This document shows, piece by piece, positions 1 to 64,000 of a DNA stretch of 64,000 nucleotides. Within the stretch, counting starts at the first letter, position 1. Every line of letters begins with the position of its first letter. Below the pieces are notes generated by a model. That model made no database searches, was not told the DNA's origin, and was given only the letters and a program-made list of their open reading frames with translations. The translations under genes were made by a program, and so were the position numbers. This DNA is from Rhodothermales bacterium. GTDB taxonomy: Bacteria; Bacteroidota; Rhodothermia; Rhodothermales; Bin80. The stretch spans positions 1,251,246-1,315,245 of the forward strand of contig CATQHT010000003.1 in the NCBI GenBank assembly GCA_958296045.1, given 5' to 3'.

Positions 1-1625
1 GAAGGAAACGTACAATGAGAAGCTACATTTGAGGCGCCACCAATCCGCCCGAGGCATACGACCGCCTTCCAGGCCTCTGGAATTCCCGGCTATCCTATTT
101 ATGACATACAATCTTTCAGGCTCTCGCGGCGGAAGGCACCAGCGGAGGCGAACGACGCTACAACATGCTTTCCCAGAGACTTCGCCAGTCGGGGATTGGG
201 TAGCTTATCGTACCTGCCCGTAATGCATCAAAGAAATCGCGGCGCACCTAGTAGGATGCTCGGCATTGCTTCCACAACCCTTTTACTTGGTCGAGCGTCG
301 TATGCAGGGCAAATGCCAACAGGTTGAGGGTGGCTAACAGGTTTGCCAGCCCATTTTTGCCATGCCCGAAGTTGTGTTTGAAGTTCTGTCCGTGTCGTGC
401 GAGGCAATTGAAGCACTCGTTCTCGATCTTCCAGCGCGCCCGCCCACAACGAGCAACCTCCTGTACATTGTGCTTCGTTACCGTCAGGCTGGTGAAAAGC
501 GTCGTGTAGAAGGTCTGCTTGTAGGTGCCCTGCTTTTGGCGTACCCGCACGGTCTTTTCCACCCATGTGCCGTGTACGGCATCGTCCGTGTTCCGAATCG
601 GCAGATCGGACATCCATCGATAGCTGTGCTCTTCGTAGCGACGTGTCTTCTTGTTCTGCACCCGAATCCAACCGGTGCTCTGGATATAGCGCTCGTGTAA
701 GAACTTGAATAGCGTGCTATGCGACTTGGGTTTGACCACAAACAGGAAATCGGCGCCCGCATGGAGCACCTGTTAGCAGAAGGGGTGTGTGGCATATAGG
801 GCATCTCCCAGATATACTGGACGATAGCGAGCCATGCGAGCTCCCCACTTCTTTAACCACCGCTTAGCGGCATTAATCTCGCAATCCTGCTTGCGACGCC
901 GTACCGAGTGCTGGTCACCAGGATCATCCTGTGTGCGGACAAACTCTGGCATCAACGGTACCACACGGTTGTGCCCTGGAGCCACCACAACCGCCGCCAC
1001 CATGGTATGGAAGAACGAGGGACGCTTGTCTTTGCCCGTGCGACGAGAGGAGCATTGCTGACAACAGATTGTCCGAGAGGAATGAAACTTGATGCCATCA
1101 AGCGCCACGAGGATGCGATTCCTCAGACGTACAAACGGCGAAAAGTCTCCCTTGGAACGAAGCGTATCCAGCAGGTGCAGAAACAGGAACTGAAATGAGT
1201 CTGGCACTAGGCGGTCCATCAGGTTGCGGATCTGCCCGTCAGAGGGAATGCCTTGCATGCCAAACAGCGTCTGGCAGTTGGAACGGCTCACGTCGTCCTG
1301 CATCCTCCGCTGAAAAGCAAGAAAGGAGGGCGATTGCAGAAAGAAGCAGGCAAATGCGCTCAACACGGCATCGGCCATCGTGTAGCGCAGATTGGGCCCC
1401 TGACGGTGATCTTCAAATGCACCGGCGGCCGACCGGATGCGTTTCAGCACATCGCGCAGCAGCTTGCTTGGTTTCATGGGTGTACCTCAGAGTGAAAGAC
1501 AAAAGCATGCTATAGCAGGGCATCGCAGGACCGGTATTGCCAGTCCATACACCCATTATACACATATCGTCTGCTGAACAGGCATTCCCGTAAACCCTTC
1601 ATGTATCCAAATTTAGAATCGCTGG
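1..1625 (-). mobile_element. IS4-like insertion sequence, copy A (decayed, runs off window start)
   Basis: This is a diverged member of the 1714-bp IS4-like element found intact at 14527-16240 and 24650-26363. Its transposase-start end is present: the inverted repeat CCAAATTTAGAATCGCTGG is at 1607-1625. The other end lies beyond the window edge. Bases 180-250 do not align with the intact copies, so there is a local rearrangement near the transposase 3' end. Two nonsense mutations in the transposase make it a dead copy. Confidence 0.85.
248..1477 (-). pseudogene. IS4-like transposase with two nonsense mutations
   Basis: The reading frame matches the 453-residue transposase of the intact copies. 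It begins MKPSKLLRDVLKRIRSAAG at 1477. A CAA-to-TAA change at 773-775 replaces the Gln after the THPFC motif, and a CAG-to-TAG change at 248-250 replaces the Gln after QCRASY, removing the C-terminus. The DDE-type core (LGDALYATHPFC) and the RWKIENECFN block are still readable on either side of the first stop. The protein would be non-functional. Confidence 0.85.
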
Positions 1626-1708
1626 CAAGAAGTTGGTTGCATTGCCATCCGCCTACTCTGGAGCCTTCCGCTGCCAGACCTTCAACGATTGCACGTTAAC
1701 AACAGGAT

Positions 1709-1898
1709 TACCGGGGATGCCAGATACCTGGAAGGCCATCGTAGTCTCTCGGGCAGACGAATAGCGATCCAAATGTGGCTTCTTGTTACCCGTTCCAGCC
1801 CTTCAACAGCCTCCTCTGCAGCTCGCGTGCGTGTAGCCTACTCAATAAAAGACCCGTTACTCGGCCGAAAACCCTAGATTCAGAATTGCTGGGTCACA
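1709..1898. mobile_element. Diverged remnant of an IS4-like element end
   Basis: About 190 bp align, with many substitutions, to the non-coding stretch after the transposase in the intact IS4-like copies. The landmarks are ACCTGGAAGGCC, GGCTTCTTGTTACC, GTGTAGCCTAC and a terminal AGATTCAGAATTGCTGGG. It is not part of copy A and represents an older, separate insertion. It sits directly before the truncated transporter at 1980 and may be the element that cut it. Confidence 0.6.
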
Positions 1899-1979
1899 TC
1901 AATGTGGATCGGATTATGAAGCCAGGGAGTCTCCTTCTCCCGAACCGCAATTCTAATTGTCGCTGGTCTCAATTCTAGT

Positions 1980-2372
1980 TGTCGTTGGACAAGCATTGTG
2001 TTTCCGCTCATCTGGGCTATGTATGCCGATGTGGCGGACTATTCCGAATGGCGTTCTGGCCGCCGGGCAACAGGGCTGATATTCTCATCGTCGTTGATAT
2101 CTCAAAAGATAGGCTGGACCGCCGGCGGCGCTGTCTCGGGATGGATACTGGGGTGGTTCGGCTTTGAGGCCAACCTAGTGCAGCCCGACTCCGCGCTCAT
2201 GGGTATCCGCCTCTTGATCAGCGTGCTTGTTGCCGCAAGCGCCCTCCTATCTGTCGTGTTTCTGTACTACTATCCGCTTGGCGAGTCACGCATGCAAGAC
2301 ATCATCGGCAACCTGGACCGCCGCCGCACCGCTTACGAAGAGTCTAGCGCCCAGCCGAAAGCCTCGGCATAA
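1980..2372 (+). pseudogene. GPH-family sugar transporter, C-terminal fragment
   Basis: About 130 codons remain. The visible part, FPLIWAMYADVADYSEW then GRRATGLIFS, matches the conserved region of glycoside-pentoside-hexuronide:cation symporters (MelB/XylP group). It is followed by two hydrophobic helices and the usual cytoplasmic tail after YYPLGE. The frame is closed by a TAG just upstream (1976-1978), and the first two thirds of a normal ~450-residue transporter are missing, replaced by IS debris. There is no plausible start codon with a ribosome site. The intact gene would have imported a sugar or oligosaccharide. Confidence 0.8.
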
Positions 2373-2495
2373 TATCGCTGCACTTAGCAGCGCACCAAGC
2401 AATCGGCCGCGCAGTGTTGTTTTGGTTAGGAAAGAGAGGGGAATGGAGCCTTCGCCTGCTCGCACCATCGCCCAAGCCTCCCGCTTCTATGGTGC

Positions 2496-3176
2496 TCAAA
2501 GAGCCTGTCGCAGGTGTTCAAGCATAAAGTCCGCTACCATGCGGTTGCCTGCATCATTCAGGTGAACACCGTCGGTGGTGAGCACGCCTTCGTATGCCCC
2601 TTCAGGGTTGAGTTCGGCTAGTGCTTCCTCAAATGCCTGCCGCAGGTCGCAAAGCGTGGCACCTGTCACAGCGGCCACCGAACGGGTGAGCTCGGCATAA
2701 TCTCGCAGGAGGTGGTTGGGGGGCGCCTCGCTATTTGTATCCTCTCCGATGACGCTGGGCGTGCACAGTAGCACATCTACGCCCGCCTCCTGGATAGTCT
2801 TGACCATGACTGTGAGCCCGTCCCGATAGGTGACCGCATCCGTGCCGGTCACACTCTCGAATTCGAAGTGGTGCCATACATCATTGATGCCGATGTAGAT
2901 CACAACGTGGGTTGGGCCATGGGTCAGCACGTCTTCATCCAGGCGTGCCTGCAAGTGGGGCACCTTGTTGCCGCTGATGCCAGCACCGATGACTTCGATG
3001 GTGCCTGGGGCATGCTCCGCATCAAGCTCTTCCGCAACTAGGCTGACATAGCCACCAGGCTGGGCCCCGGCCTCGGTGATCGAGTCTCCGAAGAAGACGA
3101 TGCGGGTCTCGGGCTGCGCGCAGCCAGCCGCCAAGAGCAGAACCATGGCCACCAGCCAGCCAATCTTGGGATTCAT
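2496..3176 (-). CDS. SGNH/GDSL-family esterase lipoprotein
   Basis: A 226-residue protein that is complete. The N-terminus has a short basic start, a hydrophobic stretch and a lipobox ending LLAAGC, predicting a lipid-anchored periplasmic or outer-membrane protein. All four SGNH blocks are visible: FFGDSITEAG (nucleophile Ser, around residue 31), the Gly block ISGNK, the Asn block YIGIND, and the C-terminal DGVHLN with catalytic Asp and His. Members hydrolyse ester bonds, often acetyl groups on glycans or lipids; the substrate here cannot be told. It stands alone on the minus strand between a truncated transporter and a gene-poor stretch. Confidence 0.9.
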   Translation of the reverse strand: MNPKIGWLVAMVLLLAAGCAQPETRIVFFGDSITEAGAQPGGYVSLVAEELDAEHAPGTIEVIGAGISGNKVPHLQARLDEDVLTHGPTHVVIYIGINDVWHHFEFESVTGTDAVTYRDGLTVMVKTIQEAGVDVLLCTPSVIGEDTNSEAPPNHLLRDYAELTRSVAAVTGATLCDLRQAFEEALAELNPEGAYEGVLTTDGVHLNDAGNRMVADFMLEHLRQAL

Positions 3177-3740
3177 GAGTGTCTTGTAGTCTGTTCAGCG
3201 CCCAAGATAGCCAAAGCTGCCGCATTGCATACGCCGCATGCGCGGTGTTTCTTGTGTAGTGGATGTCTGCGGGCTGCCTGACAACTCCCGGTGCGCTGCT
3301 AAGCCGATCAGTGTTGCCTCCTGGTCAAAAGCTGGCTGTCTTGCCCAGTGCAACAGAGGTACCCCGACCCGCCATCGTCGCCCCGTGCCACTGCTTTCTG
3401 GAACGCTTGGTCATGACGGGCCGCTCACGTCAGGTTTGCCAGTGCTGCGGGCCTGAGCGCGGGGCACAGTCTTGCACGAATCGAAAGATATTGTACTTCC
3501 ATGTGGCGCCAGCCGGCCAAGGGGCTGGCGAGGATGTTGCACATGACTGGGGCAGTCGTATAATGTTAAGAGGTTCCGCACAATTTTGCGGCTAACACAA
3601 TGTGGGCTTATATAAGGTGCCTGCTCCTTCTGCTTTCTGGCCGATAGTGGTTCTCACTGGTGGCAGCCATGGTTCTCGGCGCTGCGGCCTAGTGCAGCAT
3701 CTGGATCAGCTCACATCCACTCCCTCCCGGTGCATCGAAG
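3177..3740. other. Gene-poor stretch, nothing recognised
   Basis: About 560 bp upstream of the esterase. Short open frames on both strands show no family features. The A+T-rich patch around 3545-3625 (GTATAATGTTAAG, TTATATAAGG) could hold a promoter for the gene at 3741, but this is only suggestive. Confidence 0.4.
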
Positions 3741-4052
3741 GTGGCCCAGGTTAAGGATTGGTACGAAGGCGCTCTTATCCAGACCCAGGAGCGGGGTTTA
3801 GGGAAGTTTCATAATGCCGAGGTCCTTGAGGCCATGGCGGCCAAGTACCTGCCCGATTGGTCGCAGGCCGTCACGGTGGATTTGGGCGACGGCGTTACGT
3901 GCGTCACCACGGTACTTGGCCCAGGTCAGCCTTCCACCACACATTCTCACGGCGAGCTCGGAGCTGTGCGGGCCGTAGATATCTCGACAAGCCGACTCTG
4001 GGAGCACCTTTCATTAGATGAATGGCGAAATGGGTACGACATTCTACAATGA
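3741..4052 (+). CDS. Hypothetical protein, 103 residues
   Basis: A GTG-started frame with an acceptable codon pattern, giving a small soluble protein (KDWYEGALIQTQE... at the start, LSLDEWRNGYDILQ at the end). I do not recognise the family and see no signal peptide, membrane segment or motif. It precedes a stop-interrupted secreted-protein gene, so it may itself be a remnant. It could also be a chance frame. Confidence 0.35.
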   Translation: MAQVKDWYEGALIQTQERGLGKFHNAEVLEAMAAKYLPDWSQAVTVDLGDGVTCVTTVLGPGQPSTTHSHGELGAVRAVDISTSRLWEHLSLDEWRNGYDILQ

Positions 4053-4125
4053 ATGGCAAACAGTGTGGGCTTCCATACTCTTCCCTTTGATCATCACAGT
4101 GATCGCCGTCTTCACGTTGCACTAA
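4030..4125 (+). CDS. Possible 31-residue membrane peptide
   Basis: ATG at 4030 overlaps the end of the preceding frame by 23 bases. It encodes a short peptide with a single strongly hydrophobic helix (ASILFPLIITVIAVFTLH) and stops at 4123-4125. Its position, overlapping one gene and 17 bases before the next start, fits a translationally coupled small protein, but no homology is recognised. Confidence 0.3.
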   Translation: MGTTFYNEWQTVWASILFPLIITVIAVFTLH

Positions 4126-4142
4126 GATAGACTGGATTTGCT

Positions 4143-4826
4143 ATGCGCTATTTCGTGTGGGTATTTTTGACTGGAGTGCCTCTGTTGGCAAAACCTTCGC
4201 CAGCACAGCAGCCGCCTGACCAGGCGGCCATCGCCGCGTAGCTGCGGAGCTCAGAGATAGACGTTTCCCAAGAGGGTATCAGCGCTGTCTATTGTATTTC
4301 CCATCGGAAATAGACACCGGAGCTGCGTGACGCGATACGCTACGCACTGGAGGCGGAGCACCGACGGGATCGTTACGCGATACGGGCTGGGGAATATCGA
4401 TTCTATGGCGAAAGCTTAGCCATGTTACTCATAGGGTTCGGAATGGATATGCGGGACCCTGCGGCCATACCAATGCTGGTGCTGGATGCTGGTCGGAGTC
4501 ATTCAGCGTACAGCGCACTGGTGACCTTCGGGCGCCAGGTCTTGCGCGAAGGAATGCGGGTTGCACAGAATGAGGATGGCACAGGGTTTCATTTCGAAAT
4601 CAGGGGCTACATTATCACGCTACGCCAGATGGTGCTGGCAAGAGTCGTGGAGTGTTTCACGCCCGAGCTTCGGGCTCGCCAGCGCACATGTGCACTGACT
4701 GGCCGCGAAGCGGAGTCCTACTTCCAGCACGAGTACGACCAAGGCATGGAAGTCAGCCGTGCCGGGTCAGGTGATGGCCATCACCATGTCGGAAGCCGCG
4801 GCCTTGCTCCCCGGTACGTGACGTAA
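4143..4826 (+). pseudogene. Secreted protein gene interrupted by two in-frame TAG codons
   Basis: ATG at 4143 opens a clear signal peptide (MRYFVWVFLTGVPLLAKPSPA). The same frame meets TAG at 4239-4241 and TAG at 4311-4313, then stays open to 4826. The resumed frame reads TPELRDAIRYALEAEHRRDR and continues with helical, hydrophilic sequence. Read through both stops the product would be about 227 residues. Family unknown. The long in-frame continuity on both sides of the stops suggests a recently inactivated gene. Confidence 0.55.
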
Positions 4827-4892
4827 AACCAGTGGCGCGACCGTAGCTAGCTGCGATCAGGCCAAGACTCCAGCCGGCGCGTGGAAGTCTTC

Positions 4893-5231
4893 CTAGAACA
4901 ATCCCCGCTGCCAAAATTCTTGTGGCGCACGAGTGCGACGTACTTGGTGTACGTGGCTGACGGCGTCTTGGCCGTCAGGAAGCCACTCCTCTCCTTTCTT
5001 GGCGATCGCCTGGATGCTCGCACTACCGCTATCCGACGCCTTGCGCACCCACAGGTGCGTGAGCTTGTTGCTCAGACACTGCACTGCGCTTTTCTTGGCG
5101 GCATCACTATTGCCGCAACGAATAGCGATACCTGCCGCTGAGTAGCCGTAGACAAGTTCACTGTAACACCGGTCTTCCATCGTTACGCACTTGGCAGGTT
5201 TCGACTCAGGAATCATTTCCGACAGAGTCAC
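4893..5231 (-). CDS. Hypothetical frame, 112 residues, downstream of the DUF499 remnant
   Basis: A GTG-started frame, continuous in phase with the P-loop portion of the DUF499 remnant upstream (the frame reads through from about 5310). It contains two Cys-bearing segments and a basic middle. It does not match what normally follows the P-loop in DUF499 proteins, so a deletion junction near 5250 is likely. Probably debris; the opposite strand also has an 86-codon frame here. Confidence 0.25.
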   Translation of the reverse strand: MTLSEMIPESKPAKCVTMEDRCYSELVYGYSAAGIAIRCGNSDAAKKSAVQCLSNKLTHLWVRKASDSGSASIQAIAKKGEEWLPDGQDAVSHVHQVRRTRAPQEFWQRGLF

Positions 5232-5255
5232 GAATCCTTCCGTCGCTAAGGCCCT

Positions 5256-5578
5256 CCGAGAGGGGTGATGTAGGGCAATTAGCGTGTCTGTTTTTCCACC
5301 GCCGCAGGTCCTTTCTTATTGGCGTACGGCCTTGTCGCTCCTTCCCGCCAGCCGAGCAGTCACATCGCGACCAGTTCGCGAAGCGCGTAGGTGGGGTACG
5401 TCATGGCGAAGAAGTTCCTAGGATTGTCGTGCAGCGGGCGCTGGTCAGCTCGAATTATCACTTCGTGGAGGTCGGCGGCAAATTGTGAGAGCGACAGCTC
5501 GCCTGATCGCGGTTCGGGCGTGAGTGCTACGACTGGGTGCTGAGAAGTGAGACCGAGTGGCATAGCGATTGGGGACAC
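5256..5578 (-). pseudogene. DUF499-type ATPase, N-terminal remnant
   Basis: Two frames together reproduce the start of a DUF499 ATPase. The first (5578 to 5360) gives LSQFAADLHEVI, DNPRNFFAMTYPTYALREL. After a frameshift near 5360 the next frame gives LAGRSDKAVRQ, a TAA stop, then the Walker A segment GGGKTDTLIALHH (P-loop at 5289-5303). In intact relatives as I recall them these run together as one protein exceeding 900 residues. The rest of the gene is missing. DUF499 ATPases occur beside DUF1156-type DNA methyltransferases in defence islands; no methyltransferase is visible here. Confidence 0.65.
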
Positions 5579-5613
5579 GGCTGGAATCGGGCGGGTCGAG
5601 CGCGCGAGTACGG

Positions 5614-6047
5614 CTATTGATTATGCCAATAGTTGAAGGCCGAATCCGGGTCCACCTCTAATGCGGCCTTGTAGAAATTGAAGTCTACAGTAATGAGGGA
5701 GACTCTCGTGACACGAGGCACGACAATGCAGCATCTGTCAGGCCAAGCCGGGGAATGTCCCTGTCCGCGGCCGCGTCGGCACTGGCTACGACGATCTCGC
5801 AGCTCTCGCCGATAAAGATGCGGAGGGTCTCCAGCAGTCGGGACCTCTCCGGCTCCAGGTGCTGCCCCAGGAGATTCGATGCCTCCGTGAGCGTGTTGGG
5901 GGTGAGCAGAATACGCTTGTAGGGACTTACCACCGCCAAAACTTTGTCGAAATCTTCGCGGACGTACTCACCCAAGCGCTTTTGCTTATCAATGATGCGC
6001 GGATCTAGCGCCCCGGCAACGAGCAGGCATCCACGAAGATACTCCTA
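5614..6047 (-). pseudogene. PIN-domain protein, frameshifted
   Basis: Three frames join into one PIN-domain protein. They are SIFVDAC (first acidic residue) near 6045, then LLVAGALDPRIIDKQKRL...LTPNTLTEASNLLGQHL through RLGLTDAALSCLVS, and after another shift near 5695 TVDFNFYKAALEV, ending at 5614. PIN proteins are Mg-dependent ribonucleases, commonly VapC-like toxins. Acidic residues typical of the fold (FVDAC, LTEASN, GLTDAA, VDFN) are all visible. At least two indels make it non-functional as read. It follows the 91-residue partner gene by about 10 bases, the usual arrangement. Confidence 0.65.
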
Positions 6048-6058
6048 GAATAGGCCCT

Positions 6059-6334
6059 TCAGGCCGGGTATGCGACATCGCGGTGCGTCAGGGAAATGGC
6101 TGACCCATCGTCACGCATACTGACAGTCTTGTAAGTCCTTCGCGGCTCACGCAATAAGCCCCGTAGATTGGGTGAATCGGATTCCCACACACGCTGAAAG
6201 CCGATTGTTACCTCCCACAGGGCCTCAGCGTCCTTGAATACCAGCTCCTCCAATCCAACCCGAGCAATCGGTTCGTCCTTGAAGAGCTCAAGAACAAACT
6301 CCTTTGCCTTCTGAACGGCCTGACTCGGTTTCAT
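6059..6334 (-). CDS. Small conserved protein paired with the PIN gene (possible antitoxin)
   Basis: I place the start at 6334 (MKPSQAVQKAKEFVLELF) because AGGAG lies 6 bases upstream; the open frame reaches further but without a ribosome site. This gives 91 residues: an N-terminal helix, then KDAEALWEVTIGFQRVW and a basic RTYKTV segment. The combination is, from memory, the one seen in small proteins encoded directly upstream of PIN-domain genes. The pair is arranged like a toxin-antitoxin operon with this gene first. Its role as antitoxin is inferred only from position. The frame is intact while its partner is broken. Confidence 0.55.
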   Translation of the reverse strand: MKPSQAVQKAKEFVLELFKDEPIARVGLEELVFKDAEALWEVTIGFQRVWESDSPNLRGLLREPRRTYKTVSMRDDGSAISLTHRDVAYPA

Positions 6335-6981
6335 ATTCAACTCCTGGCTACGCAATCGCCATTGTGGACTGTCGATTTCGGTTGATCGCGCGGACAGACT
6401 ACCGGATGCGCACGGACGTTTCACGTCGGCTAATCCCGCTGTGTCGCCTCACGGAACTGGTCAGAGGGCCTGCCCCTGCCGAGATAATTCTGGAGCTCCT
6501 CTTGCATCAGCCGATCTTCGGATCCCGTCGCAGCCATCTCCCGTATGGCCTGCACGACGCTCGCAAACGCTGCGCTCTTGCGGAGTCCTCGCGCACGCAC
6601 CAACGTATTAACCCCGACCAGATCCTCCTTGTTCCAGAACCAAATAGCCCCGTGTTAACTGCCAATAAACGGAGTGCCTCCTCCAGTCGTTTAAGACGAT
6701 CTGACCTTGCGCTGACTCCATTGGTTCAGGCAGAACCCGCTGACCGAGCCCCCAGACTGACCGTCATCACCGCTGCGCTTTGCCTTCCCTTTCGCGAGCA
6801 GGTCGTGGCGACCGAGCAGGTCTGCATCCTTGAATTTGCAGGACAATGCGAACTCAAGTTTGTCAATTGCGCCCCATGCGCAGCGAAATCGGGGTTTATT
6901 TTGTGGCAATATAGCCTCAAATTATGTGTTATACCTATGATTCATATGGCTTTGATACCTTTTGTTTCTCAAAATACCCAC
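6335..6981. other. No recognised gene
   Basis: About 650 bp between the small PIN partner and the IS1634 end. A long open frame crosses it on the plus strand into the transposase, but the upstream part has no recognisable sequence and the transposase start is at 7063. I see no RNA gene or strong promoter. Confidence 0.4.
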
Positions 6982-7590
6982 TGTAGTGGAATCATAAAGA
7001 ACCATTTCGCTGCTAAGCCGTATATTGACGCATGGGCACCCGATACCCGCACGCTCACACGCATGTACATCCGCGCTAAGACACGCATCCTTAAATCAGG
7101 TGCCAAGGCCACCAGCTACGCGCTGGTCGAATGGCACCGTATCAAGGGCGCTCCTAAACAGCGGACCGTCCTCAACCTGGGCCAATCCTTCGCAATCCCC
7201 AAAGAACAATGGCGCGCATTGATCCTCCATATTGACGAGGGCTTACGAGGGCAGAGCCGCCTAGCGTTTGAGAGTGAAGGCCTCCGCCATGCCAGCGAGA
7301 CCATCGTTGAGAAGCTGCTGGAAAAGGGCTACAACGTGGACGACCCGCGCGACGACCGGGATGCCGTCATCATTGATGAAGTCCATCATACCGACACTCG
7401 TACCGTCGGAGGCGAACGTGTGGCGCTGAAAGCGTTGCAGCTGTTGGGATTCGCAAAGTCCTTGCGAATGCTGAAGTTGCGCGAAGATCAGATTCATCTG
7501 GCGACGGCGCTGGTGGTCGGGCGCATGCTCTTGCCCGGCAGTGAACGACATACGCATGAATGGATGCACGAACGGTCCAGCATCCTGGAG

Positions 7591-9393
7591 TTACTGCACT
7601 GCGACCTCCCCAGTCTGAGCAGCCTTTACCGTATCGGAGATGCCCTCTACGAGCACCGTCAGTCGATCATGGATGCACTCTTCGGCACCACGAAGGAGCT
7701 CTTGGGATTCAGCGAAACCATTGCCTTCTTTGACCTGACCACGACGTGGAATCAAAAAGTCGTTTTCGCTGGCCGGTGAGGCCAGGGGCGTGTCGGAGCG
7801 TTGCTTGGGGTCTGCTGAGGGTGCCAGCGGAATGCAATGGCATACGGTGACTTCAGTTTTGCCGACGCGTACTTCGCGAACCAAGAGCCGAACCAACTGC
7901 TGCCGTTCCGTGATGGACAGGTCCTTTTCGCCTTCGTGCATCCGCGCCACAAATTTCTGAACACTGTGGGCGAGCGTCAAGGTAGACGCGGCGTCCATCC
8001 GATCGGCCTGTAGTGCCCTGAGCTCGGATTCAATGGCCCGCTGTCGCGTTTGCAGCGGTCCGGTTCGATCGCGCAGCTCGTCCAGATTTATAAGGCCTTG
8101 CTGGTATGCATCCACCAGTCGGCGGCTTTGCCTTCCACAGCTCAGACGCTCCTTTTGCAACTCGTCCTTGCGCCGTTGCGCCGGGCCCTTGTTCCGTGCC
8201 GCTTTGGTTCGACGACCAATCTCGGCCTGAATGAGTTCAGGAGCTTCCAGCAATCCCACCACCGCCTTCCACACCTTTACGTCGAGATCTTCGGCGTTGA
8301 CGGAGGGGTTGTCGCATACGGCGCCTTCGGGAAACCGCCAGCCCTCCGTCCCATTACACCGATAGTATTTTCTGCGGCTGTTCTTATGTTGGAGCCGTCC
8401 CATCGCATATCCGCAATGCGCGCAGATACATAGCCCCTGCAAAAGACTTGGCGCACGCGTGTTTCGCACCGAAAAGCGACGGTTATGTTTGCGCCGCTCT
8501 TTGGCACGTTGGAAGGTTGCTTCGTCAACAATTGGTGGCACGCGCAAGGTAATCCACTCTTCTCGTGGACGAGCCGTTCGTGAATACAATCTCCGCACGG
8601 CGCCGTTCTTGCTGCGTCCGGTGCGATTGTGCCGAACCCGTTTCTCCGATGTCATCGTCTTCTGATACGCCGCCTTACCAATGTAAGCCTCATTGCGCAG
8701 GATGCTGGAAATGGTGGAGATGCCCCAGTACTTTGCGTGTCGGGGATTGTGGCCCAGTGCATCCAGTTTCCGTGCCACTACCGGAATGGTGCCGCCCTTT
8801 TCGGTATAAAGCTTGAAAATCAGACGCACGACCGCCGCCTCGGAGGCATTGATCACCAATCGTGCGCCGGAGGTCTCCGTCTTACGGATCAGGTCATAAC
8901 CGTAAGGGGGCTTGCTGATCATGTTCAGAGAGCCCTGGCGGGCCCGATAGAGTTTGCCGCGGCGAGAGCGCTCAGCAATCTGCGTACGCTCATACTCTGA
9001 CAGGACGGACAGAATCTGGCGCAGCAGTACCTGCTGCGGCGTCGCGTTATCGGGCTCTTCTACGAAGACGATACGGGTGTTGTATCGTTCAAACTCTTCC
9101 TGAAGCAGAACCTGATAGGCGAACTTACGACTGAGCCGATCGGGAGACAAGACCAACACATACGCCAGGACGCCGTGGGCGACCAGGTCGCGCAAGGCGT
9201 CCAATCCGGGGCGAGCGAGGGTGGCACCACTGTAGCCGTTGTCAGCAAAGATCTGCTGCTTATCGATGGCCCAGCCACGCTCACGCGCATTCATCAGCAC
9301 GGCCTCCAGTTGACTGTTAATTGTCTGCTGGCGCCGCTGGCTCTCGCTGGATACGCGCACGTACACGGCCGCGATCTTCTCTTCTTGCTTCAT
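7591..9393 (-). CDS. Large serine recombinase
   Basis: A 600-residue frame starting MKQEEKIAAVYVRVSSESQ. The resolvase domain holds the catalytic Ser near residue 15 and the SPDRLSR and SEYERTQIAERSRRG segments. A recombinase domain follows (PPYGYDLI, STISSILRNEAYIGK), then a zinc ribbon (CICAHCGYAM with a distal Cys pair), then a coiled coil. It would catalyse integration and excision of its own element. The frame leaves the element at about 7741, so roughly the last 49 residues and the stop codon come from antisense transposase DNA. This may or may not hurt activity. It overlaps the small upstream frame. Confidence 0.9.
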   Translation of the reverse strand: MKQEEKIAAVYVRVSSESQRRQQTINSQLEAVLMNARERGWAIDKQQIFADNGYSGATLARPGLDALRDLVAHGVLAYVLVLSPDRLSRKFAYQVLLQEEFERYNTRIVFVEEPDNATPQQVLLRQILSVLSEYERTQIAERSRRGKLYRARQGSLNMISKPPYGYDLIRKTETSGARLVINASEAAVVRLIFKLYTEKGGTIPVVARKLDALGHNPRHAKYWGISTISSILRNEAYIGKAAYQKTMTSEKRVRHNRTGRSKNGAVRRLYSRTARPREEWITLRVPPIVDEATFQRAKERRKHNRRFSVRNTRAPSLLQGLCICAHCGYAMGRLQHKNSRRKYYRCNGTEGWRFPEGAVCDNPSVNAEDLDVKVWKAVVGLLEAPELIQAEIGRRTKAARNKGPAQRRKDELQKERLSCGRQSRRLVDAYQQGLINLDELRDRTGPLQTRQRAIESELRALQADRMDAASTLTLAHSVQKFVARMHEGEKDLSITERQQLVRLLVREVRVGKTEVTVCHCIPLAPSADPKQRSDTPLASPASENDFLIPRRGQVKEGNGFAESQELLRGAEECIHDRLTVLVEGISDTVKAAQTGEVAVQ

Positions 9394-9505
9394 GCGAGGA
9401 TGTATTGTTGTCCGAAATCCAGGGCTGCACCAACAGCTCGTAGGCCTGGGCTATGCGCTGCTGCGCAGCCCGGTCCGGTTTGTATGTCAGGCGGATGGGA
9501 CGCAT
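9317..9505 (-). CDS. Small frame between regulator and recombinase
   Basis: A 62-codon frame whose ATG directly follows the TGA of the upstream gene and whose 3' half overlaps the recombinase start in another frame. The first ~40 residues (MRPIRLTYKPDRAAQQRIAQ) look like a conserved small protein of such elements, and the rest is probably overlap-driven. The TGA-ATG spacing suggests translational coupling. Function unknown. Confidence 0.5.
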   Translation of the reverse strand: MRPIRLTYKPDRAAQQRIAQAYELLVQPWISDNNTSSHEARREDRGRVRARIQREPAAPADN

Positions 9506-9826
9506 TCACGGTGAATCGCTGTCCAAAAGACGCGCCAGCGCTCGAGCCACCAGCGCCCCCAGACTCACACCGGTATGGCGTGCACGAGCCCGCGCACGCG
9601 CAAGCAGAGCCACGGGAATCCGGACACTCAGGGGCGCGGTAGCCTCCGCCCGAGCCAGCGAAGAATCCGCTTCGCGCGCCGCACGGACGTAACGGGAAGC
9701 CTGCACCCGGGAGAGATCGAACCGTGCGGCAAGCATGCGCGCCGCTTCTGCGGCGCTGTGCTCCCGACACAGCACCTTGGCTGCAGCCACGCGCTCGGCG
9801 CGCTCCGTCAGTGTGGCTCGTTTCAT
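9506..9826 (-). CDS. HTH plus ribbon-helix-helix-like DNA-binding protein
   Basis: A 106-residue protein in two parts. Residues 1-50 resemble a helix-turn-helix (AEAARMLAARFDLSRVQASRYVRAA). Residues 65-104 look like a CopG/Arc ribbon-helix-helix (PLSVRIPVALLARARARA, then a helix). It is first in the three-gene recombinase operon and probably acts as repressor or recombination directionality factor. This role is inferred from position. Codon use is strongly Ala/Arg-rich compared with neighbours. Confidence 0.6.
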   Translation of the reverse strand: MKRATLTERAERVAAAKVLCREHSAAEAARMLAARFDLSRVQASRYVRAAREADSSLARAEATAPLSVRIPVALLARARARARHTGVSLGALVARALARLLDSDSP

Positions 9827-11094
9827 GCATCCTATAATACCAAAACTATATGATCATATGCAAATGATCCATCACTAGGGCCGGGCGAAAACACGATCCA
9901 GCCGCAGCAGTCTTTTTGATTCCATGTTGTCACCAATGTGTTCTACACGGGCCGCAAGAAAGGGGACTTGCTGCGGCATGGTCGCAGCAAGGAAAAACGG
10001 TCTGATTGCCCACTGGTGACGTTGGCCTTGATGATTGATGCATCGGGGTTCCCCCGCACGGCGGAAATCCTCCCGGGCAATGCCAGTGAGCCTGCCACGT
10101 TGCACCAGGCTATTGCACAGCTGAACGGAGCCAAGCCCACGGTGATTATGGACGCTGGCATCGCTACAGAGGCCAATCTGGCGTATTTGAACGAACAGGA
10201 TCTGGACTGGATCTGCGTGCAGCGTACGAAGACCCCGCCGGTACCCAAAGACGCACCGGATCAAGACTTCAAGACCGCCAGCGATGTCGACGTGCGTGCC
10301 TGGGCACTCCCAGACGAAGGAGGAGAACGGCGCGTGTATCTGCACAGTGAAGCCCGACAAGCAGTCAGCGACCAGATTGTTGGAGCAAAGCGTGTGAAAT
10401 TCGAGGAGGCCATCGCGCACCTGAACGCGGGACTGGCGCAGCCCAGACGTCTGAAGAACTTCGATAAGGTGCAGATCCGGGTGGGCCGACTCATAGAAAA
10501 GTACAAGCAGGTGGCCTACCAGTATGATGTTAAAGTGACCAGGAAGGCTGGCAGCACCCACGCCGAAAAGATCTGCCTCACACAGAGGCCTGCCTACGAG
10601 GCATGTACGGAGGCCCTCGGCGGGTATGTACTGCGCACCAGCCACGCGGAATGGTCGGTCAAGACAATCGCACAGACCTATTGGCAGCTAGGAGAGATCG
10701 AACGCACGTTGGGCACCATGAAATCCGATCTTGAATTACGTCCGATCTACCACAGTCGGGACCTTCGCATAGAAGCCCACCTCTTCCTGTCCATTCTCGC
10801 CTTTCACGCAGCGCATCTGATACGCAGCCTATTGAGAACCGTCGACATCCACAGCAGCTGGGGCACACTCAAGGTCAAGCTCAACCAGATGCATCGTGTA
10901 ACAACCGTGCTCCCACAAAACGCAACCCATTGCACCCTGCTCAAGAAAGACCAGGACCTCAAGCCGTTCCACCGTAAAGTCTTCCGCGCGATGGGGCTCA
11001 AAACCGGCACGTACACCCGCAGAATGAAAGCAAGACGCCCCGCTAAAGGGCACGCGAACATGTAACACACACGGGTAAAACCCGCCCTTCTGAC

Positions 11095-11115
11095 CATCCC
11101 TGTATGTCAGGGATG
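11095..11115 (+). terminator. Perfect 8-bp hairpin after the IS1634 transposase
   Basis: CATCCCTG at 11095-11102 pairs exactly with CAGGGATG at 11108-11115 across a 5-base loop. It lies 30 bases after the stop codon and close to the element end. There is no T-run immediately after it, so its action as a terminator is uncertain. Confidence 0.4.
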
Positions 11116-11592
11116 TGTTATCTCACGTAAAAAATCCACTACATTGACAAACTTGGGCGAAGAGGATGGCTGCGTCTACCGGTGCCGCGGCCATGCCGGA
11201 TCGTGGGGATAGTGCCAGACGCGCGTCCGTTGCACCACGATTGGAATGAGGTCACCCAGACCATTATAATTAAGCCTACGGCTGGGCTGGCACTTGTCCT
11301 TGATGATGCAGAGGCTCGCTCATGGGTTGAACGCCTGGCATCAGACAGCGCAGCGAGCGATGCGTGGATCGGGGACAAGCGCAGGGCGCTCACCTGAATA
11401 ATCCGATCCAAGCTGGACGGGTAATCCGAGGTAAGCTGGACACTTGTTGAGGGCTGCTGGCGCCTGTCTCGGGGCTGAGTAGAGGCCTTTACAGGTGTGT
11501 GGTTTTGGCTGGTGGCAGTGGAGCAATGGCGGTATCGGAGGGGATCCGTCAGCCGCTTAATATCAGGGACTCAATCACCAACCGAGTTTCTG

Positions 11593-11873
11593 ATGTTATA
11601 TAAGCGAGTGTCTATGCGGCCGATTAGGGACGTGCTTCGGCTGCATTTCCGGGAGGGGTATCGCAATCGTAAGATTGCGAAGTGTTTGTCCGTTTCAGCC
11701 AGTACGGTGAGCGCGTATTTGGAGCGTACAAAGCATGCGGGTCTGCGTAGGCCTCTGCTGGAGGATTTGGATGATCATGGTTTGGAGTCATGCGTGTATG
11801 CGGAGGCTTCTGTGCGCCACAAGTCTGAGCCGAGCATGGCGCTGAAGTTGGTCTGGCAGTCCTACCGTGCAAC
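11593..11873 (+). pseudogene. istA: istA, N-terminal part
   Basis: This is the start of the IS21 transposase. It has the N-terminal helix-turn-helix (MRPIRDVLRLHFREGY, KIAKCLSVSASTVSAYLERT), then LEDLDDHGLESCVYAEASV and LVWQSYRATYP. The start may be 11593 or 11614. At 11873 the IS66 inverted repeat interrupts the gene. The 8 bases CGTGCAAC before the junction are repeated at 27108-27115, where the same frame continues with PDGYGYSRFCDLYRAW. Confidence 0.9.
11866..11873. repeat. Left 8-bp target duplication of the composite transposon
   Basis: CGTGCAAC directly precedes the outer inverted repeat GTATCCGTCCGAAAG of the left IS66 arm. It is identical and in the same orientation as 27108-27115. 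Eight base pairs is the normal IS66 duplication length. Confidence 0.9.
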
Positions 11874-11907
11874 GTATCCGTCCGAAAGTCTGCATCTTGA
11901 ATAGCTA

Positions 11908-13810
11908 GTGCTTGTCAGAAAATAGGGCATTTTGGGCGTCTGCCTGGCTGGAGCAAGGTCGGGGGCACGCTGGGGGCCCGATAGGGACGCTGGTCTGAGC
12001 GATGGGAAGGGTAACAGAAGCGCTGCACGGCCATTTCTGACCCTCAACCGGGCTTCGTTAGCTCCTGGCGGCGCAGAGTGGATACAGCTTACCCGTCGCG
12101 GGCTTGTCGGAGACAGAAAAAGAAGGGCTCAGTCGAAGCTGGAGCGGGCGAGCCTTAAGTGGCCTTCGCGCGAGCGGCATGCCAGGCTCGTCGTTTCGCT
12201 TCTTTTTTCCTGACCACTTTGCCTAGTCGGTGAATGTTTGCCGACAGCACCGCCAGCCCTACCGACCGATCGAAGCCCTCCTTTCCGTGGGTACGTATGA
12301 GCCCCATCCCCCGCTGTTGCAGGTTGTTGATGGCGGACTCGATCGCAGGATGCTGTTGACGCGCCTTGACAAAATCGGGATGAGACTCCCGCTCGCGTTG
12401 TTTCGCATTGCGGTAACCAGGCTTGGGCATGACGTTCAAGTCCAGCAGCTCATCCAAGGCGTCGCGATTCTTCGCAGAGTAGAAGCCCTTATCCATGCTG
12501 CAGGACGTAAGCGACGGATAGCGCTTCTTTGCTTCGTCTATGAAACCCATGATCATGGCCTTATCGCCCCCGTCGTGCTGCACGTGGTGCATCAAGATGA
12601 ATTGATGCTGATCCTCCAGCACGCAGACCGGAATGCCGAGCTCAGCTAACACACCGGCCTTTCCTTTCCTGACCCACTGCGTATGCGGCTCGAAAACAGA
12701 AAATATCTTCTCTTTGTGGTCAATCTCTTCCTTTTTCAGCAAGCGACGGTCCACTTGGTCTACCAGTTTTTCGCTGGCTTCCAGGTACCACGCCATCTTG
12801 TCGGTCACTTCCTTCAGCGTCTTCACCGTCCCTAACGCCTTTGTGATGATCTGGCGCGCAACCGCAAGGAACTGACGTACGCGGTCGAGGAAGCCATTCT
12901 TACGGGCCTTACGGCAACGGCGATACGCTTTCGTTAATCTCTTCACCCACCAGCGGGCCTTGCGCCAGCCCTTCATTTCTAGCGACTTGCAGTGTCCGTA
13001 CAACCCGTTAACCAGACTGCGCAATGCATCACAGAGAAGTCGTACGTCCGTGGGCCACTCCACGTTGGTACGCGCCACAGCCGAATCCGCGCGGCAGCGC
13101 AAGGCATCGTTGGCGCCATGCTTACGCTCCTTATGACCCTTTGCTACCACCACTTGGTTGATCTCGTCGAGCGCCTCCTTCGTCAGCAGGGACACATTGT
13201 CGACCAGTGTTTGCACAGAAAACCGCTTCTTACTGACGTCGCTAATCATGAGCATCTGACGCAGCGCCCTATGGTGGTTGGCCAGATCCTCCAGACGATC
13301 ATAGTCACAGTTGAGTGCGTACTTCACTACACCTAACACAAAGATCTGCCAGAAATCCATGCCAGGGCGACCCTTCGTCCGATCTACGTCGGGAAGAATC
13401 CTGCGCGAAAGGACCTCCAGCACCTGTTCGCGCACATCCTTATCCATATACAGGGACTGCAGGCCGCGCAACACCGCGGGGGTATCGTCCCTTGACTTGG
13501 GGTTCAGCTCAATCTGCTCAATCGGCGTGACCCCCAGATCCGACTGGGACTTAATGACCGCTCTCATGTGTATGACTCGGGCGAATGTAGGCGGGTTCAG
13601 AGCTCAATATCGTGCTTTACGCTGAGAAAAGCTAAATCTGAGCCAACATTCGCGGATTCAAGCTCTTGGCAGGAATGGGTCCACAATGGGTCCAGAGTGA
13701 GTTAGACCGACCATTAGCCCGCAAAAACGCCTATTTCTGGCGTACCTCTCCCCCTGCTGACCCCCATGTAGCCATCTACGCAAGGCAGGCCCTGTTTTTC
13801 GGACAAGCAC
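11908..13810 (-). mobile_element. ISNCY-like insertion sequence
   Basis: A 1903-bp element with imperfect inverted repeats GTGCTTGTCAGAAAATAGGG (left) and GTGCTTGTCCGAAAAACAGG (complement of the right end). The 6-bp duplication TAGCTA occurs at 11902-11907 and 13811-13816. The right IS66 arm has the uninterrupted site GAATAGCTAGAATT at 27071-27084 on the opposite strand, which proves the insertion point. Its absence there shows that it arrived after the two arms became identical. Confidence 0.85.
12155..13567 (-). CDS. ISNCY-like transposase, apparently intact
   Basis: A 470-residue protein (MRAVIKSQSDLGVTPIEQIE at the start). Recognisable segments are GRPGMDFWQIFVLGVVKYAL, VQTLVDNVSLLTKEALDEIN, LRCRADSAVARTNVEWPTDVRLL, CSMDKGFYSAKNRD and the late IESAINNLQQRGMGLIRTHG. 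These correspond to the D, D and E regions of this transposase group. It would cut and join the ends of its own element. I see no stop or frameshift, so the element could be active. A deleted copy lies at 40.9-41.5 kb. The family name is from memory of similar proteins, not a search. Confidence 0.75.
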   Translation of the reverse strand: MRAVIKSQSDLGVTPIEQIELNPKSRDDTPAVLRGLQSLYMDKDVREQVLEVLSRRILPDVDRTKGRPGMDFWQIFVLGVVKYALNCDYDRLEDLANHHRALRQMLMISDVSKKRFSVQTLVDNVSLLTKEALDEINQVVVAKGHKERKHGANDALRCRADSAVARTNVEWPTDVRLLCDALRSLVNGLYGHCKSLEMKGWRKARWWVKRLTKAYRRCRKARKNGFLDRVRQFLAVARQIITKALGTVKTLKEVTDKMAWYLEASEKLVDQVDRRLLKKEEIDHKEKIFSVFEPHTQWVRKGKAGVLAELGIPVCVLEDQHQFILMHHVQHDGGDKAMIMGFIDEAKKRYPSLTSCSMDKGFYSAKNRDALDELLDLNVMPKPGYRNAKQRERESHPDFVKARQQHPAIESAINNLQQRGMGLIRTHGKEGFDRSVGLAVLSANIHRLGKVVRKKEAKRRAWHAARAKAT

Positions 13811-13871
13811 TAGCTAGAATTATTGCCCGACCTTGTAGGAGGTTCTATTGACCAATCCATGAGGTCTTAGC

Positions 13872-14195
13872 ATGGCAACGAGAATTAGGGGCACATCGGC
13901 GGTGATGTTTCCGTTGATCGCGCGTTATTTGCGTGGAACGCAGCATGCGGAGGTATTTTGCCAGGAGCATGGCATAACGCGTAGTCAGCTGACGTACTGG
14001 CGCCGAAAGTACGCGGCATCTTCGTCTGAGGTGGTGGGCGACACGTTTGTGGAGGTTTCTTCGCCTGTTCGGCATGACGGGGGCGCGTTGATGGAGTTGC
14101 AGTTTCCGGGCGGTGCCTGTTTGCGTGTATTTTCGGCGGTGCCGTCGGTGTTTCTATCGGCGTTGATTCATGGTGAGGGTGGCTGCTCATGTTAG
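13872..14195 (+). CDS. tnpA: IS66 TnpA (accessory DNA-binding protein), left arm
   Basis: A 107-residue protein with a helix-turn-helix of the IS66 OrfA type (YLRGTQHAEVFCQEHG, SQLTYWRRKYA). It is needed with TnpB for IS66 transposition, though its biochemical role is unclear in the family. It overlaps tnpB by 7 bases. It is identical to the right-arm copy at 26695-27018 and intact. Confidence 0.8.
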   Translation: MATRIRGTSAVMFPLIARYLRGTQHAEVFCQEHGITRSQLTYWRRKYAASSSEVVGDTFVEVSSPVRHDGGALMELQFPGGACLRVFSAVPSVFLSALIHGEGGCSC

Positions 14196-14526
14196 CGCTG
14201 GGTTCTTCTCACCGCTTTTATCTGCACCGCGGGCCGACGGACATGCGGAAGGGTTTTGACGGGTTATGCGGTCTGGTTCGTTCCGGTATGAAGCGGGATC
14301 CGTTATCGGGAGACGTCTACGTTTTCATCAACCGCCGTCGGACACATATCAAGCTTCTGGTGTGGGATCGCAGCGGGTTTGTGCTCTACTACAAGCGATT
14401 GGAGGAGGGCACGTTTGAGCTTCCTGTGACGGGCACGCCGGATTGGACGCAGGTTGTTTGTCTTCTAGAGGGGGTGTCACTGAGGTCTGTTCGTTATCGT
14501 CGGCGTTACTCGCGCCCGGTGGCTGC

Positions 14527-16240
14527 CAGCGATTCTAAATTTGGGTGCATGAGGGGTTTACGGGAATGCCTGTTCAGCAGACGTTATGTGTATGATGGGT
14601 GTGTGGACTGGCAATACCGGTCCTGCGATGCCCTGCTATAGCGTGCTTTTGTCTTTCACTGAGGTATACCCATGAAACCAAGCAAGCTGCTGCGCGATGC
14701 GCTGAAACGCATCCGATCGGCCGCCGGTACATTTGAAGATAACCGTCAGGGGCCCAATCTGCGCTACACGCTGGCCGATGCCGTGTTGAGCGCATTTGCC
14801 TGCTTCTTTCTGCAATCGCCCTCCTTTCTTGCTTTTCAGCGGAGGATGGAGGACGACGTGGGCCGTTCCACCTGCCAGACGCTGTTTGGTATGCAAGCCA
14901 TTCCTTCTGACGGGCAGATCCGCAACCTGCTGGACCGCCTGGTGCCAGATTCATTTCAGCGCCTGTTTCTGCACCTGCTGGATACGCTTCGTTCCAAGGG
15001 AGACTTTTCGCCGTTTGTGCGTCTGAGGGATCGCATCCTTGTGGCGCTTGATGGCATCGAGTTTCATTCCTCTCGGACAATCCATTGTAAGCAATGCTCC
15101 TCTCGTCGCACGGGGAAAGACAAGCGTCCTTCGTTCTTCCATACCATGGTGGCGGCGGTTGTGGTGGCTCCAGGGCACAACCGGGTGGTACCGTTGATGC
15201 CAGAGTGTGTCCGCACACAGGATGATCCTGGCGACCAGCACTCGGTGCGGCGTCGCAAGCAGGATTGCGAGATCAATGCCGCTAAGCGGTGGTTAACGAA
15301 GTGGGGAGCTCGCATGGCTCGCTATCGTCCGGTATATCTGGGAGATGCCCTATATGCTACACACCCCTTCTGCCAACAGGTGCTCCATGCGGGCGCCGAT
15401 TTCCTGTTTGTGGTCAAACCCAAGTCGCATCAAACGCTATTCAAGTTTTTACACGAGCGCTATATCCAGAGCACCGGTTGGATTCGGGTGCAGAACAAGA
15501 AGACACATCGCTACGAAGAGCACTGCTATCGCTGGATGACCGATCTGCCGATTCGGAACACGGACGATGCCGTACACGGCACATGGGTGGAAAAGACCGT
15601 GCGGGTACGCCAAAAGCAGGGCACCTACAAGCAGACCTTCTACACGACGCTTTTCACCAGCCTGACGGTAACGAAGCACAATGTACAGGAGGTTGCTCTT
15701 TGTGGGCGGGCGCGCTGGAAAATCGAGAACGAGTGCTTCAACATCCTCGCACGACACGGACAGAACTTCAAACACAACTTCGGGCATGGCAAAAATGGGC
15801 TGGCAAACCTGTTAGCCACCCTCAACCTGTTGGCATTTGCCCTGCATACGATGCTCGACCAAGTAAAAGGGTTGTGGAGGCAATGCCGAGCATCCTACCA
15901 GGTGCGGCGCGCTTTCTTTCAGGAAGTGCGCGTGCTTACGACGAGATATTGCTTTCCCGACTGGCGAAGTCTCTGGGAAAGCATGTTGTACCGTCGTTCG
16001 CCTCCGCTGGCGCTTTCCGTCGCGAGAGCCTGAAAGATTGTATGTCACAAATAGGGTAAGCGGGAATTCCAGAGACCTGGAAGGCCGTCGTATGCCTCTG
16101 GCGGATTGGTGGCGCCTCAAATGTAGCTTCTTATTGCCTGCTTCCGTCCACCAACCGCCTAACTCACAGCCCGCATGCGCGTAGCCTACCGCAAAACAAG
16201 ATCCGTTCCCCCACCGAACGCCCCAAATTTAGAATCGCTG
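14527..16240 (+). mobile_element. IS4-like insertion sequence, copy B (intact, in left IS66 arm)
   Basis: A 1714-bp element with perfect 19-bp inverted repeats CAGCGATTCTAAATTTGGG and CCCAAATTTAGAATCGCTG. The 9-bp duplication GGTGGCTGC occurs at 14518-14526 and 16241-16249. It is inserted in tnpB of IS66. The right arm has the same element at the same site, so it was present before the arm was duplicated. Confidence 0.95.
14672..16033 (+). CDS. IS4-like transposase, intact (copy B)
   Basis: A 453-residue DDE transposase. The N-terminal part is MKPSKLLRDALKRIRSAAG, and the catalytic region includes RILVALDGIEFHSS (first Asp) and PVYLGDALYATHPFC (second Asp). The RARWKIENECFNILARHGQN block has the Arg-Glu spacing of the IS4 YREK signature, followed by HNFGHGKNGLANLLATLNLL. 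It is identical to the copy at 24857-26218. The 9-bp target duplication fits IS4-type elements. A long antisense frame inside it (15812-16120 and others) is a shadow. Confidence 0.9.
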   Translation: MKPSKLLRDALKRIRSAAGTFEDNRQGPNLRYTLADAVLSAFACFFLQSPSFLAFQRRMEDDVGRSTCQTLFGMQAIPSDGQIRNLLDRLVPDSFQRLFLHLLDTLRSKGDFSPFVRLRDRILVALDGIEFHSSRTIHCKQCSSRRTGKDKRPSFFHTMVAAVVVAPGHNRVVPLMPECVRTQDDPGDQHSVRRRKQDCEINAAKRWLTKWGARMARYRPVYLGDALYATHPFCQQVLHAGADFLFVVKPKSHQTLFKFLHERYIQSTGWIRVQNKKTHRYEEHCYRWMTDLPIRNTDDAVHGTWVEKTVRVRQKQGTYKQTFYTTLFTSLTVTKHNVQEVALCGRARWKIENECFNILARHGQNFKHNFGHGKNGLANLLATLNLLAFALHTMLDQVKGLWRQCRASYQVRRAFFQEVRVLTTRYCFPDWRSLWESMLYRRSPPLALSVARA

Positions 16241-16380
16241 GGTGGCTGCGGAGGGCTGAATTTTTTTTCGTGTAGTATCTTAAACTGGGGGATTGTATGC
16301 CTATAGTATAGTCAAAGCTTCATGCTCGCACAGACCGCTCTTCGGCTCCGGCTGGGGACTCGGCATCTATTATCGCTTCG

Positions 16381-17973
16381 TTGCGGGAGCAAATAGTGGC
16401 GCTGAAGGCGGAGAGTGCCTCGTTGCGCGAGAAGTACAGCAGCTTGCATGACCGTCTGGACGCGGTCAAGGCTGAATGCGACGAACTTGTGCGCCTGATA
16501 CACGGAGCGAAGAATGAGCGCTTTGTGCCGCAAGATGGTGCGGATCCCACACAGAAGCCCCTGTTTCCCGAGTCTTCCGACGACGAAGCGCCGTCGTTAA
16601 AGATGGACACGGCGACTCCTGTGCCCCCGAAGCTCAAGAAAGCATCGCGGAAAGCGAGGCGGAAGTTCCGCCGCCTGCAAAAGAATTTCCCGCGCCACCT
16701 GAGGCGCGACGTGACCGTCGTGGAGTCCAAGGAAGATGTCTCGGGCATGCAGCGCATGGGCTACGAAGATAAGGAAACGTTAGAGTACGTGCGCGCGGAG
16801 CTGGTCGTCAAAGTGCTCAGGCGGTACAAGTACGTTCCTCGTAGGAAGAAGAAGGATGCTGACGGCGAGAATTCGGACGAGGAGGACGGTCCCGGCGGCA
16901 TCATCATCGCACCGTTGCCAGAGGTCCTGAACTAAAAGTACATGGCTGAGCCAAGCCTGCTCGCTTACTTAACCATCGCTAAGTACGTATTTCACCTTCC
17001 CCTCTTCCGCCTGCGAAAACAGTTCTCACTCCTCGGAGTTTCGATTTCCACATCGACCCTGAGTGACTGGGTCTCCCAGGTAGCATTCCACTTGATATGC
17101 CTCTATCATGAGCTCATAAAAGAGTCCCTCAAGAGCGGATACCTCTGCGTGGACGAGACGACCATGCCGGTGCAGAATCGCAGCAAGATCGGCAAGCACC
17201 ACCGTGGGTATTACTGGGTGTACCGGTCACCGGAGCGCCGATTCGTGTGGATGGAGTATCGTAAAGGCCGCGACCAGAAAGGGCTGCTCTACACTTTCCG
17301 GGACTTCAAAGGGCATGTTCAGAGCGATGGCTACGCCGCCTACAATGTACTTGGTCACAATCCAGATATCATCTTGCACGGGTGTTGGGCCCATGCCCGA
17401 CGTAAGTTCGTCCAAGCACAACAGAGCGATCTGGAACGGGCCGAGCATGCCCTGACGACGATCCAGCAGCTGTACAAGATAGAGCGCAGGCTGCGCGAGG
17501 CGAACTGCACGCTGACCGAGCGCTACCAAGCGCGTCAAAAAGAGGCGGTCCCCATCCTGGAAGGACTCAAGGCATGGCTTCAACAGCACCCTGGCACGCC
17601 AGCCAGCGCTTGGGGCAAAGCCGTCAACTATACCCTGAACCGGTGGGACAAGCTGTTCCGGTACGTAAGCTTCGGCCGGATCGAAATTGATAACAATCTC
17701 GTCGAGAACAGCATCCGACCCTTAGCGCTGGGGCGCAAGAACTACCTGCATGCCGGGTCACACAAAGCAGCCCAACGCGCTGCTATCATCTACTCGCTGC
17801 TGGGCACCTGCGAACTGCATGGCATTGATCCACAAGCCTGGCTAGAAGATGTGCTAAAGCGCATGCCGACGCACACCACCGCCATCGGCGAATTGCTGCC
17901 ACATCGGTGGACCAAGCGTGAAAGCGCCCCCACCTCACAGATGCCGCTCCCACCCGTGCGCGCCAGCGCATAA
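16381..17973 (+). pseudogene. tnpC: IS66 TnpC transposase, left arm, with in-frame TAA
   Basis: The frame starts by about 16381 with a long coiled coil (LREQIVALKAESASLREKYS), a linker and the RRDVTVVESKED zinc-finger-like region. It then reads APLPEVLN, TAA at 16933-16935, and resumes in the same frame KYMAEPSLLAYLTIAKYVFHLPL. The catalytic part has SGYLCVDETTMPV, VQSDGYAAYN, HGCWAHARRKF and IEIDNNLVENSIRPLALGRKN, the standard IS66 DDE core. The internal ATG at 16942 could give a separate catalytic protein. The same stop occurs in the right arm, so it predates the duplication. Confidence 0.85.
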
Positions 17974-18245
17974 GCCCCTCTGTGCCACTTTTGAGCGCAC
18001 GACCTGCACAGCAGTGCACCGTCACGCGAGCGCCCTGCGTGCACCCACCACTAGCTCCCCTGGAGCACCCATCAGGTCGCTTGGGCAGCTGCCGTAACAC
18101 AGTCACGCCAGCAAGGTAAGCTGCCAACCGGCTGCGCCCAGCGTCCCTACGACCCTGCAGCGCTCAGCCTGGCGACAAAAATCGACACAAAATCGCCTCC
18201 GCGCGGCACTAATCAGCTGAAATAAACGGATTTTCGGACGGATAC

Positions 18246-18524
18246 GGCACAGCTCCGCTTGGCCTCCAGCGGCACCCGCCACCCATTGTAGCAGACTAGG
18301 ATGTCCGAGCGATTGTCATCGGCGTGTCTGGATTCGGTGTGAACAGAGACACCCCACGCCCGCATTCGAGCTTCCAGATCGCTGGATAATGCATCGCGAC
18401 AGCTCCCTTCCGGCTTGGGGGATTGCACCCGGCCGTATGAGTCTACGTTCCAGTACTGGCGCCAGTCGGATGTGCTGCCGGCTCGGATGCTATTGGCCAG
18501 ATTTCTTAACACATCCACCGTCAA
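18246..18524 (-). pseudogene. PD-(D/E)XK nuclease-like C-terminal segment, truncated by IS66
   Basis: A TTG-started frame of 103 codons whose last 10 residues (VSVRKSVYFS) and stop come from the IS66 end; the native part is about 93 residues. It contains YWNVDSYGRVQSPKPEGSCRD, then RSDILVCYNGWRVPLEAKR. The latter fits the PD-(D/E)XK nuclease core with Asp 74, Glu 87 and Lys 89. The region after the catalytic Lys is lost. In homologues as I recall them this segment is the C-terminus of the long protein encoded upstream. Here a one-base frame difference and an overlapping stop/start separate them. Confidence 0.65.
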
Positions 18525-21007
18525 AGCTTTGGCTCTTCTCCTTCGCCCGGACTGGTTGGCGGTCCATTGGACAACACAGCGTGTACCTTCTCGACCTTAC
18601 CAGTCTGAAAAGTCGCTGCACGCAATGTCTCGCCCTGGTGATTTGCGGCTGCAAGGATTTCAGGGCGCCACGAGGCAAGGCTGGGTTCATTGGACAGTGC
18701 GTCCAGAGCATTGCGCACCTCTCCTGTAGGCCACACCGCAAGCGCCCGCAGTGCGCTGCTAACAAGAGACTGCGCCCTGCGATAAACGAATGCGGAGGAT
18801 CCCCCGGACGGCCCCGGTGAACAGTAAGGTCCGATCAACCTCACCATTTGCTCAAGAGCCGTATTGGACGGCTGTACCCTGCCGTCTCGCGGGAACCAGT
18901 TGATGGCACTGATTAGGATGTATGTGCGGTCCTGGTTGCCACACAAATATTCTGCCATGTCCTTCGCGTAGACTTCTGGCGCAACGAAGAGTCCAGCAGC
19001 GAGCCAGTGGACTCGTTGCTTCACCGTCATGGACTTAGCCTTGAGTTTGGCCTTTATGACTTCTTGCAACTGATCCGGCGAATGTATGCGCAAGGCCGCA
19101 TACATTAGGAACCGCAGGCTGTGTATATACTTACTGCGCACTGACAATTTCTGGAGCAGCGGAATCGTGATAAGCTTTGCAATGTGTTCAAGCCCGCTGT
19201 CACAGGTCACGGTCTTAAACCACGCGACCATCTGCGAATCACTCTTCCACGCTACTGCAACGTACCTCACATATACATCTGCTATCATTTCGGGTTGCTC
19301 GATGCACAAGTCGGTAAACCACTGATCACGATCGCCGATGGGCGCATAGATCATCCCACCCTGCGGCAGTAGCAAATACGCATAGAAGTACATCGCTATG
19401 GCGCGACGCTGTTGGGCCGCATTGCGCCACTGAATAATGCCACTGGAGTGTTTTTCAACGTCAGCAAGTCCCGCGATGCACGGCAGTGCCAACGGGTGCG
19501 ATTCCTGTTGCTTGATGAGGCACAAAACCTCTTGTTCCCCTGGAGTATCCATGTCGAATGCAGCCCGGTGAAATGCACAGCGTACGACAGCGTTCGCCTC
19601 ACTTGCATTCCCTAGCAGATGTCGCAACCGCTCGACAGGCGTATTTCCTATTGCCTCCTCTCCGATTCCCAGGAAGGCGGCGGCCAGCCGGCGAAGCATG
19701 GCGACTGGGATACCCGACACGTGAGTTATCGCATCTTTCGGGTTTCTCTTCACCTGATCCAGAACCTCCCTGCCAAGTTCAGTCAGTGTGCGCGGCTGGT
19801 CCTCTGTCACAGGCACCTCCGTTGCAATCACCCTGTACGGAAATGGCGATACGGAATCAAGCAATTTCTTAAATTCCGGGGGTGGAGGGAGCACCAATGG
19901 TGGCTTACACCTCAAACCGAATCCGGCAGCTTTCACGAGTTGTGCAACTTCTGCTTCCCGGCTTGGGTCCAAGACTATGGCGTTGCCGAAACAGCAGTTA
20001 ACATCTAGACATGCAGGCAGCACCACATCGTACGGCAAGGGATCACCGATCTGCTCAGCTAGGATCTTTATTGTTTTGTCGATTCGCTCGGTGAGTCTTG
20101 GCCACCAGAACCAGCTGAATTCAAAGCTGTCCGTAAGGCTGAAATCAACGACCAGTACACGCAGATAATCGGGCGACGCTTCACCGCACTGGCGCCGCTT
20201 CATCTTGCATCCTATCTTCCGTCCGATCTGGCTCCGCGCCGTTTGTATGGGTTGCAGCTGCTCGAAAAACAGTCTAGTGTCGGTGGACCGGCTCGGCTCC
20301 TTGACCCATACGTTCCGGTCTTTTGGATAGTGGACCACTGAATTGAGGGTGGCCTTGATCTTGAAGGTTTCGTCGACGCCTTCGAAAAGCCTTGTACTTC
20401 CCTCCCCCGCAGTTTTCATCCATGCATGTACATCCTGTTTAAGCTGGCCTAGCCATGGCCTTAGAACACGGTCGCTATTGGGGATGTCATGCGGATAGAA
20501 TCCATTGTCATTGTGGACTTCGAGCTCCACGCGCACATCGAACCCTCGGTCACACGGCGAATACCTGAAGAGCGGCGGAACGTACCACTCCACGAACCGA
20601 TAGCCATAGTGATCTATCGGACTATAGACTTCGACTCTGGCCCGCAACGCTCCAACTCTGATGTCAATGTCATGCCTCGCAGAGCTCGCACGTGCCTTGA
20701 TCCGCGGCTGCCCCATCACCCAACTACAGTCCAGCAGGTACAGCTCCGCCAGACGCTGTGAGAACCTCACGGGGTCCTTTTCGCGGAGCAACTGCATCCC
20801 AATCTTACCAGCGGAGCGGAGAGTCCGGTTAAGGAACTTAAGGCAGAGCTCAATACCAGGGTAGTGGGCGTTGCCAAGTAGCCTGAATATTTCTAACGGG
20901 CTTTCGACGATCTGGTCGTGTTCTCTGCGCCAGTCCAGCGTCGCATCTATTGTCCTGAACCTACCTAGCGCTCGTAGTACGGCATAATCGATCGGATAGC
21001 TGACCAT
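18521..21007 (-). CDS. 828-residue cargo protein, probably N-terminal part of a defence-type nuclease protein
   Basis: It begins MVSYPIDYAVLRALGRF. Residues ~105-135 (RHDIDIRVGALRARVEVYSPID) resemble a degenerate restriction-type motif, while the central part is mixed with no NTPase motif. Residues ~430-800 are helical and repeat-like, ending PTGEVRNALDALSNEPSLASWRPEILAAA and a GPPTSPGE tail. Proteins ending with this helical region normally run straight into the PD-(D/E)XK segment now at 18524. A -1 shift at CCAAAGC (18536-18542 on the opposite strand) would fuse them. Base composition resembles its neighbours. It is the only sizeable cargo gene of the composite transposon. Function is unproven. 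Confidence 0.55.
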   Translation of the reverse strand: MVSYPIDYAVLRALGRFRTIDATLDWRREHDQIVESPLEIFRLLGNAHYPGIELCLKFLNRTLRSAGKIGMQLLREKDPVRFSQRLAELYLLDCSWVMGQPRIKARASSARHDIDIRVGALRARVEVYSPIDHYGYRFVEWYVPPLFRYSPCDRGFDVRVELEVHNDNGFYPHDIPNSDRVLRPWLGQLKQDVHAWMKTAGEGSTRLFEGVDETFKIKATLNSVVHYPKDRNVWVKEPSRSTDTRLFFEQLQPIQTARSQIGRKIGCKMKRRQCGEASPDYLRVLVVDFSLTDSFEFSWFWWPRLTERIDKTIKILAEQIGDPLPYDVVLPACLDVNCCFGNAIVLDPSREAEVAQLVKAAGFGLRCKPPLVLPPPPEFKKLLDSVSPFPYRVIATEVPVTEDQPRTLTELGREVLDQVKRNPKDAITHVSGIPVAMLRRLAAAFLGIGEEAIGNTPVERLRHLLGNASEANAVVRCAFHRAAFDMDTPGEQEVLCLIKQQESHPLALPCIAGLADVEKHSSGIIQWRNAAQQRRAIAMYFYAYLLLPQGGMIYAPIGDRDQWFTDLCIEQPEMIADVYVRYVAVAWKSDSQMVAWFKTVTCDSGLEHIAKLITIPLLQKLSVRSKYIHSLRFLMYAALRIHSPDQLQEVIKAKLKAKSMTVKQRVHWLAAGLFVAPEVYAKDMAEYLCGNQDRTYILISAINWFPRDGRVQPSNTALEQMVRLIGPYCSPGPSGGSSAFVYRRAQSLVSSALRALAVWPTGEVRNALDALSNEPSLASWRPEILAAANHQGETLRAATFQTGKVEKVHAVLSNGPPTSPGEGEEPKL

Positions 21008-21172
21008 GACGGGGCAAATTCGGTTAGCGACTTGTTGGGTGGCGCAAGAACCAGTTGCGAATCAACACGTTGGCGGTGTTGTGCTTCGCGTCCGCGGTCT
21101 TTCGCGCTGCAGAGTGGTACGCAGTGCTTGTGGCGCTGTTCCGAGCTTGTTGTAGCTAAACTGCACGGGACG
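21008..21172. other. Upstream region of the cargo gene
   Basis: 165 bp before the 828-codon gene. No clear promoter or ribosome site is seen, and short minus-strand frames here have no recognisable features. Confidence 0.3.
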
Positions 21173-21368
21173 CAGGTCGGAGACTAGCGGCACCAACGCT
21201 TCGATTAACCGCGTGCGGGGCGAGGATGCCAGGTACTCCGATACGATCATCCCACCTCATTCACCAGTTGGCATTCGTGAGCGGCCGCTGGGAGGCTGGC
21301 TGGCGATCTGCGAGCATGCCCCAGATTGGTTGCACGAATTCGCCGGAATATGCAAACTGCATTGAGAA
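21173..21368 (+). pseudogene. Unrecognised gene fragment, partner of the fragment at 29194
   Basis: One plus-strand frame reads PPHSPVGIRERPLGGWLAIC, EHAPDWLHEFAGICKLH and stops at 21366-21368. The bases ATTGGTTGCACGAATTCGCC and those following recur nearly exactly at 29195 onward, where a related frame reads SDWVHEFVGICTRSRG. The two are therefore pieces of related genes separated by IS insertions. Family not recognised. Confidence 0.4.
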
Positions 21369-21516
21369 TCTCAATAGTACCCTCGGTAGACGGACGTGCA
21401 CTGTGTACCATTGGAAAAACTCGGCGCCGATCCACCGCTGGGTGGCACTGGCCCTCATGTTTGCAGAACCCAACCTGAATCTGATTCCTAACCGCGAACA
21501 CCTGCCCAAGCTCTGA
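21362..21516 (+). pseudogene. IS256-family transposase, C-terminal scrap
   Basis: The last ~50 codons of a mutator-type transposase: IENLNSTLGRRTCTVYHWKN, then IHRWVALALMFAEPNLNLIP and NREHLPKL, matching the conserved IS256 end (ESxNxxxR...WRWVAxALLxAE...HLPxL). Everything upstream is absent. Confidence 0.7.
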
Positions 21517-21917
21517 AAGGCGCTACTGGCGGCTAGAGATCAACCCCCCAAAACCCAATATCCCCTGAGCCTCTTGCAAAAACCTGAAAAACGGCAAGTA
21601 TTCCCTCCGCAGGCGCGGGAGAAGAGGTGGCGCCTCCGTCGTGGGTATCGTAATAGTAAGCGCCCGTTAGGATATACCTTGTAGGGGAGCGCGCCTGATC
21701 GCGAATGTGGGGTAGTCACGGAATTGCCAAGCAACAATGCAACTCGATTGGTGCCACGCAGTAAAATACGTGCTGCGTGTGGAGCGCGGAGCATTTATGC
21801 GCAAACCGGACGGAGTCGTCCAGAAAAAGCCCGAGAACGTGCGCGAGGGGCTTGGTGTTATCCGAGCAATGTGGCGTTGAGCGAGGTCGCGGTGTTGGGC
21901 GAAGACAATCCCTAACA
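21517..21917. other. No recognised gene
   Basis: 400 bp between the IS256 scrap and the ISL3 fragment. No frame here shows coding features, and no RNA structure was recognised. Confidence 0.35.
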
Positions 21918-22515
21918 GGCTCTTCCCCTAATCGGATGGGTCCGATGTTGTAACCATCGGGAACCGATTTGAGGCGATGCGGAATTATTGTCGTTTCTGG
22001 CTTGTTTCTAGGCCATCATCGCGATAGCACCCATGTACTCCAACCCCATCAACGCTATATCGCAGTTGAAGAAAAATATCGCTTACCTGTTGGGCATCCG
22101 TGCTCCCTGGGAGGTTTCCGACGTGACCTTTGACCATGAGGCGCGAGAAGCGTGGATCCATGTATCCTACGAGGACGGCCATCAGCTTCCTTGTCCAGAG
22201 TGCGGCTCACCGTCTCTGGGCTATGATCGCCGTCCTCGGCAATGGCGTCACTTGGATCTGTGCGGGTATCGCACTATGGTGGTTATGCTACTTCCCCGCG
22301 TGGCATGTTCAGAGCATGGAGTGCGCACCGTGTCAGTTCCGTGGGCGGAGCCTATGTCACGGTTTACGGCGGAGTTTGAGGCGCTGGTGATTGATTGGCT
22401 GCAGGAGGCGAGCATATCGGCGGTATCTCGTCTGATGAAGGTGAGTTGGAATGCGATAGATGGGATCATGCAGCGTGCGGTGCAACGCGGTCTTGCGCGC
22501 AGAGAGGAATCCGAT
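21918..22515 (+). mobile_element. ISL3-family element, 5' fragment
   Basis: It starts with the terminal sequence GGCTCTTCCCCTAATCGGAT and is about 95% like the decayed ISL3 at 44602-46009. It continues only to 22515, where a group II intron end begins. The rest was lost when the IS66 arm junction formed. Confidence 0.8.
22033..22515 (+). pseudogene. ISL3 transposase, N-terminal fragment
   Basis: MYSNPINAISQLKKNIAYLLG starts the protein. The ISL3 zinc-ribbon region (LPCPECGSPS, CGYRTMVVMLLPRVACSEHG) and the helix-turn-helix SISAVSRLMKVSWNAIDGIM are present. The frame is cut at 22515 after SDV by an intron 5' end. In the related copy the sequence continues with HIGEDETSFRKRH. The catalytic domain is missing. 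Confidence 0.8.
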
Positions 22516-22644
22516 GTGTGCGCCAGGCAAACTGGCGTTAGTACAGGGGGTGGAAGTCCCCCGTTGTGAAAGACTAACCATCTACACATCTCCTCGAGCC
22601 GTGCGTTGTTACCCGCGAGGGTGCCAGCGAAGCGTCGGTAGAGG
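22516..22644 (+). ncRNA. Group II intron, 5' fragment
   Basis: Directly after exon bases GAATCCGAT the sequence becomes GTGTGCGCCAGGCAAACTGG, then GCGTTAGTACAGGGGGTGGA and AGTCCCCC, a typical bacterial group II intron 5' end and start of domain I. The related ISL3 copy at 45.19 kb has an uninterrupted GAATGCGATGTTGCCC, which fixes the splice junction. Only 129 bases remain before the IS66 arm. No reverse-transcriptase gene is left in the window. Confidence 0.75.
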
Positions 22645-22916
22645 GTATCCGTCCGAAAATCCGTTTATTTCAGCTGATTAGTGCCGCGCGGAGGCGATTT
22701 TGTGTCGATTTTTGTCGCCAGGCTGAGCGCTGCAGGGTCGTAGGGACGCTGGGCGCAGCCGGTTGGCAGCTTACCTTGCTGGCGTGACTGTGTTACGGCA
22801 GCTGCCCAAGCGACCTGATGGGTGCTCCAGGGGAGCTAGTGGTGGGTGCACGCAGGGCGCTCGCGTGACGGTGCACTGCTGTGCAGGTCGTGCGCTCAAA
22901 AGTGGCACAGAGGGGC

Positions 22917-24509
22917 TTATGCGCTGGCGCGCACGGGTGGGAGCGGCATCTGTGAGGTGGGGGCGCTTTCACGCTTGGTCCACCGATGTGGCAGCAATTC
23001 GCCGATGGCGGTGGTGTGCGTCGGCATGCGCTTTAGCACATCTTCTAGCCAGGCTTGTGGATCAATGCCATGCAGTTCGCAGGTGCCCAGCAGCGAGTAG
23101 ATGATAGCAGCGCGTTGGGCTGCTTTGTGTGACCCGGCATGCAGGTAGTTCTTGCGCCCCAGCGCTAAGGGTCGGATGCTGTTCTCGACGAGATTGTTAT
23201 CAATTTCGATCCGGCCGAAGCTTACGTACCGGAACAGCTTGTCCCACCGGTTCAGGGTATAGTTGACGGCTTTGCCCCAAGCGCTGGCTGGCGTGCCAGG
23301 GTGCTGTTGAAGCCATGCCTTGAGTCCTTCCAGGATGGGGACCGCCTCTTTTTGACGCGCTTGGTAGCGCTCGGTCAGCGTGCAGTTCGCCTCGCGCAGC
23401 CTGCGCTCTATCTTGTACAGCTGCTGGATCGTCGTCAGGGCATGCTCGGCCCGTTCCAGATCGCTCTGTTGTGCTTGGACGAACTTACGTCGGGCATGGG
23501 CCCAACACCCGTGCAAGATGATATCTGGATTGTGACCAAGTACATTGTAGGCGGCGTAGCCATCGCTCTGAACATGCCCTTTGAAGTCCCGGAAAGTGTA
23601 GAGCAGCCCTTTCTGGTCGCGGCCTTTACGATACTCCATCCACACGAATCGGCGCTCCGGTGACCGGTACACCCAGTAATACCCACGGTGGTGCTTGCCG
23701 ATCTTGCTGCGATTCTGCACCGGCATGGTCGTCTCGTCCACGCAGAGGTATCCGCTCTTGAGGGACTCTTTTATGAGCTCATGATAGAGGCATATCAAGT
23801 GGAATGCTACCTGGGAGACCCAGTCACTCAGGGTCGATGTGGAAATCGAAACTCCGAGGAGTGAGAACTGTTTTCGCAGGCGGAAGAGGGGAAGGTGAAA
23901 TACGTACTTAGCGATGGTTAAGTAAGCGAGCAGGCTTGGCTCAGCCATGTACTTTTAGTTCAGGACCTCTGGCAACGGTGCGATGATGATGCCGCCGGGA
24001 CCGTCCTCCTCGTCCGAATTCTCGCCGTCAGCATCCTTCTTCTTCCTACGAGGAACGTACTTGTACCGCCTGAGCACTTTGACGACCAGCTCCGCGCGCA
24101 CGTACTCTAACGTTTCCTTATCTTCGTAGCCCATGCGCTGCATGCCCGAGACATCTTCCTTGGACTCCACGACGGTCACGTCGCGCCTCAGGTGGCGCGG
24201 GAAATTCTTTTGCAGGCGGCGGAACTTCCGCCTCGCTTTCCGCGATGCTTTCTTGAGCTTCGGGGGCACAGGAGTCGCCGTGTCCATCTTTAACGACGGC
24301 GCTTCGTCGTCGGAAGACTCGGGAAACAGGGGCTTCTGTGTGGGATCCGCACCATCTTGCGGCACAAAGCGCTCATTCTTCGCTCCGTGTATCAGGCGCA
24401 CAAGTTCGTCGCATTCAGCCTTGACCGCGTCCAGACGGTCATGCAAGCTGCTGTACTTCTCGCGCAACGAGGCACTCTCCGCCTTCAGCGCCACTATTTG
24501 CTCCCGCAA
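22917..24509 (-). pseudogene. tnpC: IS66 TnpC transposase, right arm, with in-frame TAA
   Basis: The exact counterpart of 16381-17973. The coiled-coil and zinc-region part is at 24509-23955 and the catalytic part at 23948-22917, separated by the same in-frame TAA and in the same frame. Catalytic segments LCVDETTMPV, HGCWAHARRKF and NNLVENSIRPLALGRKN are intact. Having the identical lesion in both arms means one was copied from the other after the stop arose. Confidence 0.85.
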
Positions 24510-24649
24510 CGAAGCGATAATAGATGCCGAGTCCCCAGCCGGAGCCGAAGAGCGGTCTGTGCGAGCATGAAGCTTTGACTATACTATAGGCATACAATCC
24601 CCCAGTTTAAGATACTACACGAAAAAAAATTCAGCCCTCCGCAGCCACC

Positions 24650-26363
24650 CAGCGATTCTAAATTTGGGGCGTTCGGTGGGGGAACGGATCTTGTTTTGCG
24701 GTAGGCTACGCGCATGCGGGCTGTGAGTTAGGCGGTTGGTGGACGGAAGCAGGCAATAAGAAGCTACATTTGAGGCGCCACCAATCCGCCAGAGGCATAC
24801 GACGGCCTTCCAGGTCTCTGGAATTCCCGCTTACCCTATTTGTGACATACAATCTTTCAGGCTCTCGCGACGGAAAGCGCCAGCGGAGGCGAACGACGGT
24901 ACAACATGCTTTCCCAGAGACTTCGCCAGTCGGGAAAGCAATATCTCGTCGTAAGCACGCGCACTTCCTGAAAGAAAGCGCGCCGCACCTGGTAGGATGC
25001 TCGGCATTGCCTCCACAACCCTTTTACTTGGTCGAGCATCGTATGCAGGGCAAATGCCAACAGGTTGAGGGTGGCTAACAGGTTTGCCAGCCCATTTTTG
25101 CCATGCCCGAAGTTGTGTTTGAAGTTCTGTCCGTGTCGTGCGAGGATGTTGAAGCACTCGTTCTCGATTTTCCAGCGCGCCCGCCCACAAAGAGCAACCT
25201 CCTGTACATTGTGCTTCGTTACCGTCAGGCTGGTGAAAAGCGTCGTGTAGAAGGTCTGCTTGTAGGTGCCCTGCTTTTGGCGTACCCGCACGGTCTTTTC
25301 CACCCATGTGCCGTGTACGGCATCGTCCGTGTTCCGAATCGGCAGATCGGTCATCCAGCGATAGCAGTGCTCTTCGTAGCGATGTGTCTTCTTGTTCTGC
25401 ACCCGAATCCAACCGGTGCTCTGGATATAGCGCTCGTGTAAAAACTTGAATAGCGTTTGATGCGACTTGGGTTTGACCACAAACAGGAAATCGGCGCCCG
25501 CATGGAGCACCTGTTGGCAGAAGGGGTGTGTAGCATATAGGGCATCTCCCAGATATACCGGACGATAGCGAGCCATGCGAGCTCCCCACTTCGTTAACCA
25601 CCGCTTAGCGGCATTGATCTCGCAATCCTGCTTGCGACGCCGCACCGAGTGCTGGTCGCCAGGATCATCCTGTGTGCGGACACACTCTGGCATCAACGGT
25701 ACCACCCGGTTGTGCCCTGGAGCCACCACAACCGCCGCCACCATGGTATGGAAGAACGAAGGACGCTTGTCTTTCCCCGTGCGACGAGAGGAGCATTGCT
25801 TACAATGGATTGTCCGAGAGGAATGAAACTCGATGCCATCAAGCGCCACAAGGATGCGATCCCTCAGACGCACAAACGGCGAAAAGTCTCCCTTGGAACG
25901 AAGCGTATCCAGCAGGTGCAGAAACAGGCGCTGAAATGAATCTGGCACCAGGCGGTCCAGCAGGTTGCGGATCTGCCCGTCAGAAGGAATGGCTTGCATA
26001 CCAAACAGCGTCTGGCAGGTGGAACGGCCCACGTCGTCCTCCATCCTCCGCTGAAAAGCAAGAAAGGAGGGCGATTGCAGAAAGAAGCAGGCAAATGCGC
26101 TCAACACGGCATCGGCCAGCGTGTAGCGCAGATTGGGCCCCTGACGGTTATCTTCAAATGTACCGGCGGCCGATCGGATGCGTTTCAGCGCATCGCGCAG
26201 CAGCTTGCTTGGTTTCATGGGTATACCTCAGTGAAAGACAAAAGCACGCTATAGCAGGGCATCGCAGGACCGGTATTGCCAGTCCACACACCCATCATAC
26301 ACATAACGTCTGCTGAACAGGCATTCCCGTAAACCCCTCATGCACCCAAATTTAGAATCGCTG
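24650..26363 (-). mobile_element. IS4-like insertion sequence, copy B' (intact, in right IS66 arm)
   Basis: 1714 bp with the same perfect terminal repeats as copy B. The 9-bp duplication GCAGCCACC (complement of GGTGGCTGC) occurs at 24641-24649 and 26364-26372. Position and sequence match copy B, so it was duplicated as part of the arm and is not an independent hit. Confidence 0.95.
24857..26218 (-). CDS. IS4-like transposase, intact (copy B')
   Basis: A 453-residue DDE transposase, residue-for-residue the same as 14672-16033, with the same catalytic Asp regions and the RWKIENECFN block. It has no stops or shifts, so together with copy B it is a likely source of active transposase for the damaged copies at 1-1625 and 46080-47796. 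Confidence 0.9.
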   Translation of the reverse strand: MKPSKLLRDALKRIRSAAGTFEDNRQGPNLRYTLADAVLSAFACFFLQSPSFLAFQRRMEDDVGRSTCQTLFGMQAIPSDGQIRNLLDRLVPDSFQRLFLHLLDTLRSKGDFSPFVRLRDRILVALDGIEFHSSRTIHCKQCSSRRTGKDKRPSFFHTMVAAVVVAPGHNRVVPLMPECVRTQDDPGDQHSVRRRKQDCEINAAKRWLTKWGARMARYRPVYLGDALYATHPFCQQVLHAGADFLFVVKPKSHQTLFKFLHERYIQSTGWIRVQNKKTHRYEEHCYRWMTDLPIRNTDDAVHGTWVEKTVRVRQKQGTYKQTFYTTLFTSLTVTKHNVQEVALCGRARWKIENECFNILARHGQNFKHNFGHGKNGLANLLATLNLLAFALHTMLDQVKGLWRQCRASYQVRRAFFQEVRVLTTRYCFPDWRSLWESMLYRRSPPLALSVARA

Positions 26364-26694
26364 GCAGCCACCGGGCGCGAGTAACGCCGACGATAACGAA
26401 CAGACCTCAGTGACACCCCCTCTAGAAGACAAACAACCTGCGTCCAATCCGGCGTGCCCGTCACAGGAAGCTCAAACGTGCCCTCCTCCAATCGCTTGTA
26501 GTAGAGCACAAACCCGCTGCGATCCCACACCAGAAGCTTGATATGTGTCCGACGGCGGTTGATGAAAACGTAGACGTCTCCCGATAACGGATCCCGCTTC
26601 ATACCGGAACGAACCAGACCGCATAACCCGTCAAAACCCTTCCGCATGTCCGTCGGCCCGCGGTGCAGATAAAAGCGGTGAGAAGAACCCAGCG

Positions 26695-27018
26695 CTAACA
26701 TGAGCAGCCACCCTCACCATGAATCAACGCCGATAGAAACACCGACGGCACCGCCGAAAATACACGCAAACAGGCACCGCCCGGAAACTGCAACTCCATC
26801 AACGCGCCCCCGTCATGCCGAACAGGCGAAGAAACCTCCACAAACGTGTCGCCCACCACCTCAGACGAAGATGCCGCGTACTTTCGGCGCCAGTACGTCA
26901 GCTGACTACGCGTTATGCCATGCTCCTGGCAAAATACCTCCGCATGCTGCGTTCCACGCAAATAACGCGCGATCAACGGAAACATCACCGCCGATGTGCC
27001 CCTAATTCTCGTTGCCAT
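26695..27018 (-). CDS. tnpA: IS66 TnpA, right arm
   Basis: A 107-residue helix-turn-helix protein identical to 13872-14195. It overlaps the start of tnpB by 7 bases. It is intact. The left-arm copy has the ISNCY-like element just upstream of it, so only this copy keeps its native upstream region. Confidence 0.8.
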   Translation of the reverse strand: MATRIRGTSAVMFPLIARYLRGTQHAEVFCQEHGITRSQLTYWRRKYAASSSEVVGDTFVEVSSPVRHDGGALMELQFPGGACLRVFSAVPSVFLSALIHGEGGCSC

Positions 27019-27107
27019 GCTAAGACCTCATGGATTGGTCAATAGAACCTCCTACAAGGTCGGGCAATAATTCTAGCTATTCAAGATGCAGACTTTCGGA
27101 CGGATAC

Positions 27108-27115
27108 CGTGCAAC
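27108..27115. repeat. Right 8-bp target duplication of the composite transposon
   Basis: CGTGCAAC directly follows the outer end of the right IS66 arm and is the partner of 11866-11873. The flanking istA codons join in frame across a single copy. Confidence 0.9.
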
Positions 27116-28325
27116 GTATCCAGACGGCTACGGCTACAGTCGTTTCTGTGACCTATATCGTGCTTGGCGCCACCGCACGCAGGTGACCATGCATCTGCAC
27201 CACAAGGCGGGTGAGAAGCTCTATGTGGACTTTGCGGGCATGACGATAAAGGTGCGTGATCAGCCGAAGCCAGCTCAGGTCTTTGTGGCCACGATGGGTT
27301 TTTCCAGTTACACGTATGCGGAGGCCACCGGAGACCAGACGCTGAGGAGCTTTATTGGCGCACATCGTCGGGCCTTTGAGTTTTTCGGTGCGGTACCGGC
27401 GGTGGTAGTGCCTGACAACTTGAAGGCGGCAGTCAAGAAGGCGCACCGTTACGATCCGGAAATCAATCCTACCTACCAGGAGATGTGCGAGCATTACGAT
27501 CTGGTAGCGCTGCCGGCTCGCGCGAGAAGAGCAAGAGATAAGGCCAAAGTCGAGTCTGCGGTCAGAGTAGTGGAGCAGTGGATTCTGGCCGCCCTGGGTA
27601 CTGTCCCTTACCTCACGCTGGATATGCTCAATGAGCGGATTGCGAAGGGGTTGGTTACCCTGAATGACACTCCTTTTCAGAAGCGCGAAGGGAGCCGTCG
27701 CAGTCAGTTTGAGGCGGTGGATTTGCCCGCGATGCGCCCTTTACCCTCGAAGCTCTTTGAGTATAGGGAGTGGAAAGTGGCCACGGTGAGCTTTGATTAT
27801 CACATGGCGGTGAACAAGCGGTTCTACAGCGTCCCGTATCGGCATGTCCAGCGCAAAGTGAATGTATGCGTGAGGGAGGTTACCGTGGAGATATACCTTA
27901 GCAATCACCGTATAGCATCCCACATGTTATGCCCCAAGGTCTACGGATGGAGCACACATCCTGAGCATATGCCTTCGAATCATCAGGAGTACGCCCAACA
28001 GCATCGCCTGCTTGAGCGTGCCGCGCAGATCGGTCCGAACACGGAGAAGGTGGCGTTGACCATCATGGAGCGCCGCAGGCATCCTGAGCAGGGCTTTCGC
28101 TGGGGGCTCCTGGACCTTAAGCGCGCCTATCCGCGCGAGCACATCGAGGCGGCCTGCAAGTGGGCATTAGTGCACCAGATCTTCCGCACAAGCAGCATCG
28201 CTAATGTTCTCAAACGTGGCATTGAGCGGCTTACCCTGTACCAGGCAGAGGAGGACCCGCCCATCATGCACGACAACATCCGCGGTGCCCAGTACTACGC
28301 CGACCCCCCTGACAACCACGCTTAG
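27108..28325 (+). pseudogene. istA: istA, C-terminal part
   Basis: This continues the IS21 transposase after the composite transposon. It shows the DDE-type integrase core: EKLYVDFAG (first Asp), VPDNLKAAVKKA (second Asp) and the KAKVESAVRVVEQWILAAL region with Glu. It ends just before istB. Joined to 11593-11873 with one copy of the 8-bp duplication, it gives one uninterrupted frame of about 500 residues. The open frame extends upstream into the IS66 end, but that part is not native. Confidence 0.9.
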
Positions 28326-28329
28326 TTCC

Positions 28330-29094
28330 ATGTTGACACACCCAACGATAGAGCAGCTCGAGAAGCTTCGCTTCTATGGCATGGCCGACGCTTTGCGCGA
28401 TCAGCTAAACCATCCTGGCATTGAGCAGGTGGCATTCATGGACCGCCTCGGTGAGATGGTGGATCGCGAAGCCAACCGGCGTGAAAGCATTCGATTGAAA
28501 TCACGGCTTCGCCGCGCTCGGCTACGGTAACAGGCGTGTATGCAGGACATAGACTATCGCGTGCATCGCGGACTGGACCGTCGCCTCATGCTGTACTTGG
28601 CCGGATGCGACTGGATACGCCAAAAGCAGAACGTGATCATCACCGGCCCCACCAGCGTGGGCAAGAGTTATATTGCCTGTGCGCTGACCCACACCGCCTG
28701 CATAAAAGGCATTAAAGTGCGCTATTTCCGGTTGCAACGAATGCTCGAAGACGTCGCGCTGGCGCGAGCAGAGGGCCGGCTCCTGAAGCTGCTGCGTACG
28801 TTGTCGCGGCTTAGCGTGCTGGTTGATGATGATTGGGGGCTGAAAAAACTCACCAACGCGCAGCAAGATGATCTGCTGGAAATCTTGGATGACCGACACC
28901 AGGTCAGCTCCACCATTGCTACCAGCCAGCTCCCGGTGGAACGCTGGCATCAGGCCATGGAAAATCCTACGCTCGCCGATGCTATCCTGGATCGCCTCGT
29001 CCACAACGCGCACCGCATCCAGCTGACCGGCGACTCGATGCGAAAGCAAATGGCTAACGTGCACATGCCGGAATACCCGGAAGACTCATCTTGA
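28330..29094 (+). pseudogene. istB: istB helper ATPase with an in-frame TAA
   Basis: The frame starts 5 bases after istA ends (MLTHPTIEQLEKLRFYGMADAL). It reads the usual IstB sequence to RLRRARLR, then has TAA at 28528-28530, then continues in the same frame QACMQDIDYRVHRGLDR. The AAA+ part shows Walker A GPTSVGKSY (Ser where Gly is usual) and Walker B VLVDDDWGL. IstB normally assists IstA in target selection and strand transfer. The stop is probably a CAA-to-TAA change. An internal ATG at 28540 could give a shortened ATPase. Confidence 0.85.
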
Positions 29095-29193
29095 TTCTAA
29101 CCAGAAACTCCCAGCAACCACAGGGCATGGCAGCTTACGTCACCATCAAAACACGGCTGAACAACCTCCAGCGCGGATCTCCAGCTTTGATCG

Positions 29194-29335
29194 GATTGGG
29201 TGCACGAATTCGTCGGAATATGCACCAGGTCACGGGGCACACTAAGGAGACTGTTGAATGGAGACGAATTGCTGCCGCCTCCGTACCCATTCTCGGAGTT
29301 CCTCGATCGATGGAATGAGGGTTTCAAGTAAGGCG
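29194..29335 (+). pseudogene. Unrecognised gene, 3' fragment after the IS21 end
   Basis: Starting at the IS21 terminus, one frame reads SDWVHEFVGICTRSRGTLRR, LLNGDELLPPPYPFSEFLDR, WNEGFK and stops. The first ~30 bases match 21326-21356. It looks like the C-terminus of a real protein into whose gene IS21 inserted. Family not recognised. Confidence 0.4.
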
Positions 29336-29817
29336 CGAGCAGGCACTGGATTCTTTCCCGCCCGACACTCCTGCAAGTCATCCTTTTTGCCATCTCGCGT
29401 TATTTTCGATCGCGGTTAATACTCGCCCCTTTGTGTGCCCCGACCTTGGAGACCGGCAGCCCTCAGTGTTCTGACTCGGTCAGCTTCGGAGGTGAGATGG
29501 GCATCGGCCTTCCCTGCATTGCAGCATACAGCACTGCCTTGTCCACACTGGTATGCAGCTCTTTGAGGATGCATACCTTGTCGAGCGGCTAGCGCTACCG
29601 CAGTCGTGCACGCAGCACAACCACTGGGTTCAACCATATGTTGGCGAAATACTGTTTTCCCAGATTCATGCCACGGACGGAAGTAGGCCAACATTGCGGC
29701 GCGCCCCGGTGTGCAAAGCGGCACGAGCCGCGACGCTCTTGCCTGCCGCCACTGTCGTAATCCCCAAGACCGAAATACAGTAGGCCTGCCCTGCCAACTC
29801 TCTACCGCCCATTCGTT
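29336..29817. other. No confident gene upstream of the sialidase
   Basis: About 480 bp. A 76-codon plus-strand frame (29553-29783) and antisense frames exist, but none shows recognisable features. No promoter is obvious. Confidence 0.35.
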
Positions 29818-30643
29818 ATGCAACAACTCTATTATCGGGCCTTCCCGCTGAGCCTAGCGCTGCTGTTCGCTGCTGCAGGCGCTGCGCAGGTACCCAACTA
29901 CATCTTTGAGCAAGGCCAAGACGAGTACGACTGCTTCAGGATCCCTGCAGTGATCAATGCTCCAGATGGATCCGTGATAGCTTTTGCAGAAGGCCGCCGG
30001 CATAGCTGTTCGGATACGGGCGATGTGGATCTGGTGATGAAGCGATCCACGGACAATGGCCTCACCTGGGGTGCATTGCAGGTGATCTGGGACCAGGAAG
30101 ACAACACCGTGGGCAACCCGGCACCGGTAGTGGACGCCGAGACGGGAGGACTATTCTTGCTGTCCACCTGGAACCTCGGGAGCGATCGTGAACCCGACAT
30201 CATCAGTCAGACGTCGACGGATACGCGCCGCGTGTTTGTGCTGGCGTCCAAGGACAGCGGCCACACGTGGGATGAGCCAAGGGAGATCACCGCCAACGTG
30301 AAAGACTCTTCCTGGACCTGGTACGCAACCGGTCCGGGATCCGGGATCCAGCTGCAACATGGTTCCCACGCGGGTCGCCTCATAGTAGCCTGCGACCATA
30401 TAGAGGCGAACACCCGACACTACTACTCCCATGTGATCTACTCCGATGATCACGGGCAGTCATGGCAGCTGGGCGGATCTACGCCGCAGCACTTCGTTAA
30501 CGAGTCGGAGGTCGCAGAACTCGAAGGGGGCGGGCTACTGCTCAACATGCGCAACTACGCCCAGGGCGAGAGGCACCGCAAGGTCGCCCGAAGCTTTAAC
30601 GGCGGAGCCACATGGAGCGACCTGGAGTCCGATACTACCCTAG

Positions 30644-32479
30644 GAGCCTGCGATGCAGTAGCACCCGTTATGCATGGTGGCGGTGCTTGCTGACGTGGCA
30701 TCTTTGGAACAGTCACCCTGTACCCACTGCATATATGCATCTTTATGATTGTAGGTACATATATGTGTGTGTTAGCGCTACTTGCCGTCCCTTAAGCCCA
30801 TGCCGACAACGTTTCGCCCGTATGCACCAGAGGATCCGGTGGTGATGCCACCATCGCTCCAGGACTGGCTTCCAGAGGATCACCTGGCTTTTTTCGTGTC
30901 TGACTTTGTAGACCGCGCGGACCTTGCGCCCTTTTTTGCTCCATACGAGGGGGATGGGCGCCGCAATAGACCCTATCATCCTGCCATGATGTTGAAGGTG
31001 TTGATCTACGCTTATGCCACCGGCGTCACCTCATCGCGGCAGATTGCGCAGAAGTTGGAGACTAATATTGCCTTCCGTGTACTGGCGGCCAATAACATGC
31101 CGCACCATCGTACGATTTGTGCGTTCCGGCAGCGTCATTTCCAGGATTTCCGTGCTTTGTTTGTTCAGGTCGTCTTGATGGCACAGAATTCTGGCTTGAT
31201 TGATTGGGGGAAGGTTGCGATTGATGGCACCAAAGTCAGGGCGAATGCGAGTAAGCGTAAGGCGATGAGCTACGCGCGACTGAACAAGGAGGAGAAGCGG
31301 CTGCAGTCAGAGGTTGACGCGCTGTTGGCGCAGGCGCAGGAGGAGGATGAGGTAGAAGACGCGTTGTTAGGAGAGGAAGTGCGGGGCGACGAGTTGCCGC
31401 CGGCGCTGTCTACTCGCGCAGATCGTAAAGCTGCTCTTGATGCAATGGAGGCGGAGCGCACGCGTGCGAGCAAAGCGATTGGCAGCAAAAAGCAGGGGGT
31501 TGACACGACACAGCCCACCGAGGCAGTGGATTCGTCCCCATCGTCTCCAGAATTGCCGACGGATACGACCGACCTGTCCGTAGAAGTCCCCGCGGATAGC
31601 AGTGTGGAGGAGGAGATTGCACGCAGGCGGAAGAAGCTTGCCAACATCCGAAAGGCTAAGTCCAACTTGAAGGCCAGACAGCGGGAGAGGGATGAGGCTA
31701 AGGGGCGTAAGCCAAGTCAGAAGCGCAATCCGAAAGGGGGTCCAGCGTACAAGCGTCCGTTCGGGGAACCCGAAGCCAAGGCACAAAGCAATTTCACCGA
31801 TCCCGAAAGCCGCATCATGCTGACGAGCCAGGATGGCTTCCAGCAAAGTTACAATGCACAAACGGTAGTGGACGGGCGCAACCAGTTAATCGTGGAAACA
31901 CGCGTGACTAACCAGGCTACAGACCAAGATCAGCTTTTACCGATGGTAAGGGCCACCCAAGATACCTATGGTCAGCAGCTCGCTATTGTGATAGCGGACG
32001 CAGGCTATTGCAGCGAGGCCAATATCACCGCGTTGAACACCCGCGGCATAGATGGCTATATCGCCGTCGGTCGGGAGAGCGGGAAGGTGGGATCCATCAA
32101 TCCAGAGACACGGCCCGCTACGGCACGCATGTGGGACAAGCTGCGTACGAAGGAGGGGCACGCGGTCTACCGCGAGCGCAAGTGGCTCTCGGAGGCACCC
32201 AACGGTTGGATAAAGTCTGTCCTCGGCTTTCGACAATTCAGCGTTCGGGGACTGAAAAAGGTTGCTGGCGAGTGGGACCTGGTGTGCTTAAGTCTGAATC
32301 TGAGAAGGCTATTTGCAATGCAGGTGGCAAATGTGACGTAAAGGCAACAAAAATCAGGTGAATAGGGCTGCTCCAAGACAAGAAAGGGCTGCCAACGGAC
32401 ACCATTTGCCTTGGGCTGTACGGCTGACCAGCAATCCGGCCCACGAAAGCAAATGTGATCGTTCCTACGGCGCATGCCC
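30644..32479 (+). mobile_element. IS1182-family element in the sialidase gene
   Basis: 1836 bp bounded by the palindromic tetranucleotide CTAG at 30640-30643 and 32480-32483, the typical IS1182 target duplication. Removing the element and one CTAG rejoins the sialidase frame (DTTLVEPI). The terminal repeats are weak (GAGCCTGCG against GGGCATGCG). Confidence 0.85.
30800..32341 (+). CDS. IS1182-family transposase
   Basis: I choose the ATG at 30800 (MPTTFRPYAPED), the family's usual start, over an upstream TTG-type start. It encodes 513 residues. The N-terminal part has RPYHPAMMLKVLIYAYATGV and MPHHRTICAFRQRH; the catalytic part has KVAIDGTKVRANAS (Asp), AIVIADAGYCSEANI (Asp) and YRERKWLSEAPNGWIKSVLG (Glu). 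An acidic Ser/Thr-rich insert with coiled-coil sequence lies between the first and second Asp. It is intact and likely functional. Confidence 0.9.
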   Translation: MPTTFRPYAPEDPVVMPPSLQDWLPEDHLAFFVSDFVDRADLAPFFAPYEGDGRRNRPYHPAMMLKVLIYAYATGVTSSRQIAQKLETNIAFRVLAANNMPHHRTICAFRQRHFQDFRALFVQVVLMAQNSGLIDWGKVAIDGTKVRANASKRKAMSYARLNKEEKRLQSEVDALLAQAQEEDEVEDALLGEEVRGDELPPALSTRADRKAALDAMEAERTRASKAIGSKKQGVDTTQPTEAVDSSPSSPELPTDTTDLSVEVPADSSVEEEIARRRKKLANIRKAKSNLKARQRERDEAKGRKPSQKRNPKGGPAYKRPFGEPEAKAQSNFTDPESRIMLTSQDGFQQSYNAQTVVDGRNQLIVETRVTNQATDQDQLLPMVRATQDTYGQQLAIVIADAGYCSEANITALNTRGIDGYIAVGRESGKVGSINPETRPATARMWDKLRTKEGHAVYRERKWLSEAPNGWIKSVLGFRQFSVRGLKKVAGEWDLVCLSLNLRRLFAMQVANVT

Positions 32480-33018
32480 CTAGTAGAACCTATCCGCCAG
32501 GCGAGCCTACAGCGCTACCAGTTTGCCGACGAAGGGCAGAGCATCCTCTTGTTTTCCAACCCCGCAAGTGCCGAGCGGCGTGAGAATATGACCGTACGCG
32601 CCAGCTTTGATGAAGGCAAAACCTGGCCGTAGCAGATGCTTATCTACGGACCCATGGCCGCATACTCCGACTTGGTCCGGCTACCAGACGACGTTATCGG
32701 CCTATTGTACGAGGCTGGCCCGGACCAAGCCACCCCCTATCATGGCATCGCCTTCAGGCGAATTCCGCCGAGTGCCCTGAAATAGGCCCCCCAACCTGAC
32801 TTTTTGAAATGGCTCTCCACGGGTCTCTGTAAGCTCGGAAACACGCGCGTAAGCACGCTATTGACCCAGTCTCACTGGGAACCGCCCACTGCGCATACAC
32901 ACACGTGACCAACAGCGTTACACATTGCCAAGAGTTACCTACATTACCGCTCCAGCGCGGCAGCGATCGCTCAAACCCAACTAGGAATGGTGCAATCCCA
33001 AAGGTCCAGGGCCCACCG

Positions 33019-35538
33019 ATGAGCCAATATCCATCAGAAGGTGACTTTCTTGGTAGCGGCACCGTGCTGCGCGGCTACGAAATCAAGTCAGTAGTCGGAC
33101 GAGGCGGTTTCGGAGTTGTGTACAAGGGGCACCACAGGATATTGGATTCTGATGTGGCAATCAAGGAGTTCTTCCCGCGTGAGTTGGCACGGCGCAGATC
33201 TGGGGTCGTCCAGCCTATGGAGTCAGGATGTGAAGAGTCCTTCGAGGACGGCCTCCAGCGCTTCATGGCTGAGGGGCGCAGGTTGGAGGCGTTGCGAGAT
33301 CACCCGAATATTGCCATATGCCGTGATTTGTTTCTAGCCAACGGCACGTCCTACATGGTGATGGACTTCGTGGATGGGCTGCCGCTGTCTGCGTTGCTGG
33401 GGCAGCGTGAAAACAACGGCGACCCGTTTACGGAGGAGGACTTGCTTGATGTGATTCTACCGCTGCTTGCTGGCCTTAAGCGAGTGCACGAATCAGGATT
33501 ATACCACCGAGACATCAAGCCCTCAAACATCCTGATTCGGCGGCAGGATAACCAACCGGTGCTGATAGACTTTGGTGCGGCGAAGCAGGAGTCATCGGGT
33601 GCAACGAAGTCCATGGCGCCCTATACCGACGGCTACGCTGCTATGGAGCAAGTCGGTGAAGGAACCATCGGGCCATGGACTGACATCTACGGCGTTGGGG
33701 CGCTTATGTGGCGCATGGTGGCGGGTGGCAGTCCTCCATGGGAGCCACCTAGTCCAACAAAGGTCCAGCATAGGGCCTTGGCGGTCCTACAGGGCAGAAC
33801 CGATCCGTTGCCGCCTGCCAGCGCTGTTGGGTCAGGAAGATTTTCGCCGAGGCTACTCAAGTCCATTGACCAGTGTTTGGCAATCTCGGATTCCTCTCGA
33901 ATTCGCTCTTGCGATCAGCTACTTGTTAAGATACGAGAGCGCACTGTAGTAGCCGTCCCACCGCCTGCTGCAACGACAGGGAGAGTACGAAAAACCGTTA
34001 GCCAATCACGTTTGAAACAGCAGGTACGCACAAGGCGAAATCAATTCGCGGCTTTGCGTCCGACTACACGTGGTCTTGTGTTGCTCGTGGTATTGTGTCT
34101 GGTTACGGTCGCGATCGCTATGATTGCGCGAGGAATTGACGACAGTGTGCCCCTAACTGTTCAGACGGTGCCAGCAGATGCGCAGGTTGAACTTGTAGGC
34201 CATAGCGATACGTATAGTGCTGGAATGGCGCTTCGTCCCGGAACGTACCGTTTGAAGGTCAGTCAGCCAGGCTACGAATCGAAATCGGTTCAGATTAAAC
34301 ATGGAGCAGAGCCCACCCGCCGCCAAGTCATACTGAGCCCGATTAGCCCATCGCAGCCCAGGGATTCAGGCTTTGTGCTTCAGCCTGGTCTTGGTCAGAT
34401 CACACAGAGACCTAACAATCCACTACCTCCAAGAAAATCCTTTACAAGAGGATCGGACATGGACGAAGTGTTGGCGGTGCAGGGTACTCCCACAGGAATT
34501 AGAACGGACAAAGCCTTCGGTGTCGAATATTGGGACTACGGTGACCCCGTTCGGAGCTCAATTACATTCGATCTGTGGACCAAGCGGGTCAAGGGATGGT
34601 CGGACAGTGAATGGTCGGACAGTTCACGCATCCTTAAGGTGCAGATGCAGCCGAGACGGATCGTTTCAATGCTTAGCTTCACAAGAGGATCGGACATGGA
34701 CGAAGTGTTGGCGGTGCAGGGTACTCCTACAGGAATTAGGACGGACCAAGCCTTACGCGAAGAATATTGGTCCTATGGGGGCTTCTTTTCGAGCAGGGTT
34801 ACATTCGATCTGCGGACCAAGCGGGTCAAGGGATGGTCGGACAGTTCAGGCAACCTTAAGGTGCAAATGCAGCCGAGGCGAATCGTTTCAGCGCATAGCT
34901 TCACAATAGGATCGGACATGGACGAAGTGTTAGCGGTGCAGGGTACTCCTACAGGAATTTCGCAAGGCTATGGCGAAGAACAGTGGGGCTACGGTAATAG
35001 CGAGGTTACATTCGATCTGCAAACCAAGCGTGTCAACGGGTGGACGGACTACAGAGACATCCTTAAGGTGCAGATGCAGCCGAGGCGGATCGTTTCAGCG
35101 CATAGCTTTACAAGAGGATCGGACATGGACGAAGTGTTGGCGGTGCAGGGTACTCCTACAGGAATTAGAACGTCCCAATCCTGGGGCGACGAACAGTGGG
35201 CCTACGGGTCGAGCAGGGTTACATTCGATCTGCGGACCAAGCGGGTCAAGGGATGGTCGGACAGTTCAGGCAACCTTAAGGTGCAGATGCAGCCGAGACG
35301 GATCGTTTCAGCGCGTAGCTTCACAAGAGGATCGGACATGGACGAAGTGTTGGCGGTGCAGGGTACTCCTACAAGCATTTGGGAGTGGACATCCGGTGGC
35401 GAAGAATATTGGGAATACGGTGTTTCGGAGCCCTTTCCCAAAGAAGCTCCCGGGTGGAGCACAGTTATATTCGATCTGCGGACCAAGCGGGTCAAGAATT
35501 GGTCGGACATGCCAGGCAACCTTAAGGTGAACTATTAG
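33019..35538 (+). CDS. Membrane Ser/Thr protein kinase with PEGA domain and five VQGTPT repeats
   Basis: I start at 33019 (MSQYPSEGDFLGSGTVLRGY); the frame is open 38 codons further up, but the paralogue conserves this Met. It has 839 residues. The Hanks-type kinase domain (~20-305) has GRGGFG, VAIKE (Lys 49), YHRDIKPSN (Asp 165) and IDFGAAK, so it should be active. A basic linker follows, then one transmembrane helix (~352-371), a PEGA domain (~380-440), and five repeats of 65-80 residues, each starting SFTRGSDMDEVLAVQGTPT and containing a YG and a VTFDLRTKRV strand. Kinase inside, repeats outside: likely a sensor. It sits 355 bp before the channel/FHA/phosphatase/vWA operon. Confidence 0.85.
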   Translation: MSQYPSEGDFLGSGTVLRGYEIKSVVGRGGFGVVYKGHHRILDSDVAIKEFFPRELARRRSGVVQPMESGCEESFEDGLQRFMAEGRRLEALRDHPNIAICRDLFLANGTSYMVMDFVDGLPLSALLGQRENNGDPFTEEDLLDVILPLLAGLKRVHESGLYHRDIKPSNILIRRQDNQPVLIDFGAAKQESSGATKSMAPYTDGYAAMEQVGEGTIGPWTDIYGVGALMWRMVAGGSPPWEPPSPTKVQHRALAVLQGRTDPLPPASAVGSGRFSPRLLKSIDQCLAISDSSRIRSCDQLLVKIRERTVVAVPPPAATTGRVRKTVSQSRLKQQVRTRRNQFAALRPTTRGLVLLVVLCLVTVAIAMIARGIDDSVPLTVQTVPADAQVELVGHSDTYSAGMALRPGTYRLKVSQPGYESKSVQIKHGAEPTRRQVILSPISPSQPRDSGFVLQPGLGQITQRPNNPLPPRKSFTRGSDMDEVLAVQGTPTGIRTDKAFGVEYWDYGDPVRSSITFDLWTKRVKGWSDSEWSDSSRILKVQMQPRRIVSMLSFTRGSDMDEVLAVQGTPTGIRTDQALREEYWSYGGFFSSRVTFDLRTKRVKGWSDSSGNLKVQMQPRRIVSAHSFTIGSDMDEVLAVQGTPTGISQGYGEEQWGYGNSEVTFDLQTKRVNGWTDYRDILKVQMQPRRIVSAHSFTRGSDMDEVLAVQGTPTGIRTSQSWGDEQWAYGSSRVTFDLRTKRVKGWSDSSGNLKVQMQPRRIVSARSFTRGSDMDEVLAVQGTPTSIWEWTSGGEEYWEYGVSEPFPKEAPGWSTVIFDLRTKRVKNWSDMPGNLKVNY
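34438..35536 (+). repeat. Five in-frame tandem repeats in the kinase gene
   Basis: Units begin near 34438, 34675, 34900, 35104 and 35320, with lengths of about 204-237 bp. Large blocks such as GATCGGACATGGACGAAGTG and the stretch encoding KVQMQPRRIVSA are nearly identical between units. The segment after GTPT and the segment around YG vary in sequence and length. This pattern indicates recent expansion with local diversification of an extracytoplasmic domain. Confidence 0.9.
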
Positions 35539-35893
35539 GCGTGAAGGTCTGTTTCGATCTGATCACGGGGTGCGGCAAGCTCCCACCGTGTGTGCCGCGT
35601 GTAAGTGAACGCTTGCTAAGCACCAGTGTTGCCGCACTTACTTGAGCAGAGTGTGGTTGAATTCTTCATGCAGTTCTGAAAATGGATGCCAACGCCGGCC
35701 CGCTCGTCCGTCAGGCGATGCTGGCACGTACCGATCCGAAAAGGTTGGAGTTACCTAATTGCTTCCAAAAACGATCCCCAGACCAATACCTACAGCTCAT
35801 GAATATTCCGTCGACATTGGCAGCACTAGACCAATGCTTCGCCCCGGGTGCCTTTCAACCCTGAAATCGGATAGCATTCGCTAAGTTGCCTGC
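35539..35893. other. Gap between kinase and operon
   Basis: 355 bp. A 60-codon frame (35682-35864) has no recognisable features. The operon promoter probably lies here, but I see no convincing boxes. Confidence 0.35.
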
Positions 35894-36700
35894 ATGAATC
35901 TGCTTGAATTGCAAGAGTCGACCAGTCGCGCTGTCGGCGCCCTCGCTGCGCTGCTGGCTGGCTCTGGAGTAATAGCGATCCTTACCGCTCTGCTCCCGGT
36001 ACCGGAAGTTGGTACCGCCCGCATCATTCTTTCCGCCCTACTCTTGGATCGGGGAAGCGACCTCTACCCGCTGACGGTCCAGAATGTGATGTGGCTAACG
36101 TTCTTCATAGGTCTGGGTGAATTGTGGCCTCGGTTCAGGCGCGCACGTGCGGAAATCAGGCAATTTGGCATCGGGCTGTTGCCAGACGATCCGGCCACCA
36201 TCCTTCGGTCGAAGGATCTGATTGCTATCTACCGAAGAGTCATGAAGGCCAAGCGTTCCACGCACTATCGCCTTCAGCGACTAATTTTGCGCGCAATTCA
36301 ACAGTTCCAGATCAGCAGGTCTGTGGCCCAGGCGAATAGCCTGGTGGACTCCAGCCTTGAGCTCATGCAGCACGAGATCGACCTCAAGTACAGCATGGTA
36401 CGCTACATTACTTGGCTAATACCCACGCTGGGTTTCATTGGGACGGTCATCGGCATCGCGCTGGCCCTAACGGCGGCTAGCGACATGCCGAGCCTAGATG
36501 ATGCGCAGGCTGTGCAGGCTTGGTTTGGGGCCATGACCGCCAAGCTGGGGGTAGCATTCAATACCACGTTCATGGCACTCGTGATGGCCGCAGTCTTGGT
36601 GTTCCTGCAGCAAATTGCCCGGGGCAAGGAGGAGGCTGCCCTCAACAGCGCGGGCCAGTACTGTATGGACAACCTCATCAACCGGCTCTACGAAGAGTAA
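35894..36700 (+). CDS. MotA/TolQ/ExbB-family proton-channel subunit
   Basis: 268 residues. Hydrophobic helices are at ~15-37, ~60-80, ~168-196 and ~222-243. The last two frame the family core: ITWLIPTLGFIGTVIGIALA, then a conserved loop, then VAFNTTFMALVMAAVLVFLQ. MotA/TolQ/ExbB proteins form pentameric channels around a dimer of MotB/TolR/ExbD, coupling proton flow to movement. The partner is probably the last gene of this operon, which has a TolR-like N-terminus. No exbD or tolR of normal type is nearby. It is first gene of a five-gene operon with gaps of 12 bp or less. Confidence 0.8.
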   Translation: MNLLELQESTSRAVGALAALLAGSGVIAILTALLPVPEVGTARIILSALLLDRGSDLYPLTVQNVMWLTFFIGLGELWPRFRRARAEIRQFGIGLLPDDPATILRSKDLIAIYRRVMKAKRSTHYRLQRLILRAIQQFQISRSVAQANSLVDSSLELMQHEIDLKYSMVRYITWLIPTLGFIGTVIGIALALTAASDMPSLDDAQAVQAWFGAMTAKLGVAFNTTFMALVMAAVLVFLQQIARGKEEAALNSAGQYCMDNLINRLYEE

Positions 36701-36712
36701 GAGCGGATCCAA

Positions 36713-37377
36713 TGGCGAAAAAGCTCAACAAGGACGGACTACCGACGGATGTGCCTTCGGCGGCACCGCCAGCGGCCAAGGGCCTGTTTCGTGGCCTTGA
36801 GTCCGGTCCGAAGGATGACACATCTGACAAGGACCAGCTCCCGCGCGGTCGCAGCGTAATAGGGCGTGGAGAGTTGCCTACCAGACCAGCCGTTCGCCCG
36901 CATGCAGACTTGGATGCCTTTGCACCTGCGGGCGGTGAGCCGCGCACGGTTGTCGCCGTGGGGCGAAAACGGTATGCCAGCGAACCCAGGGACCGACTTT
37001 CGGTGTCAGACCCCATGGCTGATCCCGTCGTGGGGTGGCTTGTGGTTGTAGGCGGGCCCGGCCGCGGGTCGGCTGTAAAACTGGGAAGCGGGCAAAACTC
37101 CGTGGGAAGGGGGCCCAAGGCCCGGGCACGGATCGACTTCGGGGACCGGCATATTTCGCGAGATTCGCATGCCATTGTGACGTATGATCCCAGGAATAAT
37201 CGGTTCCACATCCAACAGGGTGCGGGCACCAACCTGACTTACCTGGGTGGAGAGCCGGTTCTGTCTCCTGCGGCGTTAAGGTCCGGCAGCGAGATTACGC
37301 TTGGCGAGACCACGTTGCGCTTCGTTGCCCTCTGCGACGAACACTTCACATGGAATAGAGGAGGTTTGTCCCAATGA
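36713..37377 (+). CDS. Soluble FHA-domain protein
   Basis: 221 residues from the ATG at 36713, 12 bases after the channel gene. The first ~105 residues are charged and look disordered. The FHA domain (~110-205) shows SVGRGPKARARIDFGDRHIS, SRDSHA and the TNLTYLGG loop, i.e. the Gly-Arg, Ser-x-x-His and Asn positions used to bind phosphothreonine. It lacks membrane segments. It probably reads kinase output for the neighbouring channel/vWA complex (inferred). Its end overlaps the phosphatase start by 4 bases (ATGA). Confidence 0.85.
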
Positions 37378-38120
37378 GGCAGGCCGCAGTAGCATGGGGT
37401 ACGATCAAAGGAGACCGAGAATCGCAGCAGGACGCTGCGAAATGGGTGGAATGGAAGAAGGGCAAGTATCTTCTTGTGTTGGCAGACGGAATCGGTGGCG
37501 CTGCCGGGGGAGATGTCGCGAGTGAGACTGCGGTTGCCGGCTTTGTAGAGTCGTTCATGAAGAACCCAACTGTTGCGGTTCGTAGTCGGTTGCTGGCGGC
37601 GCTGAAGGATGCCAACGATGCCGTCTGCGACGAGAAACGGCAGGCGCCAGCTCTTGCCTCCATGGGCACAACCTTGATTGGAGTTGCAATAGCAGAAGCC
37701 AAGCTGACTTGGGTGAGCGTGGGAGATAGTCCCCTCTGGCTGATCAGAAATGGAGCTATTGACCGATTGAATGAGAATCATTCCATTGGCGGGCTGCTTG
37801 ACATGAGAGCAGAGGCGGGGGAAATCACTGCCGAAGAAGCGGCGAATTCTCGCCAGAGAGGGGTTCTGCTTGAAGCGGTCCAGGGTGAGGACATAAAGTA
37901 TGTGGATGCACCTCTGGAGGGGTATGACCTACGGCCTGGAGATACTGTTATTGCCGCGAGCGACGGTGTCGAAACTTGCTCGGGCGAAGAGCTTACTGAT
38001 ATTGTTGCGGCAGGCAGGCCCTCCGCTACAGACATTGTCGGTGCAATTCTGGATGCCGTCGCGGAGCACGAGTGGCCTGGACAGGACAACGCAACGCTGA
38101 TTGTATACCGACCGAGGTAA
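37374..38120 (+). CDS. PP2C-family Ser/Thr protein phosphatase
   Basis: 248 residues, compact, without membrane segments. The metal-binding motifs are complete: GDRESQQDA near the start, VLADGIGG, SMGTTLIGV, VSVGDSPLWLI, AASDGVE and GQDNATLIVY. It should remove phosphate from Ser/Thr and so oppose the kinase encoded at 33019. It overlaps the FHA gene by ATGA, indicating coupled translation, and the next gene starts 9 bases later. Confidence 0.9.
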   Translation: MRQAAVAWGTIKGDRESQQDAAKWVEWKKGKYLLVLADGIGGAAGGDVASETAVAGFVESFMKNPTVAVRSRLLAALKDANDAVCDEKRQAPALASMGTTLIGVAIAEAKLTWVSVGDSPLWLIRNGAIDRLNENHSIGGLLDMRAEAGEITAEEAANSRQRGVLLEAVQGEDIKYVDAPLEGYDLRPGDTVIAASDGVETCSGEELTDIVAAGRPSATDIVGAILDAVAEHEWPGQDNATLIVYRPR

Positions 38121-38128
38121 GGAAGACC

Positions 38129-39568
38129 ATGAAGACACGTAGCCTCAGTATCGTACTTGGCGTAGTACTGGCCGCGGGATTGGTCGCACAACGGGCGGAG
38201 TGCACGGTATTCAGATTGGTAGTCCAGGCCGAAGGGGTAGTAGTCGCACAGGGTTTTGGAGTCCTTGTAGCCGAACACCTTCTTTTGACAGACGCTGATC
38301 TGATTGACAGCGGAGACCAGGTCCTGGTCCAGGATTTCGCAAGCGGCGCGCGCTATGCGGCGACAATTCATACACGCTCCAGGGGGCTCGTACTTCTTTC
38401 GGTACCGGGCCTGACTGGCACCGCGGCATCCATTGCGGAAGGATCCCCAGACTCTGACAGCAGCGTGTACCTTCTGGTTGCCGATGGGACGCGTCGGCGA
38501 GGATTACTGCTGTCGATTGCATTCTCGGACAGCACGGCCTCGCGGTTCCACTTAACGATGACCGTTGGGCTACATGAGGTCGGGGCGCCGCTGATGAACA
38601 ACTGTGGACACCTTGTTGCCTTGGTAGCCGGTGAGCTGGGGATGAGAGATGAGGAAGCCGAGGACAACATGGTGCGTGGCTGGTCTCGCCAGAATCTTGT
38701 TGCGTTCTTGCAAGAGAGCCAGATAGACTTTCTGACCGAAGACGAACCGTGCCCATCCGCTGAAGAGCAGTTGGAACAAGCTAAGGCTACCAGTTCAGCG
38801 CTCGAAGAGGAGAGGCAATCACTTGAGGAGGAACTCAAGCAACTGGAAGAGTCTGTAGAGCAGGATCAGCAGCGGAGTGCCGAAACGATCGCCGCAGTAA
38901 CTGCACAAAAAGCTTCGCTTGAAAGGCGCCTTGTGGAGACCGCTACCGAGCTGGCTGAGCAAGATTCCGTTATCGCGGAGAAGGATAGGCTTCAGTCTGA
39001 TTTGGAGCAGATTCGGGCGGCGCGTGACTCACTTGCGCAGCAAGCTGAGGCAGACCAGAAGCAGGCACAACGGCAACTGCGCGCGCTGACCGGCGCAGGA
39101 ATTGCTCTGATGCTGTTGGCGGCTCTGCTGGTATGGTGGTTTTGGAGGCGTCGCAAGCAGGCATGGGATGAGTTTAGCGAGACTGATGCGAAGCTCAAGG
39201 AGGCAGAAGACGAAATCGAGCGCAAGTCCGCTTCGTTTCCAGACATAGTGCTTTCGGGCAGCGGGCCGGCTGGGGATGAGTTTCATGTTAAGGTGAACGG
39301 ATACGCCTTGGTGCAGAGCGAAGCCGGTGCAATCATAGGGCGATCGTCTTCGCAGTCGGACTATGTTATTAGCGAAGCGAGCGTTTCAAGGCGGCATGCA
39401 CGTGTGCGCGTCTCAGGGAAAAGTCTTACGATCGAGGATCTTGGGAGTCTCAATGGAACAAGTATCAACGGTGAGCGCCTTGCAGTAGGCCAGCCCCAGC
39501 AAGCTGCCAGCGGGGCCACGATTGGGATAGGCGATGTGACTCTCAACGTTCAAATGCTCAAGCCGTGA
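38129..39568 (+). CDS. Membrane protein: degenerate trypsin-like domain, coiled coil, TM, FHA
   Basis: I start at 38129 (MKTRSLSIVLGVVLAAGLVA), with AAGGA upstream and a signal peptide, giving 479 residues. Residues ~25-205 resemble a trypsin-like beta barrel, but the expected catalytic His site reads LLLTDADLI and the Ser site reads HEVGAPLMNN, so it looks inactive. Next come a coiled coil (~215-325), a helix (LTGAGIALMLLAALLVWWFW), a basic stop and a cytoplasmic FHA domain (~385-479: AIIGRSSSQSDYVI, VSRRHARV, LGSLNGTSINGE). It links an extracytoplasmic sensor to phosphothreonine recognition inside. It overlaps the next gene by 4 bases. Confidence 0.8.
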   Translation: MKTRSLSIVLGVVLAAGLVAQRAECTVFRLVVQAEGVVVAQGFGVLVAEHLLLTDADLIDSGDQVLVQDFASGARYAATIHTRSRGLVLLSVPGLTGTAASIAEGSPDSDSSVYLLVADGTRRRGLLLSIAFSDSTASRFHLTMTVGLHEVGAPLMNNCGHLVALVAGELGMRDEEAEDNMVRGWSRQNLVAFLQESQIDFLTEDEPCPSAEEQLEQAKATSSALEEERQSLEEELKQLEESVEQDQQRSAETIAAVTAQKASLERRLVETATELAEQDSVIAEKDRLQSDLEQIRAARDSLAQQAEADQKQAQRQLRALTGAGIALMLLAALLVWWFWRRRKQAWDEFSETDAKLKEAEDEIERKSASFPDIVLSGSGPAGDEFHVKVNGYALVQSEAGAIIGRSSSQSDYVISEASVSRRHARVRVSGKSLTIEDLGSLNGTSINGERLAVGQPQQAASGATIGIGDVTLNVQMLKP

Positions 39569-40608
39569 AGCCTCTGCGTCGCGAACTCAATGTGTTCTCC
39601 ATCTCGGCACTGGATCTGTTTGCGTCCGGGATGGGAGTCTTCGTGCTACTTGCCATCATTGCTATTCCGTTTTTTCCCAATACCGGTGATTCTGAGGTTA
39701 GGATAGAGGACCTGGAAGGCGAGCTGGAGGTTGCCCAGACTCGTGTACGGGCCTTGGAAGGCCTAATGGCAAGGATGCAGCAGGAAAGCGATATGCACTC
39801 TGCTGTAGCCGTGGCGCTTTCGGAAGCCCAACAGCAGTTGGAGGATGCGAGCTCGCAGATACGTGAGCTCGAATGGGCATTGGCGCAGGGGCAGGACGCG
39901 TCTCGAGAATTGGAATTGGAACAGCAATTGGCTGCGATGCGGGAGGTTTTGGCAGAGGCGCAAGTACGAGTATCGGACCTGGAAGCGGCAAGCCGCGAGT
40001 TGAAGCTGCCACCTCTGGACGTAGTGATTTGCCTTGACGTGACCGGTAGCATGACGAACCAGGTTGAGGGTATCAAGCGAGAGATTGCTTCACTGGCTCG
40101 GGTGCTGGACAGAGTGGCGCCTTCGGTTGGAATCGGTATTGTGGCGTTTGGCGATCGGCGGTGGACGCAGCCAATTCACCGCTTGGCCATAGTTGAAACC
40201 ACGCGCTTGTCCAGGATCACGGCATTCATCAATTCGCTGCGCGCAAACATGGATCCCAACTGGTCGCTGAATCTTGATCAGCCGGAAGCAGTCGCCACTG
40301 CCATGAATGAAGCCATGTCCATGCCTTGGCGCGAAGCCAGCGAGAAACGCTACGTGATAGTAATCACGGACAACGCTGCATATCCAGAAAGGGTTACCAC
40401 AGCGATCGCAGCGGCCAGAAGCTTCGGAGCACAGCAAGGACACTTCGTATCTGCCGTGCGTGCGAATTTTCCGTACGATCCGGTCGCGAGAGAGGCGGCC
40501 CTGCGCTTTCTAAGGGATTTGGCGCAGGCTGGGGGTGGCAACTTTGTGGATGCGGCAGGCGGCGAGTCTATGCTGAGCACTATTTTGCTGGCCATACTTG
40601 GGACGTGA
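39565..40608 (+). CDS. TolR-like membrane protein with coiled coil and vWA domain
   Basis: 347 residues. The N-terminus has a short cytoplasmic part and one helix with an embedded acid: LNVFSISALDLFASGMGVFV then LLAIIAIPFF. Asp 17 sits where TolR/MotB carry the proton-binding Asp. A coiled coil (~48-150) leads to a vWA domain (~150-345) with an intact MIDAS (CLDVTGSMT) and later VIVITDNAAYP. I read it as the stator partner of the MotA/TolQ-like protein, with a vWA replacing the peptidoglycan-binding domain. This is inference from architecture. Last gene of the operon. Confidence 0.75.
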   Translation: MKPLRRELNVFSISALDLFASGMGVFVLLAIIAIPFFPNTGDSEVRIEDLEGELEVAQTRVRALEGLMARMQQESDMHSAVAVALSEAQQQLEDASSQIRELEWALAQGQDASRELELEQQLAAMREVLAEAQVRVSDLEAASRELKLPPLDVVICLDVTGSMTNQVEGIKREIASLARVLDRVAPSVGIGIVAFGDRRWTQPIHRLAIVETTRLSRITAFINSLRANMDPNWSLNLDQPEAVATAMNEAMSMPWREASEKRYVIVITDNAAYPERVTTAIAAARSFGAQQGHFVSAVRANFPYDPVAREAALRFLRDLAQAGGGNFVDAAGGESMLSTILLAILGT

Positions 40609-40937
40609 GGCGTCGTTTGCGGGGAGGCTATGTCTACCCCTCGGCTACAATTCCAGCTTAACAAGGTGTCGTCACGGTCGATTACACGGAATCCAGCCTT
40701 TCGCGCAGTGATTGGTCCGTGTGGATAGTGCAGCTAACACGGCTGTAAGGCCCGACTAAGTGCGTTGATTTGCGGGGACTCCCTACCATTTAAGCGAGCC
40801 AAAAAGTGATAACAACGCCGTCCAAAGCGAAGGATCTGCATTTGGGTGTTGGAGGCAGAGCAAGTGGATTTTCGCGGAGCTGTGAAGCTGCCACTGGGGA
40901 CTCATGCGCTGGATTGCGGCAAGAATGGGGAGAGGGG
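40609..40937. other. No recognised gene downstream of the vWA gene
   Basis: About 330 bp without a convincing frame. Antisense coding suggested here continues from the ISNCY-like remnant and is not native. Confidence 0.4.
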
Positions 40938-41513
40938 ACCCTGGCATTGCGCCAGCCCTTCATTCCTATCGACTTGCAGTGTCCGTACAACTCGTTAACC
41001 AGACTGCGCAATGCATCACAGAGAAGTCGTGAGTCCGTGGGCCACTCCACATTGGTACGCGCCACAGCCGAATCCGCGCGGCAGCGAAAGGCATCTTTAG
41101 CGCCATGCTTGAGCTCCTTACGACCGTTTGCTACCACCACTTGGTTGATCTCGTCGAGCGCCTCCTTCGTCAGCAGGAACTGCAGGCCGCGCAACACCGC
41201 GGGGGTATCGTCCCTTGACTTGGGGTTCAGCTCAATCTGCTCAATCGGCGTGACCCACAGATCCGACTGGGACTTAAGGACCGCTCTCATGTGTATGAAT
41301 CGGGCGAATGTGGGCGGGTTCAGAGCTCAATATCGTGCTTTACGCTGAGAACAGCCAGATCTGAGCCAACATTTGCGGATTCAAGCTCTTAGCAGGAATA
41401 AGCCCACCATGGGTCCAGGTTGGTTAGACCGACCATTAGCCAGCAAACACGCCTATTTCTGGCGTATCTCTCCCCCTACTGACCCCCATGTAGCCATCTA
41501 CGCAGGACAAGCA
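40938..41513 (-). mobile_element. ISNCY-like element, internally deleted remnant
   Basis: It matches the element at 11908-13810 in two blocks. One starts at GCGCCAGCCCTTCATT and covers the middle of the transposase. After a junction at about 41177 (CGTCAGCAG to GAACTGCAGG), about 270 bp are missing and the 5' part of the gene plus the end GGACAAGCAC follow. The chimeric 166-codon frame at 40790-41290 is therefore a transposase scrap. Confidence 0.8.
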
Positions 41514-41752
41514 CTATTTAGAGGCTCATACGAAGATGGCGCTGCGCGTCTGGTCTGGGGTGGTGCTACGGCCCCGTTCGCGGTGGGTGCCCGCAGCCCG
41601 ACGTATTTCACTACAACGTCATTTGCCCAATATCGCCCGATTCAGGTAGGAATAAGGGCGGAAAAGGCACCGAAATCGGCCCTCCAGGTGGAAAATGAGG
41701 ACGAACGTGACCCCGGAACCAGGAGACCGTCAGCCCAAGTGACGAAGATGGG

Positions 41753-41930
41753 TTTAGCACATCTTCCAGCCAGGCTTGTGGATCAATGCCCTGCAATTCG
41801 CAGGTGCCCAGCAGCGAGTAGATGATGGCAGTACGCTGGGCTGCTTCGTGTGAGCCGGAATGCAGGTAGTTCTTGCGCCCCAGTGCTAACGAGCGGATGC
41901 TATTTTCTACGAGATAGTTGGTGCCTCCGT
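41753..41930 (-). mobile_element. IS66 tnpC scrap
   Basis: About 180 bp match the last part of the IS66 tnpC found at 22917 onward (GTTTAGCACATCTTCCAGCC, TTGTGGATCAATGCC, CAGCAGCGAGTAGATGATGG). On the minus strand it encodes the ENSIRSLALGRKNYLHSGSH region. It is more diverged than the two arms are from each other, so it is from an older or different copy. Confidence 0.8.
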
Positions 41931-42132
41931 CTGCACGGCGGCACCCAGGGGCCTACCCTCATTTCCTGTGCAGCATAGCTGCAGGAAGGATACATCATAC
42001 CAGTATCCCTCCACGCCTTTGTGGCGCACGGATACTCGAATCAGACCCCATCTGCTTCCTCAGCGGGACCGCCAGGTGCACTACAGGCCCGCAAAAGCAA
42101 CAGCCGCCAGAGAGGCCTTCTGGCAAATGCTG

Positions 42133-44130
42133 TTAGCGTTCTGGACGTACGCTGCCCGCCCCGCACTGCCAATCACGACCCCCTGATCGTGCAAAGGCGA
42201 CAAGTGCCGCGCTTGCGCCGCGACCGGTCGCTACAACAACGAATTGCTTACCAGACTGCGTCATGTACGTCATGGGATTCCCGTATACGGGACCCGGCGT
42301 TGCACCGCGCCAGAGTTCGGCACCTGAGGCCTTGTCGAATGTATATAGGTACGGATCGCCCCCGCCGAGCATCACTAGTCCTCCCCTTATCACCAGAGAG
42401 CCGGCATTACCATACGTGCCCAGGCGCTCTGGAAGGTCCACGCCGCTAAGTAGTGGGTGGGAACGTATCACTTCGCTCCCCTCCCCGAATGGCACCTTCC
42501 ACACCATTTCCCCCTTGTTGAGATCTATTGCCGCTAGGTGTGCCCAAGGGGGCTTAGTCAGAGGGATCGGGCCAAGCTCACTCTTTGGGACCTGTACCGC
42601 GCCCGGTCCTCCGGCCTCACGGAACATGACCAGCGTGGCGCCAAAGGGACAGTTGTTACTATAGGCAACATCTACGCGCGGGTCGTCGCCTGCATTCTCG
42701 CAAAGCTGGTTCGTATCGGCCTTCTCCGATGTCCGCACGTACAGGATCCCAGTTTCTGAATCAAACGCGGCCCCGCCCCAGTTGGCCCCGCCACTTGCTC
42801 CTGGGCGCTGGAGCGTCCCCTGGAGGCTAGGCGGAGTAAATAGCGGACCCATGCGAAAACGCCGCATCCTGGCCGTTGCGAGGGCATGGATTTCCGGCGT
42901 CAGGTCATTCGCGTCATCTAGCGACACCCCTTGGATTCCAAATGGCGGTGGTTTGGTCGGAAAAGGCTGTGTTGGATAGAGTACTTCGCCCGGTACATCT
43001 GTCGTGGTATCTACCGTACACTCCTCAATGGGCCACACCGGTTCACCTGTTACGCGATCGAAGACGAACGTGAATCCATGCTTTGAGACCTGAGCCACTG
43101 CATCGACCTCGCGTCCGTCCGGTGCAATCGTGGCCAAGTTTGGGGGCGCCGCTAAGTCATAGTCCCACACGCCGTGGTGCACGGTCTGGAAATGCCATTG
43201 CCTCTCGCCCGTTCGGGCATCAAGGCATATTAGCGACTCGGCGAACAGATTCGCTCCTTTGCGGCGCCCTCCCCAGTAGTCGCTACTCGGCGTGCTCGTC
43301 GGTACGTAAAGGAGACCGCGATCGGCATCGATGGACATCAGCCCCCAAACGTTGGTATGACCGGTATAGCGCCAGGATTCTTCCTCCCATGTGTCAGCGC
43401 CAAAATCTTCACTCGACTGAGGCACCGTGAAAAACACCCAGCGTCGCTCGCCGGTTCGGACGTCAAATGCCTGAACCGTTCCTGGCGGGTCGAATTCGCG
43501 CTGCACTCCGTCAGGCACACGGCTTCCGACGATTACAAGATCTTCGAACACTACCGGGGGCGATGTCTGATCAAACTCGTGGCGGCTGACCGGGCGCCCA
43601 TGCCCTTCGGTCAGAATGGTGCTTCCTCCTTCACCGAAGGCAGTATCCAGATCGCCGGATGCGGCATCGATCGCATACAGTCGATCCCGGCTGTTCAGGA
43701 AGACGCGCGCTTCGGTGCCCTCACTCCAATAGGCGACGCCTCGGTGTTTAAAGCCGGTCGGCCCTGCGCCCACAGGGCCGCCCTCGTATGCCCTTGGATC
43801 AAAAGTCCAGAGCTCCGTACCTGCGTCAGCATCAAGTGCTACTACCCGTGTGTACATGGTCGATACGAACAAGACTCCGTCGATCATGATGGGCGTAGCC
43901 TGAAACTGACCCGGCCGCGAACCATATTCGTCGTAAGGAGCCTCGCTTGGTTCCCATACCCAGGCTACTCCGAGCTCACCGACGTTAGCCGTCGTGATTT
44001 CGCTGGCGGAGGAGTACTTAGTATGCGCCTGGTCGCTGCCAACGAAAGGCCACTCAGTCATGACTGCGGGGTCCTGAGTGCAACTAGAGATAGTGAGCAG
44101 CACGACCGCTGCGGAAATTAGTCGATCCAT
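42133..44130 (-). CDS. PQQ-dependent dehydrogenase, lipoprotein
   Basis: I start at 44130 (MDRLISAAVVLLTISSC), which gives a lipobox (TISSC) and 665 residues; the open frame runs 37 codons further up. The beta-propeller pattern of quinoproteins is clear: repeated ALDADAGTELWTFD-type blades, GLMSIDADRGLLYVPTSTPS, YDLAAPPNLATI and the final NAGSLVIRGGLVMLGGGDPY. It resembles the soluble part of membrane glucose dehydrogenase without the N-terminal helices. It would oxidise a sugar or alcohol in the periplasm and pass electrons to the respiratory chain. Intact; stands alone between IS remnants. Confidence 0.85.
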   Translation of the reverse strand: MDRLISAAVVLLTISSCTQDPAVMTEWPFVGSDQAHTKYSSASEITTANVGELGVAWVWEPSEAPYDEYGSRPGQFQATPIMIDGVLFVSTMYTRVVALDADAGTELWTFDPRAYEGGPVGAGPTGFKHRGVAYWSEGTEARVFLNSRDRLYAIDAASGDLDTAFGEGGSTILTEGHGRPVSRHEFDQTSPPVVFEDLVIVGSRVPDGVQREFDPPGTVQAFDVRTGERRWVFFTVPQSSEDFGADTWEEESWRYTGHTNVWGLMSIDADRGLLYVPTSTPSSDYWGGRRKGANLFAESLICLDARTGERQWHFQTVHHGVWDYDLAAPPNLATIAPDGREVDAVAQVSKHGFTFVFDRVTGEPVWPIEECTVDTTTDVPGEVLYPTQPFPTKPPPFGIQGVSLDDANDLTPEIHALATARMRRFRMGPLFTPPSLQGTLQRPGASGGANWGGAAFDSETGILYVRTSEKADTNQLCENAGDDPRVDVAYSNNCPFGATLVMFREAGGPGAVQVPKSELGPIPLTKPPWAHLAAIDLNKGEMVWKVPFGEGSEVIRSHPLLSGVDLPERLGTYGNAGSLVIRGGLVMLGGGDPYLYTFDKASGAELWRGATPGPVYGNPMTYMTQSGKQFVVVATGRGASAALVAFARSGGRDWQCGAGSVRPER

Positions 44131-44601
44131 GAGAAGTACCTCGGGTGGACACAGGATCTGGACTGGGAGACACGATACGCGACCGATCAAAACAATACAA
44201 ACCACTTCTTCCAGATCTGCGATGCCATCTACCAATGCCAAGTCTGACTGCGGGTTTGCATGTAGGCCTCAACGTGCGACACGTACAGCGGGCTGGCTGG
44301 CCAGCCCACATGTCCACCGCCGTGCGTCTCCTGCGCACCTGCATCCGGTGGGCTCAAGACTCCCAAGCCGTGCCCTGCACGAACGTCAGGTAATATAAGA
44401 CAGAGCGGTCGCGTAGTCTGGGGCGCGCACGGTTCGGGTTGCCCCAAACAGCGATGTACGTCATGAGGCAGGTAGTCTACTTCGGCTTGGATGCCTGCTT
44501 TTACGAACGCGTTCTGGCAGGGTGATCATTAGCGATCGGCTCAGGACATGTGAGCCGACGATAGTGGGTCGCATGGTCGCTGTAGCTGCGAAGAATAAAG
44601 A
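44131..44601. other. Upstream region of the PQQ dehydrogenase
   Basis: About 470 bp between the lipoprotein start and the ISL3 end. Frames on both strands are short and unrecognised. It presumably holds the dehydrogenase promoter, not identified. Confidence 0.35.
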
Positions 44602-46009
44602 GGCTCTTCTCCTAATTGGATGGGTACTATGTTGTAACCACCGGGAAACGATTTGAGAGGATGCGGATTCCTTGTCGTTTCTGGCTTGTTTCCAGGCCAT
44701 CATCGCGATGGCACCCATGTTCTCCAACTTCATCAACACTATATCGCAGTTGAAGAACAATATCGCTTATCTGTTGGGCATCCGTGCTCCCTGGGAGGTT
44801 TCCGACGTGACCTTCGCGCATGAGGAGCGAGAAGCGTGGATCCATGTATCCTACGAGGACGGCCATCAGCTTCCTTGTCCAGAGTGCGGCTCACCGTCTT
44901 CGGGCTATGATCACCGTCCTCGGCAATGGCGTCACTTGGATCTGTGCGGGTATCGCACTATGGTGGTTATGCTACTTCCCCGCGTAGCATGTTCAGAGCA
45001 TGGAGTGCGCACCGTGTCGGTTCCGTGGGCGGAGCCTATGTCACGGTTTACGGCGGAGTTTGAGGCGCTGGTGATTGATTGGCTGCAGGAGGCGAGCATA
45101 TCGGCGGTATCTCGTCTGATGAAGGTGAGTTGGAATGCGATAGATGGGATCATGCAGCGTACGGTGCAACGCGGTCTTGCGCGCAGATAAGGAATGCGAT
45201 GTTGCCCATATTGGCGAGGATGAGACCTCTTTTCGCAAGCGCCACACATATGTCACCATTGTTTCGGATGCGAAGCCGGGTACGGTGCTGCATGTGGGCG
45301 AAGACCGTAAGAAAGAAACACTTTCGCAATGGTATGCTGGACTCACTGTGGAGCTGCTGGAGGGGATCGAGAGTGTTAGCATGGACATGTGGCCAGCCTA
45401 CATCAACGCCACGCTGGAGCACGTGCCAGAGGCGCAACGGAAGGTAGTCTTTGGCAAGTTTCATGTGGTGAAGAGTCTGGGAGCTGCCGTAGACAAGGTT
45501 CGGCGCCAGGAGCACCGGGCATTGATGAAGGAAGGTCGGGACGACCTCAAGGGAACCAAGTATGATTGGTTAACTCACTCGGCCAACAAGTCTGCTAAGC
45601 AGCAGGTGCGCTTCGAGCAGTTGCGTACCAGCACGTTGAAGACGGCCCGCGCGTGGGCCATCAAGGAAGCGGCTATGCAGTTGTGGCACCGTGTCCACCG
45701 CCCATGGGCGCGTGAGGGGTGGGAGCGATGGTTGTCGTGGGCCATGCGGTGTCGGCTGGAACCGGTCAAAGCAGCCGCCAGAACCATCAAGAATCACCTA
45801 TGGGGTATCCCTCAATGCGATCATCCTGAAGGTAAGCAATGGCCCCGCGGAAAGCATCAACAGCCGGATCAAAACAATCAAAGTGCGCTGTAGGGGCTTC
45901 CGCAACAAACGGCGATTTGCCAACGCCATTTACTTTCACCTCGGAGGCTTGGATCTATACCCCGAAAGCGTCCGCCGGTGAGCTCACCCACTAAACGAGG
46001 GGAAGTGCC
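44602..46009 (+). mobile_element. ISL3-family element, decayed
   Basis: The left end GGCTCTTCTCCTAATTGG and the complement of the right end, GGCACTTCCCCTCG, are related terminal repeats of the ISL3 type. Length is 1408 bp. The transposase has at least two frame breaks. The sequence right of it is a partial copy of the 131-bp repeat at 52.8-53.1 kb, so it inserted into that repeat. Confidence 0.8.
44717..45981 (+). pseudogene. ISL3 transposase with frameshifts
   Basis: The frame MFSNFINTISQLKNNIAYLL runs to about 45187 and stops (RGLARR). A second frame continues HIGEDETSFRKRHTYVTIV, MDMWPAYINATLEHVPEAQR and the KFHVVKSLG region (DDE core) to about 45830. A third frame completes SNGPAESINSRIKTIKVRCR and GFRNKRRFANAIYFHLGGLD. 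All conserved ISL3 regions are present but split by two indels, so the copy is dead. Confidence 0.85.
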
Positions 46010-46076
46010 AACAAAGTATCCATGCAATACTTTGCTGCTGTTTTATGCAAATCTTAGACGTGAATTATGCGGGAAA
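46010..46076. repeat. Partial third copy of the 131-bp repeat
   Basis: ACAAAGTATCCATGCAATAC to GTGAATTATGCGGG matches positions in the two tandem units at 52843-53102. The hairpin AAAGTAT/ATACTTT is retained. It is cut on the left by ISL3 and on the right by an IS4-like element. The end of this repeat provides the original stop codon of the kinase at 47785-49287. Confidence 0.8.
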
Positions 46077-46079
46077 AAG

Positions 46080-47796
46080 CAGCGATTCTAAATTTGGGTG
46101 CATGTAGGGTTTACGGGAATGCCTGTTCAGCAGACGTTATGTGTATCATGGGTGTATGGACTGGCAATACCGGCCCTGCGATGCCCTGCTATAGGGTGCT
46201 TTTATCTTTCACTCTGAGGTACACCCATGAAACCAAACAAGCTGCTGCGCGATGTGCTGAAACGCATCCGATCGGCCGCCGGTGCATTTCAGGATAACCG
46301 TCAGGGGCCCAATCTGCGCTACACGCTGGCCGATGCCGTGTTGAGCGCATTTGCCTGCTTCTTTCTGCAATCGCCCTCTTTTCTTGCTTTTCAGCGGAGG
46401 ATGCAGGACGACGTGGGCCGTTCCAACTGGCAGACGCTGTTTGGCATGCAAGGCATTCCCTCTGACGGGCAGATCCGCAACCTGCTGGACCGCCTGGTGC
46501 CAGATTCATTTCAGCGCCTGTTTCTGCACCTGCTGGATACGCTTCGTTCCAAGGGAGACTTGTCGCCGTTTGTACGTCTGAGGGATCGCATCCTTGTGGC
46601 GCTTGATGGCATCGAGTTTCATTCCTCTCGGACGATCCATTGTAAGCAATGCTCCTCTCGTCGCACGGGGAAAGACAAGCGTCCTTCGTTCTTCCATACC
46701 ATGGTGGCGGCGGTTGTGGTGGCTCCAGGGCACAACCGGGTGGTACCGTTGATGCCAGAGTGTGTCCGCACACAGGATGATCCTGGCGACCAGCACTCGG
46801 TGCGGCGTCGCAAGCAGGATTGCGAGATCAATGCCGCTAAGCGGTGGTTAACGAAGTGGGGAGCTCGCATGGCTCGCTATCGTCCGGTATATCTGGGAGA
46901 TGCCCTATATGCTACACACCCTTTCTGCCAACAGGTGCTCCATGCGGGCGCCGATTTCCTGTTTGGTGGTCAAACCCAAGTCGCATAGCACGCTATTCAA
47001 GTTTTTACACGAGCGCTATATCCAGAGCACCGGTTGGATCCGGGTGCAGAACAAGAAGACACGTCGCTACGAAGAGCACTACTATTGCTGGATGTCCGAT
47101 CTGCCGATTCGGAACACGGACGATGCCGTACACGGCACATGGGTGGAAAAGACCGTGCGAGTACGCCAAAAGCAGGGCACCTACAAGCAGACCTTCTACA
47201 CGACGCTTTTCACCAGCCTGACGGTAACGAAGCACAATGTACAGGAGGTTGCTCTTTGTGGGCGGGCGCGCTGGAAAATCGAGAACGAGTGCTTCAACAT
47301 CCTCGCACGACACGGACAGAACTTCAAACACAACTTCGGGCATGGCAAAAATGGGCTGGCAAACCTGTTAGCCACCCTCAACCTGTTGGCATTTGCCCTG
47401 CATACGATGCTCGACCAAGTAAAAGGGTTGTGGAGGCAATGCCGAGCATCCTACCAGGTGCGGCGCGCTTTCTTTCAGGAAGTGCGCGTGCTTACGACGA
47501 GATATTGCTTTCCCGACTGGCGAAGTCTCTGGGAAAGCATGTTGTACCGTCGTTCGCCTCCGCTGGCGCTTTCCGCCGCGAGAGCCTGAAAGATTGTATG
47601 TCTCAAATAGGATAAGCGGGAATTCCAGAGACCTGGAAGGCCGTCGTATGCCTCTGGCGGATTGGTGGCGCCTCAAATGTAGCTTCTTATTGCCTGCTTC
47701 CGTCCACCAACCGCCTAACTCACAGCCCGCATGCGCGTAGCCTACCGCAAAACAAGATCCGTTCCCCCACCGAACGCCCCAAATTTAGAATGGCTG
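46080..47796 (+). mobile_element. IS4-like insertion sequence, copy C
   Basis: 1717 bp with ends CAGCGATTCTAAATTTGGG and CCCAAATTTAGAATGGCTG (one mismatch). The 9-bp duplication GGGAAAAAG is perfect at 46071-46079 and 47797-47805. It is inserted at the last codons of the second kinase gene. The transposase has a frameshift, so it is probably no longer autonomous. Confidence 0.95.
46227..47589 (+). pseudogene. IS4-like transposase, frameshifted (copy C)
   Basis: The first frame (MKPNKLLRDVLKRIRSAAG) runs to about 46965, where an extra G (TTTGGTGGTC against TTTGTGGTC in intact copies) shifts the frame and leads to a stop at 46988. The second frame continues VVKPKSHSTLFKFLHERYIQ to 47589 with the RWKIENECFN block. 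Otherwise it is very close to the intact copies. Confidence 0.9.
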
Positions 47797-49287
47797 GGGA
47801 AAAAGGGAAACAGCCAAAACCCCAATAAGAAATCCCACCCAACCAGAAGCAACCATAACCCAGAGTAATTTAAGCCAATCTGAGTCGTCAATTGCTCGCT
47901 TAATCAAAACGCCGATGGGACCGAGCGCAAAACCAGAAGTACCCATAACCCCGAGTAATTTAAGCCAACTTGGGTCGTCAATTGCTCGCTCAATAAAAAC
48001 GGCACTGAGAAAGACCGGGTACAGAAACCACAACAATATCAACCAACCTGGTTCGCCATCGTCAAATGCTCCCTTAGTCCAAACATCATGCGATTTGAAC
48101 GCGATAATAAGCCCCCACCCTATGACCATTAATAACCTCCACCAACTTGGGTCGCGACTTTCATGCTCAATCCAAGCCCCAATGAAAATGACCGCGGACA
48201 TAAACCAGAGCAATACCATATATGACTTAAACGAACGTGGAGGCCAACGCAAAGCCGCGGATTGGTTTGGCCTTGTGCGTACTTGCTGTTTCAAACGTGG
48301 TTGGCTAACGGTTTTTCGTACTCTCCCTGTCATTGCAGCAGGCGGTGGGACGGCTACTACGGTGCACTCTCGTATCTTAACAAGTAGTTGATCGCAAGAG
48401 CGAATTCGAGAGGAATCCGAGATTGTCAAACACTGGTCAATGGACTTGAGTAGCCTCGGCGAAAATCTTCCTGACCCAACAGCGCTGGCAGGCGGCAACG
48501 GATCGGTTCCGCCCTGTAGGACCTCCAAGGCCCTATGCTGGACCTTTGTTGGACTAGGAGGCACCCATGGAGGACCGCCACCCGCCACCATGCGCCACAT
48601 AAGCGCCCCAACGCCGTAGATGTCAGTCCATGGCCCGATGGTTCCTTCACCGACTTGCTCCATAGCAGCGTAGCCGTCGGTATAGGGCGCCATGGACTTC
48701 GTTGCACCCGATGATTCCTGCTTCGCCGCACCAAAGTCTATCAACACCGGTTGGTTATCCTGCCGCCGAATCAGGATGTTCGAGGGCTTGATGTCTCGGT
48801 GGTACAATCCTGATTCGTGGACTCGCTTAAGGCCAGCAAGCAGCGGCAGAATTACATCAAGCAAGTCCTCCTCCGTAAACGGATCGCCGTTTTTTTCACG
48901 CTGCCCCAGCAACGCAGACAGCGGCAGCCCATCCACGAAGTCCATCACCATGTAGGATGTGCCGTTGGTTAGAAACAAATCACGGCATATGACAATATTC
49001 GGGTGATCTCGCAACGCCTCCAACCTGCGCCCCTCAGCCATGAAGCGCTGGAGGCCGTCCTGGAAGGACTCTTCACATCCTGACTCCATAGGCTGGACGA
49101 TCCCAGATCTGCGCCGTGCCAACTCACGCGGGAAGAACTCCTTGATTGCCACATCAGAATCCAATATCCTGTGGTGCCCCTTGTACACAACTCCGAAACC
49201 GCCTCGTCCGACTACTGACTTGATTTCGTAGCCGCGCAGCACGGTGCCGCTACCAAGAAAGTCACCTTCTGATGGATATTGGCTCAT
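47785..49287 (-). CDS. Membrane Ser/Thr kinase, paralogue with a multi-helix C-terminus
   Basis: 500 residues from 49287 (MSQYPSEGDFLGSGTVLRGY). Residues 1-345 are nearly identical to the kinase at 33019, including GRGGFG, VAIKE, HRDIKPSN and IDFGAAK, and about 190 bp upstream also match. After QQVRTRPNQSAALR the sequence is unrelated: about six hydrophobic helices with three spaced units RDPSWWRLL, DDPSWLKLL, DDSDWLKLL. No PEGA or VQGTPT repeats. The IS4-like element replaces the last residues: the native end was FPA and stop, now FPQPF with the stop inside the IS repeat. Probably still functional. Confidence 0.85.
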   Translation of the reverse strand: MSQYPSEGDFLGSGTVLRGYEIKSVVGRGGFGVVYKGHHRILDSDVAIKEFFPRELARRRSGIVQPMESGCEESFQDGLQRFMAEGRRLEALRDHPNIVICRDLFLTNGTSYMVMDFVDGLPLSALLGQREKNGDPFTEEDLLDVILPLLAGLKRVHESGLYHRDIKPSNILIRRQDNQPVLIDFGAAKQESSGATKSMAPYTDGYAAMEQVGEGTIGPWTDIYGVGALMWRMVAGGGPPWVPPSPTKVQHRALEVLQGGTDPLPPASAVGSGRFSPRLLKSIDQCLTISDSSRIRSCDQLLVKIRECTVVAVPPPAAMTGRVRKTVSQPRLKQQVRTRPNQSAALRWPPRSFKSYMVLLWFMSAVIFIGAWIEHESRDPSWWRLLMVIGWGLIIAFKSHDVWTKGAFDDGEPGWLILLWFLYPVFLSAVFIERAIDDPSWLKLLGVMGTSGFALGPIGVLIKRAIDDSDWLKLLWVMVASGWVGFLIGVLAVSLFPQPF

Positions 49288-49489
49288 CGGTGGGCCCTGG
49301 ACCTTCGGGATTGCACCATTCCTAGTTGGGTTTGAGCGGTCGCTGTCGATCTGGGGCAGTAATATAGGTAACTTTTGGCAATGTGTGACGCTGTTGGTCA
49401 CGTATGTGTATGCGCAATGGGCGGTTCCCAGCCAGACTGGGTCAATAGCGTGCTTACGCGCGTGTTTCCGGGCTTACGGACCCAACTTC

Positions 49490-50171
49490 GTCACGGGTAG
49501 TAAAATGCAAGGCCGGACCTCCCCTGTCCCCGGTGTTGGGGGGCGTTATATCCGGGGCTAAGGGACCTTGCTGTTTACTGGGGCGGTCGTTGCTGATTTA
49601 AAGTGGTGGTCGCCCCTGTCTTGCGTGTCCTCCATCGTATAGGGGCTCCGTCATCGGGCCTGATCGGTCCGAATTGGGCACAGCTCACGCTGCTCCTTCT
49701 GGAGTGGGTACTGGCGTGAGGCATGGGGAGCGTACCAGGATTCATGGGTCAGGAGGTTTTTCGAGATCGCTCGGCTCACCGCAGTACTCCTCCTTGGTTC
49801 TAGTCGCCGCGGGATCGTAGCTCATGCCCAGGTTCTGGACGATCCGTTGCAGCAAGGGCTGCCGTTTTACCACACCCAACAGAGTTAACTTTGGCAAAAG
49901 TGTCGCTTAGATTAGCGGCATGTACATAGTGCTTGTCTGACAAACAGGGCCTGCCTGCAAATTCCGATGGAAGTGCGCCACCGATTCCGGAGCAAGTGCG
50001 CCACGTACATGCACATGTGTGCATGGTAGTTGTTGGGGCTGTTGGAGCCGGTGTGATCGGGGGTATTATGTCGTGTAGAAGGTCCCCTTATCATCGTTAT
50101 TCTGGGTCTTTGTTTAATCCCACCGTATTCACCAGCGGGAGGTCGTGGGCGGCCGTTGAGGGGTAATGCCT
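49490..50171. other. No confident gene; solitary ISNCY-like end
   Basis: About 680 bp upstream of the kinase paralogue. At 49929-49950 it carries an isolated ISNCY-like terminal sequence (GTGCTTGTCTGACAAACAGG with GCCTGCCT following) and no transposase. Otherwise short unrecognised frames. The inverted duplication shared with the other kinase ends near 49485. Confidence 0.5.
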
Positions 50172-50372
50172 GGGAGGCAGGGGTATGACCCGTTGATGGG
50201 GCCTAGTCGTGGAGCGAGAGAGCGATTTCGCGGGTTTGCGGCGCGCTCAGGGTGTCTTTTTGCCGCTCAGCGGGGCGAATTAATGTCGTGCGGGCGTAGC
50301 TTGGCGCTGGGCTCTGGTTGGTCGCCCTTGGGGAGGTGCGTTAACGTGGTCAGGAAGCCGGGTGGTGGCCTC

Positions 50373-52157
50373 TTAGCACCGTTTAGGCAGACTCGGCCAG
50401 CACAGGGTCTGCCAGCGCAGCTTCCATGTGTTTTCCCAGTAGGTCTCCCACAGCTTCTTTGCGGACACGGCGAGATAGAAGTGCAGCCGCCGTGCATGTC
50501 TGGTCAGGCGTCCCCCTACCTTGAGCACGTTCTCCCTGAATCTGCGCACATGCATGAGCGGCGCGTGTACGGGCTCAGGCTTCATCTGCTTGTCGTGCTT
50601 CTCGGTGTTTGCTTCGGCGGTGCCGTTGCTACTTGGCTCTGCCGGCGGACCAACGTCTGTTGGTGGGGCTTCTGTGGCGGTCGGTAGTCCCAGGGGCCAG
50701 TTTCTGGGAGCCAAGTAGTCGGGGTCGATCATTTGGCAGCGCCCGATGTGGATCAGTTGATAGGCCATCACATTCAGTAGCAAGCGTACCGCATTCTGAG
50801 GGCGCACCGTCTTGGTAGCCTTCTCGTCTTGGATCTTGTTGTCGCTCTCGTCTTGGGTCTTGTTGTCGCTCTCGTCTTGGATCTTGTTGTCGCTCTCGTC
50901 TTGGGTCTTGTTGTCGCTCTCGTCTTGGGTCTTGTTGTCGCTCTCGTCTTGGGTCTTGTTGTCGCTCTCGTCTTGGGTCTTGCTGTCGCTCTCGTCTTGG
51001 GTCTTGCTGTCGCTCTCGTCTCCGAGTGATTGCTTGACCACTTTCTCGAACATGTTGGGGCGCGCCGCCGAGGACAGCAGACAGGAAGCGTATGTGATCT
51101 CTGCGTGGTGTGCTTCCGCTTTGCCTCGCATCCGGTAGAAGTCAGCCAAGCTCTGGGCATCGCATTCTTTCTCTGACAAGGACGTGAGCAGAAAGTAGTA
51201 TTCCGGCTCGGACTTGGAGTGCGTCTTGGGCACCATCACCACGCGCCGGGCCTCGTTCCAAGACTCCGCTTTATAGGTCAGCTCTATGCAGTGCGTAGGT
51301 GATCCGCCGTACTTGGCCACGGTCTTCTTCATCAACGTTTTCAGTTTCTTGTTCTTTTTCAGGTGCATGACGTAGTCGATGCCATCGTTTTCGAGGCGCT
51401 CGTACGTGATGGGGCTGTTGAAGCCCGCGTCGGCACGCACGACAATCCGTTCGGCGACATGCTTTTGCGCTGCTTTCGCAATCCGGTGGATGAATTTATG
51501 GCTATCTCTTGCGTCATTCATAGCGCCAGGACGCAGTTCTGCTCCCAGCACATCCCCCGTGGGCCCGCATGTGGCCACCATAGGCAAATATATCCTGTGC
51601 CTATAGTGCGCATTATATTCGCTGCCTTCCTGCTTCCCGTACACTTCTACGGGATAGCTATCCACGTCGATGACCAGCTCCGGCACGCGCTTGCCTCCGT
51701 TGCGGGTGTATATCGTCTCCATTCCCAGCCGGGTGACCGTGTCGGCTAGATGCTGGAGCTTGGGCTCTTCGCTGAGCTGGTCAATAGTGCGTGACAGCGT
51801 CGGCTGCGAAGCTAAGCGGTGTTTGGCCTCTAGCACCTTTGCACCTCGCTGGTTACGGCAGGCCACGCGGAAGGCGGGGTCGTTCTTTAAGGCTTCCGCT
51901 GAGCGCAGACGATCCCATCCCTGCATGAACGACAGCAGCACCTGCTGCAGCAGCTCAGGCAGCGAGTGCCGGACACGGCGCTCGTCGCGGGAGTCCTTCA
52001 AGCCCTCCATCAGCATCGACATCAAGCCCGTCAAGTCCAGCAGGCGACGACCAATAAAGGCGCCCGCATCGGACGTCACCTGATCGGGCTTATCAAAACT
52101 CACCTTAACCGAGCGGTTGTGCGACGCGAACGTTTTCAACGTGTTGGATGCGGACAT
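50373..52157 (-). CDS. IS1380-family transposase with an octapeptide repeat insert
   Basis: 594 residues. The N-terminal part is VKVSFDKPDQVTSDAGAFIG; the catalytic region has PELVIDVDSYPVEVYGKQEG (Asp), ERIVVRADAGFNSPITYERL (Asp) and FYRMRGKAEAHHAEIT (Glu). Residues ~383-446 consist of eight copies of an acidic octapeptide of the form DESDNKTQ, encoded by 24-bp units, inserted between the catalytic part and the C-terminal NAVRLLLNVMAYQLIH region. The tail is longer than usual. The frame is intact. Whether the repeat is tolerated is unknown. Confidence 0.85.
   Translation of the reverse strand: MSASNTLKTFASHNRSVKVSFDKPDQVTSDAGAFIGRRLLDLTGLMSMLMEGLKDSRDERRVRHSLPELLQQVLLSFMQGWDRLRSAEALKNDPAFRVACRNQRGAKVLEAKHRLASQPTLSRTIDQLSEEPKLQHLADTVTRLGMETIYTRNGGKRVPELVIDVDSYPVEVYGKQEGSEYNAHYRHRIYLPMVATCGPTGDVLGAELRPGAMNDARDSHKFIHRIAKAAQKHVAERIVVRADAGFNSPITYERLENDGIDYVMHLKKNKKLKTLMKKTVAKYGGSPTHCIELTYKAESWNEARRVVMVPKTHSKSEPEYYFLLTSLSEKECDAQSLADFYRMRGKAEAHHAEITYASCLLSSAARPNMFEKVVKQSLGDESDSKTQDESDSKTQDESDNKTQDESDNKTQDESDNKTQDESDNKIQDESDNKTQDESDNKIQDEKATKTVRPQNAVRLLLNVMAYQLIHIGRCQMIDPDYLAPRNWPLGLPTATEAPPTDVGPPAEPSSNGTAEANTEKHDKQMKPEPVHAPLMHVRRFRENVLKVGGRLTRHARRLHFYLAVSAKKLWETYWENTWKLRWQTLCWPSLPKRC
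50823..51022 (-). repeat. 24-bp minisatellite within the IS1380 transposase
   Basis: Eight tandem units of the 24-mer containing CTTGTTGTCGCTCTCGTCTT, with few base changes between units (codons for Asn/Ser and Thr/Ile vary). The length is a multiple of three, so the frame is kept. Confidence 0.95.
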
Positions 52158-52266
52158 GGGCTCACTGGATCATGGATGGTACGTGTAGCGGTCCTTCTGG
52201 CACCGTGACGCGCTCGTGCTGGTGTGCGCAAGCCCGCCCAGCGGTAAGGGGACCCCCTGCCTCATG

Positions 52267-52842
52267 GCTGCTGCACCGTCCTACACGCTGCAACAATGAG
52301 GCTGTCCAAAGGTAATTAGAGGTTTTGTCAAAGTCAAGTATGAGAGTCACATCGTGCGTAATGCCGCTTCGCGTGCCACGGTCCGCAGCCCTTCGGCCAT
52401 CGCCGCCAGGGCCCATAACCCTGGCACGGTGCTCCCGGCTCGCCGCAAACAGCCCATCACCATCCTGCACCCAGTGCCCTGCATGCGACCGATGCAGGCC
52501 GCACTCGCAATGCCGAATCGGCCATGACCATGTCCGCCGTCTAGCAGACCGATCCGCCTGCCTCTTGGTGCCCCTCTCAAGCTCGCCCAGGCGCAGAAAT
52601 CCCGGGCTCTGCCCGGAAAGTGGATGCCTGCTAGGACGGGCAAAAGGGCCCAAAATGGGCCACGTCTCGTTCATCCACCGGGTGAATCCGTACTATCCCT
52701 CCAACTGCCCCAAAACACGTATAAACTATGTTTATACTATGGCCTAAATGCAATTAAGTGGGCGAGCAGAAGCACGCCAAACTCTTGTTTTGGGGCCATC
52801 CGCTGCAAATCAATAGGCAAAAGCCTCTTTATTCGTTGAAAT
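52267..52842. other. No confident gene; one perfect palindrome
   Basis: Overlapping frames on both strands in 52325-52747 show no family features. At 52719-52737 the perfect inverted repeat GTATAAAC TAT GTTTATAC could be an operator; it lies 45 bases upstream of a doubtful minus-strand frame starting at 52674. GTATAAAC also occurs at the start of the following tandem repeat. Confidence 0.4.
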
Positions 52843-53102
52843 GGACCGTATAAACGCCCTTCTAGTTGAAATTTGACGCACTCAGGGTTATATGTATTGT
52901 AACAAAGTATCCATGCAATGCTTTGCTGCTGTTTTATGCAAATTTCAGACGTGAATTATGCGGGATGAATATGGGACCATATAAACCCCTTCTTAACTGA
53001 AAAACGGCGCACTCAGGATTACATGCATTGTAACAAGGTATCCATGCAATACTTTGCTGCTGTTTTATGCAAATTTCAGACGTGAATTATGCGGGGTAGA
53101 CA
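52843..53102. repeat. Two tandem copies of a 131-bp repeat with hairpin
   Basis: Units begin GGACCGTATAAACGCCCTTC at 52843 and GGACCATATAAACCCCTTCT at 52974. Each ends with a block GCAATACTTTGCTGCTGTTT and GTGAATTATGCGGG that is better conserved than its first half. The small hairpin AAAGTAT-CCATGCA-ATACTTT keeps pairing in all three copies, with G-T wobble replacing pairs in two of them. No coding function is apparent. Confidence 0.8.
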
Positions 53103-53516
53103 TGGCTTCGTACACATGCTCATCAATGGCATTAAGGTTCTTGATAACGTCCATGCAGAACCATGCTCCTTGCGCTGTCGCCTCCCCCAACACAAGACGG
53201 TCTTTAGCAATTGGCCGGGAATGCCGTCGGTCAAAAGTGTGGTCTCGCCTCGATGACAGCTCAGTCTCCTGCGCTCGCGGTCGGCCAAACCTTTCAACCA
53301 AAATCAGCGCCCCAATGTCCCGCTGGGCTCGCCCGCTGTTCTTCGGCATGAAACGTCCTAGAATCGGCAGTCGGGATAGTATGCGACGCAAAATCATGGT
53401 TGTGACAGGTGTATTGGTGGTCGGCTGCCCCCTGCATCGCAAATGGTAGGCCCGGCGCCCTGAAGCAGCCCGCCACATATCATGTGTACCTTCATCACCG
53501 TAACGAGTTGTGCGGG
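53103..53516. other. No confident gene downstream of the Gabija locus
   Basis: Three overlapping minus-strand frames and one plus-strand frame cover this stretch without recognisable motifs. It may contain debris of a third gene after the helicase. Confidence 0.35.
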
Positions 53517-55394
53517 TTAACCACCCATCACGCCCATTTCCCCCAAGAACTGAGACGGAGCCTTAGGGAAACCGTAGTAAGTGTTCGACCTCGTAATCGT
53601 TAAGGTCTCTCGCGCCCGTGTAATTGCCACGAAGCAACTCCTTCGTTCCTCCTCGAGTTGCTCACTTCTCCTTCCCGCTTTGACCGCGCGGTAGTACGGG
53701 AAGACTTCCTGTGCCATCCCAATCAGGTAGACATGATCGAATTCAAGGCCCTTCGCTTGGTGAATAGTCATGCAGCGAAGTGCATTAGTCCCAGGCGGTG
53801 CACTCATCGACCGCAGATCCAGCTGTTGCAGGTAGATGTTCAGCGGAACGTGTGATCCACGTTCATGAACGATGTCACGATGCAGACCGTCCCAGGTAGC
53901 GACTTCTTCTTCGGTCAGCTCTACGTGATCTGCACCACTCCACGAACGCCACCCTTCGTTGAGAAACTCATCAACAATCTCTGGGAACCGGAGGCGATCC
54001 AGCAAATCGGCTCGGATGCAGTTCAGCACGATGTCATTTCCACCCGCAGCGGCCGCCACATCGATCCAAGCCCGTAGAAAGTCCCCACCGGCAAGGGCTG
54101 CGGCTGCTTCGACCATGTCTGGCTCTAGAGCCCTGCCTTTCAGCCTTTCCCACGCTAGGCATGCTCTGCGCAGGACGACCCTATCATGCCGGAAATTGGC
54201 CAATCTTAGGGCCTCCACAAGAACATTGAGGACGGGCGATTCGAATTCGCTCTTCTTTTGGGGTACATACACGTCAAGTCCTGCATTCCGAATACCCTCG
54301 GCGGTGCGCCGAATCAGTCGGTTAGTCCGGCCAAGGACGGCGCAATTAGCGGCGATGAGTCCTCGGTCGCGGCAATCCCGTGCTACGAACTCCGCCTCCA
54401 GTTGGGGTGATGGTAACGCCTTGCAGCGCACAAGGCTAAGACAGGTTTGCCTGGGCTCACGTAAGGAGGTAAGCGCCTTCTTCAGATCGTCTCGCCGTGT
54501 GTTGTGGACGATCAGCTTGTTTGCGTGGGTAACGATCTCTGGCGGACACCGGTAGCTTTCTGGCAATTGAATGATCTCCAGTTTGTAGTTCCTGCGCAGA
54601 TCCTCAATGCGCTTGGGGCTCGCGCCATTCCATTGATAGATGATCTGATCGTCATCTGCTACAACGAACAAGTTGTGGCGTCTGTCGGGTGCGACTAGTC
54701 GAAGTAGCTCGAATTGCGCTCTGTTGGTATCTTGGAATTCATCAACAAGAATGTGCGTCCAACTTAGTCGGACCACGCGGGCAATGGCTGGCCTTTCTCG
54801 GAGGAGCCGAGATGCGAAGTAGAGTAAGCTACCGAAGTCGAGCCGGTTCGCTTTGATAAGTGCACGACTGTAGCGTCCAAATAGCTCTGGCAACCATCGA
54901 GGAGCGGTTCCCAATGAGGCGGATGTCCCTTCGCCCGAATAGGATTCCGAGAACAGTTGATCGATGAGGTTGAGGATATGCTTTCGATCAGGCGGCAGGC
55001 CCCATCTACCGCCGGGCAGGTCGTTGACAAGATCTTCGAGGATGGCGATTCGATCTTCGTCCTGCGCAAGAAGTTGGAAGTCGGGCCGTATTCCAAGGTG
55101 ACTTCCATGTTGTCCCAGAAGATCGGCCGCGAAGGAGTGAAACGTGCACAAGCGTGCCCGATCAGCGTGTTTGCCCAGCAGTTTATCCACACGCTCCCGC
55201 ATTTCGGAAGCAGCCTTGTTGGTGAAGGTCAGGGCAAGTGCTGAAGCATTCTCGTCCTCTTCAAGTAGCCGGGCTACGCGCAGCGTAAGTACCCCAGTCT
55301 TGCCAGAACCGGGGCCAGCAAGTACCAGAAGCGGGCCGCCGCTCCACTCCACAGCCTGGCATTGGTTCTCGTTGAGATTCTCGAAGGAGATCAT
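53517..55394 (-). CDS. gajB: GajB-like UvrD/REP-type helicase (Gabija system)
   Basis: A 625-residue superfamily 1 helicase. Motifs in order are Q-motif LNENQCQAVEW, Walker A LAGPGSGKTG, Ia ALTFTNKAASEMRERV, II ILVDEFQDTN, III VVADDDQIIYQWNGA, V CMTIHQAKGLEFDHVYLIG and VI CFVAITRARETLTI. It would unwind or translocate on DNA or sense DNA ends with its nuclease partner. The start ATG overlaps the end of the upstream OLD nuclease by 4 bases. That pairing and order are those of Gabija antiphage systems. It is somewhat longer than the ~500 residues of the first-described GajB. All motifs are intact. Confidence 0.85.
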   Translation of the reverse strand: MISFENLNENQCQAVEWSGGPLLVLAGPGSGKTGVLTLRVARLLEEDENASALALTFTNKAASEMRERVDKLLGKHADRARLCTFHSFAADLLGQHGSHLGIRPDFQLLAQDEDRIAILEDLVNDLPGGRWGLPPDRKHILNLIDQLFSESYSGEGTSASLGTAPRWLPELFGRYSRALIKANRLDFGSLLYFASRLLRERPAIARVVRLSWTHILVDEFQDTNRAQFELLRLVAPDRRHNLFVVADDDQIIYQWNGASPKRIEDLRRNYKLEIIQLPESYRCPPEIVTHANKLIVHNTRRDDLKKALTSLREPRQTCLSLVRCKALPSPQLEAEFVARDCRDRGLIAANCAVLGRTNRLIRRTAEGIRNAGLDVYVPQKKSEFESPVLNVLVEALRLANFRHDRVVLRRACLAWERLKGRALEPDMVEAAAALAGGDFLRAWIDVAAAAGGNDIVLNCIRADLLDRLRFPEIVDEFLNEGWRSWSGADHVELTEEEVATWDGLHRDIVHERGSHVPLNIYLQQLDLRSMSAPPGTNALRCMTIHQAKGLEFDHVYLIGMAQEVFPYYRAVKAGRRSEQLEEERRSCFVAITRARETLTITRSNTYYGFPKAPSQFLGEMGVMGG

Positions 55395-57085
55395 AGCGAA
55401 ATCCCTTGCGCCAGCGAAACGGCACTTTGCAGCACGCAGAGCATCTCGCGGGGCACACCCTTCTTACCTCGCTGCTCAATGTCGATGGCAACATCAGCCG
55501 CGGCTCGGGTCTTGGCCCGGCCGGGAAGGCTTTTCGCGAACTCGCGCCAATATTCAGAGTCTCCCGGTTGTTTCGTGATCTTGCGCAGGGTTTGCTCGTT
55601 CATGTGCCGCCGATAGACGTCATCATAGCCGTTCTTGAGCAGGTTTGTTTCGATGTTGGGGTACGGAAATCCGAACCTGTCTGCCTCCTTAGCGCCGTCG
55701 AGATTTGATTTGAGCTTGCGCTCGACCTTTTTCCGATTCGTGTCGTCATCCCCCACGCAGTACCAGGAAATCCCGAGCGCGTTGGCCACCTTGGTAAGCA
55801 TACCGACATCGGATTGGCTGAATTCGACTAGCCGTACGCCTTCCCTGTGAAGGTTCAAGCCAAGTGCTCGGGCAGCGGCGGGATACACCCAAGTCTCGGT
55901 TTCACCCTCCACCAGAAGCCAGCATCGGGCAAACAATAGCTCGCCGCGCGCCCGCCGTATATGATAATTGAATTTCCGTTTTTCTTCTTCACAAAGGTAA
56001 CAGCGTGGAACACGAAACGCCTTGATGCCATCCGAGGTGCGAGCCAGACGGCAGATGCCGAGGATATCGGTTTCAGCAAGCAGTTCGCCGCTGTGCGTTG
56101 AGATCAACTTCTGTCCAGTGAAGCCCTTAATGACCTCCCAAAGCGCCCGAATTGCTGACGGATGCAAGTGAGCTTCCGGCTCCTCGAGTGCGAGGACGGA
56201 AGCCCCCTCCGCTTGCATGTTCAAAAAGGCTGAGAACAGCATCAGAACCGCGAGGCTTTGTGTGCCTTCACCATGGCGACCAAGCGGGATCTTCGCCCCA
56301 GCAGTAGTCCCTAGTTGGACATGCGCCGTCGCGAGCATGTCGAACATGCGACCCGGAACAGCCTCGATGGAGACGGCCTCGTCGGCAGCCAACGGAATCA
56401 TTTCCTGCACGCGCATGAGTCCGTCTCGTACCTGCTCGAAGCTGGCATGGGATGCAACCACGAGATCGTTTACTTCCTGCAGTTTTTCCTCGATCTCGGT
56501 CTTCCGGTCAGGGGAGAGCTGCGAGTCCTTGAGAAAGGGTCTCCAGAATGGTCCTCTCGCATCGAAGTGGCGGGCCGCGTCACGCAGTGCAGTCAGATAG
56601 TAGTAGCGAATCTCTTGTTGCAGGCTCGTTAAAGCTCTCGGGCCCGCGCGCGTAAGCTCTTGTCCGTCTAAAGCAAGAAAGGCCCAGTCCTGCGCGAAAT
56701 CTCTCGTTTTCTGATCATACTTACAAGTGATACGCAAGCGAACCTGATTGCGATCGTCGGCATCACTTTGAAGAATCCCCGCGCGGCTGAGTTGGCCCAC
56801 AAGACGGTTATCCCATTCGCCTTTTCGTCGCTCAGAGAACGTCAATGTGATCTGAATCGCATCCGACGAGGTGGGCTCAGCGTCGCTGTCTGGGAGGTGA
56901 AAGTCCAGAGGATCGAACACGACGCGGCGCCCGGAACTCGAATCCCGAAGACACAACTTCAGCGCGTCGAGTACCGAAGTCTTACCGCTGTTGTTCTCGC
57001 CGATTAAGACGGTTACTAACCCCAACTCGAGATCTAGATTCTCAATGCCGCGAAAATTCTGGATTCGGACTGCAGTGATCGTCAT
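55391..57085 (-). CDS. gajA: GajA-like OLD-family nuclease (Gabija system)
   Basis: I start at 57085 (MTITAVRIQNFRGIENLDLE), giving 564 residues; the frame is open 15 codons upstream. The ABC-type ATPase domain has Walker A GENNSGKTS (residues 29-37), a signature-like LGRHGEGTQSLAVL and Walker B SVLALEEPEAHLHP. The TOPRIM domain has CWLLVEGETETWV (metal-binding Glu) and YCVGDDDTNRKKVE (Asp pair). GajA cuts DNA and is held in check by nucleotides in the system studied so far. It is upstream of and overlaps gajB. A full-length match in size and domain order. Confidence 0.85.
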   Translation of the reverse strand: MTITAVRIQNFRGIENLDLELGLVTVLIGENNSGKTSVLDALKLCLRDSSSGRRVVFDPLDFHLPDSDAEPTSSDAIQITLTFSERRKGEWDNRLVGQLSRAGILQSDADDRNQVRLRITCKYDQKTRDFAQDWAFLALDGQELTRAGPRALTSLQQEIRYYYLTALRDAARHFDARGPFWRPFLKDSQLSPDRKTEIEEKLQEVNDLVVASHASFEQVRDGLMRVQEMIPLAADEAVSIEAVPGRMFDMLATAHVQLGTTAGAKIPLGRHGEGTQSLAVLMLFSAFLNMQAEGASVLALEEPEAHLHPSAIRALWEVIKGFTGQKLISTHSGELLAETDILGICRLARTSDGIKAFRVPRCYLCEEEKRKFNYHIRRARGELLFARCWLLVEGETETWVYPAAARALGLNLHREGVRLVEFSQSDVGMLTKVANALGISWYCVGDDDTNRKKVERKLKSNLDGAKEADRFGFPYPNIETNLLKNGYDDVYRRHMNEQTLRKITKQPGDSEYWREFAKSLPGRAKTRAAADVAIDIEQRGKKGVPREMLCVLQSAVSLAQGISL

Positions 57086-57130
57086 ATCTGTCGTTGGCTT
57101 GTAACTGGTCAGCTGAACCAGTCGGGTCAC

Positions 57131-58161
57131 GCCTCAGTAACAACAAACGGCTAACATCGGTCACGCAACGCGGGAACTACGCTCATCAAAGTCCAAAGTA
57201 CAACATCTGCAGATAGTTTAGCGTGCTCGTAAGTGGGAAAGCCACGGCCTCGGCAAACATGCCCCGTCCAGCCGGGAGACTCACCCTCAGGACGAAGTCA
57301 CATTCAATCCCTGTGCTGCCCGCCCTCACTGGGTTTTGGGCGGACCACCAGTCAGCGCGGCGCCTCCGGCCTCGGATGGAGCCGCCCGCCACATGAGGAA
57401 TACCCTGGACTTGGCCTGCGAGGCTCGTCCGTTCGGTGTTCAATTCCCGTGCAGCAACCTGACCACCTCGCCAACGGTTATTCCACCCACATGGCGTTCG
57501 AGCTCTGCTTCACGGGTGGGCACGATCGCCTGTTCAAAACGATACTTTGCGCTTTCCGTAAGCTCGACCATCTTGACACCAACCCCGTTTGCGTGCTCTA
57601 AGGCCCCGGCGTCGACACACTCAAACGCCATGTGCCAGCCACTGAAACACTGCTGTCCAGAGCTTCTTCGATCCATCTCTGCTCTTGCCGTGAAGTAGGG
57701 TGAACGACTTGTGCAAGCATAACGCCCATGTCAGAATTGGTGCTTTGCGGAAAAGCCCATAGGAGAAAACATCTAGAATAAGAGCTGAAAAGCGTTTCAC
57801 GTCTGGAGCACCGCAGTCAATGAGGTGTTCCCGGCGGTGGCAGCCAAGGCGCCCAGCACTCTCAAATGCCAGAGGCGCTTGGCAGGCGATGTAGGTGCAT
57901 GTCGGGCAACCGTCCCGCTATAGTTGGAGTGGACGCGTCAGTGGGGATTCGCAGCGGTGCTGGAGAAAGTAAAAGACACCGGGCGAGCGAATGTTCGGTA
58001 GGCAACAGCTGTTTCAGCGGCTGTCTAGATGGCGCTGCGACCCAGAGGCAGATAGACCCGGAGGTCTGGCAATAAGGGCGCCCTCCCGGTACCGAACGAA
58101 CCAGGGCAGAACATCCAGGAACGGAACATGGCGAATGCAATTTAAAGGCGGCACTACAAGA
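57131..58161. other. About 1 kb of unrecognised sequence upstream of Gabija
   Basis: Minus-strand frames at 57186-57443 and 57440-57676 (ending VGGITVGEVVRLLHGN) could be remnants of a gene, but nothing is recognised. The Gabija promoter should lie between 57085 and about 57250. No tRNA or other RNA gene was found. Confidence 0.35.
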
Positions 58162-59049
58162 ATGGGCATACGCCGCATGCAAGGGTTGCAGCCGACGGCC
58201 TTTGAGCAGCAGGTCCTCCGCGAAATCACCACCTGGAAAACGCACCAGCCAGGCCCGGTGGGCCGTGCTGTGGCCATAGCCAACGCGGGCCTTCAGCAGG
58301 TGGCCGGGCTGGCTTTCCGAGTGCCGGGCCTGCAATGGACCATCGACAACGTCTTTGCAGGTCTGCTGCAGCTGGTCAATGAGCTGGCGCAGGATACGGT
58401 GTGGCAGGAAGGCATCTACGCAGCCTTTCACCGTCAAGGGTATTCTGTGCGCAGCATTGAGGATATCCGAGACCTCGATTTGGAAGCTGCAGACCGGGCG
58501 ATGCGGAGCGTGGATGTCAAGTATCGTGCCGTAACTGCGGCGCAAGGCGTCGCTGCTGGCGTGGCTGGCCTCGCCGGAATCGTGCCCGACGTCGTGGGGC
58601 TGGTGGCACTTAACCTGCGCGCCGTTGGCGAATACGCTACGTGCTGCGGCTTCGACATGGCCCAGGCGCACGAACGAACCTTCGCGCTGCAGATCCTCAA
58701 TGCCCAGGCAAGCGCTGCCAAGATGGGCGACAGACGGCAGCACCAGGAAGAAGGGCTGGTGCCACTGCGCCATGTGTCACGCGCCGTGGCGGATCACCAC
58801 ACCCGGCAGACGGCGCAGCAAGTGGCCGTGTCCGCATCTGTCAAAGGCCTGACTCGAGCGCTTGGTAAGCGCCTGACGGCCATAAAGCTCGCGCAGGTAG
58901 TACCCATGGCTGGCGCGCTGATCGGTGGCGGCACCAACGCGCTCTACACTACCCGCGTCTGCAGCGCTGCACTGCACCTGTATCGCGAACGCCGGCTGGT
59001 GGAACGATACCCCAAACGCGTACTGGCTAAATACCGCCATGCGGCATAG
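58162..59049 (+). CDS. EcsC-family protein
   Basis: I choose the ATG at 58162 (MGIRRMQGLQPTAFEQQVLR); the frame is open upstream, so the start is uncertain. About 295 residues. The family start TAFEQQVLREITTWK is followed by helices with Gly/Ala-rich stretches AAQGVAAGVAGLAGIVPDVVGLVAL and LAQVVPMAGALIGGGTNALYT, typical of EcsC proteins. The exact biochemical role of the family is not established; some members have protease-like annotation. It overlaps the sulfatase start by 11 bases, suggesting a shared transcript. Confidence 0.75.
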   Translation: MGIRRMQGLQPTAFEQQVLREITTWKTHQPGPVGRAVAIANAGLQQVAGLAFRVPGLQWTIDNVFAGLLQLVNELAQDTVWQEGIYAAFHRQGYSVRSIEDIRDLDLEAADRAMRSVDVKYRAVTAAQGVAAGVAGLAGIVPDVVGLVALNLRAVGEYATCCGFDMAQAHERTFALQILNAQASAAKMGDRRQHQEEGLVPLRHVSRAVADHHTRQTAQQVAVSASVKGLTRALGKRLTAIKLAQVVPMAGALIGGGTNALYTTRVCSAALHLYRERRLVERYPKRVLAKYRHAA

Positions 59050-60487
59050 ACGGAATACATACTGGGCCTCGGCGCTTGTAGCTCTCCTGGTCGCCGGATG
59101 CGCTAAGCAGCCACCCAACGTCGTGTTTATCCTGGCGGACGATTTGGGCTATATGGATGTGGGCGCGTACAATCCAGACACCTTCTACGAAACACCCAAC
59201 CTGGATCGGATCGCGCGCGAAGGTATGCGCTTTACTCAAGCCTACGCGGCCGCGCCCGTGTGCAGCCCCACACGGGCAAGCATCCAGACAGGGATGCACC
59301 CGGCCAGGATGCGAACTACAGACTACTTCGGGGCTCCACAACCGGAAGAGGTCGGTCAGCATTGGCTCGATACTAGGCCGCTGTTACCAGCCGGCTATAT
59401 CGCCTCGCTGCCACATGAGACAGAAACCCTCGCCGAAGCACTGCGCGCCGAAGGCTACCGCACCTTCTTTGCGGGCAAATGGCACCTGGGTCCAGAAGGC
59501 TCATGGCCGGAAAATCACGGATATGACATAAACATGGGCGGACACCAGAGCGGAGGACCCTACGGGCCAGGACGCTACTTTGTACCCTACGGCAATCCGC
59601 GCCTAAGTGACGGTCCCGAAGGTGAACACCTGCCTGCCCGCCTGGCTCAAGAAACCGCCGCATTTGTTGCGGACGCCCAAGACGGCCCGTTCTTCGCGTT
59701 GCTGTCGTTTTATTCAGTGCACACTCCGCTGATGACCCGCCCCGACCTGGAAGCCAAATACCTGGCGAAGCCCGCTCCTGCAACCATGTGGGGTACCGAA
59801 GGCGCCCGCCGGGTGCGGCAGACGCAGAATCACGCCGTATATGCTGGCATGGTGGAAGCGATGGATGCCGCAGTCGGCCAGGTCCTCGACACGCTAGACT
59901 CACTAGGACTCGCCAGACGTACGATAGTGGTCTTTACGTCCGATAACGGCGGGCTGAGTACCTCGGAAGGGCACCCGACAAGCAACCTGCCCCTGCGCGC
60001 AGGCAAAGGATGGCTCTACGAAGGCGGCATCCGCGAACCTACCATGGTGCGCTTTCCTCCGGTCGTGCGCGCCGGATCCGAATCGGCCGTGCCGATTATG
60101 AGTACAGACTTTTTTTCAACAATTCTGGAACTGACAGGCGCAGCCCCCCGCGTGACCGATGGTACAAGTTTTGTGGGCCTGCTTGAGGGTAGGGGCAGGC
60201 CTGAGGAGCGGCCTCTGCTGTGGCATTATCCGCACTACGGCAATCAGGGAGGCGCCCCGTCAAGCGCGATTCGGAGCGGTCCCTGGAAACTGATACGCTT
60301 CTATGAAGATGGACGCGAAGAATTGTACCATCTGGACGACGACATTTCCGAAAGTATCGTGCGAACTGAGGCCGACACATTGCAGGTGCTGTCATCGCAA
60401 TTGTCCGAATGGCTAACTAGCATTGACGCGGCCATGCCTTCGCGCCATGCTGACGACAACAGCGCTACGCAGATTCCGGTGGAGTGA
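59039..60487 (+). CDS. Sulfatase lipoprotein
   Basis: I start at 59039 (MRHRRNTYWASALVALLVAG), giving a lipobox LVAGC and 482 residues. The type I sulfatase motif CSPTRAS (Cys converted to formylglycine) is present, with metal ligands FILADDLGYMD at the start and FTSDNGGLST later; GKWHLG is also typical. It would remove sulfate esters from glycans or other substrates in the periplasm or on the surface. It needs a formylglycine-generating or anaerobic maturase enzyme, not seen here. Intact. Confidence 0.9.
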   Translation: MRHRRNTYWASALVALLVAGCAKQPPNVVFILADDLGYMDVGAYNPDTFYETPNLDRIAREGMRFTQAYAAAPVCSPTRASIQTGMHPARMRTTDYFGAPQPEEVGQHWLDTRPLLPAGYIASLPHETETLAEALRAEGYRTFFAGKWHLGPEGSWPENHGYDINMGGHQSGGPYGPGRYFVPYGNPRLSDGPEGEHLPARLAQETAAFVADAQDGPFFALLSFYSVHTPLMTRPDLEAKYLAKPAPATMWGTEGARRVRQTQNHAVYAGMVEAMDAAVGQVLDTLDSLGLARRTIVVFTSDNGGLSTSEGHPTSNLPLRAGKGWLYEGGIREPTMVRFPPVVRAGSESAVPIMSTDFFSTILELTGAAPRVTDGTSFVGLLEGRGRPEERPLLWHYPHYGNQGGAPSSAIRSGPWKLIRFYEDGREELYHLDDDISESIVRTEADTLQVLSSQLSEWLTSIDAAMPSRHADDNSATQIPVE

Positions 60488-60686
60488 ATGCGGTCGCCTT
60501 ATCACGATACTGCCCCCTTGGCCCCTATTCGCGGCAGTAAGCGTAGGCGGGTGTGCATCCTTATGCGCAAAGCTGCCCACGCGGCAACCACGCACTATCC
60601 GGCTTCGCGAATCAGCGTGCACAGCGCCCCACACGGCGCCAGCATCCGCGCTATCAGGGGAGTGAATCCACGCATCCACTACTGAT

Positions 60687-61946
60687 ATGGGCTCAGACTA
60701 CGATCCGGCCGACACCACATGCTCGTTCTGCGATCGCAACGCCTACGAGGTCACCATGGTGCAGGGCGACGGCGCGTTCATCTGCGAGCAGTGCATACAT
60801 GCAGCCCTAGAGTGCGTCCAGTCCGAAGACGACGAATACGATGTGGTCCCGGAACCACAGCGACGCCGCGCACAGTGGGAGCAGACCAGCCCGAAAGCCA
60901 TCAAAGAGGGGCTCGACGAATATGTCATCGGACATGAGCATGCCAAAAAGACGCTCGCCGTTGCGGTATACAACCACTTCAAGCGAGTCGAAACGCGTAA
61001 GGGTACTGGCGGAGTCATTGACGTAGACCTTGAAAAATCCAACGTTCTGCTGCTCGGGCCCTCCGGGACAGGCAAGACCCTCCTGGCCCGCACCCTGGCG
61101 CGTATCCTCGATGTGCCTTTCTCCATTAGTGATGCCACCACGCTGACCGAAGCCGGGTACGTGGGTGAGGACGTGGAAACGATCCTCACCCAGCTCTTAT
61201 CAGCGGCTGACTACGACGTGGAAGCTACAGAACGGGGAATCGTCTTTATCGACGAAATCGACAAGATTGCGCGCAAAGGGCAAAACACCTCGGTAACGCG
61301 CGACGTCTCCGGTGAAGGCGTGCAGCAAAGCCTGCTCAAAGTGCTCGAAGGCACCATCGCCCGGGTGCCACCCAAAGGGGGACGCAAACACCCGGAGCAG
61401 AACCTCATAAGCATCAACACCCGGGACATCCTGTTTATCTGCGGCGGTGCGTTTGTGGGGCTACCCGCCATCATCGCACGGCGACTCAACGTGAACGTCA
61501 TCGGCTTCGAAGCCGACAGCAAGAAGCGTATGGATCACCATTCCCCGGATATCCTGGAACATGTGATACCCGAGGACCTCCTGAAATTCGGGCTGATCCC
61601 TGAACTTGTCGGAAGGCTATCCGTGGTCGCTGCGCTGCGCCCGCTCACCGATGAGGCCATGAAGCGTATCCTGACAGAACCCACCAACGCCCTGATACCT
61701 CAGTACGAAAAGCTGCTGCGTCTAGATCGCCTGTACCTCCAATTTGATGACGAAGCCCTTGACGCGATCGTAGCCAAAGCCCAGCAGCAAGGTACCGGCG
61801 CTCGCGGCTTGCGTAGCGTTATGGAAGACCTGATGCTGGACATCATGTACAATGCTTCAGCATATCAGGTGAACATGGAATGTCGGATCACAAGAGAAAA
61901 CGTGCTGCACGGATCCGCGCCAGTTGTTCGTAAGCGTTGGGCTTAG
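60687..61946 (+). CDS. clpX: ATP-dependent Clp protease ATP-binding subunit ClpX
   Basis: 419 residues, normal length. The N-terminal zinc finger has Cys pairs 12/15 and 34/37. The AAA+ domain has LLGPSGTGKTLLA (Walker A), the pore loop GYVGED, Walker B IVFIDEIDKIARKG, the RKH loop (PKGGRKHP) and sensor regions. The IGF loop for ClpP docking is present (NVIGFEAD). It unfolds tagged proteins for ClpP. clpP is not adjacent. It starts 199 bp after the sulfatase; no strong ribosome site is seen. The Omp85 gene follows after 15 bases. Confidence 0.95.
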   Translation: MGSDYDPADTTCSFCDRNAYEVTMVQGDGAFICEQCIHAALECVQSEDDEYDVVPEPQRRRAQWEQTSPKAIKEGLDEYVIGHEHAKKTLAVAVYNHFKRVETRKGTGGVIDVDLEKSNVLLLGPSGTGKTLLARTLARILDVPFSISDATTLTEAGYVGEDVETILTQLLSAADYDVEATERGIVFIDEIDKIARKGQNTSVTRDVSGEGVQQSLLKVLEGTIARVPPKGGRKHPEQNLISINTRDILFICGGAFVGLPAIIARRLNVNVIGFEADSKKRMDHHSPDILEHVIPEDLLKFGLIPELVGRLSVVAALRPLTDEAMKRILTEPTNALIPQYEKLLRLDRLYLQFDDEALDAIVAKAQQQGTGARGLRSVMEDLMLDIMYNASAYQVNMECRITRENVLHGSAPVVRKRWA

Positions 61947-61961
61947 GGTCGGAGAGCTGCT

Positions 61962-64000
61962 CTGAATCGCCTCGGTCTACTCATCCTGTGTGTTGGCACT
62001 GCGCTACAATCCGCAGCAGGCCAGTCGCACCTACTGGGAGCAAGTACCTCTACCCGCGTCAGGAGCGTATCCTTCGATTTAGAAGATGCGCAGGATGTGG
62101 ACCTGGCAGCCCTTGCGGACCTCATTGCCACAAAGGGGCCTAGTCTGACAGACCGCCTGCCGTGGCCGTTTAACAGGCGGAAGCGATTGTTCTTGCTAGA
62201 TCCAGTGGAGCTGCAGCGTGACGTGGTACGCCTGCGCAATCACCTGCAGGACCTCGGATTCCTGCAGGTGCATGTAGACTACGCCGCCTCCACGTACGAC
62301 GCGACCAGCAATGAGATACGCGTACAGTTCACTATCCGGCTAGGGCCCCCGCTCATCATTCAGGATGTGGGCTTCCATACGGTCGATGGATACCTAGTAC
62401 GGACATTCGAAGGCGCAATGCGCGCGCGTTGGATCGCCTTTAGAGACCGAACAAGCTTTCGGACCGGTGACCGCTTTACTGCCTTTCGGGTGGTGCAGAT
62501 AGAAGATGAGGTGCTCAGCTGGCTCAAAGAGCAGTCGTACGCCTTTGCCACGCTTCATACCGTTACCACTATCGATTCAGTCTTCAACACCGCTGACATT
62601 GACTTTCTAGTCGACCCGGGCGTGCCAGGTACCATTGATAAGATTGTTGTAGAAGGTAACCGGCGTATCAGCGACTTTCTGGTGCGGAGGGAACTGCCCT
62701 TTAAAGAAGGAGATCCGTTTTCAAGCCAAGACCTGCTAAAAGGCCAGCGAGAGCTTTTTGCCCTGAACCTCTTTCGCGTAGCTCAGGTGCAGCTGCCGCC
62801 ACAGGAACGTGACTCCACCGTCACGGTGCATGTGCAGCTCAGGGAAGCGCGCATCAGATTTCTTAGCGCGGAAATCGGTATTAACCGCCAGTTCGGCCTC
62901 TGGGGGAACGGGCGATGGGCTCACCGAAACTTTCTGGGAGGTGCCCGCGTGCTGGCCGCTTCGGCAGAGCTTCAGACGGGGGTATGGGCTGGCGCCTCCA
63001 GCTATTCACGTCGCCTGCTGCGCGCATCGGTGGCCTTGACACAACCCTACGTGCTGGTTTCGGACCTGGTAGCCGTTGTGGAACCCTATGGGCAGCTTGA
63101 GCGCGATCCCCTGCTGGCACCCACAGAACAGCCCTTCGGAGTGAACCGGCGCGAATACGGGTTCAACACCACGCTGATTTATGGGCTTATCGCGACGCGT
63201 GCCGTCAGCCTGCAGCACAGCCTGGCACGCGCCACGACGTTCTCAGGAGCCAGTACCAGTATAGCACGGGATGCCTACGGCAAAGAGGTGCTATCTCTAA
63301 GCGGAACGCTAGGGTGGACAGACAACCTGCTCAATCCGCGGCGCGGATACATGATTCGCGCACTGGCTGAGCACGGCGGCGGGCTGGAGCGTTGGCTGCG
63401 GCGGCGAAGGATGGGCCTCCACTACTCCAAGCTTAGCCTGGAGGTGTCAGGGTTTATCCCACTGACACAGGACCTGTTTATTGGTGCGCGCGCGGCGCAT
63501 GGCCGCGTATGGCCGCTGCATGCCTCGGAGGTCAGGCTCTACGCGGATGGCAGCACGTTCAGCGTGGCCGCCCAGTTTGTGTCACCTACAGAGAACCGCT
63601 TTGATCCGGTACGCTTCTATGTCGGTGGCCAGGATGTGCGTGGCTGGAGCCCGGGTCATGTGGGTCCTAAAGTGAACCGAACCTCATTTGTTGAGGAAGA
63701 TGCTATGGCCGGTGGTGACGCATCAGCAGCTACAACCACGGCGCGCTATGAGCCTGTGGGTGGGCTGACCCGCGCCTCAATGGGGGTGGAGTTCTGGTAC
63801 AGGCTTGGGGGGCCATGGCGGGTGGCGCTCTTTTTGGACGCAGGGCAGGTGTCTTCCTCGGTCGTACCGGCCGCAGCGTGTCCTGCCCGAGTATATCTAG
63901 ATGCGGCGCTGTCTGTTCCTGCCGAGGTGCAGTGCGGGTTTGAAGACGACGGGCGAATTGACTGGAGCGCCCTCCGCTATGGCACCGGGGCGGGCGTCCG
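61962..64000 (+). CDS. BamA/TamA-type Omp85 outer-membrane protein, 3' end beyond window
   Basis: The frame has no ATG, GTG or TTG before the signal peptide. I place the start at CTG 61962, five bases after GGAGAG, giving LNRLGLLILCVGTALQSAAG. About three POTRA domains follow (RVRSVSFDLEDAQDVDLAAL; LGPPLIIQDVGFHTVDG; GTIDKIVVEGNRRISDFLVR with RELPFKEGDPFSSQDL), then the barrel (GINRQFGLWGNGRWAHRNFL, NLLNPRRGYMIRALAEHGGG, FYVGGQDVRGWSPGHVG). It inserts or exports proteins at the outer membrane. It is more TamA-like in POTRA number. At least 680 residues are in the window, with no stop. Confidence 0.85.
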   Translation, partial: MNRLGLLILCVGTALQSAAGQSHLLGASTSTRVRSVSFDLEDAQDVDLAALADLIATKGPSLTDRLPWPFNRRKRLFLLDPVELQRDVVRLRNHLQDLGFLQVHVDYAASTYDATSNEIRVQFTIRLGPPLIIQDVGFHTVDGYLVRTFEGAMRARWIAFRDRTSFRTGDRFTAFRVVQIEDEVLSWLKEQSYAFATLHTVTTIDSVFNTADIDFLVDPGVPGTIDKIVVEGNRRISDFLVRRELPFKEGDPFSSQDLLKGQRELFALNLFRVAQVQLPPQERDSTVTVHVQLREARIRFLSAEIGINRQFGLWGNGRWAHRNFLGGARVLAASAELQTGVWAGASSYSRRLLRASVALTQPYVLVSDLVAVVEPYGQLERDPLLAPTEQPFGVNRREYGFNTTLIYGLIATRAVSLQHSLARATTFSGASTSIARDAYGKEVLSLSGTLGWTDNLLNPRRGYMIRALAEHGGGLERWLRRRRMGLHYSKLSLEVSGFIPLTQDLFIGARAAHGRVWPLHASEVRLYADGSTFSVAAQFVSPTENRFDPVRFYVGGQDVRGWSPGHVGPKVNRTSFVEEDAMAGGDASAATTTARYEPVGGLTRASMGVEFWYRLGGPWRVALFLDAGQVSSSVVPAAACPARVYLDAALSVPAEVQCGFEDDGRIDWSALRYGTGAGV

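Follow-up and report, generated by a model that had tools for sequence, protein, structure and literature searches.

What kind of machine is encoded where genes for a kinase, a phosphatase, and FHA proteins surround a gene for an ion channel subunit? The question is raised by a locus in the window, i.e. the whole 64,000-nucleotide stretch of a Rhodothermales genome analysed here. An earlier note on this DNA had called six ORFs, and all six were found at the same coordinates. Five of them form a tightly packed block (35894-40608, +) with intergenic distances of 11, -4, 8, and -4 bp, bearing out the claim that the gaps are 12 bp or less; of the two ATGA overlaps that had been described, one is present (37374), whereas the other is GTGA (39565) and contains a GTG start. 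The upstream kinase gene (K1) is more loosely attached here than the other five genes, since 355 bp separate its end from the channel gene, a distance of 40-105 bp among close relatives. The gene set is not a chance assemblage, because the same genes were found again in the same order in other genomes. A promoter and terminator scan gave a result no better than that obtained with shuffles.

The first gene of the block (35894..36700, +) encodes a channel subunit of 268 aa that matches MotA_ExbB (Pfam PF01618; E 2.8e-10), the fold of the A subunit in the 5:2 ion-driven motors (MotAB, ExbBD, and TolQR). Its AF2 monomer model (pLDDT 90) was matched by Foldseek to TolQ/ExbB structures with a probability of 1.00 and a TMq of up to 0.59, the E-values being 5e-3 at best; the channel profile found barely any match among PDB sequences (best E, 0.43) and nothing useful. 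On the AF2 and Foldseek results, the subunit previously described as MotA/TolQ-type is TolQ/ExbB-like and not MotA- or Zorya-like. T184 and T225 are invariant (33 sequences), as are P177, G180, and G183, and the two threonines probably correspond to the conserved, pore-lining threonines of the 5:2 motors. Further channel matches, in the relatives G009 and G015, were set aside as ordinary TolQ/ExbB-type proteins (~25% identity; hhalign probability, 26).

The last gene (39565..40608, +) specifies a TM-coiled-coil-vWA protein (VWA_2; E 1e-8) with the MIDAS residues D158-x-T-x-S162 and D269. Its sole hydrophobic helix contains D17, so that the protein has the single N-terminal, Asp-bearing TM helix of a B subunit of 5:2 motors. 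The AF2 model consists of a helix (11-36), a coiled coil (44-146), and a vWA fold, the TM helix being of low confidence in the monomer (pLDDT 45-70). The earlier note had made its reading depend on conservation of this Asp, which is found in the TM helix of all 79 homologues examined; given this invariance and an operon with no TolR or ExbD gene, the proposal that the vWA protein occupies the MotB/TolR/ExbD position is supported. In 16 of the 79 partners bearing the same TM helix, a MIDAS is undetectable, and the vWA domain is therefore not the sole possible head. The positive-inside pattern places the vWA domain in the periplasm, a predicted location that differs from that of the cytosolic TerY. 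vWA, kinase, and PP2C proteins also occur together as the TerY-P triad; membership in this group was rejected because the vWA domain is TM-tethered, predicted to be periplasmic, and accompanied by a channel partner, with no TerY-C match.

A sister family, in which the vWA genes are paired, was put forward in 2025 as a motor composed of TolQ and a TM-vWA protein (PMC12204202). In these TPH-vWA motors (Mol Biol Evol 2025 msaf138, PMC12204202), which are of the Idiomarina type, the vWA genes adjoin tolQ and mostly form heterologous pairs. As in that family, the present locus combines a TolQ-like channel and a vWA protein with a TM Asp (there proposed to form a dimeric axle) without tolR or exbD. 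In hhalign comparisons with pair-type TolQ/vWA loci that fit the published family, the vWA protein scored a probability of 99.5, the homology spanning both the TM and vWA regions, and the channel scored 99.8; this homology to a family already proposed as a motor supports the motor reading of our locus. Unlike the TPH-vWA motors, the window and most related loci contain a single vWA gene, to which kinase, PP2C, and FHA genes are added, and the TM helix is of the AFLDVMSCGFGA type in the pair-type loci found versus SALDLFASALGAF in the present family. Since the vWA pair is absent and the pair-type loci form a separate group, the present family is a sister branch of the TPH-vWA motors and not a member. 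The motor half of the earlier idea has been published for the sister family; the kinase/phosphatase/FHA branch is absent from that paper, in which a kinase is never mentioned and the single 'FHA' match in the text is FhaC (PMC12204202). The TolQ + FHA + PP2C + vWA set was not described in the open-licence papers searched. With TolQR/ExbBD, the system shares the channel fold, the conserved threonines, and an Asp-bearing TM partner; it differs in having a vWA head in place of the TolR/ExbD periplasmic domain, an operon without a TolA or TonB gene, and a phosphorylation module of its own.

In total, 149 relatives were identified in one genome scan, and the best 80 of these span at least six phyla. 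Among 48 well-flanked loci, the vWA/TM-Asp partner is present in 47, the trypsin-like/FHA protein (TrypFHA) in 40, the kinase in 38, and FHA and PP2C in 37 each. The kinase, PP2C, and FHA genes are thus part of the system, and the kinase and phosphatase, whose absence from homologous neighbourhoods would have told against the earlier note, are regular companions. The distances of channel, FHA, and PP2C proteins correlate (r 0.84-0.88), with shared species history also contributing. One Gemmatimonadota clade keeps the channel and vWA genes and lacks those for FHA, PP2C, and kinase, indicating that the motor core does not depend on the latter everywhere. Cultured carriers include Pseudidiomarina, Alteromonas, Aliiglaciecola, and Pseudomonas sp. 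WN033.

The second gene of the block (36712..37377, +) encodes a cytoplasmic FHA protein (FHA domain; E 2.4e-8), in whose disordered N-terminus two threonines, Thr57 and Thr79, are near-invariant (95-97% of 59 sequences). They lie in the motifs [DE][AP]P-T-[RVQ] and [DE][EP][KR]-T-[RV][ILV]xGG; elsewhere in the tail, strong conservation is limited to M1 and an N-terminal DG, and the pattern [DE]xxT[RVKQ][ILVMAP] matches the six window proteins only at these two motifs. Both are likely kinase sites; the idea of Thr phosphorylation was a good guess that now has two candidate sites. The third gene (37374..38120, +) encodes a Stp1-like PP2C phosphatase (PP2C_2; E 1.5e-14) with intact metal-binding motifs (DGIGG, SDG, and DN).

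TrypFHA (38129..39568, +) consists of a signal/TM segment, a trypsin-like domain (Trypsin_2; E 3e-4), a coiled coil, a TM segment (317-335), and a cytoplasmic FHA domain (E 1e-17). Its description as a trypsin-like/FHA membrane protein holds, but the His and Ser of the trypsin-like domain are replaced, which rules out an active trypsin and makes the window protein a pseudoprotease. Active-looking forms of the trypsin domain are present in paralogues elsewhere. The Agl-Glt gliding machinery contains a TolQR-like motor, FHA proteins, and a vWA adhesin, and a surface motility or adhesion motor of this kind would have motor, FHA, and vWA parts in common with our locus. The FHA domain of TrypFHA indeed matches the GltG model (E 2e-5), but the match is limited to the generic FHA domain, other Glt/Agl genes were not seen in the operon, and the vWA domain is joined to the axle helix instead of forming a separate outer-membrane protein; we regard such a function as improbable.

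K1 (33019..35538, +) is a membrane Ser/Thr kinase with a cytoplasmic kinase domain (Pkinase; E 7e-35) that retains Lys49, HRD, and DFG, and with one TM segment (352-370). On the far side of the membrane are a PEGA-like domain and five BamE-like repeats (both matches are weak). The repeats, which had been noted earlier, are near-identical, 69-79 aa each, and encoded by a tandem array (34440..35373, +) with a period of ~213 bp and 4.3 copies by TRF. A second kinase, K2 (47785..49287, -), is 90% identical to K1 over the N-terminal 374 aa and has a different, polytopic membrane C-terminus; it is a sensor-swapped duplicate of K1 and probably provides a second input. At least two kinases are encoded in 14 of 46 kinase-containing loci, and their sensor parts vary. 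The combination of kinase, PP2C, and FHA resembles the T6SS threonine phosphorylation pathway (PpkA/PppA/Fha), which controls an inner-membrane machine; it differs in that the operon lacks T6SS core genes, no core match was obtained in the proteins scanned, and the TagH model matches weakly (E 0.003). In T6SS, phosphothreonine on TssL (Thr14) is read by Fha (PMC3953482), so that an inner-membrane machine under kinase-FHA control has a precedent.

Our main reading, to which we give a probability of about 0.5, is that the five-gene block and its kinase(s) encode an inner-membrane motor of the 5:2 type that is driven by protons and controlled by Thr phosphorylation. The TolQ-like protein would form a pentamer, into which two vWA proteins would insert their Asp17 helices as an axle replacing TolR/ExbD/MotB, carrying the coiled coil and the integrin-like, MIDAS-type vWA head out to the periplasm. 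Through metal-dependent binding of the head to a partner, rotation or conformational change would come to pull the envelope. Thr57 and Thr79 in the flexible tail of the FHA protein may be phosphorylated by the membrane kinases, whose periplasmic or membrane sensors are exchangeable; FHA domains, including the cytoplasmic one of the transmembrane pseudoprotease-FHA protein, would read the phosphothreonines and either assemble on the motor or release it, with PP2C resetting the switch. More tentatively, we propose an undescribed, widespread envelope machine: a proton-driven 5:2 motor with a MIDAS vWA axle, for which Hanks-type kinases carrying interchangeable sensors act as the switch by way of FHA readers and PP2C.

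Control could also run in the opposite direction, with the channel/vWA pair sensing envelope tension or proton-motive force and reporting to the kinase/PP2C/FHA network, which would then act on an ABC transporter, proteases, and transcription and not on the motor. Related loci do carry varied FHA-bearing outputs (M4 protease-FHA, ABC transporter-FHA, and trypsin-FHA), and both the variable kinase sensors and the persistence of the pair alone in Gemmatimonadota fit this direction. Against it, the kinases have far-side domains of their own and thus need no motor as a sensor, and the conserved candidate phosphosites sit in the FHA protein of the motor operon itself; we consider it rather unlikely. 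The 5:2 motors (Tol, Ton, Mot, gliding, and Zorya) are a current frontier, and the switching of the non-flagellar ones is poorly known. To our knowledge, kinase control built into such a motor has not been described, and a phosphorylation-controlled motor here would be the first of the superfamily shown to be under direct control by Thr phosphorylation. Because the operon encodes the writer, reader, and eraser of a complete phosphothreonine module, with two candidate sites defined and kinases that form a sensor-swapped family, and because cultured bacteria carry it, whether signals gate force at the envelope can be tested directly. New here are the two near-invariant FHA-tail threonines, the kinase duplication with swapped sensors (one pair in the window), and the dead trypsin-like domain.

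A defensive role had also been suggested, and is considered here as one analogous to that of Zorya. A Gabija gene pair lies 13 kb downstream within the window, which contains many IS elements; the distribution of relatives is patchy; the MotA-superfamily channel and Asp-bearing partner follow the logic of ZorAB; and the kinase resembles the MADS mad6 and PD-T4-6 models, these being generic kinase matches. Unlike Zorya (PMC11890865), however, the channel protein ends 8 residues beyond its last long helix (204-260) without the long ZorA C-terminal cytoplasmic tail, the vWA domain replaces the ZorB peptidoglycan-binding domain, ZorA models match at 1e-3 only, and no ZorC/ZorD or ZorE match was found among the six proteins; membership in Zorya was rejected on the tail, the domain replacement, and the lack of matches to these effectors. 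The conserved set includes no nuclease or helicase effector. No phage match was found, and a true relative seems to be present in just one of three plasmid records (Rhizobium, 46% identity), so that neither origin was retained. PADLOC gave about 10 or fewer matches in 138 flanking proteins and up to 12 in a control set of 122 proteins taken from ten carrier genomes. A defence-island setting as a general rule was discarded since the flanks are no richer in such matches than the controls; the genome context thus gives no support to a defensive role, which we consider very doubtful, and the Gabija pair near the window operon is a local feature.

All six genes claimed in the earlier note were recovered at their positions. 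The kinase gene K1 (33019-35538) is followed, after 355 bp, by a five-gene block (35894-40608) with gaps of 11, -4, 8, and -4 bp; the tight packing stands (no gap exceeds 11 bp), but only one of the two reported ATGA overlaps is ATGA, the other being GTGA. The encoded proteins carry, in order, the Pfam domains Pkinase, MotA_ExbB, FHA, PP2C_2, FHA with a weak Trypsin_2, and VWA_2, and the catalytic motifs of both the kinase and the phosphatase are intact. No TolR/ExbD gene is present in the operon.

The predicted structure of the channel protein (pLDDT 90) matches TolQ and ExbB, followed by ZorA and then MotA, and T184 and T225 are invariant. In its partner, the TM-coiled-coil-vWA protein, D17, which the earlier note had pointed out, sits in the sole hydrophobic helix, and its conservation is complete: Asp was found in 79 of 79 partners with a SALDLFASALGAF-type helix. 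From the basic N-terminus ahead of this helix, we infer an N-in orientation, which would place the coiled coil and the vWA domain in the periplasm. The MIDAS residues D158, S162, and D269 are invariant among 24 aligned vWA members, but the MIDAS is undetectable in 16 of the 79 partners, so the helix is constant and the head variable.

TM-vWA proteins encoded beside tolQ, without tolR, were proposed in 2025 (Mol Biol Evol; PMC12204202) to serve as the axle in a 5:2 motor; they occur mostly in heterologous pairs, as exemplified by an Idiomarina family, and kinases go unmentioned in that paper. Such pair-type loci, with two vWA genes and a TolQ gene, were located in three carrier genomes. They are homologous to the window system (hhalign 99.5 and 99.8) but form a distinct branch that, unlike the window system, has no adjoining FHA, PP2C, or kinase genes; we infer that they are the published family, matched by the paper's description rather than its sequences. 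The motor idea is therefore already known; what is new, within the open-licence literature searched, is the putatively kinase-controlled branch.

The strongest hint of what the kinase may phosphorylate comes from the FHA protein, the N-terminus of which (roughly 100 residues) is disordered. Two Thr residues there, in acidic-x-x-T contexts, are 95-97% conserved among 59 homologues and are candidate targets; the only other strongly conserved positions of this region are M1 and an N-terminal DG, and the pattern [DE]xxT[RVKQ][ILVMAP] has no matches elsewhere in the six window proteins. The kinases themselves occur as duplicates that keep the kinase domain but diverge at the C-terminus. K1 and the second kinase of the window, K2 (47785-49287, minus strand), share 90% identity over 374 aa; K1 ends in PEGA and repeats, and K2 in a polytopic membrane region. 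The underlying inverted duplication (32821-34071 and 48235-49483; 1251 bp, 96% DNA identity) spans the upstream region and the kinase domain, beyond which lie unrelated sensor parts. At least two kinases are present in 14 of the 46 loci having a kinase, most pairs being ~50-92% alike over the kinase domain. In one locus (L098:2573-6841), a kinase with 14 copies of a BamE-like repeat, of which K1 has five, adjoins another kinase whose kinase domain is 92% identical. Additions in related loci include an M4 protease-FHA protein, an ABC transporter-FHA protein, and kinases with an FGE-sulfatase domain. In TrypFHA, the protease His and Ser are lost in the window and in its Bacteroidota and Gammaproteobacteria relatives, and where two paralogues occur, one usually retains both. 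We read the window copy as a putative membrane-spanning pseudoprotease scaffold with a cytoplasmic FHA domain, a topology based on hydrophobicity.

Across the window's own genome and those of 98 relatives, 99 in all, six relatives encode the channel protein at 64-70% identity and share the gene order within reach of their contigs; two further matches at ~25% identity are other TolQ-like proteins. The system is rare in its phylum (3 strong matches in 296 genomes, including the window's own). A genome scan yielded 149 relatives, the best 80 of which belong to Rhodothermia/Bacteroidota, Gamma- and Alphaproteobacteria, Acidobacteriota, Gemmatimonadota, Latescibacterota, and Binatota; many of the loci lie on truncated MAG contigs. 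Where 6 kb or more was available on each side (48 loci), a vWA-type partner is kept in 47, TrypFHA in 40, and FHA in 37, and the kinase (38) and PP2C (37) that the earlier note expected in homologous neighbourhoods are likewise frequent. In 33 of the 48, the channel gene is directly preceded by an extra gene for a small FHA protein; no such gene stands at that position in the window. This ORF was seen in ~50 of the 80 loci (L031-L105; e.g. L062:4884-5249), often with an RRNxETGEII-like C-terminal tail (a strict pattern matches 18 of 50), resembling the RGPDGKIIEE start of many of the FHA proteins. In a Gemmatimonadota variant (L086-L092, L099, L100, and L104), the channel and vWA genes are convergent, FHA, PP2C, and kinase genes are lacking, and in most cases a gene for an LRR and peptidoglycan-binding protein (domains checked in L088) overlaps the channel gene. 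Distances of the channel, FHA, and PP2C proteins correlate (r 0.84-0.88, 56 loci), to which shared species history contributes. Phyla are intermixed in the channel tree, e.g. an Acidobacteriota row within the Rhodothermota/Bacteroidota group, which at most suggests horizontal transfer between phyla because several rows are MAGs. Two contigs of one SAR86 MAG (L035 and L036) carry identical channel proteins and gene layouts and represent a duplicate or an assembly artefact.

A defence function, which the earlier note had entertained, is improbable. The conserved set includes no effector nuclease, and PADLOC matches are no commoner near related loci than in controls: at 1e-10, 138 flanking proteins gave about 10 matches or fewer, mostly generic, and 122 control proteins, from genomes that were mostly Gammaproteobacteria, gave up to 12. 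The window itself contains a complete Gabija pair (53517-57130, minus strand), comprising GajA (55391-57130; PADLOC E 3.5e-196) and GajB (53517-55394; E 1.6e-204). It is also rich in IS regions (7591-9393, 16381-17973, 22917-24509, 27030-29094, 30782-32341, 44672-45893, and 50373-52157), the elements of which, several named by eye from sequence, include a serine recombinase, an inverted IS66-like pair, and IS21-like, IS1182-like, ISL3-like, and DDE_Tnp_1_4 transposases.

Follow-up and report, generated by a model that had tools for sequence, protein, structure and literature searches.

A putative receptor-type Ser/Thr kinase with five tandem, possibly BamE-like C-terminal units beside a conserved gene cassette in a Rhodothermales bacterium

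PASTA receptor kinases (PknB/Stk1) contain a kinase domain, a transmembrane helix and a tandem series of small extracytoplasmic domains. The kinase described here, K1, has the same kinase-transmembrane-tandem domain layout. No PASTA domain is matched in K1 by Pfam at E<=1, and K1 scores 112.6 against the NCBIfam PknB model, for which the cut-off is 450.

Modular Ser/Thr kinases are also found in cyanobacteria. According to the portion of the study available, their modules include WD40, TPR, pentapeptide and DUF323 domains and are not distributed strictly according to the kinase tree (PMC2176072). The K1 family resembles these kinases, as that portion describes them, in having recruited modules that are mostly C-terminal.

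K1 is an 839-residue membrane Ser/Thr kinase encoded at 33019-35538 on the plus strand of the window, by which we mean the whole 64,000-nt stretch of Rhodothermales DNA that was analysed. The kinase domain (Pfam Pkinase, E 7.1e-35) spans residues 20-296. It contains the motifs VAIKEF, HRDIKPSN and DFG, all of which have established roles in protein kinases, and K1 is therefore assigned to the Hanks-type Ser/Thr kinases. The kinase domain is followed by a single predicted hydrophobic (transmembrane) segment at approximately 34063-34131 (+) and by a PEGA-like domain at residues 379-429 (34153-34305, +), which scores 18.9 bits, under the Pfam cut-off of 20.8.

The C-terminus of K1 consists of five tandem units of 69-79 residues (34438-35535, +). 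TRF places the tandem array at 34440-35373 with a period of 213 and a score of 1106, the top of its three rows for the window. Unit 1 (34438-34674, +) has 79 residues, including a 5-residue insert after GWSD. Unit 2 (34675-34896, +) has 74 residues, and unit 3 (34897-35103, +) has 69 with a 2-residue gap. Unit 4 (35104-35316, +), which was used for modelling, has 71 residues, and unit 5 (35317-35535, +) has 73, with an 11-residue loop insert and without the QPRRIVSA linker. Unit length thus varies mainly in the loop after YG, which has 0, 3 or 11 extra residues. The VQGTPT motif is present in all five units. A protein search of the genome with unit 2 gave strong matches to the five K1 units only; the weak remainder comprised three matches with E 0.18-0.63.

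Across the ten unit pairs the DNA identity of the first 21 codons (63 nt) is 90-98%, that of the cores (codon columns 22-48) is 54-75% and that of the 48-nt RVTFDLRTKRVKGWSD block after the core is 75-100%. The entire units share 65-89% protein identity over 60-74 aligned residues. An earlier, sequence-only reading of this DNA had described five tandem units with near-identical DNA blocks and variable cores, and both the TRF result and the unit identities agree with that description. The same reading called the array extracytoplasmic; this placement is a hydropathy prediction, in which the array lies after one hydrophobic segment at residues ~349-371.

K1 has a paralogue, K2, at 47785-49401 on the minus strand, which starts at GTG 49401 or ATG 49287. 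The two genes form an inverted duplicate (32826-34071, +, and 48235-49480, -) with 96.07% identity over 1246 nt. Over 350 codons pS is 0.054 and pN is 0.024. The similarity is weak from there to ~34140 and then ends. No repeat unit is seen in K2, so the claim that the paralogue lacks the repeats also stands. K2 has instead a polytopic membrane tail with several hydrophobic segments and two 90-nt direct repeats (79%) at 47815-47994 (-). The 1.25-kb inverted repeats are ~14 kb apart and both end near the transmembrane segment, so an inversion between the copies would swap the kinase tails.

We also considered K1 and K2 as defence kinases. Both match PADLOC mad6 (E 4.9e-46 for K1, 4.2e-48 for K2) and PD-T4-6 (E 2.7e-40 and 1.2e-40). 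These matches were judged to be general kinase similarity and the candidate was rejected; against NCBIfam MADS6 the kinases score 108 and 111 bits, far under the cut-off of 460. A Gabija-type pair is located at 53517-57130 (-), with a GajB-like helicase (PADLOC E 1.6e-204) and a GajA-like OLD nuclease (E 3.5e-196).

Other repeats occur in the window. The segments 13901-18245 and 22645-26989 are inverted copies of each other (100% identity, 4345 nt or more) with mirror-image ORFs; probably a single mobile segment is present here twice. A BNR/sialidase-like gene (29818-30693, PF13088, E 6.2e-25) stops shortly ahead of a transposase at 30782 and was possibly cut by its insertion. A 24-nt repeat with 8.3 copies and 97% match (50822-51021) lies within a transposase-like ORF (50373-52157), and a 131-nt unit with 1.9 copies (52843-53095) lies between ORFs of at least 150 residues.

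Kinases of the K1 type are found at E<=1e-50 in seven of the 114 genomes of the order, with 20 matches in total. Pfam identifies WD40 in two of five relatives (L044, L058), Sel1 in two (L046, L057) and Excalibur in one (L024). By eye, the tails of further relatives are Sel1-like, WD40-like, polytopic membrane, helix-turn-helix-like with membrane segments, or nuclease-like, and one is truncated. A kinase tree was built from 19 of the 20 matches (L060, with an in-frame stop, was left out), and four of its 16 inner branches are open. The tail labels change nine times on this tree, where the minimum is seven and the shuffled mean is 12.7; an equally low number was seen in one of 200 shuffles. The tails have therefore been inherited in part and exchanged in part. 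The pattern expected of interchangeable C-termini, in which related kinase domains bear tails that are not related, is present both in the K1/K2 pair and among the 19 rows of the tree. A WD40-bearing sister kinase aligns between two genomes of one genus with no gaps.

Downstream of K1 is a cassette of five genes, all on the plus strand. It comprises a MotA/TolQ/ExbB-family protein (35894-36700, PF01618, E 2.8e-10), an FHA-domain protein, FHA1 (36712-37377, PF00498, E 3.9e-8, scanned as 36520-37377), a PP2C-family phosphatase (37374-38120, PF13672, E 1.5e-14), a further FHA protein, FHA2 (38132-39568, PF00498, E 1.1e-17, scanned as 38072-39568), and a vWA protein with a hydrophobic N-terminus (39565-40608, PF13519, E 1e-8). 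FHA2 also has a trypsin-like match (PF13365) at 21.7 bits, below the cut-off of 27.6. The N-terminus of the vWA protein presumably resembles MotB/ExbD-type partners.

The kinase and the cassette are associated across genomes. PP2C homologues occur at E<=1e-20 in 16 of the 114 genomes of the order; those below 1e-70 occur in seven, which are exactly the seven with the kinase, and the next best match has E 1.4e-27. In the six other cassette genomes (tblastn, eight stretches) the genes for MotA, FHA1, PP2C and FHA2 are always found together and in the same order. The vWA gene is present in five of these six and absent from the 6.2-kb contig of the sixth, G239. In the window and in four genomes (G136, G137, G138 and G139) the closest match on the upstream side of MotA is a kinase in the same orientation. 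The kinase follows FHA2 in G239, and the short cassette contig of G145 has no kinase match, so the upstream position is not universal.

The MotA-like protein is found at E<=1e-20 in three of 296 genomes sampled across the phylum, all belonging to the family of the window. A Rhizobium leguminosarum plasmid, pRlBT01d (L088), has matches to MotA (45%), FHA1, two PP2C and two kinases, as well as to the N-terminus of the vWA protein, all within ~16 kb and on both strands, which indicates a related association outside the order Rhodothermales. For the vWA protein, a plasmid search at E<=1e-8 returned nothing. One literature search that combined PP2C, FHA, MotA, von Willebrand, protein kinase and ExbB returned no report within its reach, and as far as this search goes the cassette is undescribed.

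The sequence-only reading had proposed modelling the repeat fold. A model of unit 4 (seven sequences) has a mean pLDDT of 81.3, with a helix at 7-15 and strands at 20-24, 29-34, 37-42 and 48-53. The fold matches of this model are modest. The top VIA-align row is a spliceosome chain (Z 6.2, rmsd 2.4, 55 aligned), followed among the rows considered here by SAV1118 (4h0a; Z 5.9, rmsd 1.6, 48 aligned), BamE (7txx; Z 5.2, rmsd 1.7, 47 aligned), OsmE (4dm5; Z 4.9, rmsd 1.8, 48 aligned, 27% identity) and an SCP-domain protein (4ifa; Z 4.8, rmsd 2.7, 53 aligned). The last four rows are tied with beta-propeller blades. We take 4h0a and 4ifa to contain CAP-associated N-terminal domains; CAP_assoc_N (PF14504) as the identity of the unit was rejected, with none in 60 class genomes. 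Foldseek gave no match at E<=0.001.

The five units could instead form one closed five-bladed beta-propeller and not a string of separate domains. BamB heads the Foldseek rows (E 0.077), propeller blades are numerous among them, and WD40 repeats are present on sister kinases. A model of two units, too poor for use (pLDDT 67.3, pTM 0.44), consists almost wholly of beta structure, and the first helix is missing from it. The number of units argues against a closed propeller, as it is one in L025, three in a Paenibacillus protein and four in three DnaJ-TM proteins. The helix also lies within the confident part of the single-unit model, and the VIA-align rows and L031, a Bacteroidota protein, lead to BamE. 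We consider a propeller very unlikely.

K1 scores 19.8 bits against the Pfam BamE family (PF04355), below the cut-off of 23.2. When units were scanned singly one of 11 matched, with a best E of 0.18, and the three-unit Paenibacillus protein reaches 22.6 bits, just under the same cut-off. L031 is found by repeat profile A2 at E 7.9e-4 and passes PF04355 with 30.8 bits. The unit presumably resembles BamE/OsmE in having a G-S/T...V...G-T/S-P motif followed by W-x-Y, which is also visible in L031. The bridge through L031 is weakened because two proteins found at the same level in the same 395-genome search are not BamE: L030 (E 7.2e-4) is by eye not a repeat unit, and L032 (E 8.1e-4) has no Pfam BamE match at E<=0.1. 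Sequence searches of the PDB gave no match in one case and three in another (best E 0.17). With the bridge borderline and the fold rows modest, we describe the unit as BamE-like and not as a member of BamE. It is most likely a BamE/OsmE-type domain with one helix and a beta meander, although neither the Pfam score nor the fold nor the bridge proves this.

A six-frame search of 60 genomes found no BamE match above the cut-off. Two proteins that fall below the cut-off in this search, L061 (37.3 bits) and L063 (29.8 bits), pass PF04355 when scanned whole. L061, from a class genome, is a 200-residue frame with two tandem BamE-like stretches.

The array is matched at E<=0.001 in eight of 244 genomes of the same class, including the window's own. 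One of these matches is a kinase (G145), three are DnaJ-TM proteins (G158, G159 and G160), and one is a DnaJ-TM protein with one unit from the family of the window (G142). The last is the same protein as L025, a Rhodothermales protein with DnaJ, a transmembrane segment and a single unit. G133 has a short fragment beside stop codons, and in G222 no unit emerged when the frames were searched with a profile. Seven of 395 genomes sampled across the phylum match the repeat profile at E<=0.001. The Paenibacillus protein is plasmid-encoded and has its units after one hydrophobic segment; it is the one record found by the plasmid search. Spread of the unit by viruses or plasmids was rejected, as nine pattern matches in IMG/VR yielded no confirmed relative and none was found among phages. 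A query based on L025 gave a single weak Streptomyces match (E 0.5).

Besides K1, units were found on one kinase only, L024 from Bacteroidota bacterium RHO3_bin_5, which is the same protein as the G145 kinase (L049). In addition to its Excalibur domain, portions of three or more units flank a gap of 100 N. Two neighbouring copies downstream of the gap differ at three of 105 nt and one of 35 residues, and their visible core is identical. The DnaJ-TM proteins L010, L012 and L013 come from three genera, and every one of them has four units. In these proteins whole units have a mean identity of 0.61 at the same position (12 comparisons) versus 0.45 between positions (18), and the cores 0.49 versus 0.20. 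If our reading of the arrays is right, the young arrays of K1 and L024 and the settled arrays of the DnaJ-TM proteins offer a natural comparison.

The differing cores had been interpreted earlier as a diversifying ligand-binding surface. The part of this claim that stands is descriptive: the units look like duplicates with similar flanks, and most of their differences map to the loops of predicted hairpins, which are possible sites of a binding surface. By the Nei-Gojobori method pS is 0.135 and pN 0.072 in the flanks, compared with 0.320 and 0.349 in the cores. The flank omega is 0.51 (95% 0.24-1.02) and the core omega (dN/dS) is 1.12 (95% 0.48-2.56). The core pS was equalled in 30 of 5000 column permutations. 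Such synonymous divergence is beyond what selection on amino acids alone predicts; it is no less a sign of exchange between units that has homogenised the flanks, or of cores that are older, than of selection. The core alignment is uncertain because of the length changes, which can inflate pS. Among the biallelic informative sites 37 of 55 pairs conflict with a single tree. Mosaic units would give this result, and repeated mutation in the diverged cores could contribute.

A true diversifying recognition surface, in which selection or recombination changes the cores and copy number as in the repeats of fungal NLRs, would accommodate the contrast between flanks and cores, the core omega point estimate, the mosaic sites and the repeat modules, such as WD40 and Sel1, on related kinases. 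Selection is not demonstrated by these data, since the omega limits extend down to 0.48 and synonymous sites are raised as well. The identical visible cores of L024 and the stable DnaJ-TM arrays and WD40 sister kinase speak against such a surface as a general property. The accessible text on fungal NLRs defines high internal conservation as at least 85% identity between repeats over at least 100 residues (PMC4986451), and only one of the ten K1 unit pairs exceeds 85%. We judge this surface unlikely. Plain drift would make the units recent duplicates under relaxed selection that later become position-specific, with cores that have no special role yet. This agrees with what Persi, Wolf and Koonin found in general, as far as the available part of their paper goes (PMC5120217), the core omega is near 1 and the DnaJ-TM arrays resemble the settled state. 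Drift alone requires neither length changes mainly in predicted hairpin loops nor almost invariant block DNA, and we hold it, as a full account, to be only a lesser possibility. As for the variation itself, ordinary drift among repeats seems to describe it better than a recognition device, which is unproven. The array was also considered as the target of a diversity-generating retroelement; a protein search of the genome found no second copy of the unit that could act as template, and on this ground the candidate was rejected.

Our preferred account, to which we give not quite even weight, is that K1 is a receptor-type Ser/Thr kinase with a transmembrane helix, a PEGA-like stalk and five BamE/OsmE-like domains, linked to the cassette. 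In our best reading, K1 serves the cassette system as a receptor kinase with an interchangeable sensor, and it probably reads an envelope cue. The functional steps are drawn from what is known of the families. The kinase domain would be cytoplasmic and, beyond one transmembrane helix, the stalk and array would be periplasmic. There the array may make multivalent contact with a repeating component of the envelope, be it a glycan, a lipid or a protein, and this would cluster K1 and lead it to autophosphorylate. The FHA proteins may read the resulting phosphothreonines and PP2C may reset them, the putative output being a complex that the MotA/ExbB-like and vWA proteins would form in the membrane. 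The array would have grown by tandem duplication, with exchange between units homogenising the structural blocks and the loop cores drifting under relaxed constraint.

A bolder version of this account makes the cassette and its tail-swapping kinases an undescribed membrane surveillance or conflict system, whose tails are recognition modules exchanged by recombination within kinase segments that are almost identical, such as those of K1 and K2, and whose BamE-like array is caught early in diversification; we regard this as distinctly improbable. If the receptor kinase account is right, a receptor kinase here uses BamE-like domains in tandem as its sensor, and kinases change their sensors as the phosphatase/FHA/channel-like cassette stays fixed. 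The locus would then be a testable system for the recruitment of sensors by bacterial kinases.

The K1 locus differs from the known systems that it resembles. Kinase, PP2C and vWA genes are found together in described conflict systems as they are beside K1; relative to the accessible description, the K1 locus has a MotA/ExbB-like gene and two FHA genes in addition, and the conflict systems for their part include a GTPase component (PMC7159879). Compared with the modular cyanobacterial kinases, again within the available portion of that study, the BamE-like module is present only on the K1 side, and the K1 kinases are linked to a MotA/FHA/PP2C/vWA cassette (PMC2176072). The evolution of BAM is the subject of a separate paper (PMC3359395). 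The K1 units appear to share with BamE/OsmE (SmpA-OmlA, PF04355) a predicted helix and beta meander and a predicted extracytoplasmic setting. BamE/OsmE is a single lipoprotein, whereas in K1 the domain forms a tandem array on a kinase and scores below the Pfam cut-off.
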